Below, piece after piece: positions 1 through 64,000 of a stretch of 64,000 nucleotides of DNA; positions within the stretch are counted from its first letter, which is position 1, and every line of letters begins with the position of its first letter. Source of the DNA: Flavobacteriales bacterium. Lineage in GTDB: Bacteria; Bacteroidota; Bacteroidia; Flavobacteriales_F; PHOS-HE28. Both the position numbers and the translations under genes were made by a program. The DNA lies in NCBI GenBank assembly GCA_023957375.1, contig JAMLHB010000003.1, positions 379,830 to 443,829 on the forward strand. Direction: 5' to 3'. Below the pieces are notes generated by a model that worked only from the letters and a program-made list of their open reading frames with translations, made no database searches and was not told the DNA's origin.

Positions 1-3000
1 TTGCGCCACGTACCGTTGGCTTGGGCCGGGCTGATGTACGGCAACAGGCTCACGGGGGGGCCATCGGAACAGAACGCGGCCCAGCCCTCATGGCCGGGGT
101 TCGGTGCCGCTGTCACGTTCACGGTCACCACGGCGGAATCCGAGTTGCAGCCCAACGCACCGGTAAGCCGGTAGCGGAATTGGAAGGTGCCCGCGCCAGT
201 GCCGTTGGCATTGAAGTACTGGCCGGTCACCTGCCCGGTGCCGTCCAGGTCGATCCAATCGCCGCCCGGCTGCGGCGTGCCGCCGAGCCCGGTGAACAGG
301 TTCACCTGTGTTTCAGAGCTGCACACCGCCTTGGTCCCATTGTTTCCCGCATCCAAAATGGGAACGATGGTTACCCGCACCGTGGCGGTATCGGCCGCAC
401 AGGTGCCATTGGCCGGCACCATGTAGCGGAAATCATAGTCGCCCGGCGGAAGTTGCGTGGGCGTGCCGGGATTGAAGAAATGCGAGCTCAGCCGCCCGGT
501 GCCGTCCAGGTCGAACCACGTGCCGTTCAAGTCCGGCGTGCCGTTGAGCGCGTCGAACAAGTCCACTACGGCTTGGCCGCTGCAAATGGTGACCGTACCA
601 CTGATGCCCGCATCAGGTGCTTGCGAAACATTGACCGTCACCGTGGCACTGTCCGGTGCACACGGTGCGGTTCCGGTCACTTTGTACTTGTATACGAAAG
701 ACCCGGCAACAGATGGGATGAACACACCATTGCTTGAGCTTCCCCCCGGGCCCGTCCACGTACCGCCGACATCCGGGGTTCCGTTCAAACTATCAAACAA
801 GTTTACCGCCGCATCGGTGCTGCACAGCGCAATGGTATTGCTGGTACCCGCCACGGGCCTGCGGTGTTGTGTAACAGTAACCACTGCAGTGGCATTGGCA
901 CACGGGCTCAAGCCTACCACGGTGTAGGTGTATCCGCCCTGTACGGCCGAAGGCCCCGGAACGTATGAACCATTGTTGGGGGCATTGCTCGGATCCTTCC
1001 AGGTGCCGCCCGCGTCCGGCGTTCCACCGAGTTGGGCAAACAGGTCCGCCGGGGCATCATCACTGCACACGGTAACCGCCCCGTTCGTTCCGGCCTTCGG
1101 GGCCGTGTTCACTTGAATGGTCACCTTGCCCGTGTCATTTGCGCACGGGGCCAGCCCATTGACGATGTACCGGTACACCCCTGCCGGGGTGGTGCCCGGT
1201 GTGAACGTGGCCGGTACGGTGGTATTGGCCGCATTGATCCATGTGCCTCCCACGTCCACCGGCGCACCAAGGATGGTGCCCATGTTGAAGGGCGGATTGG
1301 TGCTGCACTGCACGGTGTTGCCATCAATGCCGGCGCGCGGGGCCTGGTTCTCCACCACCTGCACAAGGGCGGACACATTGGGGCAGGGCGTATTGCCCGC
1401 CACCGTGTAGGTGTAGTTCCCGGCAGGGTGGGCGGGATTGGCCGGTTGGTAGATTCCTCCAGGCAGGGCACCCCCGCCGGGTTTCGTCCATGTGCCGTCC
1501 GCCTCCGGTGTGCCCGTGAGGTGCGTGAACAGGTCTTCGTTCGGGCTGGTGCTGCAAAGGGTAACGGACCCGTTGCCGCCTGCATCAGCCGCAGCTACCA
1601 CGTTCACCGTAACGGTTGCCATGGCATTTGCACAAGGTGAAGTTCCCACCACCGTGTACGTGTACACCCCTGCCGGGCTGGTTCCCGGCGTGAAACTGCC
1701 TGAAGGGACGGGGCCGCCCGGCCCGGTCCAAGTTCCGCCTACTTCCGGTGTGCCGCCCAACAACGGGAAAAGGGGAAAGGCGGCATCGCTGCTGCACACT
1801 GCATGGGTAACACTGGTGCCCGCCTGGGGGGCGGTGACCACGGAAACGGTAACCGTGGATACCGCCGGGGTGCAGGGCGCAATACCATTGACCGTGTATG
1901 TATAGGTGCCAGGCATGGACGTGCCGGGCACGAACGTTCCCGTTGGGAAAGGCAGGTTCGTGGGGCCGCGCCATGAGCCGCCTGCGGCAGGGCTGCCGCC
2001 CAACTGGGAGATCAGGGTGAAGGGAGCGTCAATGGAGCATTTGGCCACACTGGAGCTGGTGCCGGCGTTGGGCGCAGTACGCACCGTAACTGTCACGGTC
2101 GCCGTGGCAGGATCGCAGGGGGCCTGCCCGGCCACATGGTACACGTACGCACCGCCGGGGTCCGTGCCCGGCTGGAACTGCCCGCTGTGCGGCCCGCCCG
2201 GACCGGTCCACGTGCCGCCTGCATCCGGCGTGCCGCCCAAGGAATCCCGCAGATTGAACACCGCCCCATCGCTGCAGACCGCCACGGCACGGTTCGCGCC
2301 GGCATCCGGTGCTTCGCGCACCGTGATGGTGAGCACGGCGGAGGCATCGGCGCAGGGTGGATTGCCTGAAACCGTGTAGGTGTACGGCCCCGGCGTGGAG
2401 GTGCCCGGTGTAAAGGTGCCCGTGCTGGCCGGGGACCAGGTGCCGCCTATGTCCGGCGTGCCGCCCAACTGGGCCAGCATGTTGAAGGGCGCATCATCGC
2501 TGCACACCGTGATGCTGCGACTGCTGCCGGCATCGGGCGCTGCCACCACCGTGACCACCACATTGGCCGATGCGTTCGGGCAGGGAGGCGTACCGTTCAC
2601 GGTGTACACGTAGGTGCCCGCTGCGGAAGTGCCCGGGGTGAACAGGTTGCTCACCGGCGCGCCGCCCAAGGTCCACGCACCGCCTGCATCCCGTGTGCCG
2701 GTCAGTTTGGTGAAAAGGTCCACCACGGGGCCGTTGTCGCACGTGTTCAGCGCTCCATTGCCACCGGCGGAAGGCAGGGTGTTTACGGCGATCGTCAGCG
2801 TGGCCGTGGCATTGGCGCAGGGCGGTGTTCCCGGCACCGTGTAGGTGTACACACCGGGACTACTGGTGCCGGGAGTAAATGTGTCACTTCCGCCAGGGGA
2901 CCACGTGCCGCCAGATTGCGGTGTGCCGCCCAATTTGGAAAGCATACTGAAGGGGGCCTCGTTGCTGCACACGGTAATGCTGCTGCTGGTGCCTGCATTG

Positions 3001-3809
3001 GGCGCGGCCACCACCGTGACCACCACATTGGCCGATGCGTTCGGGCAGGGAGGCGTACCGTTCACGGTGTACACGTAGGTGCCCGCTGCGGAAGTGCCCG
3101 GGGTGAACAGGTTGCTCACCGGCGCGCCGCCCAAGGTCCATGCGCCGCCTGCATCCGGCGTTCCGGTGAGCTTGGTGAAGAGGTCCACCACGGGGCCATT
3201 GCTACAGGTGTTCAGTGTGCCATTGCCGCCTGCGGAAGGCATCATGTTCACCGCCACGGTCAGCGTGGCCGTTGCATTGGCACAGGGCGGAGTGCCCGGC
3301 ACCGTGTAGACATAAATACCCGGCAGGCTCGTCCCGGGGGTAAAGGTGTCACTTCCGCCCGGGGACCAGGTGCCACCTGGCTGCGGCGTGCCGCCCAATT
3401 TGGAAAGCATGCTGAACGGCGCATCGTTGCTGCATGCCGTGTAAGTGGCATGGTTGCCCGCATTGGGCGCGGCCACCACGCTAACCGTGACCGTGGCACT
3501 GGCCACCGGCGGGCCGGGCACGGTGTAGGTGTACACGCCCGGTGCATCGGTGGCGGGGTCAAAGGTGCCGGGGTGCGCCGCAGGCCCGCTCCACGTGCCG
3601 CCGGGGTCGGGCGAGCCGCCGAGGTAGGTGATCAATTGCACTGCGGCGCCGTTGCTGCACAGCGTTGCCGTGCCGTTGGTGCCCGGACCGGCCAGCATAA
3701 CCGCAACGGGCAGCGATGCGCCATCTGCCCGGTTGGCCCCCAAGCCGGTGAATGGGCAGCCCAAAGACAGCGCTAACGTGACAGTCAACAAAACTTTGTT
3801 CACAGTCAT
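1..3809 (-). CDS. Large secreted repeat protein, adhesin-like (3' end outside window)
   Basis: The reverse strand is open without a stop from the ATG at 3809 to the window edge, about 1269 codons, so the gene is truncated by the window. The start gives a signal-peptide-like MTVNKVLLTVTLALSLG. The rest is about 16 tandem units of 77-78 residues. Each unit has a CS.. entry, an L-x-x-LGGTP-x-x-GGTW core, an F-x-PGT turn, a YTYTV strand and a PC-x-x-A-x-A-x-V end. This style of repeat is known from extracellular T9SS proteins of Bacteroidota. A C-terminal sorting domain is expected beyond the left edge but cannot be seen. It is last in the minus-strand adhesin cluster, 211 bases after a PorP/SprF gene. 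The role (adhesion or gliding surface protein) is inferred. Numerous overlapping open frames on both strands are shadows of this repeat. Confidence 0.85.
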   Translation of the reverse strand, partial: MTVNKVLLTVTLALSLGCPFTGLGANRADGASLPVAVMLAGPGTNGTATLCSNGAAVQLITYLGGSPDPGGTWSGPAAHPGTFDPATDAPGVYTYTVPGPPVASATVTVSVVAAPNAGNHATYTACSNDAPFSMLSKLGGTPQPGGTWSPGGSDTFTPGTSLPGIYVYTVPGTPPCANATATLTVAVNMMPSAGGNGTLNTCSNGPVVDLFTKLTGTPDAGGAWTLGGAPVSNLFTPGTSAAGTYVYTVNGTPPCPNASANVVVTVVAAPNAGTSSSITVCSNEAPFSMLSKLGGTPQSGGTWSPGGSDTFTPGTSSPGVYTYTVPGTPPCANATATLTIAVNTLPSAGGNGALNTCDNGPVVDLFTKLTGTRDAGGAWTLGGAPVSNLFTPGTSAAGTYVYTVNGTPPCPNASANVVVTVVAAPDAGSSRSITVCSDDAPFNMLAQLGGTPDIGGTWSPASTGTFTPGTSTPGPYTYTVSGNPPCADASAVLTITVREAPDAGANRAVAVCSDGAVFNLRDSLGGTPDAGGTWTGPGGPHSGQFQPGTDPGGAYVYHVAGQAPCDPATATVTVTVRTAPNAGTSSSVAKCSIDAPFTLISQLGGSPAAGGSWRGPTNLPFPTGTFVPGTSMPGTYTYTVNGIAPCTPAVSTVTVSVVTAPQAGTSVTHAVCSSDAAFPLFPLLGGTPEVGGTWTGPGGPVPSGSFTPGTSPAGVYTYTVVGTSPCANAMATVTVNVVAAADAGGNGSVTLCSTSPNEDLFTHLTGTPEADGTWTKPGGGALPGGIYQPANPAHPAGNYTYTVAGNTPCPNVSALVQVVENQAPRAGIDGNTVQCSTNPPFNMGTILGAPVDVGGTWINAANTTVPATFTPGTTPAGVYRYIVNGLAPCANDTGKVTIQVNTAPKAGTNGAVTVCSDDAPADLFAQLGGTPDAGGTWKDPSNAPNNGSYVPGPSAVQGGYTYTVVGLSPCANATAVVTVTQHRRPVAGTSNTIALCSTDAAVNLFDSLNGTPDVGGTWTGPGGSSSNGVFIPSVAGSFVYKYKVTGTAPCAPDSATVTVNVSQAPDAGISGTVTICSGQAVVDLFDALNGTPDLNGTWFDLDGTGRLSSHFFNPGTPTQLPPGDYDFRYMVPANGTCAADTATVRVTIVPILDAGNNGTKAVCSSETQVNLFTGLGGTPQPGGDWIDLDGTGQVTGQYFNANGTGAGTFQFRYRLTGALGCNSDSAVVTVNVTAAPNPGHEGWAAFCSDGPPVSLLPYISPAQANGTWR
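2380..3309 (-). repeat. Tandem duplication of a 465-base two-domain unit
   Basis: Bases 2380-2844 and 2845-3309 are two adjacent copies of a 465-base block, each coding for two consecutive 77-78-residue repeats. The second domain of each block is nearly identical between copies (for example around 2550-2680 and 3015-3145), while the first domain has diverged more. The period is a multiple of three, so the frame is kept. Confidence 0.8.
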
Positions 3810-3871
3810 GTTCGGTAAAGGTTCCGACGGTAGGAGGGGTAGGTTGGGGATGCGAACGGAAGAATGGCGCC

Positions 3872-3879
3872 GCAAGATA
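3872..3879 (-). promoter_or_regulatory. Possible -7 promoter box of the 1-3809 gene
   Basis: On the minus strand TATCTTGC sits about 62 bases before the ATG at 3809, resembling the Bacteroidota -7 element TAnnTTTG. No convincing -33 TTG is present at the right spacing, so the 211-base gap may hold a weak promoter or none. Confidence 0.3.
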
Positions 3880-4020
3880 GACAGGACGGGCCTTTGGCGC
3901 CATGGATGAACCCATCATCCCTTATCAGCCATCGACAAAACGGATTTGGGGATCGACCAGCCGACCTCTCACACCCGTGGAATGTTCGCAATGCGGTTAT
4001 GAAACCAACCTTGGCTGAAG

Positions 4021-4935
4021 TTAGGGTGCCGTACTGCGGGGCTCCTTCCCGAAGGTGATCGCGAGCATCACCTCGTGCGTTCCGGTGGTGTAATTGCGAA
4101 GTCCGGTGGTCGTGAGGTCGTAGCTGTATCCGAACTGGAACGTGTTCTTCATCCAATAGCCCACATTGAATGCAAGGGCATCTTCGGTGCGGTAGGTGGC
4201 GCCAAGCCAGATCATATCCCTGTACCGCACCGTGGCGGTAAGATCCACCTTGGGCGGCACGGGATCCACGTACTTCACCAGGAACGACGGTTCCAGCTTG
4301 AATTGTTCGCCAAGCGCAAGCCGGTATCCGCCCATGGCATAGTAGTGCGCCGCCAACAGGCTGTTGGTGGGGTCGTTTGTGTCGAAGAATTTCACCTTGT
4401 TGCGCATCAGCTGCGGCGCGGCCGCGCCGAACCACCATTGATCATGGTACAAATAGAGGCCGAACGTGGCATCGGGCATCAAAGCGCCGCGCAATTGGTC
4501 GTCCATGAGCGGGTCGTCCGCATCGTGCATCTGGATCTTCGATCCGTCGATCAGGAACTGGAGCAGGCCGAAGGACAGGCCCATGCCCAACTTGATCTGT
4601 TCGTTGATGCGCAGGTGGTAGGCATAGCTGAACTGCACACCGGTGCGGCGCGAGGGCCCCACGTGATCAGTGAAGATGTAGCCGCCCAAGCCCATGTTGG
4701 CGGCCACGGGCGTGGTGGTGGTGAGCAGGAAGGTGCGCGGTGCATCCTGAATGCCCACCCACTGGTTCCGGTGGGCACTTCGCACTTCGAACCAGGGGCG
4801 GCTGCCTGCCACTGCCGGGTCATAGAGATAGTCCAGGCTGTTGTACTGGCTGAACTGGGGCAGCTGTTGCGCATTCACCGTTTGCAGGCACGAACCGGCG
4901 ATCAGGAACGGAAGGAGTTGTCGCATGCTTGCCAT
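4021..4935 (-). CDS. PorP/SprF family type IX secretion membrane protein
   Basis: A 304-residue protein with a signal peptide (about residues 1-22, ending VNAQQ) followed by the family's opening pattern QLPQFSQYNSLDYLYDPAVA, then G-S-R and R-x-QWVG. The rest alternates short strands (GYRLALGEQFKLEPSFLVKY, FQFGYSYDLTT) as expected for an outer-membrane beta-barrel, and the length is typical. PorP/SprF proteins help export or anchor a partner T9SS type B protein at the cell surface. In Flavobacterium sprF lies just downstream of sprB, and here the gene begins only 3 bases after the stop of the giant SprB-repeat gene, so that protein is the likely partner. An ATG at 4926 is an alternative start. 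Confidence 0.9.
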   Translation of the reverse strand: MASMRQLLPFLIAGSCLQTVNAQQLPQFSQYNSLDYLYDPAVAGSRPWFEVRSAHRNQWVGIQDAPRTFLLTTTTPVAANMGLGGYIFTDHVGPSRRTGVQFSYAYHLRINEQIKLGMGLSFGLLQFLIDGSKIQMHDADDPLMDDQLRGALMPDATFGLYLYHDQWWFGAAAPQLMRNKVKFFDTNDPTNSLLAAHYYAMGGYRLALGEQFKLEPSFLVKYVDPVPPKVDLTATVRYRDMIWLGATYRTEDALAFNVGYWMKNTFQFGYSYDLTTTGLRNYTTGTHEVMLAITFGKEPRSTAP

Positions 4936-4938
4936 GGG

Positions 4939-7900
4939 TTATCGGATCACGGTGAGCGGGCCGGTGAGCGGCTCGGGGAATCGGTCGTCGTTCAGCTCGA
5001 TCACATAGTAATAGGTGCCCATCGGCACGGGCTTGCCGTCGTACTTGCCGTCCCACGGCGCGCGGTAGCCCACGCTGCGGAACAAGGGTTCACCCCAGCG
5101 GCTGAAGATGCGCACCTCCATGTTCGGGAAGAGGTCCGCGATGTCCAGTTCCCAAACGTCGTTGTACCCGTCTCCATTGGGCGTAAAGCCGCTGGGCACA
5201 GTCACCTCGGGCACTACGGTCACCAACACCGAATCCATTGCCGTGCACCCGTTGGGCGCGACGACGGTAAGGAAGAACCACGTGGTGGCATCCACCGTGG
5301 CCATGGGATTGGGAATGGCCGCATTGTTCAACACGCTGTCCGGCTGCCAAATGAAGGTGCTGCCGGGCGGGCCTGCCGGGGAGCCGCCCAGTTCCACGGT
5401 GCCTTCCACGAAGATCGTGTGGTCATCGCCCGCATCCGCGATGGGCAACGGCAGCACCGTGACCACCACGGTGTCCGCATCACTGCAGGGCCCGTCGGTA
5501 ACAGTGAGGATGAACGTATGCGTGCCATCGGGCAGTGGGCCTGGAGCATAGGTCGGTGTAGTACCCAGCACCTGGCCTTGGTCGTCCGTCCATTGGAAGG
5601 TGGATGCACCTATGCTTCCGCCGCCATCCAATACAACAACCACATTGGAGCATTCATCGCGGTCCGGGCCGGCATCGGCGACCACCGATACCAAGGCCCC
5701 CACCAGCACGGTGCCGGTGGTTTGGCAGCCATTGGCATCGGTCACCTGCACCACGTAGGTTCCGGGAAGTATCCCGGCGAGGTCCTCTGCAGTGGATTGG
5801 AAGCCGTTCGGTCCGGTCCAGCTGAACGTGTGGCCCGGTGTTCCGCCGCTGGCGGTGATGGACACCGCCCCGTCGCTGGCGGAGCTGCAACTGGCCTGCG
5901 CCACGCTGTCCACCGCCACGGTCAATTCCACGGGTTCATTGATGGTGATCGTGACCGAAGTGTCGCAGTTGGCCGCGTCAGTGATCACCACCGTCCAATC
6001 ACCGGCGCACAGACCACCCACCAGGGAAGTGCCCTGGCCCGAACCCGGCTCGGGGGTCCATTGGAAGCTGAGCGCACCCACGCCGCCGGTGGTGTTGAGG
6101 CTGATGCTGCCATCGCAAGCACCGTGGCAGGTAACTTCTTGTACGGTGGCCGTGGGCATGATCGGTTGGAAGGGCAGGATCTCGAACGTGATCACCGTAT
6201 CGCATCCGGCATCATCGGCGATGGTCACGCTCCACCAGCCGGCACAGAGGCCGCTGACCTCGCTGGTGCCCTGGCCGATGGGATCGCCCGGGGCCCACAG
6301 GAAGGTGTAGCCGGAACCCGTTCCGCCCGTGGGCGCCACGGAAGCCGTTCCATCACAGGGGCCATGGCAGCTCTCCCCGAGGAAACCGAGGTTGGCCTCT
6401 ATGGGCGCTCCCGTTGCAATGGTGAGATCGGTAGTCAACGTGCAACCCTGCGCGTCCATGACGGCCACCTGGTGTACTCCGCCACAGAGGCCCGCCACAT
6501 CGGTCACATCTTGCGCGATCACCGTGCCGTCCGGTCCGGTCCAAATGATGCCGTACGGAGCAACACCGCCGCTCAGGTCCACGTGTGCGGTGGCTGTGCA
6601 ATCATCGAAGCACACATTGTCCGTATGGGTTGCGCCTACGGTAATGGGGGCAGGTTCATTCAGGTCCACCGTGAACGTGGTATCGCATTGGAGAACATCG
6701 GTAATGGTCACCGACCAGCTTCCCGGCCCCAGGCCGGTAACGGTGCTGGTGCCTTGCCCGCTGGGCGGCTCGGGCGCCCAATGGAAGCTGAGCACGCCGG
6801 TTCCCCCGCTTGCGTTCACGTGGATGCTGCCGTCAGCCGCACCATTGCACGTGATGGGGCCCACCACGGCCACAGCATCGATCGCCGGAGGCTCAAGGAT
6901 CAAAACACCCTGGGTAATGGCGCAACCGGCAACATCGGTGATGGTGACCTGGAAGTTGCCCGCACAAAGGCCAACCACTTGCGCCGTGCCGGTGATGGTG
7001 TCGGTGCCGATCACCCATTCGTAGCCGTAGCCGCCCGCACCGCCCGTGGGGCCCACGGTGGCCGTACCGTTGCAACTGCCGTGGCAACTGTCCGGCGTGG
7101 TGGAAAGGTTGGCCAGGATCGGGTCCGGCGCAATGACACTCGCCGTGTCCATGCTGATGCACCCGAGGCCGTTCGTCACCTGCACGAAATACAGCCCGGC
7201 ACACAGGTTGGACAGCACATTGGTGGATACGTTCAGGTCATTGCCTCCTGCATCGAACCAAGCGATGGTGCAGGAAGGCTGGGTGCAATCAAAGGCCACG
7301 GCCACCTCTCCGTCGCAATGGTCGGGGCACGTGAGCGTGAAGTCGGTGGTGGCCAGTGTTTCGCCTCCGATGTCGCTCACCGGCACCGGCTGCTCCAGCA
7401 TGCAGCCATGGGCGTCGGTGATGCGCACGGTATACAGCCCGGCGCAGAGGCCGCTGATCGTTTCACCCGTACCTGCCACCGTGCCGCCTTGCAGCCACTC
7501 CACTTCATACGGTGCGGTGCCGCCACCGGGTACTACGTTCGCACTTCCGTCGCACGCCCCGCAAGTGCTCTGGGTGACCGCGGTCACGACCGTGACCGGA
7601 GCGGGTGCGGTGATCACCCACGTGATCGTGGTATCGCACCCGTGACTGTCGGAAAGCACCACCGTCCATTGCCCGGGATCCAGTCCCAACGCCTGGTTGG
7701 TGCCTTGGCCATTGGGCGGCATGGGTGACCACGCATAGGTGTACGGTGCGGTACCGCCGCCGGTGGTGATGGTGATCGAACCGTCCGTGGCACCGGCACA
7801 GCTGATCTGTTCCACTTGCGCAGTGACCGAAAGCGGTGCGGGCGCCGTGATCAGCACCTGTACATTGATGCTGCACCCGTTGGCATCCGTGACCTGCACC

Positions 7901-10900
7901 GCGTAAGGGCCGGGACACAAGCCGGTGGCTTGCGGCGTGTTCTGGCCACCGCCGGGCTCGGGCGTCCACACATAGCCGTATGGTGCGGTACCTCCCGTGG
8001 GCCCGACCGTCGCAGTACCATCGCAACTGCCGTGGCAGGCAGTGGGCGTGGTGCTGAGGTTCGGAAGGATCTGTTGGGCCGGAGCCACATGGGCCGTGTC
8101 AAGGCTGAGGCATCCGCTGGCATTCACCACCTGCACCAAATAATCACCCGTGCACAGTCCGCCCAGGGTATCCTGTGAAGCAAGCGCATCCCCGTCCATG
8201 TTGAACCAAGCCACGGTGCATGGCGCATCGGTGCAATTGTAGGTCACCGCAACGGTGCCGTCGCAGGTGTTGCCGCAGGTGGTTTGCCCGTCCACCGCCC
8301 CGATGACCTCACCATCAGCATCTTGCAAGGCCACTGTGGCCACTGCGGTGCATCCGCTTGCATCGGTCGCCGTGGCCGTGTACACCCCGGCGCAAAGCCC
8401 GGTGAGCGTGTTGCCTGTTCCCACCGGCCCGTTCTGGTCGGACCATTCCACCGAAATGGTGCCGGTTCCTCCTGACACGGTTACCGTGGCGGTGCCGTCG
8501 CACACTGCGCAATGGCTGGGCGTAGTTGCAGGCACGATGGTGATCGCAGCGGGTTCCTGCACGGTGTAGTTGAGGTCAACACTGCAATTATTGCCGTCGG
8601 ATACCAGCACCGTGTAGGCTCCTCCGCACAAGCCGTTGATCACGGCACTACCCTGCTGGCCAGCCGGGGGCTCCGGCGTCCATGCATATTGGTACGGCCC
8701 GGTTCCGCCCGTGGTGTTCAGTGCGATGCTCCCGTCGCACTGGCCGGCACAACTGACCTCGTTGATCTGCGCATCCACCACCAAGGGATCCGGTTCGGTA
8801 ACGAGCACACTGAACGTGGCGCTGCACCCGCTCATCTGGTCCTCCACCACCACATCGTAGCTGCCGGCACACAGGCCCGTGACTTGTGGCGTGCCTTGCC
8901 CGCTCCCCGGTTCAGGGACCCAACTGAAAGAGAAGGAACCCGAACCGCCATCAATGCCGATGGTGGCCGTGCCGTCGCACAGTCCGGCACAGCTCACCGG
9001 GCTGGTGCCCATGTTGCCCACCAGCGGCGCTGGCTCCGCCACCAAGGCGGTATCCACGGTGATGCACCCGGCCGCATTGGTGACGGTGACCAAGTAGCTG
9101 CCTGCGCACAAGTCGGTGAGCTGGTCGGTGCCGCTGGCCAAAAGATTTCCACCCATGTCGGTCCACTCCACGGTGCAGAGCGGAGCACTGCAGATGTATG
9201 CCACGGCTACTGCACCGTCGCATTCACCGGGGCAGCTGGTGAGCCCATCCGTGGTAGTGATCACCTCGCCGTCCTCATCGCCCACCGGCACTGCCACCTG
9301 CGTGGAGCAGCCCGAGGCGTCGCTGACGACCACGGCGTAAATGCCCGCGCACAGGTCCGTGAGCAGGCTGTCGGTGGTGGTGAGGTTCAGCGGCGGCCCC
9401 CAGGTGAACAAGTATGCGCCGGTACCGCCTGCCACATGCAGCTGGGCACTTCCGTCGCATTGGCCGCAATGGCTCTGCTCCACGTCGGCGGTAACGGTGA
9501 TCGGATCAGGTTCCGCCACGGTGTAGGTGGAATCGAACGTGCAGCCGTGCGCATCGGTGATCGTCACGGTCCAATCGCCCGCGCACAGCCCGCTCACCTG
9601 GTCCGTACCCTGGCCCACCGCCGGTTCGGGCTGCCACACATAGGTCAACGGTGCACTCCCTCCCATGGCGTCCACATCGATGGCTCCGTTGCACTGCCCC
9701 GCGCAGGCCGGACCCGTAATGGCGGCGGTGGCCGTGATGGGCAGCGGTGCGCTGATGACGAAGACCTGCACGGCTTGGCAGTTGTTCGCATCGGTGACCT
9801 CCACCTGGAAATAACCCACGCACAACCCGCTTACCTGATCGGTGCCCTGGCCCTGCGCCGGCTCCGGCGACCAGTGGTACGAGAATGGTGCCATGCCTCC
9901 GGTCACGGCCACAGTAGCCGTTCCGTCACACGAACCGGCGCAGTTCACAGGCGTTGCGGTCACCACCAATTGGAGGGGTGTGGGCAGCGGCACCTCCACC
10001 GGCACCACCAGCTCGCATCCGTTGGCATCCTGTACGGTAAGTGTGTAATCCAGGGCGGCGCAAAGCCCCGTGGCCGCTGGGGTGCCTTGGCCTCCACCGG
10101 GTTCCGGCGCCCAAGTATACTGGTAGGGACCAACACCCCCCGCAGGGTTCACCGTCGCAGTACCCGTGCATGGCGCCGTACAAGCTTCCGGGGTTACCGT
10201 GAGATGCGGTTCGATGGGATCAGGCCCGTCGATGGTGAAGGCCACCGTGGTCTCGCACCCGGCCGCATCCACCACGTGCAGGCTGCCCGGGCCCGCGCAC
10301 ATACCGCCCGCGCCGTTGGTGCCCTGCCCGTTGCCCGGCTCGGGCGACCACGTGTAGGTGAACAGCGGCGTGCCGCCGTCCACGATCGCCGTGACCGAAC
10401 CGTCACACGCTCCGGCACAGCTTACCGGGGAAGGCGTAGCATACACCGTCATCGGGGAAGGCTCGCTGATGGTGAAGGTGAACGTGGTGGCGCACCCGCC
10501 GCTGGTGATGATCACCGTGTAGTCGCCGGCGCACAGGCCCGTGGCCTGGGGCGAGGTGTTGCCGGGAATCCCCGGCCACTGGTACGTGAAGGTGCCCGTG
10601 CCGCCCGTGGGCGCCAAGGCAATGCTGCCGTTACAAACACCGCCGCAACCCGACGGCTGCACCGTGGCGTTGGCCTGGACCGGGGCGGGCTCATCAATGG
10701 TGAAGGCCACTGTGGTCTCGCACCCGGCCGCATCCACCACGTGCAGGCTGCCCGGGCCCGCGCACATACCGCCCGCGCCGTTGGTGCCCTGCCCATTGCC
10801 CGGCTCGGGCGACCAGGTGTAGGTGAACAGCGGCGTGCCGCCGTCCACGATCGCCGTGGCCGAACCGTCGCACGCTCCGGCGCAGCTTACCGGTGAGGGC

Positions 10901-13900
10901 GTGACGTACACCGTCATCGGGGAAGGCTCGCTGATGGTGAAGGTGAACGTGGTGGCGCACCCATCGCTGGTGATGATCACCGTGTAGTCGCCGGCGCACA
11001 GGCCCGTGGCCTGGGGCGAGGTGTTGCCGGGAATCCCCGGCCACTGGTATGTGTAGGTGCCCGTACCGCCCGTGGGCGCCAAGGCAATGCTGCCGTCACA
11101 GACGCCGCCGCAACCCGACGGTTGCACCGTGGCGTTCGCCTGGACCGGGGCGGGCTCGTCAATGGTGAAGGCCACCGTGGTCTCGCACCCGGCCGCATCC
11201 ACCACGTGCAGGCTGCCCGGGCCCGCGCACATACCGCCCGCGCCGTTGGTGCCCTGCCCGTTGCCCGGCTCGGGCGACCACGTGTAGGTGAACAGCGGCG
11301 TGCCGCCGTCCACGATCGCCGTGACCGAACCGTCACACGCTCCGGCACAGCTTACCGGGGAAGGCGTGACATACACCGTCATCGGGGAAGGCTCGCTGAT
11401 GGTGAAGGTGAACGTGGTGGCGCATCCGCCGCTGGTGATGATCACCGTGTGGTCGCCGGCGCACAGGCCCGTGGCCTGGGGCGAGGTGTTGCCGGGGATC
11501 CCCGGCCACTGGTACGTGTAGGTGCCTGTGCCGCCCGTGGGCGCCAAGGCGATGCTGCCGTTGCAAACGCCCCCGCAATCCAGATCTTGCACGGTGGCAT
11601 TGGCCTGGACAGGTAACGGCTCATCCACGTTGAAAGCAACCGTGGTTTCACAACCTGCGGCATCAACCACTGTCAGGCTGCCCGGGCCGGCACAGAGGCC
11701 GTTCACGCCATTGGTTCCCTGTCCATCGCCCGGCTCGGGCGACCACGTGTAGGAGAACAAGGGCGTGCCGCCGTCCACGATCGCCGTGGCGGAGCCGTCG
11801 CACAACCCGGCACAGCTCACCGGGGAAGGCGTGATGTACACCTCCAGCGGTGCGGCTGCCTGGATGTTGTAGTTCTGTACCTGCTGGCAGCCGTTGGCGT
11901 CGGTCACCGTCAGCATCCACGGCCCGGCGCACAAGCTGCTGGCCGTGGCCGTACCCTGCCCCACCGGCGGTTCCGGTGTCCATACATAGGTGTAGCCGGG
12001 CGTACCACCGCTTGCCGTACCCGTGGCCATGCCGTTGCACGTGCTTGCGCAGTTCAGGTCGGTTTGCGATGGCGTGACCACGATCGGGGGCGGCTCGGAA
12101 ATGCTGAAGTCCAACGTGTTCTCACAGGTGCCGTTCGACACGGTGACCTGCCAATCACCAGCACACAGGCCGGTAACAGCAGGGGTGCCATCACCAGCGG
12201 GATCGCCGGGCAGCCAATTGAAGGTGAGGCCCGCAAGGTCGCCGCTGAGTGTGGCCGTGCCATCGCAGGCCCCGGCGCAGACCAAGTCCGTTACGGTCAG
12301 CACAGGCTCGATGGGCGGCGGGGCGTTGATGGTGAAGTCGAGCGTGGTGTTGCACGCTCCGCTGTTGACCTGCACCTGGTAGCTGCCTTGGCAGAGGTCG
12401 GTGGCCGAAGCGCCGTTACCGGCCGTGGAAGGCGTCCACACATAGGTGTAGGTGCCGTTGCCGCCCGATGGCGTCAGCGCGATGGTGCCGTCGCACACCC
12501 CGGCACAACTGGCATCGCTCCCTGTTGAGGCCACGGTAACGGGTGGCGGCGCATCAATGGTGAAGCTCGCGGTGGCCTGGCACCCGTTGGCGTCCTCCAC
12601 CAGCACGCTGGCCGGACCGGCGCACAGCCCGCCCACGCCTGCTGAATTCTGCCCGCTGCCCGGTTCGGGGGTCCAGGTATAGGTGTACAACGGCGTGCCA
12701 CCATCCACCACCGCTTGCGCGGATCCGTCACATTGATCCCCGCAACTGGCCGGAGAGGGGGTGACGAACACCTCGATCACGGCCGCAGCGGCGATATTGA
12801 ACGAAACCACGGTTTGGCAACTGGTGGACTGATCGGTGATGGTGACCTCGTACACGCCAACGCACAGTCCGGTGGCCGTGGCGCCTCCGTTGCCTCCGCC
12901 CGGTTCGGGCGACCAACTGTACGTGAACGGGCCTGCGGCACCTGACGGGTTCACCGAGGCCGTGCCATTGCACACGTTGCCGCAGCTGGCATCCACGTGG
13001 GATGCATTGGGGATGATCGGCGCGGGTTCGTCGATCTGGAACTGCAGGGTGGTATCGCATCCGTTGGCATCCTGGATCGTCACCGTGTACGCACCGGCGC
13101 ACAGCGCCGATACCGAGGGGCTGTTGCCCCCGATCGGGGTTGCCGGCAATTGGACCCACTGGAAGCTGAAACTGCCGCTTCCGCCCACCGGGGCCACTTC
13201 CGCCGCACCGTTGCAGCCCCCCGCGCACTGCACATCCGTGATGGCCAGGTTCGGCTCGATCGGCTGGATGGGGTAGTTGAAGGTGGTATCGAACGCGCAC
13301 CCGTTGGCGTCGGTGACATGCAGGTTGTTGCTGCCCGGGCAAAGCTGGTTGAAGCTCGCGCCCGTGCCGGCACCGTTGTTCCACGAATAGTCGTAGCCCG
13401 GTACGCCGCCCACCGCGAACGCGGAGGAGGAGCCGTTGCACACACCCGCGCACGTGGGCGGGGTCACGCCCATGAAGATCACGCTCAACAACGCCGGGTC
13501 CGTTACTTGCACCGTGGTGGCGCAGCTCACGCCCTGCCCTTGGTCGGTGACGATCACGATCTGGTTGCCCGGGCATACGTTGTTCCACGTGGCGGTGGAC
13601 GGCCCCCCGATCCAGCCATAGGTGAACGGCCCGACCCCGCCGCTGACCACCACGCGCACCTGGCCGTTGCACACCCCGTGGCAGCTCACGCCGAAACCGT
13701 TGTAGTTGCTCATCAACTGGGCATCGATCGTGAATGGTGTTTGGCCGACGCCCGTGGCGCAAACGTTGATGGCCCGCCCGCTTTCCCGTTGAACGGCACT
13801 GCCATCCCACGCTTGCGGCAAAAGGCCCACGAGCAAGCGCGATGTGCCCGGGTCCACGGTGCCGGGCGGCAACACCGGGGCCTCGTCCAGCAACACCACC

Positions 13901-14502
13901 GAACTTCCTGCCACCAGCTTGCAACCGGACGCACCCATCCGCAGGTTGTGCGCCCGCAACATGTTGCCGTTGGTGGCCAGGGTTCCTTCGTGCACCACCA
14001 AGGACGCCCGGTCCCCCAACACCAGGTCGCTGCGCATGGACCATGTGCCCGCTTTGATCCGCAGGCCGCTTTGCACGGGTATGCCCCGCAGGTCCAGCTC
14101 GCCCAGGGTCTTTGTGGCGGCCAGCTCAACGGTGCCGCGGAAGTTCCAGGCTACATTCCCAAGCAGATCCAAGCTTTCCCCCAAGTGGAGAAGTCCTTGT
14201 TCGCCCTCCAGCGCCACGCTTCCCTTGCGGGCATCAATGTGCAGGCTGCCGGCGCTGCCGCGCCCACCGATCCGGACAATCGTGTTTCCCGCCTGCGGGG
14301 CGATCACCACGGCATCCCCGCTGCGCGGCACGCCCGCCCCACCATGGCCTTCCGCAGTGGCCGCCCAGTGCGCGGGGTCGTTCCACTGGCCGTTGCCGCC
14401 TACCCAGAAACGTTGCTGCGCAGAGGCGACCTGCGGAGCCGATAGCCCGCACAGCAAGGCACACCAGACCGGGAATGTCCAATGGGCCAGGCGCATGTTC
14501 AT
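4939..14502 (-). CDS. Giant SprB-repeat adhesin, T9SS type B sorting domain
   Basis: About 3187 residues. The chosen start overlaps the upstream PorP stop in an ATGA (an in-frame ATG at 14517 is possible). A signal peptide ending APQVASAQ is followed by a ~200-residue domain opening with RFWVGGNGQWND and containing strand-like segments (LHIDARKGSVALEG, LVLGDRASLVVHEG). Then come about 34 SprB-type repeats of ~75-80 residues, each with a C-x-G-x-C-(D/N)-G entry, a GG-x-x-P(Y/F)-x-Y-x-W core and a (V/T)-DANGC-like end. The last ~85 residues are the gliding-motility-associated C-terminal domain (FTPNGDGYNDVW, IFSRWGEPLF, GTYYYVIELND), the mark of T9SS type B cargo. Known SprB is a mobile surface adhesin for gliding. 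Whether this organism glides is not shown. Recent internal tandem duplications are visible. Confidence 0.92.
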   Translation of the reverse strand: MNMRLAHWTFPVWCALLCGLSAPQVASAQQRFWVGGNGQWNDPAHWAATAEGHGGAGVPRSGDAVVIAPQAGNTIVRIGGRGSAGSLHIDARKGSVALEGEQGLLHLGESLDLLGNVAWNFRGTVELAATKTLGELDLRGIPVQSGLRIKAGTWSMRSDLVLGDRASLVVHEGTLATNGNMLRAHNLRMGASGCKLVAGSSVVLLDEAPVLPPGTVDPGTSRLLVGLLPQAWDGSAVQRESGRAINVCATGVGQTPFTIDAQLMSNYNGFGVSCHGVCNGQVRVVVSGGVGPFTYGWIGGPSTATWNNVCPGNQIVIVTDQGQGVSCATTVQVTDPALLSVIFMGVTPPTCAGVCNGSSSAFAVGGVPGYDYSWNNGAGTGASFNQLCPGSNNLHVTDANGCAFDTTFNYPIQPIEPNLAITDVQCAGGCNGAAEVAPVGGSGSFSFQWVQLPATPIGGNSPSVSALCAGAYTVTIQDANGCDTTLQFQIDEPAPIIPNASHVDASCGNVCNGTASVNPSGAAGPFTYSWSPEPGGGNGGATATGLCVGVYEVTITDQSTSCQTVVSFNIAAAAVIEVFVTPSPASCGDQCDGSAQAVVDGGTPLYTYTWTPEPGSGQNSAGVGGLCAGPASVLVEDANGCQATASFTIDAPPPVTVASTGSDASCAGVCDGTIALTPSGGNGTYTYVWTPSTAGNGASATDLCQGSYQVQVNSGACNTTLDFTINAPPPIEPVLTVTDLVCAGACDGTATLSGDLAGLTFNWLPGDPAGDGTPAVTGLCAGDWQVTVSNGTCENTLDFSISEPPPIVVTPSQTDLNCASTCNGMATGTASGGTPGYTYVWTPEPPVGQGTATASSLCAGPWMLTVTDANGCQQVQNYNIQAAAPLEVYITPSPVSCAGLCDGSATAIVDGGTPLFSYTWSPEPGDGQGTNGVNGLCAGPGSLTVVDAAGCETTVAFNVDEPLPVQANATVQDLDCGGVCNGSIALAPTGGTGTYTYQWPGIPGNTSPQATGLCAGDHTVIITSGGCATTFTFTISEPSPMTVYVTPSPVSCAGACDGSVTAIVDGGTPLFTYTWSPEPGNGQGTNGAGGMCAGPGSLHVVDAAGCETTVAFTIDEPAPVQANATVQPSGCGGVCDGSIALAPTGGTGTYTYQWPGIPGNTSPQATGLCAGDYTVIITSDGCATTFTFTISEPSPMTVYVTPSPVSCAGACDGSATAIVDGGTPLFTYTWSPEPGNGQGTNGAGGMCAGPGSLHVVDAAGCETTVAFTIDEPAPVQANATVQPSGCGGVCNGSIALAPTGGTGTFTYQWPGIPGNTSPQATGLCAGDYTVIITSGGCATTFTFTISEPSPMTVYATPSPVSCAGACDGSVTAIVDGGTPLFTYTWSPEPGNGQGTNGAGGMCAGPGSLHVVDAAGCETTVAFTIDGPDPIEPHLTVTPEACTAPCTGTATVNPAGGVGPYQYTWAPEPGGGQGTPAATGLCAALDYTLTVQDANGCELVVPVEVPLPTPLQLVVTATPVNCAGSCDGTATVAVTGGMAPFSYHWSPEPAQGQGTDQVSGLCVGYFQVEVTDANNCQAVQVFVISAPLPITATAAITGPACAGQCNGAIDVDAMGGSAPLTYVWQPEPAVGQGTDQVSGLCAGDWTVTITDAHGCTFDSTYTVAEPDPITVTADVEQSHCGQCDGSAQLHVAGGTGAYLFTWGPPLNLTTTDSLLTDLCAGIYAVVVSDASGCSTQVAVPVGDEDGEVITTTDGLTSCPGECDGAVAVAYICSAPLCTVEWTDMGGNLLASGTDQLTDLCAGSYLVTVTNAAGCITVDTALVAEPAPLVGNMGTSPVSCAGLCDGTATIGIDGGSGSFSFSWVPEPGSGQGTPQVTGLCAGSYDVVVEDQMSGCSATFSVLVTEPDPLVVDAQINEVSCAGQCDGSIALNTTGGTGPYQYAWTPEPPAGQQGSAVINGLCGGAYTVLVSDGNNCSVDLNYTVQEPAAITIVPATTPSHCAVCDGTATVTVSGGTGTISVEWSDQNGPVGTGNTLTGLCAGVYTATATDASGCTAVATVALQDADGEVIGAVDGQTTCGNTCDGTVAVTYNCTDAPCTVAWFNMDGDALASQDTLGGLCTGDYLVQVVNASGCLSLDTAHVAPAQQILPNLSTTPTACHGSCDGTATVGPTGGTAPYGYVWTPEPGGGQNTPQATGLCPGPYAVQVTDANGCSINVQVLITAPAPLSVTAQVEQISCAGATDGSITITTGGGTAPYTYAWSPMPPNGQGTNQALGLDPGQWTVVLSDSHGCDTTITWVITAPAPVTVVTAVTQSTCGACDGSANVVPGGGTAPYEVEWLQGGTVAGTGETISGLCAGLYTVRITDAHGCMLEQPVPVSDIGGETLATTDFTLTCPDHCDGEVAVAFDCTQPSCTIAWFDAGGNDLNVSTNVLSNLCAGLYFVQVTNGLGCISMDTASVIAPDPILANLSTTPDSCHGSCNGTATVGPTGGAGGYGYEWVIGTDTITGTAQVVGLCAGNFQVTITDVAGCAITQGVLILEPPAIDAVAVVGPITCNGAADGSIHVNASGGTGVLSFHWAPEPPSGQGTSTVTGLGPGSWSVTITDVLQCDTTFTVDLNEPAPITVGATHTDNVCFDDCTATAHVDLSGGVAPYGIIWTGPDGTVIAQDVTDVAGLCGGVHQVAVMDAQGCTLTTDLTIATGAPIEANLGFLGESCHGPCDGTASVAPTGGTGSGYTFLWAPGDPIGQGTSEVSGLCAGWWSVTIADDAGCDTVITFEILPFQPIMPTATVQEVTCHGACDGSISLNTTGGVGALSFQWTPEPGSGQGTSLVGGLCAGDWTVVITDAANCDTSVTITINEPVELTVAVDSVAQASCSSASDGAVSITASGGTPGHTFSWTGPNGFQSTAEDLAGILPGTYVVQVTDANGCQTTGTVLVGALVSVVADAGPDRDECSNVVVVLDGGGSIGASTFQWTDDQGQVLGTTPTYAPGPLPDGTHTFILTVTDGPCSDADTVVVTVLPLPIADAGDDHTIFVEGTVELGGSPAGPPGSTFIWQPDSVLNNAAIPNPMATVDATTWFFLTVVAPNGCTAMDSVLVTVVPEVTVPSGFTPNGDGYNDVWELDIADLFPNMEVRIFSRWGEPLFRSVGYRAPWDGKYDGKPVPMGTYYYVIELNDDRFPEPLTGPLTVIR
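10232..11626 (-). repeat. Three tandem 465-base SprB double-repeat units
   Basis: Units start at 10232, 10697 and 11162, exactly 465 bases apart, and are nearly identical. Each encodes two SprB repeats (155 residues): one opening CAGACDGS and one opening CGGVC. A more diverged copy in the same register continues from 11627. Near-identity over three copies indicates recent amplification by slippage or unequal recombination. Confidence 0.85.
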
Positions 14503-15440
14503 TCGAAGATGGGGCATCGTACAATGGCTTTTTCGGGGTCCAGGGGCGTACAGGGATAGATCGCCAGAATGAGTTCGTGCGTGTTGGAGCCGCCCACCCG
14601 CAACTTGCTGGTGGTGACATCATAGCTGTAGCCCAGGGTGAAGTACTTCAGGAAAGGTACCTTAAGCATGAAGGCCACGGCATCCTGGTTGCGGTAACTG
14701 ACGCCCAGGCCCACTTTGCGCCGATACTCCAGCATCACGTTCAGGTCCATGGCCAAGGGGGTGGAAGGAGCCACCTTCAGCAGGGTGCTGGGCACCACGC
14801 TGAACTTGCGGCTGACGCGGAAGCGGTGCCCCGCGCTGAGGATGTACTGGCGGGCGAGCCGGGTCTCCAGGCCGATCTTCTCCACGCGGTTGCCCAACAG
14901 CTGTTGGATGGACAGGCCCGCCCATGTGCTCTTGCCGTAAAGCCAGATGCCCGGTGTAATGTCCGGATAGACCAGCACCGCGCCGTTGTTCACCAAGGCG
15001 GGGTCGTTGTTGTCCATGGCATATACGTCTCCCAGGGAGAGCTTCTCCTGCTTGATCCCACCGAAGAAGCCCAAGGACAGGAAAAAATCCTGCTTCATCT
15101 GAATGTGATAGGCGTAGGCCAATTGCAGGGTGGTGTAGCCCAGCGGCCCGGTTTCATCGGCCTCCACAAATGCGCCCACCCCGTGCCTATTGGCATGGAA
15201 GCCCTTGCGCTTGGGCTTGATCACCCCGTTGATGGTGGCCCAGCCGGTGGTGGGTGCGCCCGGAAAGCCCACCCATTGCTGACGATAGCCCAAGCGCACA
15301 TCGATGCAGTCCTTGCTGCCCGCCACGGCCGGGTTGATGGCGAACATGTTGAACACATACTGCGTGTACTGCGCGGTTTGCTGGGCCCGCACACCTGCCA
15401 GGGCGGAAAGCAAAACAAGGAACAGGGCGGTGCAGCGCAT
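14499..15440 (-). CDS. PorP/SprF family type IX secretion membrane protein
   Basis: A 313-residue protein with a signal peptide (MRCTALFLVLLSALAGVRAQ) and the family opening QTAQYTQYVFNMFAINPAVA, then GYRQQWVGFPGAP. Alternating strand-like segments and FTLGYSYDVTTSKL near the end fit a beta-barrel of the PorP/SprF type. Its ATG overlaps the stop of the upstream type B protein (ATGA at 15437-15440), suggesting translational coupling, and its own stop overlaps the ATG of the SprB giant. By position it most likely serves the upstream 332-residue type B protein, while the giant has its own partner downstream. Confidence 0.9.
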   Translation of the reverse strand: MRCTALFLVLLSALAGVRAQQTAQYTQYVFNMFAINPAVAGSKDCIDVRLGYRQQWVGFPGAPTTGWATINGVIKPKRKGFHANRHGVGAFVEADETGPLGYTTLQLAYAYHIQMKQDFFLSLGFFGGIKQEKLSLGDVYAMDNNDPALVNNGAVLVYPDITPGIWLYGKSTWAGLSIQQLLGNRVEKIGLETRLARQYILSAGHRFRVSRKFSVVPSTLLKVAPSTPLAMDLNVMLEYRRKVGLGVSYRNQDAVAFMLKVPFLKYFTLGYSYDVTTSKLRVGGSNTHELILAIYPCTPLDPEKAIVRCPIFE

Positions 15441-16438
15441 CAGCGGACGATGGTGATGAAACCGGTATAGGGATCGGACTTGCCCCCCACGTCGTTGACC
15501 TGGATGTACCAGTAGTAGGTGGCGGTGGGCAGCCCCGACCCGTCAAAGGGGTCCTTGTAGCCGATGCTGTGGAACACGCGCTGGCCCCAGCGGTCGTACA
15601 CGCTCACCTCGGCCTGCGGGAAGCTTCGCAGTTCGGGGATCTCCCAGGTATCGTTGATGCCATCGCCATTGGGCGTAAAGGTGTTCACCGGGTTCACCAG
15701 GCGAACCACGTTCACGGTGAGGGCATCTTCGTAGATGCACCCATTGATCTCGGTGGACACCGTGTACACCGTGGTTTCACCCGGTTGCGCCACCGGGTCG
15801 GCAATGGTGTTCCCGCTGAGGCCGCTGGTGGGGCTCCACTCATAGGTGGTGCCTCCCGTGGCGTTCAGCTGGGTGCTTCCCCCCTGGGGGATCTGCACAT
15901 CGGGCCCCGCATCGAAATCCACGTCCACCACATCCACCCCGGGGCCGCTTACCTCAATGGTGAAGCCGCATTGCGCGGCCATGGTGGCACTGCCGTTGCG
16001 CATGCCGCTCACCATCACCCAATAGGTGGTGCCGGGCAACAGGTCTTGGTTGGTGGTGGCGGAAAAGGGCAGCGAATCCCATTGGCAGGCGGAGGCGGGC
16101 TGAAAGCTGCTGGCCGTGCAACTGCCGTCGCCCGCCAACACCACCACGGCCAGCTCATTGTCCATGCCGGGCAGGTCGGGGCAGTTGATGTTGCCGATGG
16201 ACACGGTGGCCGCCCCGCCCACGCTGTTGGTGGTAAAGCTGTACCACACGCCCACGGCGCCCGGCTGGCAATAGGCCGGCATGGTGAGGTTCTGTGCCCC
16301 GGTATTGTCCCCCGCCATGGACTGCTGGGCGCAAAGGCCGATGGCGTTTTCACAGTTGCTGTTCACCGGCGGTTGGGCGGCCAGCAGCAAGGAAGCCAGG
16401 CTGGCCGCGGCGATCAGCAGGGGGCGTGGGAAGGGCAT
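15440..16438 (-). CDS. Secreted protein with T9SS type B (gliding-motility-associated) C-terminal domain
   Basis: 332 residues from the ATG at 16438, chosen because a -7-like box (TACCTTCG, 16466-16459) lies between it and a more upstream in-frame ATG at 16510. A signal peptide (PLLIAAASLASLLLAAQP) is followed by a Cys-containing domain (CENAIGLCAQQS, VWYSFTT, TTYWVMVSGM) resembling pre-peptidase-type beta-sandwiches. Next is an Ig/PKD-like segment (TYEWSPTSGLS). The type B sorting domain covers about the last 85 residues (NTFTPNGDGINDTWEIP, VYDRWGQRVF, ATYYWYIQVND). It heads the operon and is coupled to its PorP partner. Specific function unknown. Confidence 0.88.
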   Translation of the reverse strand: MPFPRPLLIAAASLASLLLAAQPPVNSNCENAIGLCAQQSMAGDNTGAQNLTMPAYCQPGAVGVWYSFTTNSVGGAATVSIGNINCPDLPGMDNELAVVVLAGDGSCTASSFQPASACQWDSLPFSATTNQDLLPGTTYWVMVSGMRNGSATMAAQCGFTIEVSGPGVDVVDVDFDAGPDVQIPQGGSTQLNATGGTTYEWSPTSGLSGNTIADPVAQPGETTVYTVSTEINGCIYEDALTVNVVRLVNPVNTFTPNGDGINDTWEIPELRSFPQAEVSVYDRWGQRVFHSIGYKDPFDGSGLPTATYYWYIQVNDVGGKSDPYTGFITIVR

Positions 16439-16458
16439 GCACACTCGGCGGGTTGCGC

Positions 16459-16466
16459 CGAAGGTA
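16459..16466 (-). promoter_or_regulatory. -7 promoter box of the adhesin operon
   Basis: Minus strand TACCTTCG, 21 bases before the ATG at 16438, matches the Bacteroidota -7 element (TAnnTTTG with a C at the seventh base). No clear TTG at -33. It would drive the whole minus-strand adhesin/PorP operon. Confidence 0.5.
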
Positions 16467-16586
16467 GGCTGCTGCTTTTCCCGGTTTCCGCGCGCGAAGC
16501 GCAGTTTCACACACGCCAGTGTTGGTGCCCGGAGGCCGCCTTGCGCCCTTTACCGATGGAGCGGGCCATGCAGTGCGGCCGGGTAG

Positions 16587-16658
16587 TGGCCCCACCAGGA
16601 ATCGAACCTGGATCTAGAGTTTAGGAAACTCCTATTCTATCCGTTGAACTATGGGGCC
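16587..16658 (-). tRNA. tRNA-Arg, anticodon CCU
   Basis: Read on the minus strand this folds into a full cloverleaf. The acceptor GGCCCCA pairs with TGGGGCC, the D-arm stem is GTTC/GAAT, and the anticodon stem GGAGT/ACTCT encloses loop TTCCTAA (anticodon CCT). The T-arm is CCAGG-TTCGATT-CCTGG. The discriminator base is A and the CCA tail is not encoded. It reads AGG codons. Confidence 0.95.
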
Positions 16659-16870
16659 GGGCGCTGAAGGGCCGCGAAAATAGGCCGGAGGCCTGGAAAC
16701 ACCGGCCATCATCAACCATTTATCCTTCGAGCCGTCTCAGTCCAGGCCATTCCCACCTCCCGCACGTTTCCATGGCATGAAAGACCGGAGCATGGTCGTC
16801 CGCCGGCGTGGAGATCCCGGCCAGCTCCGCCCCTTTCACCTATGGCTGTCAATAAATTGCATCCTCTTCC

Positions 16871-16901
16871 TTGCCCGGATCATTTCCGCCGGTTACATTT
16901 G
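16871..16901 (+). promoter_or_regulatory. Promoter of gene A: TTG-N20-TACATTTG
   Basis: TTG at 16871-16873 and TACATTTG at 16894-16901 are separated by 20 bases, a full match to the Bacteroidota -33/-7 consensus. Transcription should start near 16908, which rules out in-frame start codons before it and supports the ATG at 16967. Confidence 0.75.
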
Positions 16902-16966
16902 ATTTTCGGCCTCTACTTCATCCCGGCAGGCATTGGGTAATCTTCCTTTCACAACCACTCCCACTC

Positions 16967-19900
16967 ATGAAGAAACATTCCTCCTTGGGCGCATTCACGG
17001 CATCCGCAGCATTGGTGTTGGCCTGTGCCGCAAATGCCGGTGCGCAGGTGGCCACTACTTACGCCTTTTCATCCAGCACCGGCACCCAAACGCTGATCAC
17101 GGGCGGCACTAAGCTGAACAGTGGCAACGCCTTTGATGATGAAGTTTACATGGTGAACTTTTCCCCGGCCTTTACCTTCGATGGTACCGCCTACACGACC
17201 ATGTATGTCAGCACAAACGGTTTTATCACGTTCGGCAGCGGCGCTACCGCATCGAACTACACACCATTGAGCTCAAATGCCGGATACTCCGGGGCCATTG
17301 CTCCATTCGGGGCAGACTTGGATGCGGCAAACAGCGGCACCCGGGAAGTTCGGTGGCAAGTCGTGGGCGCGGAGGTGGTGGTACAATGGCGAGGTGCCCA
17401 ACGGTACGCCTTTAATGGCAACGAAGCATTCACCCTTCAAGTTCGCTTGAACACCACTACCGGGGAGATCAAGTTCATATACAGTAATGTCTCCAACTTG
17501 AAGAACAGCACTCTCCGCCAACCAGAAGTGGGCTTGCGCGGACCCAACAACACCTTCAGCACCAACGTGAACAACCGTTTGGTGGGCACTGGCAGCGAGG
17601 ATTGGGATACGAGCCTGCCCGGAACGGCGAATGATGATAAATGCCGGTTCACCAACCAGAGCCCGTCAAAAAGTTTCAGCGCTGGCCTGACCTACACGTG
17701 GACGCCCTGCACGCCCCCAACGATCAACTCCGTAACGAGCAATTCACCCATCTGTTCCGCAGATGCTCTTCAGTTGCACGTGGATGCTTCGGGCACCGGT
17801 CTTACTTACCTGTGGACGGGCACGGGAACCTTCAGCCCGGATGCGGCCAGCGCAGATGTTACGGTGACCAATGCCGCGACCGGCAGTTATTCCGTGGCAG
17901 TCTCCAACAGCTGCACCACGGTGAACGGAAGCGTGTCCGTTACGGTGAATCAGTCCCCCACCGGTGTTTCCGCCACCAGCAGCACGAATTCCGTGTGCGC
18001 TTCATCCAATTTGGTGGACTTGACCGCCACCGGCTCAATACCCGGTGCCACGATCCTCTCGCAAGACTTCAACAGCGGCATCGCCCCGTGGACCACTACC
18101 AATACCAGCACCGGGGGCACACCGGCCAATGCTGCTTGGACCGCAAGAGCGGACGGCTACACTGTGAGCAGCCAAACTTTTCACAGCAACGACGCCTCGC
18201 AATTCGTGATGAGCAATTCGGATGCCCAGGGGAATGGGGGTACAACTGCAACCACCATCCAGTCCCCGAGCTTCAGTACGGTGGGGTACACTGATGCCAC
18301 ACTTACTTTCTATCACCATTTCCGGGCATATTCCGGAGATGACAACGGCAATGTGGAGGTCTCCACAAACGGATCTTCATGGACCTCCTTGCAAACCATT
18401 TCATCCACCCAAGGAAGTTCCGCAGGATTCGTGCAGAGCAGCGTCAGCCTCAGTGCCTATTTGAACCAACCGACGGTGTATGTACGGTTCCGGTATGCTG
18501 CCACGTGGGATTGGTACTGGGCCATTGACAATGTAACCGTCACCGGCACCGGCACGCCCTCATTCGCATGGACATCCACGCCTGCAGGCTTCACCTCCAA
18601 TGTGCAGAATCCCACCGGCGTGGCGGTCACACAGAACACCGTGTTCACGGTCACAGCCGCATCAACGAACGGTTGTACTGTGCAGGCCAATACGGGGACC
18701 ATCACATATTTGAACCCTTCGGCCACCATCAGCTACCCGGCCGGGCCGCACGCCATTGGCAGCGGCACACTGTCCGTAACCCAAACCGGTACCCCAGGCG
18801 GCAGCTACAGTGCCACACCTGCAGGCCTTGCGCTGAATGCCACCACCGGTGAGATCGACCTGGCCACCAGCAGTGCGGGTACGTATACCGTTACCTACGG
18901 GGCCAATACACCATGCCCCTATTCCACGACGACTCAGGTGGTACTGGCGGTGGCCGGTTGCATGGATCCCTTGGCGGACAATTACAACAGTGCCGCCACC
19001 TCCGATGACGGCAGCTGCACCTACTGCGCACCCACCATCACCTACAACGCACCCACGCCAACGCCCATCACCATCGGCAGCGGCATCCCCGACCAAAATA
19101 TGGCCGTATCGCAGGACTGCCGCGGCATCGACGTGGCCTTGAGCGCCTTTGAACGCTACGTGGGCGCCATCATTCCCGCTGGCAACGTGTACACCACCAC
19201 CACGGGCAACAGTCCTACCAGCGGCAGTGATCCCACACCGGACCCCGTGATGGCGCGCTGGAACCTGCTGGGAAGCATCGACCTGGGCACGTATGACTTC
19301 ACCCAGGTGAACGTGTTCCTGGACCTGGACTTCGACCCGGCGGCCGCGCCGGTGTGGAACACCATGAACCTCAGCCAGGGCATGATCAACAACGGCATGG
19401 GGGCACTGCACGTGTACCAAGCCTCGGAGAACCTGGCCGCAGGCTACTGGGGCATCGCCTTCCCCGGCGTCACCTTCGACCCCCACGTGCCCGGTGTGTA
19501 TGACATCCGCGTACGCCTGGAATCCGCCTCTTCCAATGAGGAACTGGTGAACCTGGCCATTCAAGTGGTGGTGCAAGCACCGGAGATCACCTACTACAGC
19601 CAAGGTTCGGGCAACTTCAACAACCCCATCTGGGACGTGGTGCCGGTGGGTACGGCCAGCACCGCCAGCTACGGGCCCACCGCCAACTTCATTGTGCAGA
19701 ACGGCCACACCGTGGCCAACACCGCCGACGTGGACGTGAAGAACCTGACCGTGAACGCCGGCGGCACCCTGGCCCTGGGCAGTGCGACCACCTTGACCGT
19801 GCACGGCGATGAGGCCATCTTCGACGGCGCCCTCACCGCGGCCAACACCAGCACGCTGGCCTTGGCCGGTGCGGATGCCACCATCCTGGAAAGCACCGGC

Positions 19901-22174
19901 GGCACCCTGAGCCTGTGGAACCTGACGGTGAGCACCCCGCAGGGCACCCTCACCGACGCCACCCTCAACATCCGAGGCACCCTGCAACTGGACGCCGGCG
20001 ACTTTGACGCCTCCTTGGGCAGCGTGACCCTCGCCAGCGCCGCCAGCGGCACCGGCCGCCTGGGACCCGTGGCAGCGGGCGCCGACTACATCGGCAACCT
20101 CACCGTGCAGCGCTACATCCCCGCAGGGCACACCAACTGGCGCATGCTCGCCAGCCCCGTGGCCGGTGCCAAGGTTCAGCACTGGAAGGACGACTTCATC
20201 ACCGCCGGGTTCCCCGGCTCGCACTACCCCGCATTCGACGACCCCGTGGGGAGCGGAAACCCCTGGCCAAGCGTCCGCTGGTACGATGAGACCAACGCCT
20301 ACGCACTGGCCGATTCCGGCGTGGTGGGCGTAAGCTCCAACACCCAGCCGCTCAACCCCGGCCAAGGATTCCTGGCCTGGAGCGGGGACAACTTCTCCAC
20401 CACCATGGCCTTCACCGTGGACCTCACCGGGGAACCCACCATCGCCAAAAACCCCTTCACCCTGCCCATGAGCTTCACCTCCTCGGGAACCCTGGAGGCC
20501 GACGGCTGGAACTTAGTGGCAAACCCCCTGCCCAGCCCCATCGACTTCACGCTCATCAACCGGGGGGCCGATGTGGGCAACGCCTACTGGATCTTCGACC
20601 CCGTGGCCGGCAACAACCGCGCATGGACCAACGGCGTGGGACAGGGCGGCCTCAACGGCAAGATCCAAAGCAGCCAAGGCTTCTGGGTGAAGGCCGACGG
20701 CACCGGCCTCACCACCACCCTGGATGAATCCGCCAAGGTCAACCAAAGCGGCGGAGGCACCTTCGGGGGCGAACAAAACCCCGTCCTGCCCATCCTCAAC
20801 CTCAACATCGCCAGCAACCTGAACACGTACAGCGACGAGGCCACCCTGGTATTCGCCCAGGGCACCCCCGCACGCGATGGCATCGATGCCCTGAAGATGA
20901 CCTTCAAGACCATCGGCGCACCGCAGATCGGCGTGATCAGCACCGACGGGCAACAGCTTGCGGTGGACTTCTTCGGAAGCTACTCCACCGCCGTGCAGAT
21001 CCCCCTGAAGGTGGACGTGGACCTCACCGGCACCTACACCATCACCGCCGCCATGGCGGGCATCAACTCCCTCTCCTGCATCAGCCTCACCGACCTGCAG
21101 ACCGGGGTAGTGACCCCGCTGACCGACGGCGCCGCTTACAGCTGCACCATCAACGCGAACGAGCCAGCCGATGGCCGCTTCGTGATCAACGGCTCCGCGC
21201 CAACGCCCCTGTACTTAGACAACGCGCTCTGCCATGACCAGAACGGAACCGCCACCGTGGTGGCCGGGGCAGATCCGATCAACATCACCTGGACCGACGT
21301 CTTCGGCAACGTGATCAGCCAATTGAACAACGTAGCCGACGGCGTGGTTGAACTTCCCCTGGCCGCCGGCAACTACCAGGTGCACATCACCCCCGGCGGC
21401 GCCTGCGGCGAACTGGCCGCGGACTTCACCATCACCGCCCCCGAGGCCATCGGCAGCGATGTGCTGCTAACGGCCACCAGCTGCCCCGCCAGCGACGACG
21501 GCAGCGTAATGGTCGCCACCGTAACGGGCGGTACCGCACCTTACACCTACCTGTGGAACACCGAAGCCACGGCCAACAGCATCACTGGCACCGCAGGCAG
21601 CTACTCGGCCACCATCACGGACGCCAACGGTTGCACCAGCACCGTGAATGCCGAGATCCCCGCCGGTGAAGGTGCCATCGCGCAGTTCAATACGTCCACG
21701 GGCACGCTGATAGTGAACACGCCCGTGCAGTTCACCAACACCTCCGTGCTGGCCGACAACTACCTCTGGGACTTCGGAGACGGCACCACCAGCACCGAAA
21801 GCGACCCCGCCCACACGTACACCTTGCCCGGCACCTACACCGTGAGCCTCACGGCCACCGGAGGCGATTGCTCCTTCACCACCACCATGGAGGTGACCGT
21901 GGATATCGGAACCGCCGTTACCACCCTGCCCCGCACCAACGACATGGCCGTGTGGGCCACGCCCGACCACATCGTGGTGCAACATCCCTTCGGCAACGCA
22001 CCGGTGGACGTGGACGTGTACGATGCTACCGGCCGTTTGGCCATGGCACACACCGCCATCTCCCGGCCGGAACGCATCACCCTCAGCGACCGCAGCCTGA
22101 ACACCGGCGTGTGGTTCGTGCGCATCACCAGCGGCGATATGCAACGGACCTTCCGCGTGCCGCTGGTCCGGTAA
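16967..22174 (+). CDS. Gene A: large multidomain T9SS type A secreted protein
   Basis: 1735 residues. The start is fixed by the upstream promoter and gives the signal peptide MKKHSSLGAFTASAALVLAC...AGAQ. In order: a beta-sandwich (about 25-245, GFITFGSG, VVVQWRG), Ig-like segments, and a jelly-roll/MAM-like domain (about 360-530, LSQDFNSGIAPW, YWAIDNVTVTG). Then a calcium-site-like stretch near 664 (CMDPLADNYN..DDGSCTY), and from residue ~876 a region opening GNFNNPIWDVVPVG with a strand-rich NGHTVANTADVDVKNLTV part. One SprB-like repeat, a PKD domain (YLWDFGDGTTS, ~1590-1630) and a type A sorting domain (last ~75 residues, VDVYDATGRLA, TGVWFVRI) complete it. Likely exported and retained at or released from the surface. 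Substrate or partner unknown. Its 3' half is duplicated in gene C. Confidence 0.9.
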   Translation: MKKHSSLGAFTASAALVLACAANAGAQVATTYAFSSSTGTQTLITGGTKLNSGNAFDDEVYMVNFSPAFTFDGTAYTTMYVSTNGFITFGSGATASNYTPLSSNAGYSGAIAPFGADLDAANSGTREVRWQVVGAEVVVQWRGAQRYAFNGNEAFTLQVRLNTTTGEIKFIYSNVSNLKNSTLRQPEVGLRGPNNTFSTNVNNRLVGTGSEDWDTSLPGTANDDKCRFTNQSPSKSFSAGLTYTWTPCTPPTINSVTSNSPICSADALQLHVDASGTGLTYLWTGTGTFSPDAASADVTVTNAATGSYSVAVSNSCTTVNGSVSVTVNQSPTGVSATSSTNSVCASSNLVDLTATGSIPGATILSQDFNSGIAPWTTTNTSTGGTPANAAWTARADGYTVSSQTFHSNDASQFVMSNSDAQGNGGTTATTIQSPSFSTVGYTDATLTFYHHFRAYSGDDNGNVEVSTNGSSWTSLQTISSTQGSSAGFVQSSVSLSAYLNQPTVYVRFRYAATWDWYWAIDNVTVTGTGTPSFAWTSTPAGFTSNVQNPTGVAVTQNTVFTVTAASTNGCTVQANTGTITYLNPSATISYPAGPHAIGSGTLSVTQTGTPGGSYSATPAGLALNATTGEIDLATSSAGTYTVTYGANTPCPYSTTTQVVLAVAGCMDPLADNYNSAATSDDGSCTYCAPTITYNAPTPTPITIGSGIPDQNMAVSQDCRGIDVALSAFERYVGAIIPAGNVYTTTTGNSPTSGSDPTPDPVMARWNLLGSIDLGTYDFTQVNVFLDLDFDPAAAPVWNTMNLSQGMINNGMGALHVYQASENLAAGYWGIAFPGVTFDPHVPGVYDIRVRLESASSNEELVNLAIQVVVQAPEITYYSQGSGNFNNPIWDVVPVGTASTASYGPTANFIVQNGHTVANTADVDVKNLTVNAGGTLALGSATTLTVHGDEAIFDGALTAANTSTLALAGADATILESTGGTLSLWNLTVSTPQGTLTDATLNIRGTLQLDAGDFDASLGSVTLASAASGTGRLGPVAAGADYIGNLTVQRYIPAGHTNWRMLASPVAGAKVQHWKDDFITAGFPGSHYPAFDDPVGSGNPWPSVRWYDETNAYALADSGVVGVSSNTQPLNPGQGFLAWSGDNFSTTMAFTVDLTGEPTIAKNPFTLPMSFTSSGTLEADGWNLVANPLPSPIDFTLINRGADVGNAYWIFDPVAGNNRAWTNGVGQGGLNGKIQSSQGFWVKADGTGLTTTLDESAKVNQSGGGTFGGEQNPVLPILNLNIASNLNTYSDEATLVFAQGTPARDGIDALKMTFKTIGAPQIGVISTDGQQLAVDFFGSYSTAVQIPLKVDVDLTGTYTITAAMAGINSLSCISLTDLQTGVVTPLTDGAAYSCTINANEPADGRFVINGSAPTPLYLDNALCHDQNGTATVVAGADPINITWTDVFGNVISQLNNVADGVVELPLAAGNYQVHITPGGACGELAADFTITAPEAIGSDVLLTATSCPASDDGSVMVATVTGGTAPYTYLWNTEATANSITGTAGSYSATITDANGCTSTVNAEIPAGEGAIAQFNTSTGTLIVNTPVQFTNTSVLADNYLWDFGDGTTSTESDPAHTYTLPGTYTVSLTATGGDCSFTTTMEVTVDIGTAVTTLPRTNDMAVWATPDHIVVQHPFGNAPVDVDVYDATGRLAMAHTAISRPERITLSDRSLNTGVWFVRITSGDMQRTFRVPLVR

Positions 22175-22229
22175 GCCAATCCTTCAACCCGTGAACAAGG
22201 GCTGCCCGAACGGGTGGCCCTTGTTCTTT
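19592..22229 (+). repeat. Copy 1 of a 2.64-kb near-identical duplication (genes A and C)
   Basis: Bases 19592-22229 match 26267-28904 at a constant offset of 6675 with no insertion or deletion. The match covers the last ~860 codons of gene A and its terminator. By eye about the first 570 bases after 19606 are identical and substitutions accumulate toward the 3' end. Confidence 0.9.
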
Positions 22230-22230
22230 T
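22193..22230 (+). terminator. Terminator of gene A
   Basis: A 10-base perfect stem GAACAAGGGC/GCCCTTGTTC with an inner CCCG-AA-CGGG helix, followed by a T-rich tail (TTTT). It lies 18 bases after the stop and is identical to the terminator of gene C. Confidence 0.8.
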
Positions 22231-22243
22231 CAGCGGCGGGTAT

Positions 22244-22273
22244 TTGTGCAAAAGCAAGACGGTGTTATGTTGC
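22244..22273 (+). promoter_or_regulatory. Promoter of gene B: TTG-N19-TATGTTGC
   Basis: TTG at 22244-22246 and TATGTTGC at 22266-22273 are 19 bases apart, matching the Bacteroidota -33/-7 pattern with one departure in the -7 box. The ATG at 22304 follows 30 bases later. Confidence 0.6.
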
Positions 22274-22303
22274 CGCCGTTAACAGCCTCCCCCCTTACTC
22301 TCC

Positions 22304-24109
22304 ATGAAACATCGCTTCACCTCATTCGCCTGTGCAGCATTGGCACTTGCATCACTATCCATCCCCACGTGGGCACAGAACTGGCACACTGTGGGCACCG
22401 GCACAGCCTCCAACGGACCGAATGGCGTGCCATGCCCCTTTGGGGATATTTACGCCGGGCAGCGCGCCCAATACATCTACCTCGCTTCGGAACTCACTGC
22501 GGCAGGGCTCTCGGTCAATGACACCATTGTCCGTGTGCGCTGGGTGGTCACCGCGCTCAATGGGTCGGGGATGCACGAGAACTACACGATCCGAGTGGGC
22601 CATACCTCCGCCATGTCCCTCTCCGGGTTATTGGCCACGCCCACCGGTGCGAGCACCACTCCGGTGGACTACCAACCCGTAGTTGGCAACAACGACTTCA
22701 CGCTCCATTCCCCGTTCATTTGGAACGGCACCAGCAACCTGTTGGTGGAAGTGACCCACTTCAGCCCCACCTATGGCACAGCCACTGCCAATGCCTCCGT
22801 AGCCTTCACCAGCACGGCTCCCGTGAAGCGCAGCTTCTCCCTGCTGGACGATCTGATGTGGCGAACGGATCAAACCGTGCCATTTGCCGGCGAAGTGCTG
22901 AACTCCACCGGGCTGCCCAACATTGTGCTCGGCGTGGCCCAACCTTGCGCAGGGCTTGTGGCCTCGGACCTGTCCCTCTGCACAGGTGATGCCGTGCCGC
23001 CGGGCCAAGGCCTTTCCGTGGAAGGCTGCACGGAAAGCCTCGGCGGCCAATTCACTGCCTCCTTCAACTTCCCGAACACGAACCTGGCATGCACGGGTTC
23101 CAATTATGTGCTGCGTTCCACGCTGAACCTGCCCGAATTGCCCAGCGGTGCGGTGGTGCAAGCAGGTCGCCTGATCTTGACCAGTGTAATGGCCGAAGAC
23201 CCCGTGTGGTTAAGCGACCTCTACCTGAAACTCAGCGGCAGCATTGAAGGAGAGATCCAATTGATGCCCGGCTTTGACGAGTACTCAGGCACGGTGCCTG
23301 AGCTGATGATCACCATCAACGGGCCCTACGAACCAGGCCCGGCACAACTGCTCACACGCAGCACATATGGCACCGGCTACATCGGTTCAGCCCGTGTTGA
23401 GTTCGATTACCTGTTGTCCACGCCTATCTGGTACGATGCCGCCGAAGGCGGCAACATGGTAGCCTATGGAGAGGGCACGATCGATCCGGTGGCCCTTGGG
23501 CTAGCCAGCACCGCAACGGAAGGAACCACGTTGCTCCACGTGGATTGCGGTGTGGCTTCCACGGCCTGCACGGGGCAACGGGCCCCCGTTGCGTTCAATG
23601 TGGTGGCCGCGCCCGAACCTGCCTTCTCCGTAGTTGGGGAACCGGTGGTGGCAGGCATTCCTGCCTCATTCTCAAACAACAGCAACGGGGCGGGCAATTA
23701 TGCCTGGGACTTCGGGGACGGCACTGCAAGCACCGAAACGGCGCCACAACATACATGGTCCATGCCGGGCACATACACGGTAACACTCACTATGGACAAC
23801 GGCACCTGCGCGACAGAAGCCACGGAACAAGTTGTGGTTGAAGTGAACACGGGCTTGTGCCCTACCTCCCCCGACCACTTGCGTGTGTTCGGAACGCAGG
23901 AAGGCATTGTGGTTGAACGGACATTTGGCACGGGGCCGATCCAGGTGGAATTGATGGATGCCGTGGGCCGCACCGTGTACAACCAGAAGCTGGAAGGCGG
24001 GAAAGGGAGCATGCTGGTACCATTTGGCCATCCTGCCGCAGGCCTATGGTTGGTGCGGGTGACAACAGGAGACGTGCAACGCACCTTCCGCATGTCGTTG
24101 GTGCGGTAA
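22304..24109 (+). CDS. Gene B: T9SS type A secreted protein with PKD domain
   Basis: 601 residues with a signal peptide ending SIPTWAQ. The N-terminal ~400 residues are beta-rich and contain HTVGTGTASNGPNG, FGDIYAGQRAQYIYLASEL and a four-Cys central part (LCTGDAVPPGQGL, CTESLGGQF). Next comes a PKD domain (about 455-505, YAWDFGDGTAS, GTYTVTLTM) and a type A sorting domain (VELMDAVGRTVYN, AGLWLVRVTTGDVQRTFRM). The N-terminal part is clearly paralogous to that of gene C (same order of motifs and similar length) and the sorting domain resembles those of A and C. It lies between A and C with its own promoter. Function beyond export is not recognised. Confidence 0.85.
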   Translation: MKHRFTSFACAALALASLSIPTWAQNWHTVGTGTASNGPNGVPCPFGDIYAGQRAQYIYLASELTAAGLSVNDTIVRVRWVVTALNGSGMHENYTIRVGHTSAMSLSGLLATPTGASTTPVDYQPVVGNNDFTLHSPFIWNGTSNLLVEVTHFSPTYGTATANASVAFTSTAPVKRSFSLLDDLMWRTDQTVPFAGEVLNSTGLPNIVLGVAQPCAGLVASDLSLCTGDAVPPGQGLSVEGCTESLGGQFTASFNFPNTNLACTGSNYVLRSTLNLPELPSGAVVQAGRLILTSVMAEDPVWLSDLYLKLSGSIEGEIQLMPGFDEYSGTVPELMITINGPYEPGPAQLLTRSTYGTGYIGSARVEFDYLLSTPIWYDAAEGGNMVAYGEGTIDPVALGLASTATEGTTLLHVDCGVASTACTGQRAPVAFNVVAAPEPAFSVVGEPVVAGIPASFSNNSNGAGNYAWDFGDGTASTETAPQHTWSMPGTYTVTLTMDNGTCATEATEQVVVEVNTGLCPTSPDHLRVFGTQEGIVVERTFGTGPIQVELMDAVGRTVYNQKLEGGKGSMLVPFGHPAAGLWLVRVTTGDVQRTFRMSLVR

Positions 24110-24582
24110 AGGGATAATTCAACACTTGGTCAAGGGCTGCCCGAAAAGATGGTCCTTCACTTGCAACAAAATGCAGCCGGCGCTGCGTACATCACACACC
24201 CATAACCGTGGATGGAACCATCTCGGACAGGCCTTTTCCTGGATCAATGCCCGCAGCCAAGCGGCGCGCCTCCCTTCGTCCGCCCCATCGTTCCGGGAGC
24301 GCCCCGTTCGCCCTATGTTTGCCGCCCCTTGCGGCGATGTATTGAGGAGCAGCTGAGCAATTGCCAACGGGTGAAAAACAAAAACTGCCACACCCCCACC
24401 CTGTGCAGCCAGTGAACCATTCCCGTTTTGCCACGCGTGGGGAAAGTCCTTCGTCACCCACCCAGCCACTTCCACAACACCCATTGTGCACACTATGCCG
24501 GTCCTCCGTGAGCATGTAAGCTCCCTACATGGGGTGCCAGCACCGTGCCAGATCATTGCCTTCCCAGCCCGCCCGCAACATC
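24110..24582 (+). other. Gene-free spacer between genes B and C
   Basis: No convincing gene. At 24127-24156 there is a damaged version of the terminator seen after A and C (CAAGGGCTGCCCGAA is kept, the right arm is mutated to GGTCCTTCA). TATGTTTG at 24314-24321 is a perfect -7 box but has no -33 TTG and is followed only by very short frames. This may be a relic of a lost gene. Confidence 0.4.
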
Positions 24583-24590
24583 TATATTGC
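24583..24590 (+). promoter_or_regulatory. -7 promoter box of gene C
   Basis: TATATTGC, 62 bases before the ATG at 24653, resembles TAnnTTTG. A TTC rather than TTG lies at the 19-base spacing. The box argues against the earlier in-frame ATG at 24545. Confidence 0.45.
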
Positions 24591-24652
24591 CGCACTTGGC
24601 TCCGTGTGCCTGCTCCACATTGGCCCACATGCCACAGTCCATACCAAAACCA

Positions 24653-27600
24653 ATGAACCACTTCCCGCTCCCCCCCCCGTTCCACAAGAGCATCCGCCTG
24701 GCACATATAGGCTATCTGCTCGTCTTTCTTTTCGCAACCGCGTTGCCGTGGCAAACGATGCAAGGCCAAACCTGGCACTCCATCGGCTCCGGCACAAACA
24801 CCAATACCAACACCCAGTACCCCACCCCATTCGGAGATTACTATGCCGGTCAGCGGATGCAATCCATCTATTTGGCATCGGAGCTCAGCGCAGCGGGTCT
24901 GCAGGCGGGCGATCCGATCTCCTCCATCCGATGGAACGTCCTTGCGCTGCAAGGCGTGGATCTGTTGGACAACTTCACTGTCCGGTTGGCCCACACCACC
25001 CAATCCACGTTGAGCGGGTTCCAAGTGTTTCCGGTCGGTGGCGTGGCCACCACCCCCATTGACTACCAACCTGTACTGGGGCAGAACGAGTTCATCTTCA
25101 CGTCCAACTTCACGTGGGACGGCACGAGCAACCTCCTCGTCCAAGTCACCCACTTCAGCACAGCCTACGGGGATTATTCCGCCAATGCCCAAGTGGCATC
25201 CACCAACACCACGGCCAACCGCACCTACATTCTGGCGGACGACCTCATGTTCACCGCCACACAGGCTACCGCCCTGAGCGGAGGAGTCCTCGCTTCCAAC
25301 CTGCGGCCCGACGTGGAGTTTGGTGTGGCCCCACCGTGTACGGCCTTGTCCGCCACGGGGTACACCATCTGCCAGAACGGAACCGTTCCCTCCGGGGAAG
25401 GCTTGGTTGCGGCGGCATGCAGCGAAGGCACCGGCGGCGTTTTCACCGCCACCTACAACTTTCCCGGAACCAATTTCCTCCTTTCTGGCACTTCCTATAC
25501 CACCCGGTCCACATTGAACGTACCTACGCTGCCCGCAGGTGCGGTGCTGGTGAATTCCCGACTGATCCTCACGGACGTCAAGGCTTCGGGGAACACCCCT
25601 TGGAGCAACCTCTACATCCGGTTGCAAGGGCAAATTACAGGAACCGTTCAGCTCTTTCCCAACCATACCGGTTACCAAGGAACTGCGCCGGAACTGATCT
25701 TCCAGTTATCCGGTACCGCCCCGGTGGGCAACGTGGTCCTGCAAACCAGGAAATCTCCCAATACCACAGGTGACAGCCGGATCGCATCGGCCCGCCTGGA
25801 GTTTGACTATGTGCTGCCCACGCCACACTGGTACACCGCCGCCACAGGCGGATCACCCATTTCCACCGGCAACAGCGTGTTTGACCCCGTGGCAGCAGGT
25901 TTGGTGAACCCGGCTGTGGTGGGCAACACCACCTTCTACGTGGATTGCGGCGTACCCTCTGTACCCTGTGCGGGCGGAAGTCGAACGCCGGTGGTCTTCT
26001 CCGTGGTAACTCCACCCGCTGCCACCATCAGTTACCCTGTAGGCCCGCACAACTTGGGCAGCGGCACCTTGGCGGTTACGCAAACCGGCACTTCCGGTGG
26101 AACGTATTCCGCTACGCCGGCCGGGCTTGTGCTTAATGCCACCACCGGCGAGATCGACCTGGCCACCAGTGCGGCGGGGACTTATACGGTTACCTATGGG
26201 GGCAACGCTCCCTGCGCTTATTCCACCACGGCACAGGTTGAACTGGTGGCTGCATCTGCAATAACGTACTACAGCCAGGGATCGGGCAACTTCAACAACC
26301 CCATCTGGGACGTGGTGCCGGTGGGTACGGCCAGCACCGCCAGCTACGGGCCCACCGCCAACTTCATTGTGCAGAACGGCCACACCGTGGCCAACACCGC
26401 CGACGTGGACGTGAAGAACCTGACCGTGAACGCCGGCGGCACCCTGGCCCTGGGCAGTGCGACCACCTTGACCGTGCACGGCGATGAGGCCATCTTCGAC
26501 GGCGCCCTCACCGCGGCCAACACCAGCACGCTGGCCTTGGCCGGTGCGGATGCCACCATCCTGGAAAGCACCGGCGGCACCCTGAGCCTGTGGAACCTGA
26601 CGGTGAGCACCCCGCAGGGCACCCTCACCGACGCCACCCTCAACATCCGAGGCACCCTGCAACTGGACGCCGGCGACTTTGACGCCTCCTTGGGCAGCGT
26701 GACCCTCGCCAGCGCCGCCAGCGGCACCGGCCGCCTGGGACCCGTGGCAGCGGGCGCCGACTACATCGGCAACCTCACCGTGCAGCGCTACATCCCCGCA
26801 GGGCACACCAACTGGCGCATGCTCGCCAGCCCCGTGGCCGGTGCCAAGGTGCAGCACTGGAAGGACGACTTCATCACCGCCGGGTTCCCCGGCTCGCACT
26901 ACCCCGCATTCGACGACCCCGTGGGGAGCGGAAACCCCTGGCCAAGCGTCCGCTGGTACGATGAGACCAACGCCTACGCACTGGCCGATTCCGGCGTGGT
27001 GGGTGTAAGCTCCAACACCCAGCCCCTCAGCCCCGGGCAAGGTTTCCTGGCCTGGAGCGGGGACAACTTCTCCACCACCATGGCCTTCACCGTGGACCTC
27101 ACCGGGGAACCCACCATCGCCAAAAACCCCTTCACCCTGCCCATGAGCTTCACCTCCTCGGGAACCCTGGAGGCCGACGGCTGGAACTTAGTGGCCAATC
27201 CCCTGCCCAGCCCCATCGACTTCACGCTCATCAACCGGGGGGCCGACGTGGGCAACGCCTACTGGATCTTCGACCCCGTGGCCGGAAACAACCGCGCATG
27301 GACCAACGGTGTGGGACAGGGCGGCCTCAACGGCAAGATCCAAAGCAGCCAAGGCTTCTGGGTGAAGGCCGACGGCACCGGCCTCACCACCACCCTGGAT
27401 GAATCCGCCAAGGTCAACCAAAGCGGCGGAGGCACCTTCGGGGGCGAACAAAACCCCGTCCTGCCCATCCTCAACCTCAACATCGCCAGCAACCTGAACA
27501 CGTACAGCGACGAGGCCACCCTGGTATTCGCCCAGGGCACCCCCGCACGCGACGGCATCGATGCCCTGAAGATGACCTTCAAGACCATCGGCGCTCCGCA

Positions 27601-28849
27601 GATCGGCGTGATCAGCACCGACGGGCAACAGCTTGCGGTGGACTTCTTCGGAAGCTACTCCACCGCCGTGCAGATCCCCCTGAAGGTGGACGTGGACCTC
27701 ACCGGCACCTACACCATCACCGCAGCCATGGCGGGCACCAACTCCCTCTCCTGCATCAGCCTCACCGACCTGCAGACCGGGGTAGTGACCCCGCTGACCG
27801 ACGGCGCCGCGTACAGCTGCACCATCAACGCGAACGAGCCAGCCGATGGCCGCTTCGTGATCAACGGCTCCGCGCCAACGCCCCTGTACATAGACAACGC
27901 GCTCTGCCATGACCAGAACGGAAGCGCCACCGTGGTGGCCGGGGCGGAACCGATCAACATCACCTGGACCGACGTCTTCGGCAACGTGATCAGCCAATTG
28001 AACAACGTAGCCGACGGCGCGGTTGAACTCCCCCTGGCCGCCGGCAACTACCAGGTGCACATCACCCCCGGCGGCGCCTGCGGCGAACTGGCCGCGGACT
28101 TCACCATCACCGCCCCCGAGGCCATCGGCAGCGATGTGCTGCTCTCGCCCACCAGCTGCCCCGCCAGCGACGACGGCAGCGTAATGGTCGCCACCGTGAC
28201 GGGCGGTACCGCACCTTACACCTACCTGTGGAACACCGGAGCCACGGCCAACAGCATCACTGGCACCGCAGGCAGCTACTCGGCCACCATCACGGACGCC
28301 AACGGTTGCACCAGCACGGTGAATGCCGAGATCCCCGCCGGTGAAGGTGCCATCGCGCAGTTCAGTACACCCACAGGCACGCTGATAGTGAACACGCCCG
28401 TGCAGTTCACCAACACCTCCGTGCTGGCCGACAACTACCTCTGGGACTTCGGAGACGGCACCACCAGCACCGAAAGCGACCCCGCCCACACGTACACCTT
28501 GCCCGGCACCTACACCGTGAGCCTCACGGCCACCGGAGGCGATTGTTCCTTCACCACCACGCTGGACATCACCGTGGAGATCGGAACCGCCGTCACCACC
28601 CTGCCCCGCACCAACGACATGGCCGTGTGGGCCACGCCCGACCACATCGTGGTGCAGCATCCCTTCGGCAGTGCACCGGTGGACGTGGACGTGTACGATG
28701 CCACCGGCCGTTTGGCCATGGCACGCACCGCCATCTCCCGGCCGGAACGCATCACCCTCAGCGACCGCAGCCTGAACACCGGCGTGTGGTTCGTGCGCAT
28801 CACCAGCGGCGATGTGCAACGGACCTTCCGCGTGCCGCTGGTGCGGTAA
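24653..28849 (+). CDS. Gene C: T9SS type A secreted protein, mosaic of B-like front and A-like back
   Basis: 1398 residues from the ATG at 24653, placed after the promoter box and giving a signal peptide around residues 15-42 (LLVFLFATALPWQTMQGQ). Residues ~43-440 parallel gene B (WHSIGSGTN, FGDYYAGQRMQSIYLASEL, CSEGTGGVF). Residues ~455-535 match a segment of A (TISYPVGPHNLGSGTL, TGEIDLATSAAGTYTVTYGG). From codon ~538 the sequence is the 2.64-kb copy of A's back half: NGHTV-type strand-rich region, SprB-like repeat, PKD domain and type A sorting domain. Compared with A it lacks the calcium-site-like segment between the two shared blocks. Expected to be exported by T9SS. Ligand unknown. Confidence 0.88.
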   Translation: MNHFPLPPPFHKSIRLAHIGYLLVFLFATALPWQTMQGQTWHSIGSGTNTNTNTQYPTPFGDYYAGQRMQSIYLASELSAAGLQAGDPISSIRWNVLALQGVDLLDNFTVRLAHTTQSTLSGFQVFPVGGVATTPIDYQPVLGQNEFIFTSNFTWDGTSNLLVQVTHFSTAYGDYSANAQVASTNTTANRTYILADDLMFTATQATALSGGVLASNLRPDVEFGVAPPCTALSATGYTICQNGTVPSGEGLVAAACSEGTGGVFTATYNFPGTNFLLSGTSYTTRSTLNVPTLPAGAVLVNSRLILTDVKASGNTPWSNLYIRLQGQITGTVQLFPNHTGYQGTAPELIFQLSGTAPVGNVVLQTRKSPNTTGDSRIASARLEFDYVLPTPHWYTAATGGSPISTGNSVFDPVAAGLVNPAVVGNTTFYVDCGVPSVPCAGGSRTPVVFSVVTPPAATISYPVGPHNLGSGTLAVTQTGTSGGTYSATPAGLVLNATTGEIDLATSAAGTYTVTYGGNAPCAYSTTAQVELVAASAITYYSQGSGNFNNPIWDVVPVGTASTASYGPTANFIVQNGHTVANTADVDVKNLTVNAGGTLALGSATTLTVHGDEAIFDGALTAANTSTLALAGADATILESTGGTLSLWNLTVSTPQGTLTDATLNIRGTLQLDAGDFDASLGSVTLASAASGTGRLGPVAAGADYIGNLTVQRYIPAGHTNWRMLASPVAGAKVQHWKDDFITAGFPGSHYPAFDDPVGSGNPWPSVRWYDETNAYALADSGVVGVSSNTQPLSPGQGFLAWSGDNFSTTMAFTVDLTGEPTIAKNPFTLPMSFTSSGTLEADGWNLVANPLPSPIDFTLINRGADVGNAYWIFDPVAGNNRAWTNGVGQGGLNGKIQSSQGFWVKADGTGLTTTLDESAKVNQSGGGTFGGEQNPVLPILNLNIASNLNTYSDEATLVFAQGTPARDGIDALKMTFKTIGAPQIGVISTDGQQLAVDFFGSYSTAVQIPLKVDVDLTGTYTITAAMAGTNSLSCISLTDLQTGVVTPLTDGAAYSCTINANEPADGRFVINGSAPTPLYIDNALCHDQNGSATVVAGAEPINITWTDVFGNVISQLNNVADGAVELPLAAGNYQVHITPGGACGELAADFTITAPEAIGSDVLLSPTSCPASDDGSVMVATVTGGTAPYTYLWNTGATANSITGTAGSYSATITDANGCTSTVNAEIPAGEGAIAQFSTPTGTLIVNTPVQFTNTSVLADNYLWDFGDGTTSTESDPAHTYTLPGTYTVSLTATGGDCSFTTTLDITVEIGTAVTTLPRTNDMAVWATPDHIVVQHPFGSAPVDVDVYDATGRLAMARTAISRPERITLSDRSLNTGVWFVRITSGDVQRTFRVPLVR

Positions 28850-28904
28850 GCCAATCCTTCAACCCGTGAACAAGGGCTGCCCGAACGGGTGGCCCTTGTT
28901 CTTT
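26267..28904 (+). repeat. Copy 2 of the 2.64-kb near-identical duplication
   Basis: Matches 19592-22229 at offset 6675 without gaps. Substitutions give roughly 15 residue changes in ~860, for example NPGQ to SPGQ, NTEA to NTGA and TTMEVTVDIG to TTLDITVEIG. Identity ends at the terminator tail (CTTTC here, CTTTT there). Confidence 0.9.
28868..28904 (+). terminator. Terminator of gene C
   Basis: Same hairpin as after gene A (GAACAAGGGC/GCCCTTGTTC with inner CCCG-AA-CGGG) followed by TTGTTCTTTC, 18 bases after the stop. Confidence 0.8.
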
Positions 28905-28996
28905 CAATGTCCCCGCAGGGTGGCCGTCCCAATGCAGGGTCCGATTTTGGCCGCAGGTACTTCTCGGCGTGACCCTTGGGGACGGAGCGGACACCG

Positions 28997-29047
28997 CAAA
29001 GTCCCCGTAGGGTCACCGTCCTCGGGACCCTACGTCGGGACTTTGCA
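28997..29047. repeat. Intergenic palindrome, ~20-base arms
   Basis: GCAAAGTCCC-CGTAGGGTC pairs with GACCCTACG(TC)GGGACTTTGC with only a two-base bulge, around a 12-base loop. It lies between the ends of gene C and metG, so it may act as a terminator for the minus-strand metG, though no T-run follows. Its core AGTCCC..CGTAGGGTC recurs near 34745 and 35474. Confidence 0.65.
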
Positions 29048-29062
29048 CACCGATGATCGGAC

Positions 29063-31174
29063 TCACCGCACCTCCCCGCCTGCCGGTACCTCGCTGCCCG
29101 GCTGCACGAAGACCAGCTTGCCTTGGGCATCCTCGGCCATCAGCACCATGCCTTGGCTCTCCACGCCACGCATCTTGCGCGGCTCCAGGTTGCAGAGCAC
29201 CAATACCTGCTTGCCCGGAAGTTCTTCCGGCGCGAAGTGCTGCGCGATCCCGCTGACGATGGTGCGCGGAGCGGCCTCGCCCACATCAATGGAAAGCTTC
29301 AGCAGCTTGTCCGCCTTGGGTACTTTCTCCGCTTCCTTGATGGTGCCAATGCGGATGTCCATCCGCGAAAAATCATCGAAACTGATGTGCGGCTTCATGG
29401 CCGGTTCAGGTGTTATTACAGGTGCTGTGGCCGTTGCGGGAGGCTGCTGCACCACGGGGGTGTTGGACTTCAGGCGGTCCACTTCGGCTGCGATCTCTTC
29501 GTCACTGATCGGCTTGAACAGATGCACCGCCTCCGCGATCGGCGCACCGGGCACCATGAGCCCTTCGCGCAACGCATCGCCCCACTTCAGTTCGCCCAGG
29601 CCGAGCATGGTGCGCAGCTTTTGCGCGGTGAAGGGCAGGAAGGGTTCCAGCACCACGCTAAGGGCCGCCGTGATGCGCAGGCTGTTGAAAAGCACCGTGC
29701 GCACGCGGTCCGGGTCGGTTTTGTGGAGCTTCCACGGCTCGGTGTCGGTGAGGTACTTGTTGCCTAAGCGCGCGGCATTCATGGCCGTGAGCAACGCATC
29801 GCGGAAGCGGAACTTATCGATGTCCTCGGCCACCTTGCCGGGAATGGCGGAAAGTTCGCCCCAGAGCACGGTGTCGTGTTCGCCTTGCGCCGCGTTGGAC
29901 GGCGCCGGTTGCGGCACTTTCCCGTCGTAGTACTTGTTGCACAGCACGAACACGCGCTGCACGAAGTTGCCGATGATGGCCACCAGCTCATTGTTGTTCT
30001 TGTCCTGGAAATCCTTCCAAGTGAACTCGCTGTCGCGGAACTCCGGCAGGATGGTGGCCAAGGCGTAGCGCAGTTCATCCTGCCGGTCCGGCCAGCGCTC
30101 GATGTACTCGTGGAGCCACACGGCCCAGTTGCGGCTGGTGCTCAGTTTCTGCCCTTCCAGGTTGAGGAATTCGTTGGCGGGCACGTTCTGCGGCAGGATA
30201 AAGCCGCCGTGCTCCTTCAGTAGGATGGGGAAGATGATGGCATGGAAGACGATGTTGTCCTTGCCGATGAAATGCAGCAGGCGCGTGTCGTCGGCCTTCC
30301 ACCATTTCTCCCAATCGGCGCCGTGGTCGAAGGCCCATTGCTTGGTGGCGCTGATGTAGCCGATAGGCGCATCCAACCACACGTAGAGCGCCTTGCCTTC
30401 CGCGCCGGGCAGCGGCACGGGCACGCCCCAGGTGAGGTCGCGCGTCATGGCGCGGGGGCGCAACCCTTCCTTCAACCAGCTGTTGCACTGGCCCAGCACT
30501 TGGGGCTTCCATTCGGCGGGATCGTGCTGTTGGGCGCCATCGAGCATGCCGGTGTTGATCCACTCCTGCATCCATTGCTGGCTGCGTTCCATGGGCAGGT
30601 ACCAGTGCTTGGTGGGCTTCAGCACGGGCTTGCTGCCACTGAGGGTGCTCCGCGGATCGATGAGGTCCTTGGGGCTGAGCGCGCTGCCGCATTTTTCGCA
30701 CTGGTCACCGTACGCATCCGGATTCCCGCAGTGCGGGCAGGTGCCCATGATGTAGCGGTCCGCGAGGAATTGCTTGGCCTCGGTGTCGTAGTACTGCTCC
30801 TCGGTGTTCTCCGTAAAAGCGCCGTTGGCGTTGAGCTGCAGGAAGAATTCCTGGGAGGTCTTGCGGTGCAGTTCGCTGCTGGTGCGGTGGTAGATGTCGA
30901 AGCCGATGCCAAAGTCCACGAACGCTTTGCCCATCAGCGCGTGGTACTTGTCCACGATGGCTTGCGGGGTGGTGCCTTCCTTGAGTGCGCGCAGGGTGAT
31001 GGCCGCGCCATGTTCGTCGCTGCCGCAGATGAACAGCACCTCCTTGCCGCGCGCCCGCAGGCTGCGCACGTAGATGTCCGCAGGCAGGTAGGCCCCGGCG
31101 ATGTGGCCGATGTGGAGCGGGCCGTTGGCGTAGGGCAACGCGGCGGTGACGGTGGTGCGGGCGGGGGATTTCAC
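29063..31174 (-). CDS. metG: Methionyl-tRNA synthetase
   Basis: 703 residues. It charges tRNA-Met with methionine in the cytoplasm, using ATP. The class I HIGH motif is at 21-24 (GPLHIGHIAGAY). A zinc knuckle with Cys146, 149, 159 and 162 (CPHCG...CEKCG) matches the zinc-type MetRS. KLSTS at 343-347 stands in for KMSKS. An anticodon-binding helical region follows, then a Pro/Ala/Thr-rich linker (~575-590) and a C-terminal tRNA-binding domain in about the last 110 residues (FSRMDIRIGTI, GIAQHF). The length is right for the long form with the appended domain. The start codon is GTG, as no in-frame ATG precedes it. It is divergent from lepA, with an insertion sequence between them. Confidence 0.97.
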   Translation of the reverse strand: MKSPARTTVTAALPYANGPLHIGHIAGAYLPADIYVRSLRARGKEVLFICGSDEHGAAITLRALKEGTTPQAIVDKYHALMGKAFVDFGIGFDIYHRTSSELHRKTSQEFFLQLNANGAFTENTEEQYYDTEAKQFLADRYIMGTCPHCGNPDAYGDQCEKCGSALSPKDLIDPRSTLSGSKPVLKPTKHWYLPMERSQQWMQEWINTGMLDGAQQHDPAEWKPQVLGQCNSWLKEGLRPRAMTRDLTWGVPVPLPGAEGKALYVWLDAPIGYISATKQWAFDHGADWEKWWKADDTRLLHFIGKDNIVFHAIIFPILLKEHGGFILPQNVPANEFLNLEGQKLSTSRNWAVWLHEYIERWPDRQDELRYALATILPEFRDSEFTWKDFQDKNNNELVAIIGNFVQRVFVLCNKYYDGKVPQPAPSNAAQGEHDTVLWGELSAIPGKVAEDIDKFRFRDALLTAMNAARLGNKYLTDTEPWKLHKTDPDRVRTVLFNSLRITAALSVVLEPFLPFTAQKLRTMLGLGELKWGDALREGLMVPGAPIAEAVHLFKPISDEEIAAEVDRLKSNTPVVQQPPATATAPVITPEPAMKPHISFDDFSRMDIRIGTIKEAEKVPKADKLLKLSIDVGEAAPRTIVSGIAQHFAPEELPGKQVLVLCNLEPRKMRGVESQGMVLMAEDAQGKLVFVQPGSEVPAGGEVR

Positions 31175-31217
31175 TGGCTTGTGGCTTGGTGCGCCCCAAC
31201 ATGCGCGGGGCAGGCCG

Positions 31218-31225
31218 CGAAATTA
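31218..31225 (-). promoter_or_regulatory. Possible -7 box of metG
   Basis: Minus-strand TAATTTCG, 43 bases before the GTG start, fits TAnnTTTG with one change. No clear -33 element. Confidence 0.4.
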
Positions 31226-31243
31226 CACGGTCTGCCCCCTCCC

Positions 31244-31268
31244 GGCGCTCGGCTGTTTGCCGAGCGCC
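31244..31268. other. Perfect hairpin upstream of metG
   Basis: GGCGCTCGGC-TGTTT-GCCGAGCGCC, a 10-base perfect stem with a 5-base loop. It lies upstream of both metG and the IS element. No T-run on either side. Role unknown. Confidence 0.5.
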
Positions 31269-31419
31269 TCCTTCTACTTCGGCCTCCGGCCATGGACGAT
31301 GTGTTTCATGATACGGCCCTGCATTGGAAACCGCCGGAGGCGGACCGTGGTGCGGGGCACTCGGCAGGTCCTTGGAATCACCGGTTAAGCCGAGCGCCGG
31401 GGTAAAGCACCCGAGCGGG

Positions 31420-32864
31420 CAATGTCATTAAGTTAAGGATTTTCACAGCGCTGGCCGGGAGTTTGGCATGCAGACCGGCTTTCGGCAGGTGCGGTACTTG
31501 TCACGGTTGCGGGGATAATGCCTGCCGGGCCTGATGGGCACAGTGCTGCTGAGGAACAACTTCTTCAGGGCATCCAGTAGTTGCTCGGGATCCTCTTCGA
31601 TGAAGATGCGCACCATCTCATTCTTCAAGTACCCGAAGGTGACATTGTTGTTGATCTTGTATGCGTACTTCCTCTGGCGGTGCTTGGCGGGCAGTTCCTC
31701 CTGCGCCTCGCTCACCAGCAGTGCGTGGATGTTGGACATGAACAGCGCACAGTGAAAGTCCTGCCGGACCACCTGCGGGGTGTGTCCGGTGAACTGCTCC
31801 ACGCGTATGATGTTCTTTGCCACGTTGTAGAACCGCTCCACGCCCCAGCGCAGGTGATAGAGGTCCTTGAACATGGCGGTGGGATACCGTTCCGGGTCGA
31901 TCAGGGAGGTTAACAGGACCTCCACTTCGCCGTCATCGAGCAATACCTTGACCATACGCACGGCCACGCGACGGTCCTTGTCCTTCCCCCAGGATCGAGG
32001 TGTGTTCTTTCCCGGCCCTTTTTGGATGACCAGGCTCTGTAGGTCACTGCCCATGAAGTCCCGGACATGCCGGTCATGGGTGTGCTTGCAGCGCATCAGG
32101 TATTCCGCCTGGCGATCTTCCAAGGCCTTGATGAGCGCGAACCCGGGATAGCCCCGGTCGTAGATCACCAGGTCGCCTTTGCCGCAATGGGGCAAATGCT
32201 CCAGTGCCAAGGTCGGCTCCCCCACGGCATAGGGTGCCAACAGCCCGTCGATCACCAAATTGTTGAGCACATCGTACAATACTGAGCACCTTGCCTTGGC
32301 CCCCACCACCCCGTGCTGATTGGAGGAACCGCCGTAGATTTCCTGTAGCTCATGGTTCTGTGGCAGGTCCAGCGTTGAGCCGTCGGTGGCCAGCAGGCGC
32401 ATCCCTTCCCAGAGCAGCACCCGTTCATCATTGTCCGTATAGAACTCGGTGTTGAGTACACGCACGAGCTCCCGGAACACCAAGGGATCGACCTTCTTGC
32501 GCCGTTGGTTGAATGCACTGGCCGTCACATTTTGCACCCCATCGGCGAACGAGCGCATGAAAGCCGTCAGGTCGACCTGAAGGCTTCGCCTGGACAGGTT
32601 CATCATAAAGAGGATCACCTTCGGAAAGGGCATCTTGCGCTCGCGGGTGAAGTCCTTGTTTGACAGGCGGAAGGTCTCCTTCAATCCCGAGCTTGCCAAA
32701 GTAGACTTCAGCAATATGAGAATGTGCGTGTTGGCCTTTCTGCTCATTGGCATGGGTTTGTCCGGCAAGGACAGACCTGGCAACAAAGACAGGAGCCGGT
32801 TGGTGATCAACCTTCCAACATCCTCGATCTGAAAACCTCGGGATCCCTTAACTTAATGACATTG
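31420..32864 (-). mobile_element. Intact IS4-family insertion sequence with 10-base target duplication
   Basis: 1445 bases bounded by 19-base perfect inverted repeats (CAATGTCATTAAGTTAAGG at 31420-31438 and its reverse complement at 32846-32864). The direct repeat CCCGAGCGGG flanks both sides (31410-31419 and 32865-32874) and is the target-site duplication. The element carries one transposase gene and interrupts the metG-lepA intergenic region. Perfect ends, intact reading frame and unmutated duplication indicate a recent insertion. Confidence 0.93.
31443..32810 (-). CDS. IS4-family DDE transposase
   Basis: 455 residues. Catalyses cut-and-paste transposition of the surrounding element. The DDE triad is visible: first Asp in LLATDGSTLDLP, second Asp in DLVIYDRGYPG, and Glu in the signature Y-x2-R-x3-E-x6-K (YHLRWGVERFYNVAK), the IS4 YREK motif. 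The N-terminal part carries a helical DNA-binding region (residues ~40-110). The C-terminal tail is basic (RPGRHYPRNRDKYR). The frame is undamaged and fills nearly the whole element, so the transposase is probably active. Earlier or later Met codons in the first 22 residues are possible starts. Confidence 0.93.
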   Translation of the reverse strand: MITNRLLSLLPGLSLPDKPMPMSRKANTHILILLKSTLASSGLKETFRLSNKDFTRERKMPFPKVILFMMNLSRRSLQVDLTAFMRSFADGVQNVTASAFNQRRKKVDPLVFRELVRVLNTEFYTDNDERVLLWEGMRLLATDGSTLDLPQNHELQEIYGGSSNQHGVVGAKARCSVLYDVLNNLVIDGLLAPYAVGEPTLALEHLPHCGKGDLVIYDRGYPGFALIKALEDRQAEYLMRCKHTHDRHVRDFMGSDLQSLVIQKGPGKNTPRSWGKDKDRRVAVRMVKVLLDDGEVEVLLTSLIDPERYPTAMFKDLYHLRWGVERFYNVAKNIIRVEQFTGHTPQVVRQDFHCALFMSNIHALLVSEAQEELPAKHRQRKYAYKINNNVTFGYLKNEMVRIFIEEDPEQLLDALKKLFLSSTVPIRPGRHYPRNRDKYRTCRKPVCMPNSRPAL

Positions 32865-32924
32865 CCCGAGCGGGGGGTGAAAATCCAGTTTGGCTATCCC
32901 GCTGGCAGCGTCAGCCTATCGCGC

Positions 32925-32932
32925 TACCTTCG
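32925..32932 (+). promoter_or_regulatory. -7 promoter box of lepA
   Basis: TACCTTCG, 24 bases before the lepA ATG, fits TAnnTTTG with C for T at the seventh base. The IS insertion 60 bases upstream leaves this box intact but has moved sequences beyond about -50. Confidence 0.5.
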
Positions 32933-32956
32933 CGATCCTTTTCGGCCCGGCCTTCC

Positions 32957-34744
32957 ATGAAGAACACGAGGAATTTCTGCATCATCGCCCACATCGACCA
33001 CGGCAAAAGCACCTTGGCCGACCGCCTCCTGCAGATGACCGGCACCATTGCCGACCGCGATATGCAGGCGCAGAACCTGGACGACATGGACCTGGAGCGC
33101 GAGCGGGGCATCACCATCAAGAGCAAGGCCATCCAGATGAACTACTCGCTGAACGGCGAGCAGTACGTGCTTAACCTGATCGACACGCCGGGCCACGTGG
33201 ACTTCAGCTACGAGGTGAGCCGCAGCATCGCCGCCTGCGAGGGCGCACTGCTGATCGTGGACGCCACGCAGGGCATCCAGGCGCAGACCATCAGCAACCT
33301 GTACCTGGCGCTGGAGCACGACCTGGAGATCATCCCCATCCTGAACAAGATGGACCTGGCCAGCGCCAACCCCGAGGAGGTGAAGGACCAGATCGTGGAC
33401 CTGATCGGCTGCAAGCGCGAGGACATCCTGGCGGCCAGCGGGAAGACCGGCCTCGGCGTGGACAAGGTGCTGGAGGAGATCGTCCACCGAATACCCGCGC
33501 CCAAAGGCGACCCCGCCGCACCGTTGCAGGCGCTGATCTTCGACAGCGTGTTCAACTCCTTTCGTGGCATTGTGGCCTATTTCAGGGTCATGAACGGCAC
33601 CCTCCGCAAGGGCGACAAGGTGAAGTTCTTCAATACCGGCGTGGTGTACGACGCCGACGAGATCGGCGTGCTGAAGATGGACCTGTTGCCCCGGAGCCCC
33701 CTGAGCGCGGGCGATGTGGGCTACATCATCAGCGGCATCAAGACGGCCAGCGAGGTGAAGGTGGGCGACACCATTACGCACATGGAGCGCCCCTGTGCAG
33801 AGGCGATCCATGGCTTCGAAGACGTGAAGCCCATGGTGTGGGCGGGCATTTTCCCGGTGGATACCGCCGAGTACGAGGAACTGCGCGACGCCATGGAAAA
33901 GCTGAAGCTGAACGATGCCAGCCTCACCTGGACACCCGAAAGCAGCGCCGCGCTGGGCTTCGGCTTCCGCTGCGGCTTCCTGGGGCTGCTGCACATGGAG
34001 ATCATCCAGGAGCGGATCGAGCGCGAGTTCGGCATCACCGTGATCACCACGGTGCCCAACGTGGGGTATGTGGTCACCAAGACCAACGGCGAGGTGGTGG
34101 ACGTGCACAACCCCACCGAACTGCCGCCAGTGATGCACATCGACCATATTCAGGAACCGTACATCAAGGCGCAGATCATCACCAAGAGCGAGTACATCGG
34201 GACCATCATGACGCTCTGCATCGAGAAGCGGGGCATCCTCACGGGGCAGAACTACCTCACCACGGACCGCGTGGAGCTGCACTTCGAGCTGCCACTGGGC
34301 GAAGTGGTGTTCGACTTCTTCGACAAGCTGAAGAGCATCAGCCGGGGCTACGCCAGCTTCGACTACCACCCCATCGGCTTCAAGGAGAGCGACCTGATCA
34401 AGCTGGACATCCTGCTGAACGGCGAAAAGGTGGACGCACTGAGCGCGCTGATCCACCGCGACCACGCGCACGAGCTGGGCAAGAAGATGTGCGGCAAGCT
34501 GAAGGAACTGCTACCGCGCCAACAGTTCGACATCCCCATCCAGGCCGCCATCGGCGCCAAGATCGTGGCCCGCGAAACAGTGAAGGCCCTTCGCAAGGAC
34601 GTAACGGCCAAGTGCTACGGTGGTGACATCAGCCGCAAGCGCAAACTGCTGGAGAAGCAGAAGGAGGGGAAGAAGCGGATGCGCTCGGTGGGCTCCGTGG
34701 AGATCCCGCAAGAGGCCTTCCTGGCGGTGCTGAAGCTGGATTGA
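32957..34744 (+). CDS. lepA: Elongation factor 4 (LepA), ribosome-associated GTPase
   Basis: 595 residues, the usual length. A translational GTPase that binds the ribosome and affects elongation or ribosome assembly. GTPase motifs are clear: G1 AHIDHGKS at 11-18, switch region RERGITIKS around 48-56, G3 DTPGH at 76-80 and G4 NKMD at 130-133. Domain II follows ([13 protein letters not shown]), then the LepA-specific parts ([18 protein letters not shown]), the EF-G-like domain and the C-terminal LepA domain ([20 protein letters not shown]). The gene is plus strand, just downstream of the IS element, and is followed by a terminator-like palindrome and a toxin-antitoxin pair. A long antisense frame over it is a shadow. 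Confidence 0.97.
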
Positions 34745-34788
34745 CAGTCCCTGCGCAGGGTCCCGAAGCGGTGATCCTGCGGGGACTG
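34745..34788 (+). terminator. Terminator-like palindrome after lepA
   Basis: CAGTCCCTGCGCAGG pairs with CCTGCGGGGACTG around a 16-base loop, starting at the lepA stop. There is no T-run. The left arm belongs to the dispersed AGTCCC..(C/T)G..AGGGTC repeat family. Confidence 0.45.
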
Positions 34789-34871
34789 GGTGCAATACCA
34801 AGGTATGCGGGGACTTCGGGGCGGCGGCCCTGCGGGAGCGTCTATTGGCACGACCTGGTATCTGGCTTCAT

Positions 34872-34879
34872 TATCTTTG
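34872..34879 (+). promoter_or_regulatory. -7 promoter box of the DUF433/DUF5615 pair
   Basis: TATCTTTG is a perfect -7 element only 4 bases before the ATG at 34884. Transcription would start at or within a few bases of the start codon, so the message is probably leaderless. Confidence 0.6.
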
Positions 34880-34883
34880 GAAC

Positions 34884-35123
34884 ATGGATTGGCGCAAGTA
34901 CATCGTTAGCAACCCCAAAGTCCTTTCCGGCAAGCCCACGGTAAAGGGTACGCGCTTGTCCGTGGAGTTCATCCTGGGCCTGATGGCCAAGGGCTGGACC
35001 GAGCAGACACTTTTGGAGAATTATGAGCGCTTGAAGCCGACCCACATCAAGGCGATCTACGGGTTCATGAGCGAGAACATCGCGTCGGGCCGTTTTGCGC
35101 GGCCACTTGGGGAAGCCAAATGA
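34884..35123 (+). CDS. DUF433 antitoxin-like protein
   Basis: 79 residues from the ATG at 34884 (an upstream in-frame ATG at 34845 would place the promoter box inside the gene). The sequence MDWRKYIVSNPKVLSGKPTV, then KGTRLSVEFILGLMAKGWT, is the characteristic DUF433 pattern, a small winged or helix-turn-helix-like protein. DUF433 genes are commonly paired with DUF5615 PIN-like toxins, and the next gene is exactly that with an ATGA overlap, so antitoxin and autorepressor is the likely role. Confidence 0.85.
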   Translation: MDWRKYIVSNPKVLSGKPTVKGTRLSVEFILGLMAKGWTEQTLLENYERLKPTHIKAIYGFMSENIASGRFARPLGEAK

Positions 35124-35473
35124 AATTTCTTGTCGATGAATGCGTGGCAAAGGCCTCCGCCTTGCATTTGCGCATGATCGGCCATGATGTGCTGCGTATC
35201 GGCACCGACATCCGAATACCGGACGATGCAACCATTTTGACATTTGCCACGGCGGAACAACGCACCCTTATCACGCACGACCAGGATTTCGGCGAGTTGG
35301 TGTTCAACAAGAAACACCGGGCCCCGTTCGGGGTGGTCCTGTTTCGCTATGAGCCTGCCACGCCGGATGAAGTGGCCAAGCGGCTTGTTGTCATGCTCCG
35401 TTCCGGCCTGTACGCGTTCGAAGGATATCTGACCGCCGTGGACGAGGGTAAGGTGAGGCAACGTGCATGTTGA
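35120..35473 (+). CDS. DUF5615 PIN-like toxin
   Basis: 117 residues. The N-terminus MKFLVDECV supplies acidic residues Asp6 and Glu7, and ITHDQDFGEL supplies Asp54 and Asp56. These are acidic positions of the PIN-like fold in this family, expected to bind metal for RNA cleavage. Its start overlaps the antitoxin stop by four bases. Family and pairing indicate a type II toxin-antitoxin module, VapBC-like. The RNA target is unknown. The pair sits between lepA and a non-autonomous mobile element, a usual location for such modules. Confidence 0.85.
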   Translation: MKFLVDECVAKASALHLRMIGHDVLRIGTDIRIPDDATILTFATAEQRTLITHDQDFGELVFNKKHRAPFGVVLFRYEPATPDEVAKRLVVMLRSGLYAFEGYLTAVDEGKVRQRAC

Positions 35474-35540
35474 CATCAGTCCCGGCGTAGGGTCCCGAGG
35501 TAGCCTTCGCATGGCTACAGTTACTGAAAGTGGGAGACCC

Positions 35541-35979
35541 CAATGTCATTCAGTCAAGGGAGCATTTATCAACGGATCATGGTCCGTAGGCTGGAAGCCT
35601 GCGATGTTGTCGTTCCACAGGCTGGAAGCCTGTGCCACAACCGTGTTCTTCCTCCACAGGCTGGAAGCCTGTGCTACAACCGTGTTCTTCTTCCACAGGC
35701 TGGAAGCCTGTGCTACAACCGTGTTCTTCTTCCACAGGCTGGAAGCCTGTACTACAACCATGTTCTTCTTCCACAGGCTGGAAGCCTGTGCTACAACCAT
35801 GTTCTTCCTTCACAGGCTGGAAGCCTGTGCTACAACCGTGTTCTTCTTCCACAGGCTGGAAGCCTGTGCTACAACCGTGTTCTTCTTCCACAGGCTGGAA
35901 GCCCGTGATACGACAGTGCTCTTCCTCCACAGGCTGGAAGCCTGTGCTACAATCTTCCTCCCTTAACTGAATGACATTG
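35541..35979. mobile_element. Non-autonomous (MITE-like) element with IS4-type ends around a palindrome array
   Basis: 439 bases bounded by 20-base inverted repeats: CAATGTCATTCAGTCAAGGG on the left, and on the right the reverse complement of CAATGTCATTCAGTTAAGGG, one mismatch apart. The right end matches the right end of the IS at 31420-32864 at 19 of 20 positions. The interior has no transposase and consists almost wholly of a 39-base palindromic tandem array. No clean target duplication is visible (TGGGAGACCC versus GCGGTGGCCC). Confidence 0.75.
35582..35953. repeat. Ten 39-base tandem repeats, each with a palindrome
   Basis: Units start at 35615, 35654, 35693, 35732, 35771, 35810, 35849, 35888 and 35927, with one degraded unit before. 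Each holds CACAGGCTGGAAGCCTGTG (8-base arms AGCCTGTG around GGA) followed by a CTACAACCGTGTTCTTCTTC-like linker. Because 39 is divisible by three, several frames on both strands stay open and encode repeats such as STGWKPV and TGFQPVEEE. These are unlikely to be real proteins. The sequence is not a CRISPR array because the linkers are as conserved as the palindromes. Confidence 0.92.
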
Positions 35980-36211
35980 GCGGTGGCCCCGGGGACAGGG
36001 GTCGATGACGCCGCTACGGTGACAGAAATTGGCCGCTGCGCGCATTCCCGCAGCCGCCCCATACCGCCTGCATGACAGGCGTTATGCCCCTCAACACCCA
36101 AGCGGCATCGGCGTGCAGGAGCAGTTTCTCCTTGGCGGCCCTTGTAACGTCCGAGAACCATTTGCATCGAATGACTGTTGATTGAACAAAAGTTCCAATT
36201 TCAAAACCACA
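35980..36211 (+). other. Leader region before the DUF4142 gene, no gene seen
   Basis: 232 bases between the mobile element and the next gene. No reading frame of substance, no clear promoter pair and no stable hairpin could be supported. Confidence 0.4.
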
Positions 36212-36760
36212 ATGAAAAAGCTTACTGCGACCCTCCAACATGGTGCGATGCTCTTCGCGCTTTCCGCCTTTGTCTGCGGGGGTGCCCTCGCGCAGGCGAA
36301 TCCGGCGCTCAACGATGCGGAGATCGCGCATATCGGCGTAACTGCCAACCAGATCGATGTGAACTACGGGAACATCGCACTGAAGAACTCGAACAACCCC
36401 GAGGTGAAGCGCTTCGCACAGACCATGATCGATGACCACAGCGGCGTGATCAAAGCGGCCACCGCCCTGGCGCAACGGTTAGGCGTGACGCCACAGGACA
36501 ACGCCATGAGCAAATCGCTCAATGCCGGTGCCGTGACGGAAACCAAGAAGCTCGAATCGCTGAAGGGTGCCGAGTTTGACAAGGCTTACGTGAACAATGA
36601 GGTGGAATACCACAAGGCGGTGATCACGGCGGTGCACACCCTGCTGATCCCGCAGATCCAAAATGCGGATGTGAAGGACCTGTTCGTCTCCATCAGTCCC
36701 GTGCTGGACACGCACTTGGAACACGCCTATATGCTCCAAAAGAAGCTGAACAGCAAATGA
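36212..36760 (+). CDS. DUF4142 exported ferritin-like protein
   Basis: 182 residues from the ATG at 36212 (an upstream in-frame TTG is less likely). The signal peptide ends GGALAQA. The mature part is helical and matches DUF4142: LNDAEIAHIGVTANQIDVNY, a later VKRFAQTMIDDH segment, then FDKAYVNNEVEYHKAVI. The family has a four-helix ferritin-like fold and is periplasmic or membrane-associated. Its biochemical role is unknown. The stop overlaps the next gene's ATG (ATGA), so it is probably co-expressed with a copper-type cupredoxin, which hints at a metal or redox stress role by inference only. Confidence 0.87.
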   Translation: MKKLTATLQHGAMLFALSAFVCGGALAQANPALNDAEIAHIGVTANQIDVNYGNIALKNSNNPEVKRFAQTMIDDHSGVIKAATALAQRLGVTPQDNAMSKSLNAGAVTETKKLESLKGAEFDKAYVNNEVEYHKAVITAVHTLLIPQIQNADVKDLFVSISPVLDTHLEHAYMLQKKLNSK

Positions 36761-37134
36761 GCAAGATCCAATCCTTGTCCCGGACGGCCGCCGGTGCCTT
36801 GTGCGCATCGCTGCTGTTGATGGCGTGCGGCGGTGGCAGCAATACCACCGGCAGCACCACCGGGAACGACACTACGGCAGTGGCCAAGTCCGACACCGTG
36901 TTCATCGCCAAGATGCAGTTCAAGCCGGCAACGCTTACGGTGCATGCCGGTGACGAGGTCGTCTTCATGAACAACGATGTGGTGGCACACGATGCCACAG
37001 CGTTGCCCGACAGCGCTTGGACCTCGGGCAAGTTGGACCCGGGCCAAAGCTGGAAGCTGGTGGCTGACAAGTCCACGGACTATTTCTGCAGCATCCACCA
37101 AGTGATGAAAGGCCATTTGGAGGTGCAACCTTGA
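36757..37134 (+). CDS. Plastocyanin/azurin-like cupredoxin lipoprotein
   Basis: 125 residues. A lipobox LMAC (Cys24) follows a hydrophobic signal (AAGALCASLLL), and a Gly/Ser/Thr-rich linker (25-45) tethers the domain to the membrane. The cupredoxin fold shows F-K-P-x-T-L-x-V-x-x-G-D-x-V-x-F and a full type 1 copper ligand set: His78 (NNDVVAHDAT), Cys111, His114 and Met117 (YFCSIHQVM). It likely carries electrons or binds copper outside the cytoplasmic membrane. It is coupled by an ATGA overlap to the DUF4142 gene and followed by a terminator. Confidence 0.9.
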   Translation: MSKIQSLSRTAAGALCASLLLMACGGGSNTTGSTTGNDTTAVAKSDTVFIAKMQFKPATLTVHAGDEVVFMNNDVVAHDATALPDSAWTSGKLDPGQSWKLVADKSTDYFCSIHQVMKGHLEVQP

Positions 37135-37156
37135 GGGTTGATCCGAAGTGAAGGCA

Positions 37157-37186
37157 CAAGGGCCGTCCTTAACCGGGCGGCCCTTG
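37157..37186 (+). terminator. Terminator after the cupredoxin gene
   Basis: CAAGGGCCG pairs perfectly with CGGCCCTTG around TCCTTAACCGGG (which itself can pair further), 22 bases after the stop. The tail is only weakly T-rich. Confidence 0.65.
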
Positions 37187-37293
37187 CTGCTTACAGTGCC
37201 TTGTCCGTTCCCCGGTGGAACGGAGCCATGCGCCTCCCTGCCGCATGTAGCCGGACAGGCGATGCCGGCCTTTCACGTACAACCGGTGTGCGC

Positions 37294-37512
37294 GGCTATC
37301 GCCTCTTGCGCGCCCTGCGGCCGCGACTTTCCCGGTTTCTCAACCACGGATGGACACAGATGAACACGGATAAATGCGCGATGTGGCAAGTGGGCCACGG
37401 ATTTGCGACCGATACCCGGAGAGGTCCGCGATCCGTGTCCATCCGTGTGGATCCGTGGTTCGTTCAAGTATTGGACATGCGCTGCCAGGCGCAGTATTAA
37501 GAGGCGATAGCC
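37294..37512. repeat. Nested inverted-repeat element (219 bases)
   Basis: Outer arms GGCTATCGCCTCTT (37294-37307) and AAGAGGCGATAGCC (37499-37512) are perfect complements. Inside, a 30-base arm starting AACCACGGATGGACACAG (from about 37341) pairs with the arm ending GGATCCGTGGTT (to about 37460) at 26 of 30 positions. Much of the element could fold back on itself as a long hairpin. It fills most of the 400-base gap between the cupredoxin and sigma-factor genes and contains no gene. Confidence 0.75.
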
Positions 37513-37535
37513 CTGGATGGAATGCGGGTGCGCCG

Positions 37536-38075
37536 ATGCCCGCTGTAACTTTCACCGGACCCGCCCGTCATACCCGTGATCCCTTCGCCGTGACCCTCCA
37601 CGAGTACAATAGCGCCGTGCAAGCCCATGCGGACGGCATTTTCCGCTTTGCGGTGAAGCACCTGCTCGACCGCGACAACGCCAAGGACGTGGTGCAGGAA
37701 ACTTTCGCGAGGCTTTGGCAGAAGCTGGATGACGTGGACGGCACCAAGGCCAAGAGCTACCTCTTCACCACGGCGCACCACCTCTTGGTAGACTCGGCAC
37801 GCCGGGATACAAGAAGCACACGGATGGACGAACGGCATGAAGACCTGCGCTGGGGTACCCAATCGCAACCCGACCTGCAGAAAGTGCTGGATACCGCTTT
37901 GGCCACCTTGCCCGAAATGCAGCGCAGCGTGGTGCTGCTGCGCGACCTGGAGGGATACAGCTACGAAGAGATCGCTGAGCTCACCCAATTGAACATCACG
38001 CAGGTGAAAGTGTACATCTATCGCGGCCGTACGGCACTGAAGGAATACATCGGCAAGCTGGAGAACGTGCTATGA
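37536..38075 (+). CDS. ECF-type RNA polymerase sigma factor
   Basis: 179 residues from the ATG at 37536. Earlier in-frame starts would translate the inverted-repeat element. Region 2 is seen in YNSAVQAHADGIFRFAVKHL and DNAKDVVQETFARLWQKL, and region 4 in LPEMQRSVVLLRDLEGYSYE then EIAELTQLNITQVKVYIYRG. The length is typical. It directs RNA polymerase to a regulon, probably for envelope stress or surface proteins. The next gene, coupled by ATGA, encodes a single-span membrane protein likely to be its anti-sigma factor. Confidence 0.92.
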   Translation: MPAVTFTGPARHTRDPFAVTLHEYNSAVQAHADGIFRFAVKHLLDRDNAKDVVQETFARLWQKLDDVDGTKAKSYLFTTAHHLLVDSARRDTRSTRMDERHEDLRWGTQSQPDLQKVLDTALATLPEMQRSVVLLRDLEGYSYEEIAELTQLNITQVKVYIYRGRTALKEYIGKLENVL

Positions 38076-39355
38076 TGTTGGACCGGCACACATACGAAGC
38101 TTGGTTGCTGGACCGCGCCGAGGGTATGCTGACCCCGGCACAGGAACAGCAATTGGATGCGTTCCTCAAGGCACATCCGGAGCTCGTGGCGGGCACGGGC
38201 GAATTGCCCACGGTACAGGCCGGTGATGAGCACTTCCACGATAAGGGCCCGCTGCTGCGCACCTTCCCTCCCACCGGCCTGCCGGACGCGGCACGGTTGG
38301 ATGACTTTCTCACCGCGCGCATGGAGGGCGACCTGTCCCCGGCACAGGAACTGGAACTGGGGCGCTACTTGTACGACCACCCGGAAGCGGAACGGAACGC
38401 GGCCCTCATGGCCAAAGCCAGGGTGGAGGCTGAAGCCGAGCCGTTCAAGCATAAGGCCGGCCTGGAAAAGCATTTCCCGCCGCAGGGTTATCCCGAAGCA
38501 CACCGGGTCACTGATTTCCTGATCGCCGATGCGGAAGGTGACCTGACTGCCGACCAACATGCTGCGCTCGTACAATACCTGCACGATCACCCGGAGGCGC
38601 GGCGCCAACAGCGCCTGGTGGCCGCAGCACACATTCGGCCGGAGCCGGTGGCCTATCCGTGGAAAGAACAATTGCTGAAGCGCGAATCGCGCGTGTTGCC
38701 CTTGTGGGCGCGTTGGGCCGCAGCGGCAAGTATTCTGCTGTTCATCAGCCTGGGGCTGCTATTGCAATTCCGAGGCGACAGGAATGATGCGTCCTTGGCA
38801 CAGCGCACCCGCCCCTCGGCACCGGCAGCACCGCTTCCTGCCAAGCCCGCCGCACAGGAAACGGCTTCACACACCGCGCCGCCAACGCAAGTGAACCGCC
38901 CCGTGCAGGAGAACACCGCAGGCCGTGCACCGACTAATGCCGGCAAGCAAGTGAAGCGTGAAGCGGCCCCTGCTGAACGGCTGGAGAATCCACGTGAGGA
39001 AACTCAAGTGCCTGTACCAGTGGAACCGGAATTGGCTGAAGTACCTGCCGCACCGCTGGAGCCAACAGCACCTGCTTCACCCGCACACCAAGCAGCACCC
39101 GCAGCTCCAGTGGCAACTTCGCAAGGCCAGAACCTCGCTGTTTTCGCGGCCAACCAATTGCGCGGCGACGTGCTGGCCACGCCCAAGCGTTCCAGCCGAT
39201 TGGACGGCAATGATCTGTTGGCCATGGCGGACCGTGCCGTGGGCGCCATTAGCAACGGGGCAGGCGGTGTGCAGGTGCAGCGCAGCGCAACGCGCGAGAA
39301 GATCCGTTTCAGCCTCGGCCGGAACTTCGCCATCAGTGCGAGCCGCGCCCGTTGA
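38072..39355 (+). CDS. Membrane protein, probable anti-sigma factor, with three N-terminal repeats
   Basis: 427 residues. The cytoplasmic side (1-215) has three copies of a ~30-residue motif: AEGMLTPAQEQQLDAFLKAHPE, MEGDLSPAQELELGRYLYDHPE and AEGDLTADQHAALVQYLHDHPE. One transmembrane helix follows (~220-237, AASILLFISLGLLLQF). Then comes a long Pro/Ala/Glu-rich periplasmic linker (~240-355) and a short conserved-looking end (LDGNDLLAMADRAVGAI). No zinc-binding HxxxCxxC is seen. Its place directly after the sigma gene with an ATGA overlap, plus the membrane topology, support an anti-sigma role. The repeats may contact sigma or other proteins. This is inference. Confidence 0.7.
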   Translation: MMLDRHTYEAWLLDRAEGMLTPAQEQQLDAFLKAHPELVAGTGELPTVQAGDEHFHDKGPLLRTFPPTGLPDAARLDDFLTARMEGDLSPAQELELGRYLYDHPEAERNAALMAKARVEAEAEPFKHKAGLEKHFPPQGYPEAHRVTDFLIADAEGDLTADQHAALVQYLHDHPEARRQQRLVAAAHIRPEPVAYPWKEQLLKRESRVLPLWARWAAAASILLFISLGLLLQFRGDRNDASLAQRTRPSAPAAPLPAKPAAQETASHTAPPTQVNRPVQENTAGRAPTNAGKQVKREAAPAERLENPREETQVPVPVEPELAEVPAAPLEPTAPASPAHQAAPAAPVATSQGQNLAVFAANQLRGDVLATPKRSSRLDGNDLLAMADRAVGAISNGAGGVQVQRSATREKIRFSLGRNFAISASRAR

Positions 39356-39461
39356 GGCCCGTCCGCACCGCACGGGTGCCGTTCATCACAACCACGCATG
39401 TGCCTTGTAACAACATCCGTTGTACGGCTGTCTTATGTCCGAAAACCAGCACATCACAACC

Positions 39462-39845
39462 ATGAAAACCGCACATCTTTCCCTCCTGCTGTTCCTGGGC
39501 ACCATGCTTTTCGCCGGCCAGGCCCGCGCCGCAAGCGGTGATGCACCGGCACCTTCCACCACCAACAGCCGCGCCATGGAGCGCGCCGTGATGCACCAGA
39601 TCGACCGCCATGTGGTCTTTCCGCTCGATGCGGAGGGCGCGGAGATGTACGGTGTGGTTGACGTGGACTTTGCCGTGGACGTGAAGGGCCGCCTGGTGGT
39701 GAAGGAAGCCAGCTCGCGCAACGCAGCGCTCCGCGATTACGTGGTGCGCAAACTGGGCCAGATCCGGGTGGGGTCGAACCCTTCAGGCCTGTGGAACACC
39801 ACCCATCTGCGCTTCACCTTCAAGCCTGAACACGGTGAACTGTAA
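39462..39845 (+). CDS. Small secreted protein of unknown function in the sigma operon
   Basis: 127 residues from the ATG at 39462, giving a signal peptide (TAHLSLLLFLGTMLFAGQARA). The mature part contains HVVFPLDAEGAEMYGVVDVD then FAVDVKGRLVVKEASS. That beta-alpha-beta pattern resembles a TonB C-terminal-like domain, with a regular last segment HLRFTFKP, but no TonB transmembrane anchor motif beyond the signal is seen. I do not recognise a specific family. It lies between the anti-sigma candidate and an outer-membrane barrel gene and is probably co-transcribed. Confidence 0.7.
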   Translation: MKTAHLSLLLFLGTMLFAGQARAASGDAPAPSTTNSRAMERAVMHQIDRHVVFPLDAEGAEMYGVVDVDFAVDVKGRLVVKEASSRNAALRDYVVRKLGQIRVGSNPSGLWNTTHLRFTFKPEHGEL

Positions 39846-39887
39846 CAACCGGGGCACTTCCCCGTCGTATGGCAAACGCGACACCTG

Positions 39888-40871
39888 ATGAAACCCCTGT
39901 CCATCATCGTTCCGATCCTGCTCCCCATCGCAGTCACCGCCCAGCAGGACAGCCTGTCGGTGGACACCGCAAAGCACGGATCGACGCACTCCATCATGCT
40001 GATGGCGGGCGGCCAGGGGGTGAAGTTGAAGGTAGTGCCCAACGACACCTTGCAGGCCGAACAGGGCGACACACTGCGGATCCTCACCAAGCGGAAGCTG
40101 GTGCGCATCATCACCACGCCCCGCGAGGACCGCGACACCACCCTGCGCTTCGAGGACGAGCTGGCGCGCCTGCGCCGCGAACGCCGCAACCTGTTCACCT
40201 ACTGGGCGGGGCTGGAGTACGGCATCAACACCTTCCTCACCACCGACGGCCGCATTGGCGACGGGCCGGAGAGCGGCCCGCTACAGCTCAACAATGCCAA
40301 GAGCCGCTTCTTCGCCATCAACTTCATGGAGTACAAAGCGGAGTTCGGCACCCACCACGTTGGGCTGTTCACCGGCCTGGGCATCGAGTTCGACAATTAC
40401 CTGCTGAGCGGGAACACCACGCTGGGCGCTGACGGCGACAGCACTTTCGCCGTGCCCATGGAGCTGCCCGTGCTGAACAAGAACAAGCTGCGCCAGATCG
40501 GCCTGCGCGTGCCGCTGATGCTGGAGCTGAACACGGCGCGCGCCAAGCTGCCCGCCACACCGGAGGAGTACGCAGCGAAGAAGGATTGGTCCTTCACCCG
40601 CAAGAACAACTTCCACTTGGCCGCTGGCGTGGTGGGCACCTGGTACTTCGACTCCATGTACAAGCAGAAGTACACCGAGGGCGGGCACAACGTAAAGAAC
40701 CGCAGCAAGGACGATTACAACCTGCTGCCCTACCGCCTGGCGGCGCGCGCCCAGGTGGGCTTCGCGGGCCTGAACCTCTTTGCCGAATATGCGCTCACGC
40801 CCCTGTTTGAGGAAGGCACGGCACCGGACCTGCGGGCACTGAACGTGGGCCTGACATTGGTGGGGTTCTAA
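39888..40871 (+). CDS. Outer-membrane beta-barrel protein (PorT-like), end of sigma operon
   Basis: 327 residues with a signal peptide ending AVTAQQ. A charged region (60-100, LRFEDELARLRRERRN) is followed by alternating strands: LFTYWAGLEYGINTFL, HHVGLFTGLGIEFDNYL, GLRVPLMLEL, FHLAAGVVGTWYFDS, YRLAARAQVGFAGLNLFAEY and a terminal LNVGLTLVGF. This is the pattern of the outer-membrane-protein barrels that close sigma/anti-sigma operons in Bacteroidota. Likely an outer-membrane component under control of the ECF sigma. Transport or sensing role unknown. Confidence 0.8.
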   Translation: MKPLSIIVPILLPIAVTAQQDSLSVDTAKHGSTHSIMLMAGGQGVKLKVVPNDTLQAEQGDTLRILTKRKLVRIITTPREDRDTTLRFEDELARLRRERRNLFTYWAGLEYGINTFLTTDGRIGDGPESGPLQLNNAKSRFFAINFMEYKAEFGTHHVGLFTGLGIEFDNYLLSGNTTLGADGDSTFAVPMELPVLNKNKLRQIGLRVPLMLELNTARAKLPATPEEYAAKKDWSFTRKNNFHLAAGVVGTWYFDSMYKQKYTEGGHNVKNRSKDDYNLLPYRLAARAQVGFAGLNLFAEYALTPLFEEGTAPDLRALNVGLTLVGF

Positions 40872-40929
40872 TACCATGTACGCATTCAATATCGGCCGAT
40901 CTGCTTGCCCTCTTTCCGGATTACTTCTC

Positions 40930-40973
40930 CGCGGAACAGGTTCCGTAGGCCCCGCTACGCAACCTGTTCCGCG
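40930..40973. repeat. Near-perfect palindrome between convergent genes
   Basis: CGCGGAACAGGTTCCGTAG pairs with CTACGCAACCTGTTCCGCG with one mismatch around loop GCCCCG. It could terminate transcription from either side, though no T-run follows. Confidence 0.65.
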
Positions 40974-41081
40974 TATCGCCCTCCGAAAAGATCGCGGCGC
41001 AACTCGTGGTCGGCCTTGAATGCATAAATGGTATAATGCCTGCCGATCCTGCGGCAACGAGGGGTTGACGCGGGCCGGCAC

Positions 41082-41123
41082 CGAAGGGCTGCTGCACTTG
41101 CGGCGGCCCTTCGTATTTGTTTC
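41082..41123 (+). terminator. Intrinsic terminator
   Basis: CGAAGGGC/GCCCTTCG, an 8-base stem with a 16-base loop, followed by TATTTGTTTC. It would end the sigma operon on the plus strand and, as a hairpin, may also serve the convergent minus-strand operon. Confidence 0.6.
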
Positions 41124-41152
41124 AGCCACATGCAGCAGGCATGTGTCACCTG

Positions 41153-42715
41153 CTACCAGCGCATGCCGACGGGTTCGCTCGGCGTGCTTTCGGTACCGTC
41201 CGGGAGCACCATACGCAGCAGATAAAGGTTCAAGGCCCCGCGCACCGGTGCTGTGTCCGTGTATCCTTCCACATTGACGGGTAGATCCTTCAGCAGCTTG
41301 GGCTCGCCGCCGTCCACGGACCGGTAGAGCTTGAAGCCCAGGCCGTGCCTTTCCCGCCCGGCCCAGGAAAGACTGATCCCATCCTTGGTGCGGGTGGCGG
41401 TTAGCAGGCGCGGTGCATCGGCTCCCATGGGCCCGGCATCCAGCGCCACCGCTTGCGAAGGCACGCCCCGCATGCCCGAAAGGGCAACGCCCACCACCCG
41501 GTAGCGGTAGGCCAGGCCGGGCATGGCCGTGGAGTCGATATAGGCCAGGATGCCGGGCTCCAACGCTTGTTTGGTCACCGGATTGAAATCGGACCCATCG
41601 GCCGTGGCGCGCTCCACTTGGGTCCATGAGATGCCGCGGTCACCGGACCATGGCTCGCGCCAACTGACGATCACGGCGCGGTCCGTCCGGCGCACCGCCA
41701 CATCCGTGGGTGAGGCCGGTATGCGCTCATCCAAAGCTTGTACGCCAGCTACCGGAGAGGGGCCGCTGATGGTACCGCCGATCCCTACGGCCCGCACCCG
41801 GTAGCGCAGCACCCGGTTGTCCGTTACGGAGCTGTCCGTCCACTGCGGGCCGGCACCGGCACGTGGCCGGATGCCTGCGGCAACCATGACGAACCCTGTG
41901 TCAGCGGGTGTGCCTCGTTCCACATTGTACTCCAGGACATCCGGGTCGCCCCCGGGCCAGTACAAGCGGATGCCGGAAGGACCGTTTTCAGCCTGCAACC
42001 AAGCGGGGGACGCCACGGGCGGCGCGTAGTCACACACCCCTTGCACCGGCATGCTCATGGTGGAAGTGCCCACCACATCGATCGCTTCCAGCCGGTAGAA
42101 ATAGGTCTCCTTCACGCGCTGTACCCGGTCCATGAAGATGGTATCCAGCACGGGCACGTCAGCCAGGTGCAAGTAGGGCCCCTCAAAGCGGTCCGCCCGG
42201 TAAATGGCGATCCCCCGGGTGCGCACGGCATGTTCCAACCGCCAGCTAAGCCGGATGCCACGTGTACCGGGTACATCATCGGCCCGGATGTACTTGAACC
42301 ATGGCCGGGCCTCGGCATTGAGGTTGTTCGCGGAAACCCACGGGGAGGATGGTCCTTCGCGGCCTGCGGTATCCATGGGCATCAAGCGGTATTCGTAGAT
42401 GCCGAGCTCGGTGAACAGCGTGTCCCAGCAGATCACGGTGGTGGTGTCATTGCGCGTGCCTTGGACGATCACCGGATGGATCTCCGCTTCGGTGCCCACA
42501 TGCTGCCGCCTGCGGAACACGCGGACTGCGGCAGGCACGCACTTCGGCGCAGCCCAAGCCACGCGGATGCGCTCGCCGTTGGTTTCCTGTGACACGGGTT
42601 GGAACAAGCAAGCCGTTTGGGCTGTCTTGGTCGTGACGGCCTGCTGGCCTGCGCAGGGCAAGGCAAGCACCAGGAAAGGAAGGATGAATGTGCGCATGGT
42701 CATGGCCGTTTTCAT
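41153..42715 (-). CDS. Fibronectin type III-like secreted protein
   Basis: 520 residues from the ATG at 42715, which overlaps the upstream stop as ATGA (an ATG at 42724 is possible). A signal peptide (MRTFILPFLVLALPCAGQQ) is followed by four or five fibronectin-III-like modules, each ending in a Y-x-Y-R-(V/L) strand: GIYEYRLMPMD, TYFYRLEAIDVVG, VLRYRVRAVGIGG, AYRYRVVGVALSG, NLYLLRMVLPDG. Starts are marked by (I/V)-x-(L/V)-(S/Y)-W (GIRLSWRLEH, GIRLYWPGGD, AVIVSWREPW, GISLSWAGRE). No T9SS sorting domain is seen at its C-terminus. It is the last gene of a three-gene operon with a 2058-residue secreted protein and a barrel, and probably acts with them at the surface. Confidence 0.8.
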   Translation of the reverse strand: MKTAMTMRTFILPFLVLALPCAGQQAVTTKTAQTACLFQPVSQETNGERIRVAWAAPKCVPAAVRVFRRRQHVGTEAEIHPVIVQGTRNDTTTVICWDTLFTELGIYEYRLMPMDTAGREGPSSPWVSANNLNAEARPWFKYIRADDVPGTRGIRLSWRLEHAVRTRGIAIYRADRFEGPYLHLADVPVLDTIFMDRVQRVKETYFYRLEAIDVVGTSTMSMPVQGVCDYAPPVASPAWLQAENGPSGIRLYWPGGDPDVLEYNVERGTPADTGFVMVAAGIRPRAGAGPQWTDSSVTDNRVLRYRVRAVGIGGTISGPSPVAGVQALDERIPASPTDVAVRRTDRAVIVSWREPWSGDRGISWTQVERATADGSDFNPVTKQALEPGILAYIDSTAMPGLAYRYRVVGVALSGMRGVPSQAVALDAGPMGADAPRLLTATRTKDGISLSWAGRERHGLGFKLYRSVDGGEPKLLKDLPVNVEGYTDTAPVRGALNLYLLRMVLPDGTESTPSEPVGMRW

Positions 42716-45700
42716 TGCCCGCATGATCCATCGATGCGGTCCAAAGTGATATTCCCTTGGGAGTTCACGCTGCCCTTCACCGTAAGGCCGAAGCTGTCGC
42801 TCACACCGCAGATGCTCGCGCCAACACTGGTGGACCCGCAGGCGATCAAGCTGAAGGTACTTCCCTGGAGAGCGGCCTCGAACAGCACTTCCGCGCTTGC
42901 GGAAAGGTCCAGGCTGGAGCAGTCGGGAATGGGGCTGAGCAGCCAGAAGCTCAGGCCCACATCGGCATAGGCCATGCCGCCGAAGCCGAGGCTTCCGGAA
43001 AGGTCCACCCAGTTGCGGCCCTCCACCGCACAGCTCGCATGGCCCGACACGCCCATCACCCCCAAGTTCAGGCTGGGCACCGAGAAGTCGATCAAGCTCA
43101 ACTTGTCCTGCAGGAACAAGCCTTTGAGCTTCTTGCCGGCCATGGTGGCGGGCAGTGATTTGTAGCGGTACCCGCTCATCAGGTTGGAAAGCAGCGTGTC
43201 CGGAATGGCGTTATGTGCGCCGATCATGAATGCCGGGTGATGGTCTTGCAGCGGCCAAGGGACCGGCGGTACGATCACATGCGAATCGTAACAGCTCACC
43301 AAGAACCCGTCCTTGTCCACGAGCAGGCCCAACTGGGCATTCACGATGTTCACCGCGCCGAAGTTGTTGTTGGATAGGCCTAAGCTGCCCACTAAGCGGG
43401 CGTGTTCAAAATCGTAGCTCATGGCCATGTTGCCGAAGGGCGTGGCCAGTTGCGACATGCCGATCTTGCCTTGCCCCAGTTCCACGGCGCCCTTCACGGT
43501 AAAGGAGAGTTCGTTCGCCGGGTTGTCGTCGATCCCGGCCAAGTTCACCAGGTTGCCCTTGAAGGAAAGATCGTTCCATTGGTCCGGCCCCATGGTCTGG
43601 CGCCCGCTGTTGAGGAGCATCTTCTTGTTCGGCGATCCACCGAACCGGACCTCCTGCCTTGTGCTGCCCTTGTAATGCTGCGCATCGGTGCGGATCAGGT
43701 CGATGTAGGTGCTCGCCGCCGTATGGTCCAGGAAGCCGTATGCATAGACCGGTTCACCGGAGGAACCGTCCTCGGGATCGATCCGGAACCGTCCGTAGCA
43801 CGTGAACTGGCCGGGCTTGATCACTTGGGAAGGCATGCGGTCGTCCAGCGTGAAGTACACGTTGCCCCGGCCGGTGGTGATGGTGGCCCCCAGCGGTTTG
43901 AGGCGGCTTGCGGTATTGTTGCCGTCCTTGTAAAAGCTGAAGAAGCCCGTGGTCTGTGGCAGGCCATGAATCGCAAGCGAGCAGTTCACCAGCAGGTCCA
44001 CGCCGTCCGGGGTGAACTGCATGCTGCCCACCGGCGTCATGTCCATGATGTTGAAGTAGCGGTAATTCATGGCACGCACTTCCGCAAGCGGCTGGCCTCG
44101 GCTGAACAGGGAGAAGCTGGAGAACTGCACCTTGCTTGGCACCAGTTCCGCCGGGCCCTGCACGGTGGCCACCGAGGCGCTGCCGGTTGTGAGGGCGCCA
44201 AAGCGCCATGCACCGGCCATGCCCTGGTACACATAGCCCGGGTCGTAGCCGAACGTCCAAGGCACGCCATCGGCCGGCTTCAATGGTGCAACACCGCCCA
44301 GGCGCACTTCACCCAGTTGGCCGGCGTTCATCTCCAGCCCGTTCGGGCGGATCATGATCTGGGACATGGCGGCCTTCGCCAGCACCATGTCCAAGGTGCC
44401 TTGCGGGATGACGATCGCGGCAAGGTCATTGTTGAAGGACCAAGGTGCCGTGGCGGTGAAGCTCCAGTCGTTCAATTTGAAGTTGAGCTTGTCGCCCCCG
44501 CCTTGGATCCCCTCAATGGTTTGGGGGGTCACGCGGATGTCGCCCACCTCCAGTTCCAGCAGTGCGGGCGTGATGTCTGGCACGTCCTTGACCTGCACCA
44601 CGGTGGCGATGCGGAAGACCCCCGGCTCCACAAAGGAGCGCGTGCGGTCGCTTCGCGCCGGGAAGCCGCGCAGGGAAAATGCGGCGTTGGAAGGTTCCCA
44701 GAGCAGGCTCATGGGGGCCAGTTTGAACGTCATCAGGTTGAAGGTGCGCTGCGCGTACGCCCCGTTGCTGCGGAACACGTCCAGCCGCGGTTGATCCGGG
44801 CCATCGCCCAAATAGAACCGTCCGGTGAAATCATAGGAGAAGTTGAAGGTGGACAGCTCGCTGCTCACCGTGCCTCGCACCACCCCGCCGGTGGCCGTGC
44901 CCTGCACCTGCACCAGGCCGGGGAAGAATGAAATGGGCACGCCCTTCAATGTGGCGTCCAGTGCGCCATAGAGCTTGAGCGGCACCTGGGCCATGTCCGT
45001 TGCCACGGCACCGCTTACGGGCACCGCCCGCGGCAAGCCCAACGGCCCCATCGCCCCGGCCTGCACCTTCACATCGGTGAAGGCGATGCGTTGACCGGGA
45101 TCCTCCAAGCTGAAGTTGGCATTGGCCGGAAGGTTGATGAAGGCGCCGCTGATGGTGGACGTCCCGTCGCTGTTCTGCGCGCGCTTCTCCACCTCCACCG
45201 GGAAGCCCAGCAGTTTGGTGAGGTCCAGGTCATTGGCACGCTGCAGCACCAGCTCCACATGGGGCATCCGGGGGATCATCTTGAAATCCGGCGGCGGTCC
45301 CGGCATCATGAAGTAGTTCACGTCCTGCGCCGTGCCGATGTAGCTTACCAAGCTGTCCGCCTTGGCGGCATGCACGGTCAAGGGCCCCATGGCCACGCCG
45401 TGGAGCGTGAAATTGCCCTGTCCGTCCGTGGTGGTCTGGTTCAGCTGTGCACCCTGCTGGTCCGAGCCGGTCTCCACCCACACCCGGGCCCCGGCAACAG
45501 GGGTGTCACCGGGGCTTGATACCACCTGCCCGCTGAGGCTGGTGCCGGGATCCAACTGCACCTCCAGTGTCACCGGTTCCGGGGAAACGGGATTCACCAC
45601 GATCCGGTTCACCGGCATCAGGTCGCCGGGTGGGTACACCTTCAACCGGAACTCGCTTTCGGGGGAAAGGAACTCGAAGTAGGCCACGCCGGCCTGGTCG

Positions 45701-48700
45701 GAGGTCTGCTGCCGCTGGTCCAACCACACCACCGCACCGGCAACGGGTCCGTTGGGAGCGTTGAGCTTCACGCGCAGGCGGTGGCGCTTTTCCTTCACCG
45801 TGAACACGCCAAGATCACTTGCCTCGGGGCCGTTGTTGAAGGGCACTGTCCGCGTCATGGTCAACGGGAAGTATTGATCGCTCAACGGCAGCAATTTCAC
45901 CTGCTGGATACCGGACGGCGCAGGCACTTCAAAGCGTTCAATGGCTTGGTAGGCCTGGTAGCTCAGGGCCTCTGATGCATTGACCATTCCGCCCGTGGTT
46001 TGCCCGGCGGTGTGTACCCCGGTAGTTGTGGAAGTGGCCGGCAAATGCAATACCCAGGACGGGACCCCCTGCCCCGCACCACCGGTGAGCTGCATTTGCA
46101 CTAGCCCCGATGGTGCCCATTGCCCCCCTGTGCTGCCCACATGTTCTATTGGCACCATCAACAACGCGGTTTCCGACCTTCCCCACGGCCCGTCGCCCAC
46201 CTGCACATCGCAGCGCACGGGCTTCCCATCCTCATCCTGGATCGTGCCCTTCACCTTGCCGTACGGCTTGAGCAGGATGCCGCTGGTCATGTCCCATTGC
46301 AGGCCCATCTTCAGGTCCACTGCAGGTTCTTGCGGGTTGCTGTTGTTGAACTGCCCCGGCGGAATGCCCGGTTCGTTGCCTGCGGGCAAGGGCCGGGCTG
46401 CCGGCCAGAAACCTGGCTTGCTGACGGTGATGCTTGCATGCGGGCCGAGGAAGAACATGCCGTCCTGCGAGCCCTTCACCAGGATGCTGCTGAATTCAAA
46501 GAAGCCGTTCGGTCCGGATTTCGTGGTGTAGGTCATCTCCGTGAAGTCCGCGGTTACCGTGCTCTCGCTGCAACCCACGACAACCGGAGGCACTTGGCCG
46601 GGAGCCTTGTCGTAGCGCAGGTGCAACTTCACGATCGCATCGGGCAGGGGCTGCGCCACGTCTGCCATCACCCTGCCGATCACGCGCGGGCCGCGTGGCA
46701 CCAAGGAAACGGCCACATCGTATTGCGGCACTTGGAAAGCACTGTTGCGCATCGGTGCATCGCTCTCCGAAGCCACGGGACCGGTGATCTGACCGCCCGG
46801 GAATGGCGCCGTGTGGCGGAAATAGCTGTACAGTCCGCGCTCGTCGCTCGTCCTGCAATCCACCACATACTCATCCGGGGTGGCCGTATTGTGGAACACG
46901 AGGTTGTTGAACAAGGCGCTGCCGTCCGCCGACTTCGTGAAGCACTGTGAAACCAGGGGTACTTCACCCATTCCCGGAATGGCCATGGCAGCGGCCTTGT
47001 GCTGGCCTTCATCCTTCGGTATATGCGATGGGCGGTGGTCCGCAGGCCTGAGCACGCTCACCTGCACATTGCCCATCGGGCTTCCCTTGCCGCCCATTTG
47101 GTGGTTGCAGGCGCCCTGCACCACGGTCACCTTCAGGTCGTAGCTGCGCACGTAGCAGGCCTGCTCGGGCAGGTCCACGTCATCGCCGGGCTGTGCGTAA
47201 ATCTCCAGGTCCGGGCTGCAGTAGTAGGGCGAGGCCACCTCCAGCATCAGCACCTTGTAGGCGTTCGTGGCGGCGGTGGTGCTTCCCAACCATTGCTTCT
47301 CGGGCAGGCCGTACTTGTTGATCCACGAAAAGTAATTAATGCTTCCCGGCACGTTGATCCCGGTGTAGGAGGGCTGGTGGTAGAAAAACTCATATTCTCC
47401 GTTGCTGCCCGTGGTACCCGTGGCGATCACCCGGCCATAGTGCCATTGGCTTCCATCCTCCGGCTGCGGCAATCCGCTGCTGCCGGGAAGCTGGTCCACA
47501 CCGAGCACCACGCGGTCGGCCTTGGTCACATGCCCCTGCTTGTCGCGCGTTTCCACGCCCTCCAACACAACCCGTTCCACCAGCCTGATCGGGATGTCCG
47601 CCAAGGCCTGGCTTCCTGCGGTACTGACCGGGAAGCGGTCCTTCCACTTGTAATCCGGGAAGATCGTGAACACATTACCTGATACAAGGACGTTTGGTGA
47701 CTGGTCATATGCGTTGATGACCCCGGAGGAATGATCATAGGCACCGATGACCATCGATTCACCACTGGAAACATCTACGCCCTGCACACCGATCGCGCCT
47801 TGTTGCGCACCTTGTCCATTCCCCAAGAAGGGAGACAAGGCGGAAATGATCACTTGCGATGCCCCCAGTTGCAAGCCCCCCAAGGACATTTCCTGTGCAC
47901 AACCTTGCCTGCCGCTGTCCTTGAACCGGTACACCAGTCGGCCCTTGATGCGCGTATCCGCGATGGGCCCGATGGGCAGCATGTTCGCGGGCATGGTCTG
48001 CACGCCGACGGTATGGGCCGGTGGCGGAGGTTGTGCCGGTTGTATTTCGAACGTACATGCCTCGCTGCGGCCCTTGTTCTCGAATGGAATGCTGTTGGTT
48101 GCATCCTTGGCCACCACGGCGGCAACGTAGGTCACGCCGGTGTTCAATTTCGGGTCGTAGGGTTGCCAGGCGTAGGTGGGGGCCGTCAGGTTGGTGCGCA
48201 CGATGGGATTGCCCATCAGGCCGTCCATGGCCAGTGCGATCGCATTGTTCGGGTTCTGCCCCGCGAGCAGTTCCAAGATGTACAGGTCATAGCGCACATT
48301 GGCCAGGTTGAAGTTGCCCACGGGCGGGCTCCAGGTAAAGACCGGCCATTGCGTTTCCACGGCCTCACCGCACAGCGGGAAAGTGATCACGGGCGGTTGT
48401 GCCATGGCGATGGTGAAGAACAGGCAGCCCGCCGGGGCCTCATCGCTGAGCGGCGCATTGGTGTTGTAATCCAAGGCTTGCACGCACAGTTCATAGTTGC
48501 CTTCCGGCAGGATCCCCGTCTGCATCGCGGCATCGGCCACCTGCTGGGGCGCGCTCACTTGGAAGTTGTTCGGGTCCAGGAACGCCATGGCCTGGGAATT
48601 GGCCTGGATCACCTTGTTCTCCAAGCCCGCTAGCACGATGGGCGACTGCGGGGCGTAGCTGCTGCGCGTGCGGCCGCTGTATCCGTTGTCGCCGGTGATG

Positions 48701-48888
48701 GTGCCCACCAACTTCACCTGGCGCGGCGCGGTGGCGGTATTGAGCAGGTTCACGATCAGCGCTCCCTGGTAGTCACTGAGGTGGATGCTGTACGGCGGCG
48801 TGATGATGGGCGTCACCACTACCTGTCCCTGCGCGGCGGCGGACATGGCGACCAGCGCGGCGGTCATCAAGGCGGGCAAGGTTCTCAT
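42712..48888 (-). CDS. Giant secreted multidomain protein (2058 aa), carboxypeptidase-regulatory-like domains
   Basis: A signal peptide (LPALMTAALVAMSAAAQGQ) is followed by an N-terminal region (VVVTPIITPPYSIHLSDYQG, then LVGTITGDNGYS) like large Bacteroidota surface proteins labelled TANFOR. That label is from memory and uncertain. The middle holds several carboxypeptidase-regulatory-like modules with SGQVVSSPGDTPVAGARVWV and TTTDGQGNFTLHGVAMGPL. The C-terminal ~900 residues are strand-rich with repeated FxL and (L/V)xLGG-type segments (FSGSLGFGGMAYADVGLSFW-like) and may form an elongated beta structure. No sorting domain is recognised at the end (NITLDRIDGSCGQ). The barrel gene ends 21 bases upstream and the fibronectin-like gene follows by ATGA. 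Function unknown. Confidence 0.8.
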   Translation of the reverse strand: MRTLPALMTAALVAMSAAAQGQVVVTPIITPPYSIHLSDYQGALIVNLLNTATAPRQVKLVGTITGDNGYSGRTRSSYAPQSPIVLAGLENKVIQANSQAMAFLDPNNFQVSAPQQVADAAMQTGILPEGNYELCVQALDYNTNAPLSDEAPAGCLFFTIAMAQPPVITFPLCGEAVETQWPVFTWSPPVGNFNLANVRYDLYILELLAGQNPNNAIALAMDGLMGNPIVRTNLTAPTYAWQPYDPKLNTGVTYVAAVVAKDATNSIPFENKGRSEACTFEIQPAQPPPPAHTVGVQTMPANMLPIGPIADTRIKGRLVYRFKDSGRQGCAQEMSLGGLQLGASQVIISALSPFLGNGQGAQQGAIGVQGVDVSSGESMVIGAYDHSSGVINAYDQSPNVLVSGNVFTIFPDYKWKDRFPVSTAGSQALADIPIRLVERVVLEGVETRDKQGHVTKADRVVLGVDQLPGSSGLPQPEDGSQWHYGRVIATGTTGSNGEYEFFYHQPSYTGINVPGSINYFSWINKYGLPEKQWLGSTTAATNAYKVLMLEVASPYYCSPDLEIYAQPGDDVDLPEQACYVRSYDLKVTVVQGACNHQMGGKGSPMGNVQVSVLRPADHRPSHIPKDEGQHKAAAMAIPGMGEVPLVSQCFTKSADGSALFNNLVFHNTATPDEYVVDCRTSDERGLYSYFRHTAPFPGGQITGPVASESDAPMRNSAFQVPQYDVAVSLVPRGPRVIGRVMADVAQPLPDAIVKLHLRYDKAPGQVPPVVVGCSESTVTADFTEMTYTTKSGPNGFFEFSSILVKGSQDGMFFLGPHASITVSKPGFWPAARPLPAGNEPGIPPGQFNNSNPQEPAVDLKMGLQWDMTSGILLKPYGKVKGTIQDEDGKPVRCDVQVGDGPWGRSETALLMVPIEHVGSTGGQWAPSGLVQMQLTGGAGQGVPSWVLHLPATSTTTGVHTAGQTTGGMVNASEALSYQAYQAIERFEVPAPSGIQQVKLLPLSDQYFPLTMTRTVPFNNGPEASDLGVFTVKEKRHRLRVKLNAPNGPVAGAVVWLDQRQQTSDQAGVAYFEFLSPESEFRLKVYPPGDLMPVNRIVVNPVSPEPVTLEVQLDPGTSLSGQVVSSPGDTPVAGARVWVETGSDQQGAQLNQTTTDGQGNFTLHGVAMGPLTVHAAKADSLVSYIGTAQDVNYFMMPGPPPDFKMIPRMPHVELVLQRANDLDLTKLLGFPVEVEKRAQNSDGTSTISGAFINLPANANFSLEDPGQRIAFTDVKVQAGAMGPLGLPRAVPVSGAVATDMAQVPLKLYGALDATLKGVPISFFPGLVQVQGTATGGVVRGTVSSELSTFNFSYDFTGRFYLGDGPDQPRLDVFRSNGAYAQRTFNLMTFKLAPMSLLWEPSNAAFSLRGFPARSDRTRSFVEPGVFRIATVVQVKDVPDITPALLELEVGDIRVTPQTIEGIQGGGDKLNFKLNDWSFTATAPWSFNNDLAAIVIPQGTLDMVLAKAAMSQIMIRPNGLEMNAGQLGEVRLGGVAPLKPADGVPWTFGYDPGYVYQGMAGAWRFGALTTGSASVATVQGPAELVPSKVQFSSFSLFSRGQPLAEVRAMNYRYFNIMDMTPVGSMQFTPDGVDLLVNCSLAIHGLPQTTGFFSFYKDGNNTASRLKPLGATITTGRGNVYFTLDDRMPSQVIKPGQFTCYGRFRIDPEDGSSGEPVYAYGFLDHTAASTYIDLIRTDAQHYKGSTRQEVRFGGSPNKKMLLNSGRQTMGPDQWNDLSFKGNLVNLAGIDDNPANELSFTVKGAVELGQGKIGMSQLATPFGNMAMSYDFEHARLVGSLGLSNNNFGAVNIVNAQLGLLVDKDGFLVSCYDSHVIVPPVPWPLQDHHPAFMIGAHNAIPDTLLSNLMSGYRYKSLPATMAGKKLKGLFLQDKLSLIDFSVPSLNLGVMGVSGHASCAVEGRNWVDLSGSLGFGGMAYADVGLSFWLLSPIPDCSSLDLSASAEVLFEAALQGSTFSLIACGSTSVGASICGVSDSFGLTVKGSVNSQGNITLDRIDGSCGQ

Positions 48889-48909
48889 GGCACGGGGCTT
48901 TTCATGGTA

Positions 48910-50658
48910 TCAGAAGCGGATGTCCGCGCCGATGACACCGGTATCTTCGGTGAAGGCGGGGACCGACGGGTCATTGCTGCGGTTGTCCTGATGGCTCAAC
49001 GTGAGCACGAAGGAGATGCGCTTGGTGGCCTGCATGCTCCCCTGAAGGTCCAATTGCCAGGTTGATCCGTGGCCGCCCGCGGGAAGTGCATTGGCCAGGA
49101 AGGAGCCGCGCAGTTCAGTGCCCAAGCGGCCCTCCTTCAGCCAAGAACGGCCCGCTTCCACGTGGAAGCCTTTGCTGATCGTGCGCCCCACGACGCTCTC
49201 GGTGTTGCGGAAGATCGCCCCTCCGCCCAGGCGGGCCTGGTCCTGCTTCCAGTTCCGCGTGTAGGCCAGGTCCGTGTGCAGGCCGGTGAGCATGGCCCGG
49301 CTGAAGGCTTCCGCACCACGGTCGCTGAGGGCAAAGAAATTGATGGTGCACGTGGCAAAGTGGCTGCCATTGCTTGCGGAATACGTCACGCGCGGCTGCA
49401 ACAGCAGATTCTGGCTCACTTGCCTGAACCGTGCCGTATCGTTTGCCACCGGCCTGAGCGGGTCCTGCACAATGCCGAAGTTGGAGTAGTTGAGCACGCA
49501 ACCGAACGCCTTTCCGCCCGTGTAGCTCAACCCCAGGTTGGCCATGATGCGCTTGGCGGTGGCGGCACGCAGCCGCTTCAGGTTGTTGTGCTGCCAACCC
49601 ACGGTGGCGTTGGCGCTCAGCCGGTTCTTGAGCAGGCTGCCGCTGGCCGTGCCGGTGACCTGTTCCACATCCGTCTGGAAGTAATAGGTGCCCATGCTCT
49701 TGTAGTCGGGGTCAACCCGGCGGTAGGTGAGTTTGCCGCGCAGGCGTTTCCGCTTCAGGGCAAGGCCGGTCTCAACGGCCATCAAACCTTGGGTGCTCGT
49801 ACGCGTGGTGAACACGGGGTTTGCGACCCGGGCCCAAGGCCTGTCCTCTTGCGCCAACGGCGAAGCACGCAGATCCCGGGTATAGGCACTGCCGGCCATG
49901 TCGAATTCCCAACGCAGCACCTCGGTCAGTTTTACCCGGCCCACCAGGCCGACCGCCAAATTTTCGGCCGGCGCCAGTTGAACCGCTTCCGGCACGGGGA
50001 TCGAGCGTACATCATCACGTGCGCGCAGCACGACGACATCCACATACTGCTCCTCGGTGCCCACGCCCAGCTTCACCGCATAGCCCGTGCGCCCGTATGC
50101 CGGTATGGGGATGTCGCTGATGAACTTGGAAGGGTCGTACACGGCGGCGGTGTCCTCGGCCACGGCTTTTTGTAACCGTCCGTACATGAAGCCGAACCGG
50201 AATTTGCCGGGGTTCAGTTCCACGCCTGCCATCAATGCCCTGTGGCCGGCGAGCGTGAATTTCGAGAACGTGAGGTCGCGATAGCCCAAGTGCAGCTTCG
50301 CCCATTTGTAGCGCGGGCTGAGGCCGAACTGGTTGAAGGGCTGCTGGAACGAACGCTGCTGATCGCTGAGCACCAGCATGAACGGCAATTGGATGCCCAG
50401 GACGCTGAGCACTGGTGATCCGCTGATGGACCAAAACCCCGGTGTGTGCCGCGGATCGATCCCTTGTGCATGGTACAGGCCGAAGCGCGCCTGCAGCGTT
50501 CCGTTGAACTGGGCAACCGGGGCCTGACCAATTTGCGCAATATCCTGTGAGCGTGCCGTTCCGCACACCCCCACCACAAAAGCCGCAAGAAAGATCGGCT
50601 TTACCCCATTGTGCCAATGTCCAAAATTGCAATTTTCAAACGCAATGATGTTCGTCAT
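48910..50658 (-). CDS. Outer-membrane beta-barrel protein, first gene of a three-gene operon
   Basis: 582 residues from the ATG at 50658 (a more distant ATG at 50736 is less likely). A signal segment (VKPIFLAAFVVGVCGTARSQ) is followed by many short amphipathic strands with aromatic ends: ARFGLYHAQG, YKWAKLHLGYRDLTF, FRFGFMYGRLQ, RLRGKLTYRRV, YTGGKAFGCVLNYSNFGI, ISFVLTLSHQDN and a terminal GVIGADIRF. This is typical of a large outer-membrane barrel. It is 21 bases upstream of the 2058-residue gene. By analogy with PorP/SprF it may export or anchor that protein, but the two barrels are not the same family by eye. Confidence 0.75.
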   Translation of the reverse strand: MTNIIAFENCNFGHWHNGVKPIFLAAFVVGVCGTARSQDIAQIGQAPVAQFNGTLQARFGLYHAQGIDPRHTPGFWSISGSPVLSVLGIQLPFMLVLSDQQRSFQQPFNQFGLSPRYKWAKLHLGYRDLTFSKFTLAGHRALMAGVELNPGKFRFGFMYGRLQKAVAEDTAAVYDPSKFISDIPIPAYGRTGYAVKLGVGTEEQYVDVVVLRARDDVRSIPVPEAVQLAPAENLAVGLVGRVKLTEVLRWEFDMAGSAYTRDLRASPLAQEDRPWARVANPVFTTRTSTQGLMAVETGLALKRKRLRGKLTYRRVDPDYKSMGTYYFQTDVEQVTGTASGSLLKNRLSANATVGWQHNNLKRLRAATAKRIMANLGLSYTGGKAFGCVLNYSNFGIVQDPLRPVANDTARFRQVSQNLLLQPRVTYSASNGSHFATCTINFFALSDRGAEAFSRAMLTGLHTDLAYTRNWKQDQARLGGGAIFRNTESVVGRTISKGFHVEAGRSWLKEGRLGTELRGSFLANALPAGGHGSTWQLDLQGSMQATKRISFVLTLSHQDNRSNDPSVPAFTEDTGVIGADIRF

Positions 50659-50751
50659 GTTCGCTGCCCGGTTGCCCGGCGCACCGTTCCATATGCCCGG
50701 TCCGTGGTGCCCCGCCTGTAGGGAAATGATGGGCAACCGCCCATAACTTCC

Positions 50752-50759
50752 TACTTTCG
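50752..50759 (+). promoter_or_regulatory. -7 promoter box of the YebC gene
   Basis: TACTTTCG, 48 bases before the ATG at 50808, fits TAnnTTTG with one change. No TTG at the expected -33 spacing. Confidence 0.5.
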
Positions 50760-50807
50760 CACACCCTGCGGTGCATTCCGCATTTCCAGGACAAACAGAC
50801 TCTTTCC

Positions 50808-51560
50808 ATGGGCCGCATTTTCGAGAAACGCAAGCACAAGATCTTCGCCCGCAACGCCAAGCTCAGCAAGCTCTTTACCCGCATCGGCAAGGAGATCTCC
50901 ATGGCCGTGAAGGCCGGCGGGCCCAGCCCCGAGGCCAACCACCGCCTGAAGGTGGCCATCCAGAACGCCAAGGGCATGAACATGCCCAAGGACAACATCG
51001 ACCGGGCCATCAAGAAGGCCGCCGGCGGCACCGAGGAGAATTACACCGAGATGACCTATGAGGGCTACGCGCCCGGCGGCGTGGCCATTTTCGTGGACAC
51101 CGCCACGAACAACCCCACGCGAACGGTGAGCAATGTGCGCAGCTTCTTCAACAAGTGCGACGGCAACCTCGGCAACTCAGGCTCGCTGGCGCACGTGTTT
51201 GAGCGCAAGGCCGAATTCGTGGTGACTGCGGATTCGCTGAAGAAAATGGATCCCGATGAGTTTGAAATGGCCCTGATCGACGCGGGCGCGGACGACCTGG
51301 TGCACGACGAGGAAGGGTTCATCATCCTAGCCCCGTTCACCGAGTTCGGCAACATCCAGCACAAGTTGGACGAACTGGGCATTGAGGCCAAGAGCGCCGA
51401 GTTGAAGCGCTTCCCGTTGAGCACCATCCCCGCCGACCTGGCCACGGCGCGCAACGTGATGAAGCTGATCGACATGCTGGAGGATGACGACGACGTGAAC
51501 GCCGTGTACCACAACATGGAACTGAGCGAAGAGGTAGAGGCGGCCTTGGCCGAAGGATAA
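50808..51560 (+). CDS. yebC: YebC/PmpR family regulator or translation factor
   Basis: 250 residues, the family's usual size. The N-terminus GRIFEKRKHKIFARNAKLSK, then FTRIGKEISMAVKAGGP, and the following KGMNMPKDNIDRAIKKAAGG and YEGYAPGGVAIFVD are family signatures. Acidic later parts (ELSEEVEAALAEG) complete the three-domain fold. Family members have been described as DNA-binding transcription regulators and, more recently, as helping ribosomes through difficult sequences. Which applies here is not shown. It stands alone on the plus strand, convergent with a sensor kinase 22 bases away. Confidence 0.93.
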   Translation: MGRIFEKRKHKIFARNAKLSKLFTRIGKEISMAVKAGGPSPEANHRLKVAIQNAKGMNMPKDNIDRAIKKAAGGTEENYTEMTYEGYAPGGVAIFVDTATNNPTRTVSNVRSFFNKCDGNLGNSGSLAHVFERKAEFVVTADSLKKMDPDEFEMALIDAGADDLVHDEEGFIILAPFTEFGNIQHKLDELGIEAKSAELKRFPLSTIPADLATARNVMKLIDMLEDDDDVNAVYHNMELSEEVEAALAEG

Positions 51561-51581
51561 AGGGCTTCAAGCGGCACAGCC

Positions 51582-53504
51582 TCAACTGCGGTGCGCCGTC
51601 CTGAAGCGGATGTGGTAACGCGTGCCCGTTTCGTCCGATTCCATCGAAAGGGTGCCGTTGAGCTGTTCCACCAGGCTGCTGATCAAGCTGCGCCCCAGCG
51701 TGTCCGAAGGCTGGTCCTGCTTTTCCAACGGAATGCCCTTGCCGTCGTCGCTGTAGTTGAGGTCGAACTCCTGCTCGCCTGCACGGTGCACCCGCAGGTT
51801 GATGAATCCCCCTTCACCCGGCGAGAAGGCATGTTTGAACGAGTTGGTGATCAGCTCGTTGAGGATCAGTCCCAGCGGCACCAGCGTATCCATGTCCAAC
51901 GCCAGGTCGGGGTCGATGGCGGTGCGGTAACGGATCTTCTCCTGCACCTTGTTCAACAGCACCAGCTCGCTAAACAGATCGCGGATGTACTGTGCCAAAT
52001 TGAGCTGCGCCAGGTCGCTTCCCTTGTACAGCTTTTCATGCAGCAAGGCCATGGAGGCCACGCGGCTCTGGGTCTGTGAAAGGGCCTGCTGGAGGCGTTC
52101 GTCGGCAATGGTGCCCGACTGCAGGCGCAACATACTGGACACCAACTGCAGATTGTTCTTCACCCGGTGGTGGATCTCGCGGATCAATGTTTCAATGCGG
52201 GCGTTGGCCTGTTCCAGCTTTTCCTTTTCGTTGAACAGGACCTGGTTGTACTCCAGGTCGCGCTGCCGCGCTGATTTCAGGTTATCCCGCATGCGGGTGA
52301 GCGAATGGCCCAGTACGTCCTGCTCGCCGCTGATGAGCACCGAGGCATCGTAATTGCCCTGCCCGATGGCATCGGCACTGGCGGACAGGGAACGGATCGT
52401 GCCGATCATCTTGTTGAACGACCCCGCCATCTGGCCCACCTCGTCGCGGGTCCTCACCGGCACGTTTCCGCGTACATCACCCTGGGCCAGGGCGGCGGCA
52501 GCATGGGTGACTTCATTGATGGTGCTCCGCAACCCGCGCATGATGACCATGGCCATCACCGCCACCGCGCCCACCACGATCAACAGCGCGGCCAACACCA
52601 GCACCAAGCGCCGCTGCGCATCGCGTGAAACGTCCTTGCTGGCCCGGATGATCGAATCGATCGACTGTTCCTCCGCCGCGCGCAGGAGCAGCATGGCCCT
52701 GCCACTGACCTCCCACCATCGGGCGGCATCGGTGCCCAGGTTGGCGACGCTCCGCTTGGATGTCACCGTGCTTAACACAAACCGGAGGAAGTTGACGTCC
52801 GGCCCTTGGAAGGTGTTGCGGTACAGGGTTTGCATGTCCGGCGAGGCATCGCGTTTGAACAGGAACAAGCTGGTTTCGTACAGTGCAATGCGGTCGTAAA
52901 GCTCCTCTTGTTCCTGCTGGGTGATGCCCGAGGCCAGGCCCCTGAGCACCAGCATCCGGATGTCGCTCAAGGATTCTTTGGCATAAAGCAGGCTTTGGTG
53001 GGCGAACATCCTGTTGTTCACATCCTGGTCCACGGCCTGCCTGGACATTTCGGCCAAATTGCGGACCAACTCCTCGTTCATCGACCTGAAACCAAGCTCG
53101 GCAAGAGCGGGGGCAATGCTCCGCCCATCCACTTGGCGGCGCAAGCCATCGAGCGGTTGCAGGTCCGCCGAAGCACGCATCATGGGGCCGCCTGCAACGG
53201 TGTTCTCGCCCAATCGGGCCATCCGTGCATCGCTTTGGGCACGGGCCAGCTGCAGGTAATGCCCGCCGGGCAGCACCTTTTCCAACGTGGCCACGCTTAC
53301 CGCCCCTTCGTACTGCATGGCATCCACCACATCGCTGATCGCACGGATGCTGCCCGACTGCTTGGCCACGTAGCCCAATACCCTGCTGCGTTTCAGGTTG
53401 GAATCAACCTGCTTGCCGATCAGCAGCACCAGGCCGAGCACCGGTATGCCCAGGGTCACCAGGAACTTGGTCCGGATCGGAAAATCAGCGAAGCGCCAGT
53501 TCAT
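51582..53504 (-). CDS. Membrane sensor histidine kinase, nitrate/nitrite-sensing-like domain, HisKA_2
   Basis: 640 residues. TM1 (~12-30) and TM2 (~299-322) bracket a helical extracytoplasmic domain (~31-298) that looks like the NIT nitrate/nitrite-sensing fold ([20 protein letters not shown], then [20 protein letters not shown]). A HAMP domain follows (~323-375, [20 protein letters not shown]). The dimerisation/phosphoacceptor helix [20 protein letters not shown] carries His445/446, placing it in the HisKA_2/HWE-like group. An ATPase domain has the N box [17 protein letters not shown] and G box DDGKGIP. No response regulator is adjacent, so its partner is elsewhere. It is divergent from the carboxylase gene. 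Confidence 0.9.
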
Positions 53505-53511
53505 GGGCCAG

Positions 53512-53519
53512 CGAAAGTA
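53512..53519 (-). promoter_or_regulatory. -7 box of the sensor kinase, nearly leaderless
   Basis: Minus-strand TACTTTCG ends 7 bases before the ATG at 53504, so the transcript would have almost no leader. Confidence 0.5.
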
Positions 53520-53544
53520 GGGGAAGCCAGCGTGTCGCGCTATC

Positions 53545-53552
53545 TACATTTG
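53545..53552 (+). promoter_or_regulatory. -7 box of the carboxylase gene
   Basis: TACATTTG is a perfect TAnnTTTG, 50 bases before the ATG at 53603. It lies back to back with the kinase box. Confidence 0.6.
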
Positions 53553-53602
53553 GCCGCGCCCGGAACGTACCCGGGCCCAAGACACAAGATCCCGTTGCCG
53601 AT

Positions 53603-55150
53603 ATGGACATGAAATCAAGGTTCCAACTGCTGGACAGAAAGATCGCCGAGGCGCTCCAAGGGGGAGGTGCCGAGCGGATCGCTTCGCAACATGGCAAGGG
53701 CAAACTCACCGCCCGCGAGCGCATCCATCTGCTGCTGGATGAAGGCAGCTTCCAGGAAACCGGCCAGTTGGTGACCCACCGCAGCACCAACTTCGGGCTG
53801 GACAAGCAGCACTTCCTGGGCGACGGCGTGGTCACCGGCTACGGCACCATCAACGGGCGCACCGTCTTCGTGTTCTCGCAGGACTTCACCGTGCTCGGGG
53901 GCTCGCTGGCCGAGGCCCATGCCGAAAAGATCTGCAAGGTGATGGACCTGGCCATGCAGAATGGGGCACCGGTGATCGGCCTGAACGACAGCGGCGGGGC
54001 GCGCATCCAGGAGGGCGTAGTCTCCTTGGGCGGCTATGCCGATATCTTCCACCGCAACGTGATGGCCAGCGGCGTGGTGCCGCAGATCAGCGCCATCATG
54101 GGCCCCTGCGCGGGGGGTGCCGTGTACAGCCCCGCCCTCACGGATTTCGTGCTGATGGTGGAGCACACCAGCTACATGTTCGTCACCGGGCCCAACGTGG
54201 TGAAAACGGTCACCCACGAAACCGTCTCCTCCGAGGAACTGGGCGGGGCTTCCACCCATGCCTCCAAAAGCGGCGTGGCCCACTTCACCGCCCCGGACGA
54301 GTTTGACGCCATCGACCAATTGCGCCGGTTGGTGGGCTACATGCCCAACAATTGCGAGGAGCGCCCGCCCATGCTGCCGTACGAACCAGGCAACGAGCTG
54401 CGCCCCGAACTGGATGCCATCCTGCCGGAGAACCCCAACCAGCCCTACGACATCCGGCAGGTGATGAACGCCGTGATCGACCCGGACAGCAGCATGGAAG
54501 TGCATGCAGACTACGCGCGCAACATGGTGATCGGCTTTGCACGCGTGGCCGGCGAGGTGGTGGGCTGCGTGGCCAACCAGCCCGCCGTGCTGGCCGGGGT
54601 GCTCGACATCGATGCCAGCCTGAAAGCCGCACGGTTCGTGCGCTTTTGCGATGCCTTCAACATTCCGCTGCTCGTTTTCGTGGACGTGCCCGGCTTCCTG
54701 CCCGGAACCGAGCAGGAATGGCGCGGCATCATCAACCACGGGGCCAAGCTGCTGTACGCCTTCAGCGAAGCCACCGTGCCCCGCATCAGCGTGATCACCC
54801 GAAAGGCCTACGGCGGCGCCTACGACGTGATGAACAGCAAGCACATCGGCTGCGACATCAACTTCGCATGGCCGGCGGCCGAGATCGCCGTGATGGGTGC
54901 CAAGGGTGCGGCCGAGATCATCTTCCGCAACGAGATCAAGAACGCAAAGGACCCCGAGGCCACGCTAACGGCCAAGGAGGGCGAGTACAAGGAGCGGTTC
55001 GCCAACCCGTACGAGGCGGCCGCACGCGGCTACATCGACGAGGTGATCCATCCGCACGATACCCGCCGCAAGGTGATCGAAGCCCTGCGCATGCTGCGCA
55101 ACAAGGCCCGCACGCTGCCCCGCAAGAAGCACGGGAACATTCCGCTTTAG
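53603..55150 (+). CDS. Acyl-CoA carboxylase beta (carboxyltransferase) subunit
   Basis: 515 residues, the usual length for propionyl-CoA or methylmalonyl-type carboxyltransferases. It transfers CO2 from biotin to an acyl-CoA in the cytoplasm. N-terminal half: [40 protein letters not shown] and the acyl-CoA oxyanion region [13 protein letters not shown]-terminal half: biotin-side oxyanion region [20 protein letters not shown] and [20 protein letters not shown]. The HGNIPL end is typical. No alpha (biotin) subunit gene is nearby, so the complex must be completed from elsewhere. Which acyl-CoA is used (propionyl, methylmalonyl or other) cannot be told from sequence reading. Confidence 0.93.
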
Positions 55151-55174
55151 GCCGACAGGGCTTGGCAAGGCAAT

Positions 55175-55182
55175 TATCTTGG
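55175..55182 (+). promoter_or_regulatory. Possible -7 box of the TPR kinase gene
   Basis: TATCTTGG ends 20 bases before the ATG at 55203. It supports this start over the in-frame ATG at 55179, which would lie inside the box. Confidence 0.45.
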
Positions 55183-55202
55183 AGACCCCAACGCCGTTCA
55201 AC

Positions 55203-57185
55203 ATGCTGCAAGCCCCCCCGCCCGGCAGGCGCGTTCATGCATTCCGTTGGATCGCGGCGGCGTTGGGCCTGTTGCTGGCCAGCCTTGTGGCCCGGCCCCA
55301 AAGCCCGGGACAGGTACTTGCCATGCCGGACGACACTACCAAGGCGCTCACCCTCTCCGATCTCTGTTTCGCCTACCGCCGCACCCATGCGGATTCCGCC
55401 GAACTATTCGGACAGGCCGCGCTGCGCCTGGCGCGCAAGCTGCGTTTCACGAGAGGCGAAGCCCAGGCCCTCAACGACCTGGCCATCCTGCGCATCGACC
55501 GCAGTGCCTATGATGAAGCGGACAGCCTGCTGCGCCTGTCGCTGGCACTACGCGTGCAGCTGCACGATTCCGCCGGCATGGCCGCCGTGCACAACAAGCT
55601 GGGCATCATCCACCAGGAGCGCTTCATGCTGGAAGATGCCTTGGAGGAAGACCTGAAGGCACTGGCCATCTACGAACGCACCGGGCCGCCCGCCCACGAA
55701 GCCACCCTGTTGAACAACATCGCCATCCTGCAGTTCAACCTCAAGCAGCTGCCCCGGTCGCTGGCCACCCACCGCCGCGCCGCCGCGATCCGTGAGCGCA
55801 TCGGTGACAAGGGCGGGCTGGCCGCCTCGTACGGCAACATGGCCAACGTGGAAGTACTGATGGGCGATACGGCAAGCGCCATGGACCATTACAACGAGGC
55901 GATCCGCTTTTTCCGCACGGCGGGCAGCGGGCCCGAGCTGGCGGTGCAACTGCACAACCTGGCCAGCATTGAAGTGGCACGGGGTCAACTGGAACAGGCG
56001 GCGCAGCACTATACCGAGGCGTTGACCATCCGTACGGCCTCGGGCGACCGCAAGGCCATGGCCTCCTCCCTGGCCGGGCTGGGCGGGGTACGGTTGGACC
56101 AGGGCCGCATGCCCGAAGCGCGTAACCTGCTGCTTCAGGCCCTGCACATCAGCCGCGGGGTGGATGCCCGCAGGGAAGGGTTGCAGGCCCTGCTGGACCT
56201 GGCCCGGCTGCATGCCCGGCTGAACCAGGGAGACAGCACCTTGCACTACTACGGGCAGTATGCAGCCCTGAAGGATTCCATCTTCAATGCGGATCTGGGC
56301 GCCCGGTTGGCCGAGGCGGAGGTCCGCTTCGAAACCGGCAGAAAGGAGCGGCAGATCCTGGCACAACGCGCCGCCATCGCCGAACTGGAGGCCCAAAGCG
56401 AACACCGGAAACTCCTGCTGGTCCTCCTGCCGGGGGCTGCCTTGCTGGTGCTGTTGGGCTTCCTGCTGTTCACCCGGGCGAGGCAGCACCGCCAACGTGC
56501 CGCGCACGACGCCGCCATCATCCGCGAACGGGAAAGCGGAATGCAGGGCATGTTGCAGGCAACGGAAAGCGAACGCAAGCGGATCGCGCGGGAACTGCAC
56601 GACGGCATCGGCCAAGAACTCACCGGCCTGAAGCTCCGCCTGGAGGAAATAGCGGATCAAATGCGCCGGGGCCGCCCGCCCCGGCAGGAAGCCCTGGCGG
56701 AGGCCCTTTCCATCACCCACGGTGCCGGCAGCGAGGTGCGCGCCATCGCCCACGCCCTCATGCCGCAGGCTCTGGAGAAAGTGGGGCTGGTGGCCGCCAC
56801 GGACGAAATGCTCAGACGCACGCTCCAGGGCACGGAGACTTCCTACTCATTGGAACAGTTCGGGTTGCGGCATCGCCTGCCGCCCGCCATGGAAGTGGCC
56901 TTGTTCCGCATCGTGCAGGAGCTGGTGCAGAACACCCAGAAACACGCCCATGCCCGCCATGTCGGGGTGCAGTTCTTAGTGAACAAAGGACACCTGGTAC
57001 TGATCTATGAGGATGATGGCCGGGGCTTGGGAGCAGTTGAGGACCGGGGAGCGGGCATCGGCCTGCTGAACATCCGCGAACGCGCCCATGCGCTCCAAGG
57101 CAGCTTCACCATGGGCAAGGGCGCTGAACAAGGCATGGTGGCCACCGTGCGCATCCCGCTACCGGAACCGGCATCCGGATCTTGA
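55203..57185 (+). CDS. TPR-containing sensor histidine kinase (NarL-type, HisKA_3)
   Basis: 660 residues. A signal/anchor segment (WIAAALGLLLASLVA) is followed by about six TPR-like helical repeats in the periplasm (~50-345, for example ATLLNNIAILQFNLKQLPRS and HNLASIEVARGQLEQAAQHY). Then come a coiled-coil stretch and a transmembrane helix (~403-424, LLLVLLPGAALLVLLGFLLF). The HisKA_3 helix ESERKRIARELHDGIGQELT has the phosphoacceptor His466. The ATPase domain has EVALFRIVQELVQNTQKHA (N box) and EDDGRGLG (G box). The gene is followed after 42 bases by a NarL-type response regulator, its evident partner. The TPRs probably sense an envelope protein or peptide. The signal is unknown. Confidence 0.92.
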   Translation: MLQAPPPGRRVHAFRWIAAALGLLLASLVARPQSPGQVLAMPDDTTKALTLSDLCFAYRRTHADSAELFGQAALRLARKLRFTRGEAQALNDLAILRIDRSAYDEADSLLRLSLALRVQLHDSAGMAAVHNKLGIIHQERFMLEDALEEDLKALAIYERTGPPAHEATLLNNIAILQFNLKQLPRSLATHRRAAAIRERIGDKGGLAASYGNMANVEVLMGDTASAMDHYNEAIRFFRTAGSGPELAVQLHNLASIEVARGQLEQAAQHYTEALTIRTASGDRKAMASSLAGLGGVRLDQGRMPEARNLLLQALHISRGVDARREGLQALLDLARLHARLNQGDSTLHYYGQYAALKDSIFNADLGARLAEAEVRFETGRKERQILAQRAAIAELEAQSEHRKLLLVLLPGAALLVLLGFLLFTRARQHRQRAAHDAAIIRERESGMQGMLQATESERKRIARELHDGIGQELTGLKLRLEEIADQMRRGRPPRQEALAEALSITHGAGSEVRAIAHALMPQALEKVGLVAATDEMLRRTLQGTETSYSLEQFGLRHRLPPAMEVALFRIVQELVQNTQKHAHARHVGVQFLVNKGHLVLIYEDDGRGLGAVEDRGAGIGLLNIRERAHALQGSFTMGKGAEQGMVATVRIPLPEPASGS

Positions 57186-57227
57186 TCACCATCTTGCGGC
57201 CCAGCCATGATACCCGGAAATATCCCC

Positions 57228-57854
57228 ATGAAGATCGCCATTTGCGACGACCACCGCATTGTGATAGAAGGATTGGAGCGCCTGCTGGCCGACGCCGAAG
57301 GGCTGGCAATGGCCGGTTCCGCCCTGAACGGGGAGGACATGCTGGAATTGCTGGAGCGCATCACCGCGGACGTGGTGTTGCTGGACCTGAACATGCCCGG
57401 CATGGAAGGCGCGGAGGTCATGCAGCACATCAAGCAGCGCTGGCCGGCCACCAAGGTCATCATCCTGACCATGGAGGACGGGCCGGCGATGATGCGCCAC
57501 CTGATGGACCACGGGGCGGACGGCTACGTGCTGAAAACATCCGGCCGGGAGGAGCTGATCACGGCACTGCATGCCGTGCACGCAGGCAGGCCGTATTTCT
57601 CCCCGGAGATCACCGAAAGCCTTAAGGCACCGGGGAGGGGACCGAAGGCCGGCAAGCTCGACATCCTCAGCAAGCGGGAGATCGACGTGCTGGCCGCATT
57701 GGCCGAAGGACTGTCCAACAAGGAGATCGGCCAGCGGCTGTTCATCTCACCGCGCACCGTGGACACCCACCGCACCAACATCATGAAGAAGCTGGCCGTG
57801 CACAATGTGGCCGCCCTGGTGCGCATCGCGTTTGCCGCGGGGTTGGTGCGTTAG
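57228..57854 (+). CDS. NarL/FixJ-type response regulator
   Basis: 208 residues from the ATG at 57228 (57207 is a possible earlier start). Receiver domain: acidic pair Asp7-Asp8 (CDDHR), phosphoacceptor Asp53 (VVLLDLNMPGMEG), and conserved Thr and Lys in IILTMEDG and YVLKTSG. A linker precedes the LuxR-type DNA-binding domain, which has SKREIDVLAALAEGLSNKEI and RTVDTHRTNIMKKL. It forms a two-component pair with the upstream TPR kinase. A second, truncated copy of its last ~50 codons lies 4 kb downstream at 61708. Confidence 0.95.
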   Translation: MKIAICDDHRIVIEGLERLLADAEGLAMAGSALNGEDMLELLERITADVVLLDLNMPGMEGAEVMQHIKQRWPATKVIILTMEDGPAMMRHLMDHGADGYVLKTSGREELITALHAVHAGRPYFSPEITESLKAPGRGPKAGKLDILSKREIDVLAALAEGLSNKEIGQRLFISPRTVDTHRTNIMKKLAVHNVAALVRIAFAAGLVR

Positions 57855-57866
57855 CGCAGATAAAAT

Positions 57867-57901
57867 GAAGACCGCCCAATATAGGCGGCCTTCGTTCTTT
57901 C
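57867..57901 (+). terminator. Terminator after the response regulator
   Basis: GAAG-A-CCGCC pairs with GGCGG-C-CTTC (one mismatch) around CAATATA, followed by GTTCTTTC, 13 bases after the stop. It may also serve the convergent minus-strand gene. Confidence 0.7.
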
Positions 57902-57966
57902 AGTCGTACAAACGATGTCGCGCAGGAACACCGTCATCGGGACCCTGCAACAGGACTGCATGATGC

Positions 57967-60081
57967 CTACCGCACCACCTTCACCGCGCGCTTCACCACC
58001 ACCGCGCCGTCCAACATGTACGTGCAGAAGTATGTGCCCGCAGCCAGCTTGGTGGTGCTCCATTGGTAGGTATAGGCACCGGCTTCCGCCTGCTCCTCGC
58101 GCAACGTGCCCATGGGCTTGCCATCGCTGGTGGTTATGGAAAGGCTCACCTTGCCCGCCTGCGGCACGTAGTACTCCAGCGTGGTGTGGTCCGTAAACGG
58201 ATTGGGCTGGATCACCAGGCGTTGCTCCTGCACGTCTTCGGGCGCGGGTGCATCCTTTGGGTTTCCATTGTCCTGCGGGGCCATACCGGGGTCCGCGGCA
58301 CAGCATTGGGCAAGTTGTTGCTGCATGGCCGCTATGGTGGCCTGTTGCTGCTGATGGCCTTTGACCAGCAGGGAGATCAATCCCTGGTAGTTCACCGCCT
58401 TGATGTCCATTTCCGGATTAACCACCTCACCGGTGGAGTCCAGTTCAGCAGGCATGATGGAGGCCACCACCAACTCAGGGAGCGTGGCCTCCACTTCCTG
58501 CGCAACGAAGCCGAATTGTTCACCCGCGGGCAGGCCAAAGCGCTGCCGCGCCGCCGGGCTGTATTGGTATCGCCTTGGGACCAATGCTTCGAGCTTGGCC
58601 AGCGCATCAACATCCTGCAAGCTTTCCACGCCGGTCTTGATGGAGGCATCCGAATAAGTGTAGTACTGGGCCGCCATCATGTAGTTCGTGGCACGCACCT
58701 TCCCTTGGAAATATCCTGCCCAGCTGTTCGTATCCACCGTGGCGGAACCGAACACGCCGTAGTTGATCAAACCACCCGAGGCCATCGCCCTTACCCCGTA
58801 ATTCACCGTCCCGTTCTTCGCTTCGGCATTCACGCCGTACGCCTGTGCCACGTCAGCCCCATTGTTCAAACCCATGAATGTGCCGCCATACAACAGGGTC
58901 ACATGCCCACTCGTTGCAGATGCCGCCCCCGCCACACCCTGGCTGGCCTTCAGATAGAGGTTCTGGCTGGTACTGCTCGATCCATATACGCCGCGGGAGA
59001 GCTCGTCGTCGGGCAGGCCCGGTTGCGCCTTCCCTGCATTGTCCACCCTTCCCCATACCGCGTTGGCGTATTTCAGTTCCGATCCACTGCCCGGGTCGGG
59101 TATCACATAGCTGTACATCCCGTTGGTCCAGCCCGCACCATTGGTCCTGAGTTCCATGCGCAATCCGCCCAGGGCCGGACCGTCCAACTGGGAATGGCGG
59201 ATATCCAATTTGTACTGCGGCGGGTTCATCCCGATGCCGATCTTCCAGCTCCTGTCCGGGCAGGTGCCGTTCGATCCCACGGGCTGATAGGCGGTAAGCA
59301 GGTTGGTACCCGAGGAGTTCCAATAGCAGTTGGTGGTGGAGGGCGGCAAATGCCGCCAGTTTACAACCCCTGAATTGTCCACCACCATGTACTTGTCCAA
59401 GGTGTTGGCCTCCGCGCCCGTAGGCAATTGCCGTATGCGCACCCGGCCATCAAGCACATCCAAGCGCTCGGCAGGGGCAGCCCCGGCGGTGAACCAATCC
59501 CCCACGCCGAGGAATCCTTCGTTGCCGTTCGTCGCAGGCACCATCCGCACCACTTCCAACCCATTCAGGGTATTGGCCACGGTGGTATTGTCCGGTGTGC
59601 TGGTGAACACGAAGCTCAAGGGGTCTGCTCCTGCATCGTCGTCATCGGACCAGTTCACCACACCCTGTGTCACGCCATTCCGCAGGCGCATGCCGGTGTA
59701 CAGCCCATCCGTGCCTTGGGTGAAGAAGGCTCCCACCCGCATCCATGGCCGGTAACCCACCGTGATCCAATTAAGCGGCGTCCCATTCACATGCAGGTAT
59801 GTTAGCGGTGGGTTCGGCACAGGGTTGCCAATACCCAGGTGCCCGCTGAAGTCCAGGTTGTTGTTCTGGTACCAAGCCCAGTTCTGGTTCACCAACGTTT
59901 CCGTCAGCCGCATCCGCAGCAGGTTGTTCGTGCGGAAGTTAATCGGCACACCATCCGTGTTGCCCAAGAAGCTGGTGTTCGAATTCAGACCATTGTTTCC
60001 CGCCGTGTTCCAATCCTGCCCAATTGCTGGCACGGTGCAGACCAATGTGGCTGCAACCGCCCATACGATATGTGTTTGCAT
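57967..60081 (-). CDS. Secreted protein with S74-type chaperone domain and T9SS type A sorting domain
   Basis: 704 residues. A signal peptide (IVWAVAATLVCTVPAIGQ) is followed by a long region with tail-fibre-like segments (LGIGNPVPNPPLTYLHVNG, GWTNGMYSYVIPDPGSG, NYGVRAMASGGLINYGVFGS). A peptidase S74/intramolecular chaperone domain follows (about 490-570). It contains SDASIKTGV, with the expected Ser-Lys pair of the self-cleaving dyad, then LEALVPRRYQY and FGFVAQEVEATLPEL. A glutamine-rich helix (HQQQQATIAAMQQQLAQ) leads to the type A sorting domain (VIQPNPFTDHTTLEYYVPQ, AAGTYFCTYMLDG). The domain pairing is common in Bacteroidota surface fibres. Self-cleavage is predicted by family, not shown. 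Confidence 0.88.
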   Translation of the reverse strand: MQTHIVWAVAATLVCTVPAIGQDWNTAGNNGLNSNTSFLGNTDGVPINFRTNNLLRMRLTETLVNQNWAWYQNNNLDFSGHLGIGNPVPNPPLTYLHVNGTPLNWITVGYRPWMRVGAFFTQGTDGLYTGMRLRNGVTQGVVNWSDDDDAGADPLSFVFTSTPDNTTVANTLNGLEVVRMVPATNGNEGFLGVGDWFTAGAAPAERLDVLDGRVRIRQLPTGAEANTLDKYMVVDNSGVVNWRHLPPSTTNCYWNSSGTNLLTAYQPVGSNGTCPDRSWKIGIGMNPPQYKLDIRHSQLDGPALGGLRMELRTNGAGWTNGMYSYVIPDPGSGSELKYANAVWGRVDNAGKAQPGLPDDELSRGVYGSSSTSQNLYLKASQGVAGAASATSGHVTLLYGGTFMGLNNGADVAQAYGVNAEAKNGTVNYGVRAMASGGLINYGVFGSATVDTNSWAGYFQGKVRATNYMMAAQYYTYSDASIKTGVESLQDVDALAKLEALVPRRYQYSPAARQRFGLPAGEQFGFVAQEVEATLPELVVASIMPAELDSTGEVVNPEMDIKAVNYQGLISLLVKGHQQQQATIAAMQQQLAQCCAADPGMAPQDNGNPKDAPAPEDVQEQRLVIQPNPFTDHTTLEYYVPQAGKVSLSITTSDGKPMGTLREEQAEAGAYTYQWSTTKLAAGTYFCTYMLDGAVVVKRAVKVVR

Positions 60082-60103
60082 GTTGGCGTTGTTGCGCCCA
60101 ACA

Positions 60104-61114
60104 CTACCCGCCCGGCCATACGAACCGGGCCGATCCCCTTCCTTCCCTTGACCAAACCGTTACCACATACACACCCATGCCGAGGTTCCCTATGCGCAAA
60201 TCGGCCACCCTACCAACTGCAGTTACCCGGAATTCCTGGATCAACCTGCCCTGTGCATCGATCACCTTCGCCCTGAGCGGACCGTTGGGGATCCCGTTCA
60301 ACCGAAGACTACCATCGGTCTGTGGAAAGACGTTCAACCGGACCTCACCAATGCCAGAGGGGCCTATCGCCACCACCGAAACATCATCGTAGTAGTAGTA
60401 GCAGTAAGAAGCAATTCCAGTTGGTGCAACAGTACCATTCACCTGGGAGCTGTCCAGGAATGATCCGATGATCATGTACCGTTCATTGCCCGAGGCAACG
60501 AAGGTGTCGGCTATATAGGTCCAATCCTCCGCATTCGTGAGGTATTCATGATCGGGATCCATCAGGTCCACCTGTGGCTGGAGGTACAGCGTCCTGTAGT
60601 CGTTCACATGCATGCTGTCCGGCCCGAAGTATGCGCTGATCCGGTCGGTGGCCAAGTTGAACCCATCTGCCCGGCTATAGTACAACGATACGGCATAGGC
60701 CGTTCCGGCGTCCAGGTCTTGCAGCAACCGGACCATGAAGTACTCTTTCGTATCCGAGCTGTTCGCGCCATACCAGTGGTAGGCACCGGCAAAGCGGGTT
60801 CCGGTGTGCGCATACTGCCATCCGGATGCCTGCACATCGGGATCGGCCGGATCCCACACGATGCCGCATTGCCGCACCAGGTCACATTCGTAGATGTCCG
60901 GGGTGGCTGTGGTGGGATTGAACCATGGAGGTGCCGTCATCCGCACCGGATCGTAGGTATCGCAAAGAGCCGTATCCTCGAAACTCGGATTGGGCACCAG
61001 GTTCTGTGCCGTCGCCATCGCGGCGAGGGTTGCTGCCGTTACCAAGGGGATGGCGCGGGCAGCGATGTTGGTCAAGGAAGAAAGGAGTGCGTTGAGCATG
61101 TTGTTCTTCTCCAT
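60104..61114 (-). CDS. Secreted protein with T9SS type A-like C-terminus
   Basis: 336 residues from the ATG at 61114 (61099 also possible). The more distant ATG at 61276 would need a charged, unlikely leader. A signal peptide (IPLVTAATLAAMATAQ) is followed by NLVPNPSFEDTALCD, a beginning known from carbohydrate-binding-like jelly-roll domains of Bacteroidota secreted proteins. Supporting strands include GTRFAGAYHWYGAN, YFMVRLLQDLDAGTAYAVSL and CYYYYDDVSVVAIG. The last ~75 residues (VFPQTDGSLRLNGIP, AKVIDAQGRLIQEF, MGVYVVTVWS) resemble the type A sorting domain. The gene is 22 bases upstream of the S74 protein and probably in its operon. Function unknown. Confidence 0.8.
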   Translation of the reverse strand: MEKNNMLNALLSSLTNIAARAIPLVTAATLAAMATAQNLVPNPSFEDTALCDTYDPVRMTAPPWFNPTTATPDIYECDLVRQCGIVWDPADPDVQASGWQYAHTGTRFAGAYHWYGANSSDTKEYFMVRLLQDLDAGTAYAVSLYYSRADGFNLATDRISAYFGPDSMHVNDYRTLYLQPQVDLMDPDHEYLTNAEDWTYIADTFVASGNERYMIIGSFLDSSQVNGTVAPTGIASYCYYYYDDVSVVAIGPSGIGEVRLNVFPQTDGSLRLNGIPNGPLRAKVIDAQGRLIQEFRVTAVGRVADLRIGNLGMGVYVVTVWSREGRGSARFVWPGG

Positions 61115-61286
61115 TCTTGTTCGCCACATCTTTGGCACATGGAAGATTAACTTCCGCTTCCGGTCCGCTTGCGGCACCGGGTGCTCACCGCCCCGCCCGG
61201 CAAGCAGCTTGTTCCGGGCGGGGTCGGTACCTTTGCTCAGCTTTTGTTCATCTTCTTTCGCGAGTTGGTGGGACATGAGCGACCAA

Positions 61287-61314
61287 GGCCCTCGGTGTTA
61301 GCGCACCGGGGGCT
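61287..61314. other. Orphan hairpin upstream of a VNTR
   Basis: GGCCCTCGGTG pairs imperfectly with CACCGGGGGCT around TTAGCG, followed by TTTA on the plus strand. It looks like a terminator, but no plus-strand gene ends nearby. Confidence 0.4.
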
Positions 61315-61368
61315 TTATCGTCGGGGCAACACCATGCCCGTTACCTTGTGGGCTTTTGAAAATTGTGT

Positions 61369-61482
61369 GGCCTGTTGGCCTGTTGGCCTGTTGGCCTGTT
61401 GGCCTGTTGGCCTGTTGGCCTGTTGGCCTGTTGGCCTGTTGGCCTGTTGGCCTGTTGGCCTGTTGGCCTCTTGGCCTGTTGG
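61369..61482. repeat. 8-base satellite, ~14 copies of GGCCTGTT
   Basis: GGCCTGTT is repeated from 61369 to 61482 with one substitution (GGCCTCTT near 61465-61472). It lies in an 834-base region without an intact gene. Eight-base units (24 bases is eight codons) keep frames open and create artefact proteins of the form ACWPVGLL. Confidence 0.95.
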
Positions 61483-61707
61483 CTGAAGGCTGAGGCCCCC
61501 AAAGCCTGGCCGTCCTTTGAGTGCCTCAGGGCGTCGGTTGGTAAAACGCGTAAGCCAAGCACGATGTTCCTGTGGAATTGCGCGTTCATGATAGAACGAA
61601 TGTAACGGAATTTATGTGGAAAACATGGATGGTTGATAAGTCATGCCATCTGGACGCAAGGCCCGCTATGGATCGGAGATTTTGGTTGGCGAGACCCTGC
61701 AAGCAGT

Positions 61708-61857
61708 GAAGGCTTGTCCAACAAGGAGATCGGCCAGCGGCTGTTCATTTCGCCCCGCACCGTGGACACCCACCGCACCAACATCATGAAGAAGTTGGCC
61801 GTGCACAATGTGGCCGCCCTGGTGCGCATCGCGTTTGCCGCGGGGTTGATGCGTTGA
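61708..61857 (+). pseudogene. Fragment of a LuxR-type response regulator (DNA-binding end only)
   Basis: About 150 bases match the 3' end of the response-regulator gene at 57228-57854 (57705-57854) without gaps at offset 4003, with only a handful of substitutions. The encoded LSNKEIGQRLFISPRTVDTH, ending in a GLMR C-terminus, is the HTH end alone. The receiver domain is absent and similarity stops right at the stop codon. A TTG-started frame from 61633 could express a 74-residue HTH peptide, but upstream sequence is unrelated, so it is called a remnant. Confidence 0.85.
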
Positions 61858-61948
61858 AGCCGGGCCCAAGGCCGGTTCCACCAATTGTTGGCAACTTCAT
61901 TTTCCCGGCGCGCCGAAGGGCGCTTCCTTTGTACAAAGGTTTTCCATC

Positions 61949-63277
61949 ATGAACGTATTGTTGATCGGCAGCGGGGGACGCGAACATGCCTTGGCCTGGA
62001 AACTGGCCCAGAGCACCTTGCTGGACGAACTGTACATCGCCCCCGGCAACCCGGGCACCATCCGCCACGGCCGCAATGTGGACGTGGACGTGAAGGACCA
62101 CCTCGCACTGCGGCAGTTGATCATCGACAAGCGCATCGGCATGGTGGTGGTGGGGCCTGAAGCCCCCTTGGTGGACGGGCTGCATGACCGCATTGCCGCA
62201 GACCCCCAGCTCAAGGGGGTCACTGTGATCGGTCCCACCGCCGCAGGAGCACGCTTGGAAGGCAGCAAGGAGTTTGCCAAGGAATTCATGCTGCGGCACA
62301 ACATCCCCACGGCCCCCTTTCGCGCCTTCGGCAGGGATGAGCTCAAGGAAGCCATCGCCTTCCTCGCGCACGCCGAGGCCCCATACGTGATCAAAGCGGA
62401 CGGCCTGGCGCAGGGCAAGGGCGTGGTGATCGCCAAGGACCGGAACGAGGCCGAGGGCACCTTGAAGGACATGTTGGGCGGTAACGCACTGGGCCAAGCA
62501 TCGGACCGCGTGTTGATCGAACGCCACCTCACAGGGCCCGAGGTTTCCGCTTTCCTGATCACCGACGGGGAGGCCTTCAAAATGCTTCCGTCCGCCAAGG
62601 ACTACAAGCGCATCGGCGACGGGGACACCGGCCCCAACACCGGTGGGATGGGCGCCATTTCACCGGTGCCTTTTGCCGACAAGGAATTCATGGACAAGGT
62701 GCACGACCGCGTGGCCCTGCCCACCATCCGCGGCCTGCAGAACGAAGGAATCCACTACCAGGGGTTCCTGTACATGGGCCTGATGAACGTGGGGGGTGAC
62801 CCTTACGTGATCGAATACAACGTGCGCCTCGGCGACCCCGAGGCACAAGCCATCCTGCCACGCCTGCGCAGCGACCTGATGGACCTCTTCGAGGGCATTG
62901 CCACCAATACCCTGAGCGAGCGCCACGTGGATGTGGACGACCGGTCAAGTGCCACCGTGGTGTTGGCCTCCGATGGCTACCCCGGCAAATACGAGAGCGG
63001 AAAACCCATTGTGGGCCTTGAAATGGTGCAAGGGGCACTGGCCTTCCAATCCGGAACCGCCCTGGAGAACGGGAGGCTGGTCACCAAGGGAGGGCGCGTG
63101 CTGGCCGTTACCGCCTTCGGCAAGGACCTGGAGCACGCCATCCTGCACGCATACGCCAATGCCGCCTTGATCGACTACGAAGGGAAAACACACCGGACGG
63201 ACATCGGGCACGACCTGTTGCGCAACCCCGCTGGCAAGGTGGCTGTTGCGGCCGCTCCAAAGACCGGGGTCAAATGA
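61949..63277 (+). CDS. purD: Phosphoribosylamine-glycine ligase
   Basis: 442 residues, the family's usual size. It joins glycine to phosphoribosylamine with ATP, the second step of purine synthesis, in the cytoplasm. N-terminal GSGGREHALAWKL (7-19), then VVVGPEAPLVDGL and the ATP-grasp start GSKEFAKEFM are followed by YVIKADGLAQGKGVVIA, DYKRIGDGDTGPNTGGMGAI and the metal-binding EYNVRLGDPEAQ. These are complete and canonical. The purD stop overlaps the convergent small membrane gene by 8 bases. In Flavobacteriales, from memory, purD sits beside DUF6341 and DUF6427 genes, as here. A palindrome CCTTTGTACAAAGG and a weak -7-like TTCCTTTG precede it. Confidence 0.97.
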   Translation: MNVLLIGSGGREHALAWKLAQSTLLDELYIAPGNPGTIRHGRNVDVDVKDHLALRQLIIDKRIGMVVVGPEAPLVDGLHDRIAADPQLKGVTVIGPTAAGARLEGSKEFAKEFMLRHNIPTAPFRAFGRDELKEAIAFLAHAEAPYVIKADGLAQGKGVVIAKDRNEAEGTLKDMLGGNALGQASDRVLIERHLTGPEVSAFLITDGEAFKMLPSAKDYKRIGDGDTGPNTGGMGAISPVPFADKEFMDKVHDRVALPTIRGLQNEGIHYQGFLYMGLMNVGGDPYVIEYNVRLGDPEAQAILPRLRSDLMDLFEGIATNTLSERHVDVDDRSSATVVLASDGYPGKYESGKPIVGLEMVQGALAFQSGTALENGRLVTKGGRVLAVTAFGKDLEHAILHAYANAALIDYEGKTHRTDIGHDLLRNPAGKVAVAAAPKTGVK

Positions 63278-63449
63278 AGTCGCCGTTCTCCTTGGCCTTG
63301 CGCTGCATCGCCTGCTCAGTGACCAGCCAATAGACCGCCGCCACGGACAACACCGCGATGAAGATTACGGGAATGACCCATCCGGCCGCCACAATGATGC
63401 TGAGGATCCGCTCGGTGAAATGGCCTATCGCAAAGAAGAAGTCGGTCAT
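63270..63449 (-). CDS. Small single-span membrane protein (DUF6341-like)
   Basis: 59 residues from the ATG at 63449, chosen because a -7 box (TATATTTG) lies between it and an earlier in-frame ATG at 63476. One hydrophobic helix (about 17-42, ILSIIVAAGWVIPVIFIAVL) is followed by VYWLVTEQ and a charged tail (AMQRKAKENGDF). Position next to purD and the YW..(T/Q) plus charged tail pattern suggest the DUF6341 family. The assignment is tentative and the function is unknown. Confidence 0.7.
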   Translation of the reverse strand: MTDFFFAIGHFTERILSIIVAAGWVIPVIFIAVLSVAAVYWLVTEQAMQRKAKENGDFI

Positions 63450-63473
63450 GGATCTTAATTCGTTGGGGAGCGG

Positions 63474-63481
63474 CAAATATA
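63474..63481 (-). promoter_or_regulatory. -7 box of the small membrane protein gene
   Basis: Minus-strand TATATTTG is a perfect TAnnTTTG, 24 bases before the ATG at 63449. No -33 TTG is seen. Confidence 0.5.
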
Positions 63482-63516
63482 GCAGCCCGGGTTAACCCGA
63501 CCGCCCTTCGCCCGCC

Positions 63517-64000
63517 ATGCTCACCGCTTTCTTCCGACAGGACCGCCCCACCGCCTTCCTGCCCCTGCTGCCGCTGTTGGTGCTGCTGTGGCCCGGCGCA
63601 GGTACCGAAGCGGCCCTGCCATGGGCCCTGGGGCCCGCCCTGGCGGACCAAATGGTGCACGGCATGCCCTTCTTCGCCCCGCTGCGCTGGTTGATGGCCC
63701 ATCATCCATGGACGGCACCGGTGCTGTCCCTGGTGTTTGTGCTGGGCCTTGCCCATGGCCTGAACCGCATGGCCAACGACGCCGAACTGTACGGGCGGCG
63801 CAACCACCTGCCCGTGCTGCTTCTGCCCCTGCTGTTGGCCATGCAGCCCTTCGGCCTGCTGCCCGGCCCCGACCTGGCAGGCATGTGGGCAGTAGTGTGG
63901 GCGTTGGGCCGCACCTGGCGCGCCACGGGCAAGCCGGACATTGGCGCGGCCCTGTTCGATGCAGGCCTGCTTCTGGGGCTGGCCAGCTTGTTCTACTTGC
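63517..64000 (+). CDS. Multi-span membrane protein, DUF6427-like (right edge truncated)
   Basis: An open frame starts at the ATG at 63517 and continues without a stop to the window end, at least 161 codons. The start MLTAFFRQDRPTAFLPLLPL, then LVLLWPGAG, resembles the N-terminus of DUF6427 proteins in Flavobacteriales (MxxxFF+...P). At least four hydrophobic segments follow (PVLSLVFVLGLAHGL, PVLLLPLLLAMQPFGLL, MWAVVWALG, AGLLLGLASLFYL). It is divergent from the small membrane protein gene by 67 bases. Function unknown. The 3' part is outside the window. Confidence 0.75.
   Translation, partial: MLTAFFRQDRPTAFLPLLPLLVLLWPGAGTEAALPWALGPALADQMVHGMPFFAPLRWLMAHHPWTAPVLSLVFVLGLAHGLNRMANDAELYGRRNHLPVLLLPLLLAMQPFGLLPGPDLAGMWAVVWALGRTWRATGKPDIGAALFDAGLLLGLASLFYL

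What the first reader, a model, noticed from the sequence alone, without database searches (positions are those of the whole stretch)
19592..28904. 2.64-kb gap-free near-identical copy in genes A and C, with a divergence gradient
The copies share the same offset (6675) throughout and include the terminator. The first ~570 bases are identical by eye while substitutions gather toward the 3' end. This is what partial gene conversion, ongoing between two adhesins 6.7 kb apart, would leave.
Basis: seen in the sequence. Interest (0 to 1): 0.65.

Follow-up and report, generated by a model that had tools for sequence, protein, structure and literature searches.

The report
Gene conversion between paired secreted-protein genes
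Two neighbouring genes for large secreted surface proteins share a nearly identical 2.6-kb back half, most likely because one copy has repeatedly overwritten the other while their front halves stayed different; the process is known from other bacteria, but here it recurs at several loci of a little-studied genus.

Summary
Window 19607-22229 and the sequence 6675 bp downstream differ at 47 of 2623 bases, without indels; the first 569 bases are identical and the block ends at the terminator. Genes A and C are type IX secretion (T9SS) cargo with different front parts. Gene conversion is well supported, but the pattern is a step, not a smooth gradient: synonymous divergence is 0 in the first 189 codons and 0.06 afterwards, while outgroups are equally diverged in both parts. 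Seven codons of the same domain just outside the tract carry four synonymous differences. C's 3' flank is native, next to metG; A matches it only through the terminator, so the 3' end was copied C to A. Eight of ten close relatives have one such gene at this locus. A second tandem pair here shows textbook concerted evolution: front halves pair with orthologues in another species, back halves are identical within each species. Five of 76 tandem ORF pairs screened show this 3'-end pattern. It resembles H. pylori babA/babB and P. gingivalis hagA/kgp. Not shown: ongoing conversion, adhesion, read support.

The parts
16967..22174 (+). Gene A, T9SS type A cargo (ORF from 16871; first ATG at 16967): variable N-terminal part, module X, region Y, then the shared block
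   Evidence: (TIGR04183 30 bits, cut-off 23)
18716..18964 (+). Module X of A, homologous to C 26015-26263 (77% aa, dS 1.15), outside the tract
18965..19585 (+). Region Y (about aa 699-905 of the A ORF), directly joined to a block in G005, G032 copy 2 and G017; absent from C
19586..19606 (+). Diverged fringe of the block domain (ITYYSQG): same amino acids in A and C, 4 synonymous differences in 7 codons; left edge of the tract
19607..20175 (+). 569 bp identical to 26282-26850: most recent conversion tract
19607..22229 (+). Shared block in A (855 codons, stop, terminator), 98.2% identical to 26282-28904
22193..22229 (+). Hairpin terminator copied with the block; identity ends at its T-run
22304..24109 (+). 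Gene B, 601 aa T9SS cargo with PKD, paralogue of the N-terminal part of C (45.6% aa over 493); not part of the tract
24653..28849 (+). Gene C, T9SS type A cargo (ORF from 24545; ATG at 24629 or 24653): C_N domain, module X', shared block
26282..28904 (+). Shared block in C; its 3' flank is homologous to that of G031 over 217 bp up to metG, so this is the native 3' end
29063..31174 (-). metG, conserved right-hand anchor of the locus
16586..16658 (-). tRNA-Arg(CCT), conserved left-hand anchor of the locus

Best explanation
A and C are two T9SS cargo genes in a variable locus between tRNA-Arg(CCT) and metG. Each had its own version of an 855-residue C-terminal part ('chassis') ending in the T9SS sorting domain. 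RecA-type homologous recombination (inferred) copied the chassis of C, with stop codon and terminator, over that of A (direction shown at the 3' end only). About 6% synonymous divergence has accumulated since then; a later, shorter event made the first 569 bp identical again. The N-terminal parts do not align well enough to be converted and stay different, so the cell keeps distinct exposed passengers on a common export and anchoring part. The same process homogenises the 3' ends of other tandem T9SS cargo genes in this genome and in at least one other species.
For: Tract edges: 4 synonymous differences in 7 codons at the domain start, then 569 identical bases. Not constraint: A versus G031 dS 0.58 in the first 189 codons and 0.54 in the rest, versus G005 0.66 and 0.71; A versus C 0 and 0.06; 8.7 synonymous differences expected in the first part, 0 seen, P about 2e-4. 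Both genes had blocks before: the Y-block junction of A recurs in G005, G032 and G017, an X-block junction like C's in G008 and, by eye, G062 and G065. Direction: the C-to-metG flank aligns with G031 along all 217 bp at 85%, the A-to-B flank matches only the first 58 bp. Tree of 46 block copies: A and C are sisters, 100/100. Independent cases: G000 C1 pair and G002 pair, N halves 73-80% between orthologues and 59-60% within a genome, C halves 100% within and 64% between, with 5' edges within 6 codons of each other, 5 of 76 tandem ORF pairs carry the pattern, all five at the 3' end. G032 pair: interior tract, silent-site global P 0.002.
Against: Only one genome per species was available, so allele exchange between strains could produce parts of the pattern. 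The A/C pair itself is not significant in the all-pairs GENECONV-like test (global P 0.57). Older tandem block pairs in the genus show no concerted evolution (G008/G062, G011/G067, G016/G061 cluster by orthologue), so homogenisation is not universal. Differences polarise 22 to A and 10 to C with 15 uncertain or weak, which fits either faster change in A or residual old A sequence. No reads were seen.
Confidence: 0.72

Rival explanations
1. Recent duplicative fusion: the block plus terminator of one gene was copied once onto a new front part (or a new front part was inserted between two copies), followed by ordinary divergence.
For: 8 of 10 genomes of the close clade have a single block gene at this locus; the two copies are sisters in the tree; one event explains most of the 98% identity.
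Against: Homologous but diverged 7-codon fringe at the 5' edge; both junctions (Y-block, X-block) exist in other genomes; the 569-bp identical run still needs a second exchange.
Confidence: 0.17
2. Exchange with other strains: the locus joins two strain alleles (A followed by B; C next to metG), and the difference between the first 569 bp and the rest reflects import of an allele into one copy by horizontal recombination.
For: Mosaic tracts between species are seen in the same alignment (for example G031/G022 silent sites, global P 0.002); other relatives carry either block-then-B or block-then-metG.
Against: The pattern recurs as within-genome identity at other tandem pairs in two species, which import alone does not predict.
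Confidence: 0.15
3. Assembly or polishing artefact.
For: No reads available; short-read polishing can homogenise repeats.
Against: 47 substitutions without indels, both frames open, dN/dS about 0.2, different flanks on both sides, C flank conserved in G031; the contig is 654,696 bp in a 4-contig assembly.
Confidence: 0.05

Closest known systems
Helicobacter pylori babA/babB and homA/homB (outer membrane protein paralogues)
   Same: 3' segments similar within a strain, 5' segments similar between strains: concerted evolution by intragenomic recombination (passages of PMC2795765 and PMC3960876)
   Different: Different protein family and export route; there many strains were compared and conversion alters receptor binding; here tandem T9SS cargo, no population data, no phenotype
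Porphyromonas gingivalis hagA-kgp (and rgpA)
   Same: T9SS cargo genes at one locus with virtually identical 3' ends that recombine (passages of PMC9328147); identical repeats shared by hagA, rgpA and kgp (passages of PMC5266723)
   Different: Gingipain and cleaved-adhesin domains are not found in A or C; there deletions and domain rearrangements are described; here the genes stay intact and the tract is bounded by the domain start and the terminator

Membership tests
T9SS type A cargo | C-terminal sorting domain TIGR04183 above the curated cut-off | tested here: met
   A 30.0, B 23.3, C 34.3 bits, cut-off 23
T9SS type A cargo | Pfam Por_Secre_tail PF18962 above its cut-off | tested here: not met
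   A 20.8, C 19.6 bits, cut-off 27; the NCBIfam model for the same domain is met
T9SS type A cargo | Export and surface attachment by T9SS | not testable with these tools
   PorP/SprF-family gene nearby at 14499-15440
Concerted evolution by gene conversion | Paralogous segments more alike within a genome than orthologous segments between genomes | tested here: met
   A/C 98% versus 78-80% to G031/G005, sisters in tree; second locus 100% within, 64% between
Concerted evolution by gene conversion | Abrupt change to high divergence within homologous sequence | tested here: met
   A/C 5' edge (short fringe only); C1 pair dS about 1 to 0; G002 pair
Concerted evolution by gene conversion | Statistical support for a tract in the A/C pair after correction over all pairs | tested here: inconclusive
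   Global P 0.57, pair P 0.013; within-pair run test P 0.00045
Concerted evolution by gene conversion | Tracts differing among strains of the species | not testable with these tools
   One genome per species held
Gingipain/HagA adhesin family | Cleaved-adhesin or gingipain domains | tested here: not met
   Pfam scan of A, B, C gives PKD, SprB, Ig_7 and sorting domains only
Site-specific inversion (shufflon-like) system | Inverted repeat sites with a tyrosine or serine recombinase gene nearby | tested here: inconclusive
   Block copies are direct repeats; two weak 23-nt inverted pairs only; no recombinase among the window ORFs scanned, but not all window ORFs were scanned

The most novel reading that the evidence does not exclude
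In this genus, homogenisation of the 3' ends of tandem T9SS cargo genes is a standing process that keeps one shared export and anchoring chassis per genome while N-terminal passengers diversify and are swapped; its 5' edge is stable over species divergence because it sits at a domain boundary where homology stops.
Probability: 0.4. Interest if true: 0.6.

Novelty: new member of a known kind. Interest (0 to 1): 0.42.

Why it matters
It extends a pattern described for pathogen surface proteins (3'-end concerted evolution) to the T9SS cargo of uncultured Flavobacteriales and shows it at several loci with species-level controls. If it is a standing process, T9SS C-terminal parts in this genus carry genome-specific rather than gene-specific history, which matters for annotation, for trees built on such domains, and for assembly of these repeats.

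Tried and rejected
Constraint as the cause of the identical 5' part: rejected, outgroup dS is equal in both parts. Genus-wide concerted evolution of all tandem block genes: rejected by the tree. Conversion between block gene and B: coding tails show none clearly, only a shared 103-bp 3' flank in G022. Structure of the block: AlphaFold2 with six sequences gave mean pLDDT 39.5, so no fold search was run and the fold of the first ~600 residues stays unknown. Literature: 'gene conversion' with 'type IX secretion' gave 5 papers, 'gene conversion' with T9SS 1 paper, 'concerted evolution' with Bacteroidetes, gene conversion and surface 2 papers, a five-term Flavobacterium search 0; none listed describes this locus, judged from titles and abstract starts, and only the abstract of PMC5266723 and passages of two P. 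gingivalis and two H. pylori papers were read. Genus name: relatives carry only broad titles (Flavobacteriales and Bacteroidetes MAGs); PHOS-HE28 was a guess from memory (search listing) and is not claimed.

Full report
What is there. Window 19607-22229 is repeated 6675 bp downstream with 47 differences in 2623 bases and no indel. The first 569 bases are identical; a step at 20176 is strongly preferred to even density (delta-logL 11.6, above all 1000 shuffles), while a further rise toward the 3' end is weak (P 0.031). The copy covers the last 855 codons of genes A (ORF 16871-22174) and C (ORF 24545-28849), the stop codon and a strong hairpin terminator.

The genes. A, B and C carry the T9SS type A sorting domain above the NCBIfam cut-off and PKD domains; A and C also carry a SprB repeat. 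They sit beside a PorP/SprF gene and another T9SS cargo gene (14499-16510). 'Adhesin' is plausible but untested. B is a paralogue of the front part of C (45.6% aa).

The locus. In close relatives the place between tRNA-Arg(CCT) or its neighbours and metG holds a gene with this C-terminal block on changing front parts. Counting this genome, 8 of 10 members of the close clade have one block gene (G031, G005, G028, G019, G017, G002, G022, G012; in G019, G017, G002 and G022 only one side of the locus was seen) and 2 have two (G000, G032). In the whole genus set 42 of 45 genomes have a match to the block at E 1e-30 or better.

Why conversion. First, the 5' edge lies inside the domain: the first seven codons, ITYYSQG, encode the same residues in A and C but differ at four synonymous sites, and the next 569 bases are identical. 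The upstream module X, 77% identical in amino acids, has dS 1.15. Second, constraint does not explain the clean run: dS to G031 and G005 is about the same in both parts, and 8.7 synonymous differences were expected where none is seen. Third, both junctions occur elsewhere: Y-block in G005, G032 and G017, X-block in G008 and by eye in G062 and G065. Fourth, the 3' flanks differ: C's whole 217-bp flank to metG aligns with G031 at 85%, A's only through the terminator (58 bp), so the 3' end of A came from C or a C-like source. The polarised differences are 22 on A, 10 on C, 3 weak and 12 ambiguous of 47 (22 versus 10, P 0.05).

Limits for this pair. A GENECONV-like test over 11 rows of the clade does not reach significance for A/C after correction (global P 0.57; pair P 0.013; silent sites pair P 0.076), because the two are similar throughout; the G019 row was left out of that test because its block is incomplete. 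The same test finds a tract in the G032 pair (silent sites nt 869-1391, global P 0.002), and also tracts between species, so the region is generally mosaic. Part of the all-site signal may be uneven conservation.

Independent cases. In the same genome, contig C1, two tandem PKD/CHU_C genes (L053 7065-9881 and 9871-12882, minus strand) have front halves 59% identical in amino acids and identical last halves, with 6 differences between 7063 and 8599. Species G002 has the same two genes: front halves pair with their orthologues (73% and 80%; 59-60% within a genome), back halves are 100% identical within each genome and 64% between them. The 5' edges lie within six alignment columns of each other (columns 516 and 522). 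This is concerted evolution in both species, either by separate events or by continuous homogenisation since their ancestor. I then screened 36 stretches chosen because they hold neighbouring T9SS genes: of 76 same-strand ORF pairs with a match (shadow ORFs on the wrong strand included), 5 have low dS at one end and high dS elsewhere, namely A/C, the C1 pair and the L156 pair in G000, and L155 and L167 in G002; in all five the low part is the 3' end. None was flagged in the stretches of G008, G009, G015, G016, G022, G024, G032, G062 and G066. G002 is probably a short-read assembly (record title of L109), so its identical repeats need read support.

Not universal. In the tree of 46 block copies, tandem copies in several other genomes cluster with their orthologues, i.e. 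they are old and not homogenised.

How it works. Inferred: homologous recombination between neighbouring genes that share only the C-terminal part, ending where homology ends (terminator) or becomes poor (domain start). Shown: tract edges, divergence pattern, flank evidence. Not shown: RecA dependence, rate, present activity, function of the front parts.

Known relatives. H. pylori babA/babB and homA/homB show the same layout, with 3' segments alike within strains and 5' segments alike between strains (passages). P. gingivalis hagA and kgp are T9SS cargo genes of one locus with virtually identical 3' ends that recombine (passages). The finding is therefore a new member of a known kind; what is less expected is its recurrence at several loci of one genus known mainly from metagenome assemblies (titles), with matching edges in two species.

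Noticed in passing
L053 7065-12882 (G000 C1) and L155 2882-10450 (G002): Tandem PKD/CHU_C genes with identical 3' halves within each species and orthologous front halves between species; 5' tract edges within six codons.
   Followed up: yes
L156 4739-14980 (G000 C1): Duplicated two-gene unit; the long genes are homogenised toward the 3' end (dS 0-0.13 in the seven 3' windows), the short genes are not (dS 0.69-1.46).
   Followed up: partly
L167 6849-11074 (G002): Tandem T9SS genes with low dS only in the last three 80-codon windows.
   Followed up: partly
L044 7538-9903 (G022): The block gene and gene B share 86% identity over 103 bp of 3' flank although their coding tails do not.
   Followed up: partly
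31443-32810: DDE transposase gene between metG and lepA; the gap there is 93 bp in G005 and 3.4 kb in G032.
   Followed up: no
35565-35993: Tandem array with a 39-bp period.
   Followed up: no
L054 3544-10140 (G000 C1): About 29 copies of a 222-bp repeat, a few units 249 bp.
   Followed up: no
21924-21946, 24091-24113, 28599-28621: A 23-nt stretch at the end of B is an imperfect inverted match (87%) to a site in both block copies; near chance level by my own estimate.
   Followed up: no

Follow-up and report, generated by a model that had tools for sequence, protein, structure and literature searches.

A putative IS4-subgroup MITE with paired REP-type hairpins and its apparent in-place tandem expansion in a Flavobacteriales genome

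In a 64,000-nucleotide stretch of a Flavobacteriales genome (hereafter the window), an initial annotation described a MITE-like element at positions 35541-35979, in which ten palindromic 39-base units were thought to stand between IS4-type ends. The locus raises the question of what these hairpins are, and how an array of them came to lie between the ends of a transposon. The ends, the array and the coordinates of this 439-base element were all confirmed, and the features of the element and of the neighboring insertion sequence are as follows (coordinates in the window).

31420..32864, minus strand: IS4-family IS (IS4 subgroup by its ends), 1445 bp, with 10-bp duplication CCCGAGCGGG
31443..32810, minus strand: IS4-family DDE transposase, 455 aa, with a Y-x2-R-x3-E-x6-K motif in YHLRWGVERFYNVAK
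35541..35560, plus strand: left terminal inverted repeat CAATGTCATTCAGTCAAGGG, from inverted-repeat and 20-mer searches
35585..35603, no strand assigned: hairpin 1, REP-type, CGTAGGCTGGAAGCCTGCG, corresponding to the partner hairpin in the 133-bp parent MITE
35616..35952, no strand assigned: tandem array of 39-bp period with nine hairpins CACAGGCT-GGA-AGCCTGTG
35960..35979, minus strand: right terminal inverted repeat CAATGTCATTCAGTTAAGGG, from the same searches

The two ends agree with each other at 19 of 20 positions and with the ends of the IS at 17-19 of 20, which upholds the proposal that they match the nearby IS; when extended, they form a 23-nt inverted repeat (35540-35562 and 35958-35980) that is 96% complementary. 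Allowing at most three mismatches, the 20-mer CAATGTCATTCAGTTAAGGG matches exactly four places in the window, namely the two ends of the IS and the two of the element, and had no match in 100 shuffles of the window. Nothing but the ends is common to the element and the IS, so a shrunken IS was rejected and the interior is indeed not a reduced transposase gene. No coding role for the element could be supported.

The IS4 subgroup comprises elements of 1400-1650 bp with ends of the form -AATR--------WTW----, duplications of about 10 bp (10-13) and a YREK motif (PMC2266710). The IS at 31420-32864 agrees with this description in its length of 1445 bp, its ends CAATG...TTA, its 10-bp duplication, its YREK motif and its transposase model, the 455-aa protein being matched by NF033592 (E = 6.1e-56, above the cut-off) and also by PF01609. 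A second copy of the IS, likewise flanked by a 10-bp duplication, occupies C1:438320-439764 of the same genome and encodes an identical protein (C1:438374-439738); these are the only two copies of the transposase in the genome. The MITE shares the end type and the duplications of approximately 10 bp with the IS4 subgroup and differs in having no transposase, and MITEs are not mentioned in the text of PMC2266710 on the IS4 family. At position 11, the IS ends have A and many of the MITE ends C. The IS is a candidate source of transposase for the MITE in trans.

Inside the ends, the tandem repeat finder TRF reported a period of 39, with 8.7 copies and 93% matches, over 35613-35952, and the hairpin 19-mer occurs at 10 plus-strand sites compared with 0.03 expected in shuffles. 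Only nine hairpins (35616-35946), each of 8+3+8 bases, are held in the 39-bp register. The tenth, hairpin 1, is diverged and off register, beginning 31 bp before the array; the count of ten units therefore stands for nine, whereas the first hairpin is the partner hairpin of the parent MITE and not a unit of the array. In the minus-strand reading, most array hairpins are preceded by GTAG and hairpin 1 by GGTC. The array units differ from one another at several positions, so the array is not brand new and an assembly artefact is unlikely.

The flanks of this copy, TGGGAGACCC (35531..35540, plus strand) and GCGGTGGCCC (35980-35989), agree at 6 of 10 positions and thus give no convincing target duplication, and the locus is rearranged relative to two other genomes, G031 and G032 (G-numbers denote the genomes compared, G000 being the window's own, to which all contig coordinates refer unless another is named). 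Because of this low agreement and the rearrangement, the focal copy cannot by itself prove transposition. A base-exact empty site at this locus was unobtainable, as the same neighbors enclose other small genes in G031 and G032. These genes, located exactly where the focal genome has the MITE, look like further toxin-antitoxin genes, and the DUF433 and DUF5615 gene pair at 34845-35473 of the window also resembles a toxin-antitoxin module. On the same strand, the DUF5615 gene upstream ends with its stop codon 67 bp before the element, and a DUF4142 gene lies downstream.

We searched the whole genome (3.83 Mb, four contigs) for relatives of the element and found 13 related copies with the same end type, the focal one included: eight of 133 bp and five with extra hairpins. 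The eight 133-bp copies are 80-92% identical to each other, and all are non-coding and carry two hairpins; their consensus order is end, hairpin 1 (CGCAGGCTTCCAGCCTGCG), 12 bp, hairpin 2 (CACAGGCTGGAAGCCTGTG), end. At most copies with two recognizable ends, the 10-bp target duplication agrees at 9-10 positions, with 10 of 10 at C1:213422, C1:319230, C1:631581, C2:168952 and both IS copies, and 9 of 10 at four more. These short, non-coding, multi-copy sequences with ends matching a resident full-length IS have the features of a MITE family, in which duplications of about 10 bp are found for the family as a whole but not at the focal copy. That inverted ends and array met by chance at this single place, which the lack of a clear duplication at the focal copy might suggest, is hardly credible, since the end type, the hairpins and their order are shared by thirteen related copies.

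Sites without the element were found in orthologous regions of congeners for three members of the family, at C1:669671 in G032, C3:106950 in G028 and C1:213422 in both G005 and G012. Both neighbors are conserved in all three regions; the breakpoint could not be placed to the base because the intergenic DNA has diverged. Two other copies with arrays, C1:571404 and C1:1769906, gave no match spanning the site in the genus. A paralogous stretch at C1:76130 provides a near-empty site for a 243-bp element at C1:1131158, and G005 has an 88-bp relative with one hairpin, whose duplication was read by eye as 9 of 10. Taken together, the ends, the duplications, the dispersed copies and the three element-free orthologous sites suggest that the family may be mobilized in trans, and it is plausible that the resident transposase could do so, as had been proposed. 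Given an identity of only 80-92%, most copies appear to be old and do not prove current mobility.

What the hairpins are is suggested by their occurrence elsewhere. Hairpins with the same GGCT-TCC-AGCC core flank RAYT-like genes in several congeners (CACAGGCTTCCAGCCTGTG in G027 and CACCGGCTTCCAGCCGGTG in G064, G029, G066 and G008), as do related stems in G014, G026 and G018. The RAYT-like genes contain Y1_Tnp (PF01797), and their best NCBIfam match is the REP-associated tyrosine transposase model NF047646 (E = 2e-9, below the cut-off). The tag preceding the hairpins varies: besides the GTAG and GGTC of the focal element, the RAYT-flanking ones have GTCC, GGGA or GGGT. In an alignment of eight hand-chosen variants, 98% of the cells are paired and both sides have changed in 4 of 8 pairs, and a multi-copy short palindrome whose stem is kept by compensatory changes, as seen among these eight variants, is what is expected of a REP. 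Since the hairpin flanks RAYT genes in congeners and its stems covary, it is, as judged from these comparisons, a REP-type element enclosed in a MITE of the IS4 family.

This finding also brings up the possibility that the hairpins were moved independently by a RAYT, in the manner of a REPIN, and that the IS4-type ends are coincidental or secondary. In addition to the RAYT-flanking hairpins of the same class in congeners, the two hairpins of the MITE face each other as in REPINs, and hairpins without ends exist: G027 has a bare CACAGGC hairpin array at C90:6903-7171, and five hairpins of the window's genome, all of the CACCGGC variant, are away from IS4-type ends (among them C4:16549, C2:106065 and C2:423209). 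However, 34 of the 39 hairpins in this genome (at most two mismatches) have an IS4-type end no more than 450 bp away, so that the possibility of array units existing mostly without the inverted ends, anticipated at the outset as an argument for chance association, was borne out only in part, by such bare hairpins and arrays. Moreover, the 133-bp sequence is conserved from end to end, the target duplications adjoin the ends, and no close cognate RAYT was detected in the window's own genome, where the best match has 36% identity over part of the protein. The inverted pair of a REPIN is present, but as most of the hairpins lie between IS4-type ends and a close RAYT was not found, independent RAYT-driven movement seems quite improbable. 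The distant RAYT-like gene (C1:1078333-1078719) was rejected as the cognate, considering its partial 36% match and its position near a different hairpin class (GCCAGACGGGAGTCTGGC); it possibly belongs to a second REP system in this genome.

A second hairpin class, with a GCGGG stem and a CGTC tag (compare PMC3733652), shows the same association, with 15 of 17 matches at IS4-type ends by hand count and one of the remaining two, C3:648128, adjoining a weak end. An element with IS4-type ends at approximately C1:1866169-1866335 contains both classes, the CGTC-tagged GCGGG hairpin and CACAAGCTTCCAGCTTGTG. In this genome, most hairpins of the two classes, GGCTTCCAGCC and CGTC-tagged GCGGG, lie inside or next to IS4-type ends. 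At C2:153343-154203, tandem units of approximately 159 bp directly adjoin a 133-bp MITE copy; every unit carries CGTC-tagged hairpins and has an IS4-type end as its terminus. Matches to AACAGGCTGGAAGCCTGTT in several relatives occur once per genome, many in similar context, and are probably not mobile repeats.

How the array arose can be approached from the expanded members of the family. Extra hairpins, produced by tandem duplication of the second hairpin or of the pair, are present in five of the 13 copies:

Focal copy: 39-bp period, nine units
C1:571404: 36-bp period, three units
C1:1769906: 39-bp period, three units, junction GTGCTGTCGTTC instead of GTGTTCTTCTTC
C2:84325: hairpin spacing 31-39-31, pair duplicated
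C2:6544: hairpin spacing 31-31

Because these copies differ in period and junction, they point to several separate tandem duplications, and because the genome has a family of two-hairpin MITEs, the array is best seen as repeated in-place amplification of a hairpin already carried. The suggestion that the array was the cargo of a mobile unit is not supported by such expansion of a two-hairpin element. Tandem duplications of this kind ordinarily arise by slippage or unequal exchange at a hairpin, and we infer the same cause for the growth seen here.

It could still be argued that the array is selected cargo, acting as an RNA stabilizer, a transcription-end signal or a protein-binding array and spread by the IS4 ends. 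The RNA of the element folds far better than shuffles (z = -7.4), the stems are conserved across variants with compensatory changes, and the 67-bp distance from the stop of the same-strand upstream gene would suit such a role. Intrinsic terminators (a GC-rich stem followed by a T run) were found at 0 sites in the element compared with 0.9 expected in shuffles, which rejects a terminator array and leaves the proposed spreading of transcription terminators unsupported; nor did any Rfam family match up to E = 1, which rejects a known structured RNA. Most copies have only two hairpins, no second array of the focal size exists in the genome, and the expansions vary between copies as slippage would produce. 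We therefore regard selected cargo as unlikely, although less so than movement of the hairpins by a RAYT.

Our preferred reading, to which we assign a probability of roughly 0.8 on the basis of sequence comparison, is that the element belongs to a non-autonomous IS4-subgroup MITE family whose parent form contains a REP pair, and that one hairpin of the focal copy was tandemly expanded in place. The parent would be a 133-bp sequence with 20-bp ends, two facing REP-type hairpins and nothing coding. A REP pair would have come between two IS4-type ends, capture being the presumed direction, and would since have been copied chiefly along with the MITE, by insertions that left 10-bp target duplications and with the IS4 transposase presumably acting in trans. 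Tandem duplication of the hairpin unit would have followed in several copies, probably through replication slippage or unequal recombination that the hairpin promoted, and the focal copy would have expanded furthest, to nine units. The array probably has no dedicated function of its own, and the element is most likely selfish, with its RNA structure incidental.

The spread of REP palindromes is attributed to single-strand RAYT transposases and that of MITEs to DDE transposases. The element described here would link these two classes of bacterial repeats, which are normally treated apart. If REPs survive the loss of their RAYT as passengers of MITEs, this would offer a testable explanation of why REP families and RAYT genes correspond only patchily. 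It also provides a clear case in which hairpin arrays appear to have grown several times, in different ways, within copies of one small transposon.

The view that such an element is not a described class has to be narrowed, since there are known mobile elements that contain tandem modules. BrickBuilt of Porphyromonas gingivalis, likewise from Bacteroidota, is a MITE of intergenic regions whose inverted ends resemble those of a resident IS and whose interior is a tandem array with a varying number of units (PMC4596501). It differs in its 23-nt units without spacers, its IS5-type ends, its irregular small duplications and the presence of both ends in only 4 of 19 copies, and the portion of PMC4596501 consulted mentions no link to REPs or RAYTs. 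BOX of Streptococcus pneumoniae similarly has two ends (boxA and boxC) around variable tandem structured boxB modules (PMC3049150), but its sequence is unrelated, its ends and host are different, and that paper does not describe its modules as REP hairpins. REP, REPIN and RAYT systems (PMC3733652, PMC2817692, PMC3116915) share with our element the short opposed palindromes, the RAYT-flanking location in congeners and the GTAG before most array hairpins, whereas hairpins inside IS4-type ends, 10-bp duplications and the lack of a close RAYT in the genome set it apart. In the literature searched, which left most subscription papers outside, neither the end nor the hairpin sequences returned anything relevant, and an IS4-family MITE with RAYT-type REP hairpins amplifying in place was unreported.

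The same ends extend well beyond this genome. An exact scan located them in Bacteroidota, where IS4-type ends are common, as well as in Bacillota, Gammaproteobacteria, Spirochaetes and others, among the matches listed. In a set of 47 elements with 90-400 bp between such ends, some of which have no clear duplications so that chance or decayed pairs may be included, the mean longest inverted-repeat arm was 11.0 compared with 6.7 in control windows, and the interiors folded better than random windows of the same locus in 40 of the 47. For 40 insertions with duplications of at least 9 of 10, the duplicated 10-mers were more self-complementary than the background (74 vs 51 of 200 pairs), which agrees with the reported insertion of the IS4-family element ISRm22 into REPs (PMC1525189). 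The REP is an outside target in that case and lies inside the ends in ours, the shared feature being the association of the IS4 family with REP palindromes. Targeting of REPs might, speculatively, be a route by which they came near, and then between, IS4-type ends. A tentative generalization, which we find possible but doubtful, is that REP-like palindromes have been captured by IS4-type ends on repeated occasions and are spread by them from then on; a REP class could in this way outlive its RAYT by traveling with a DDE transposon.

Other repeats were also observed in the window. Approximately 14 copies of the octamer TGGCCTGT lie between ORFs at 61368-61483, upstream of the minus-strand ORF at 60104-61276, and this repeat is likely length-variable. 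Two sets of 465-bp tandem repeats are present at 2431-3479 (2.3 copies) and 10232-11842 (3.5 copies); since this period is divisible by three, a repeated protein domain may be encoded there.
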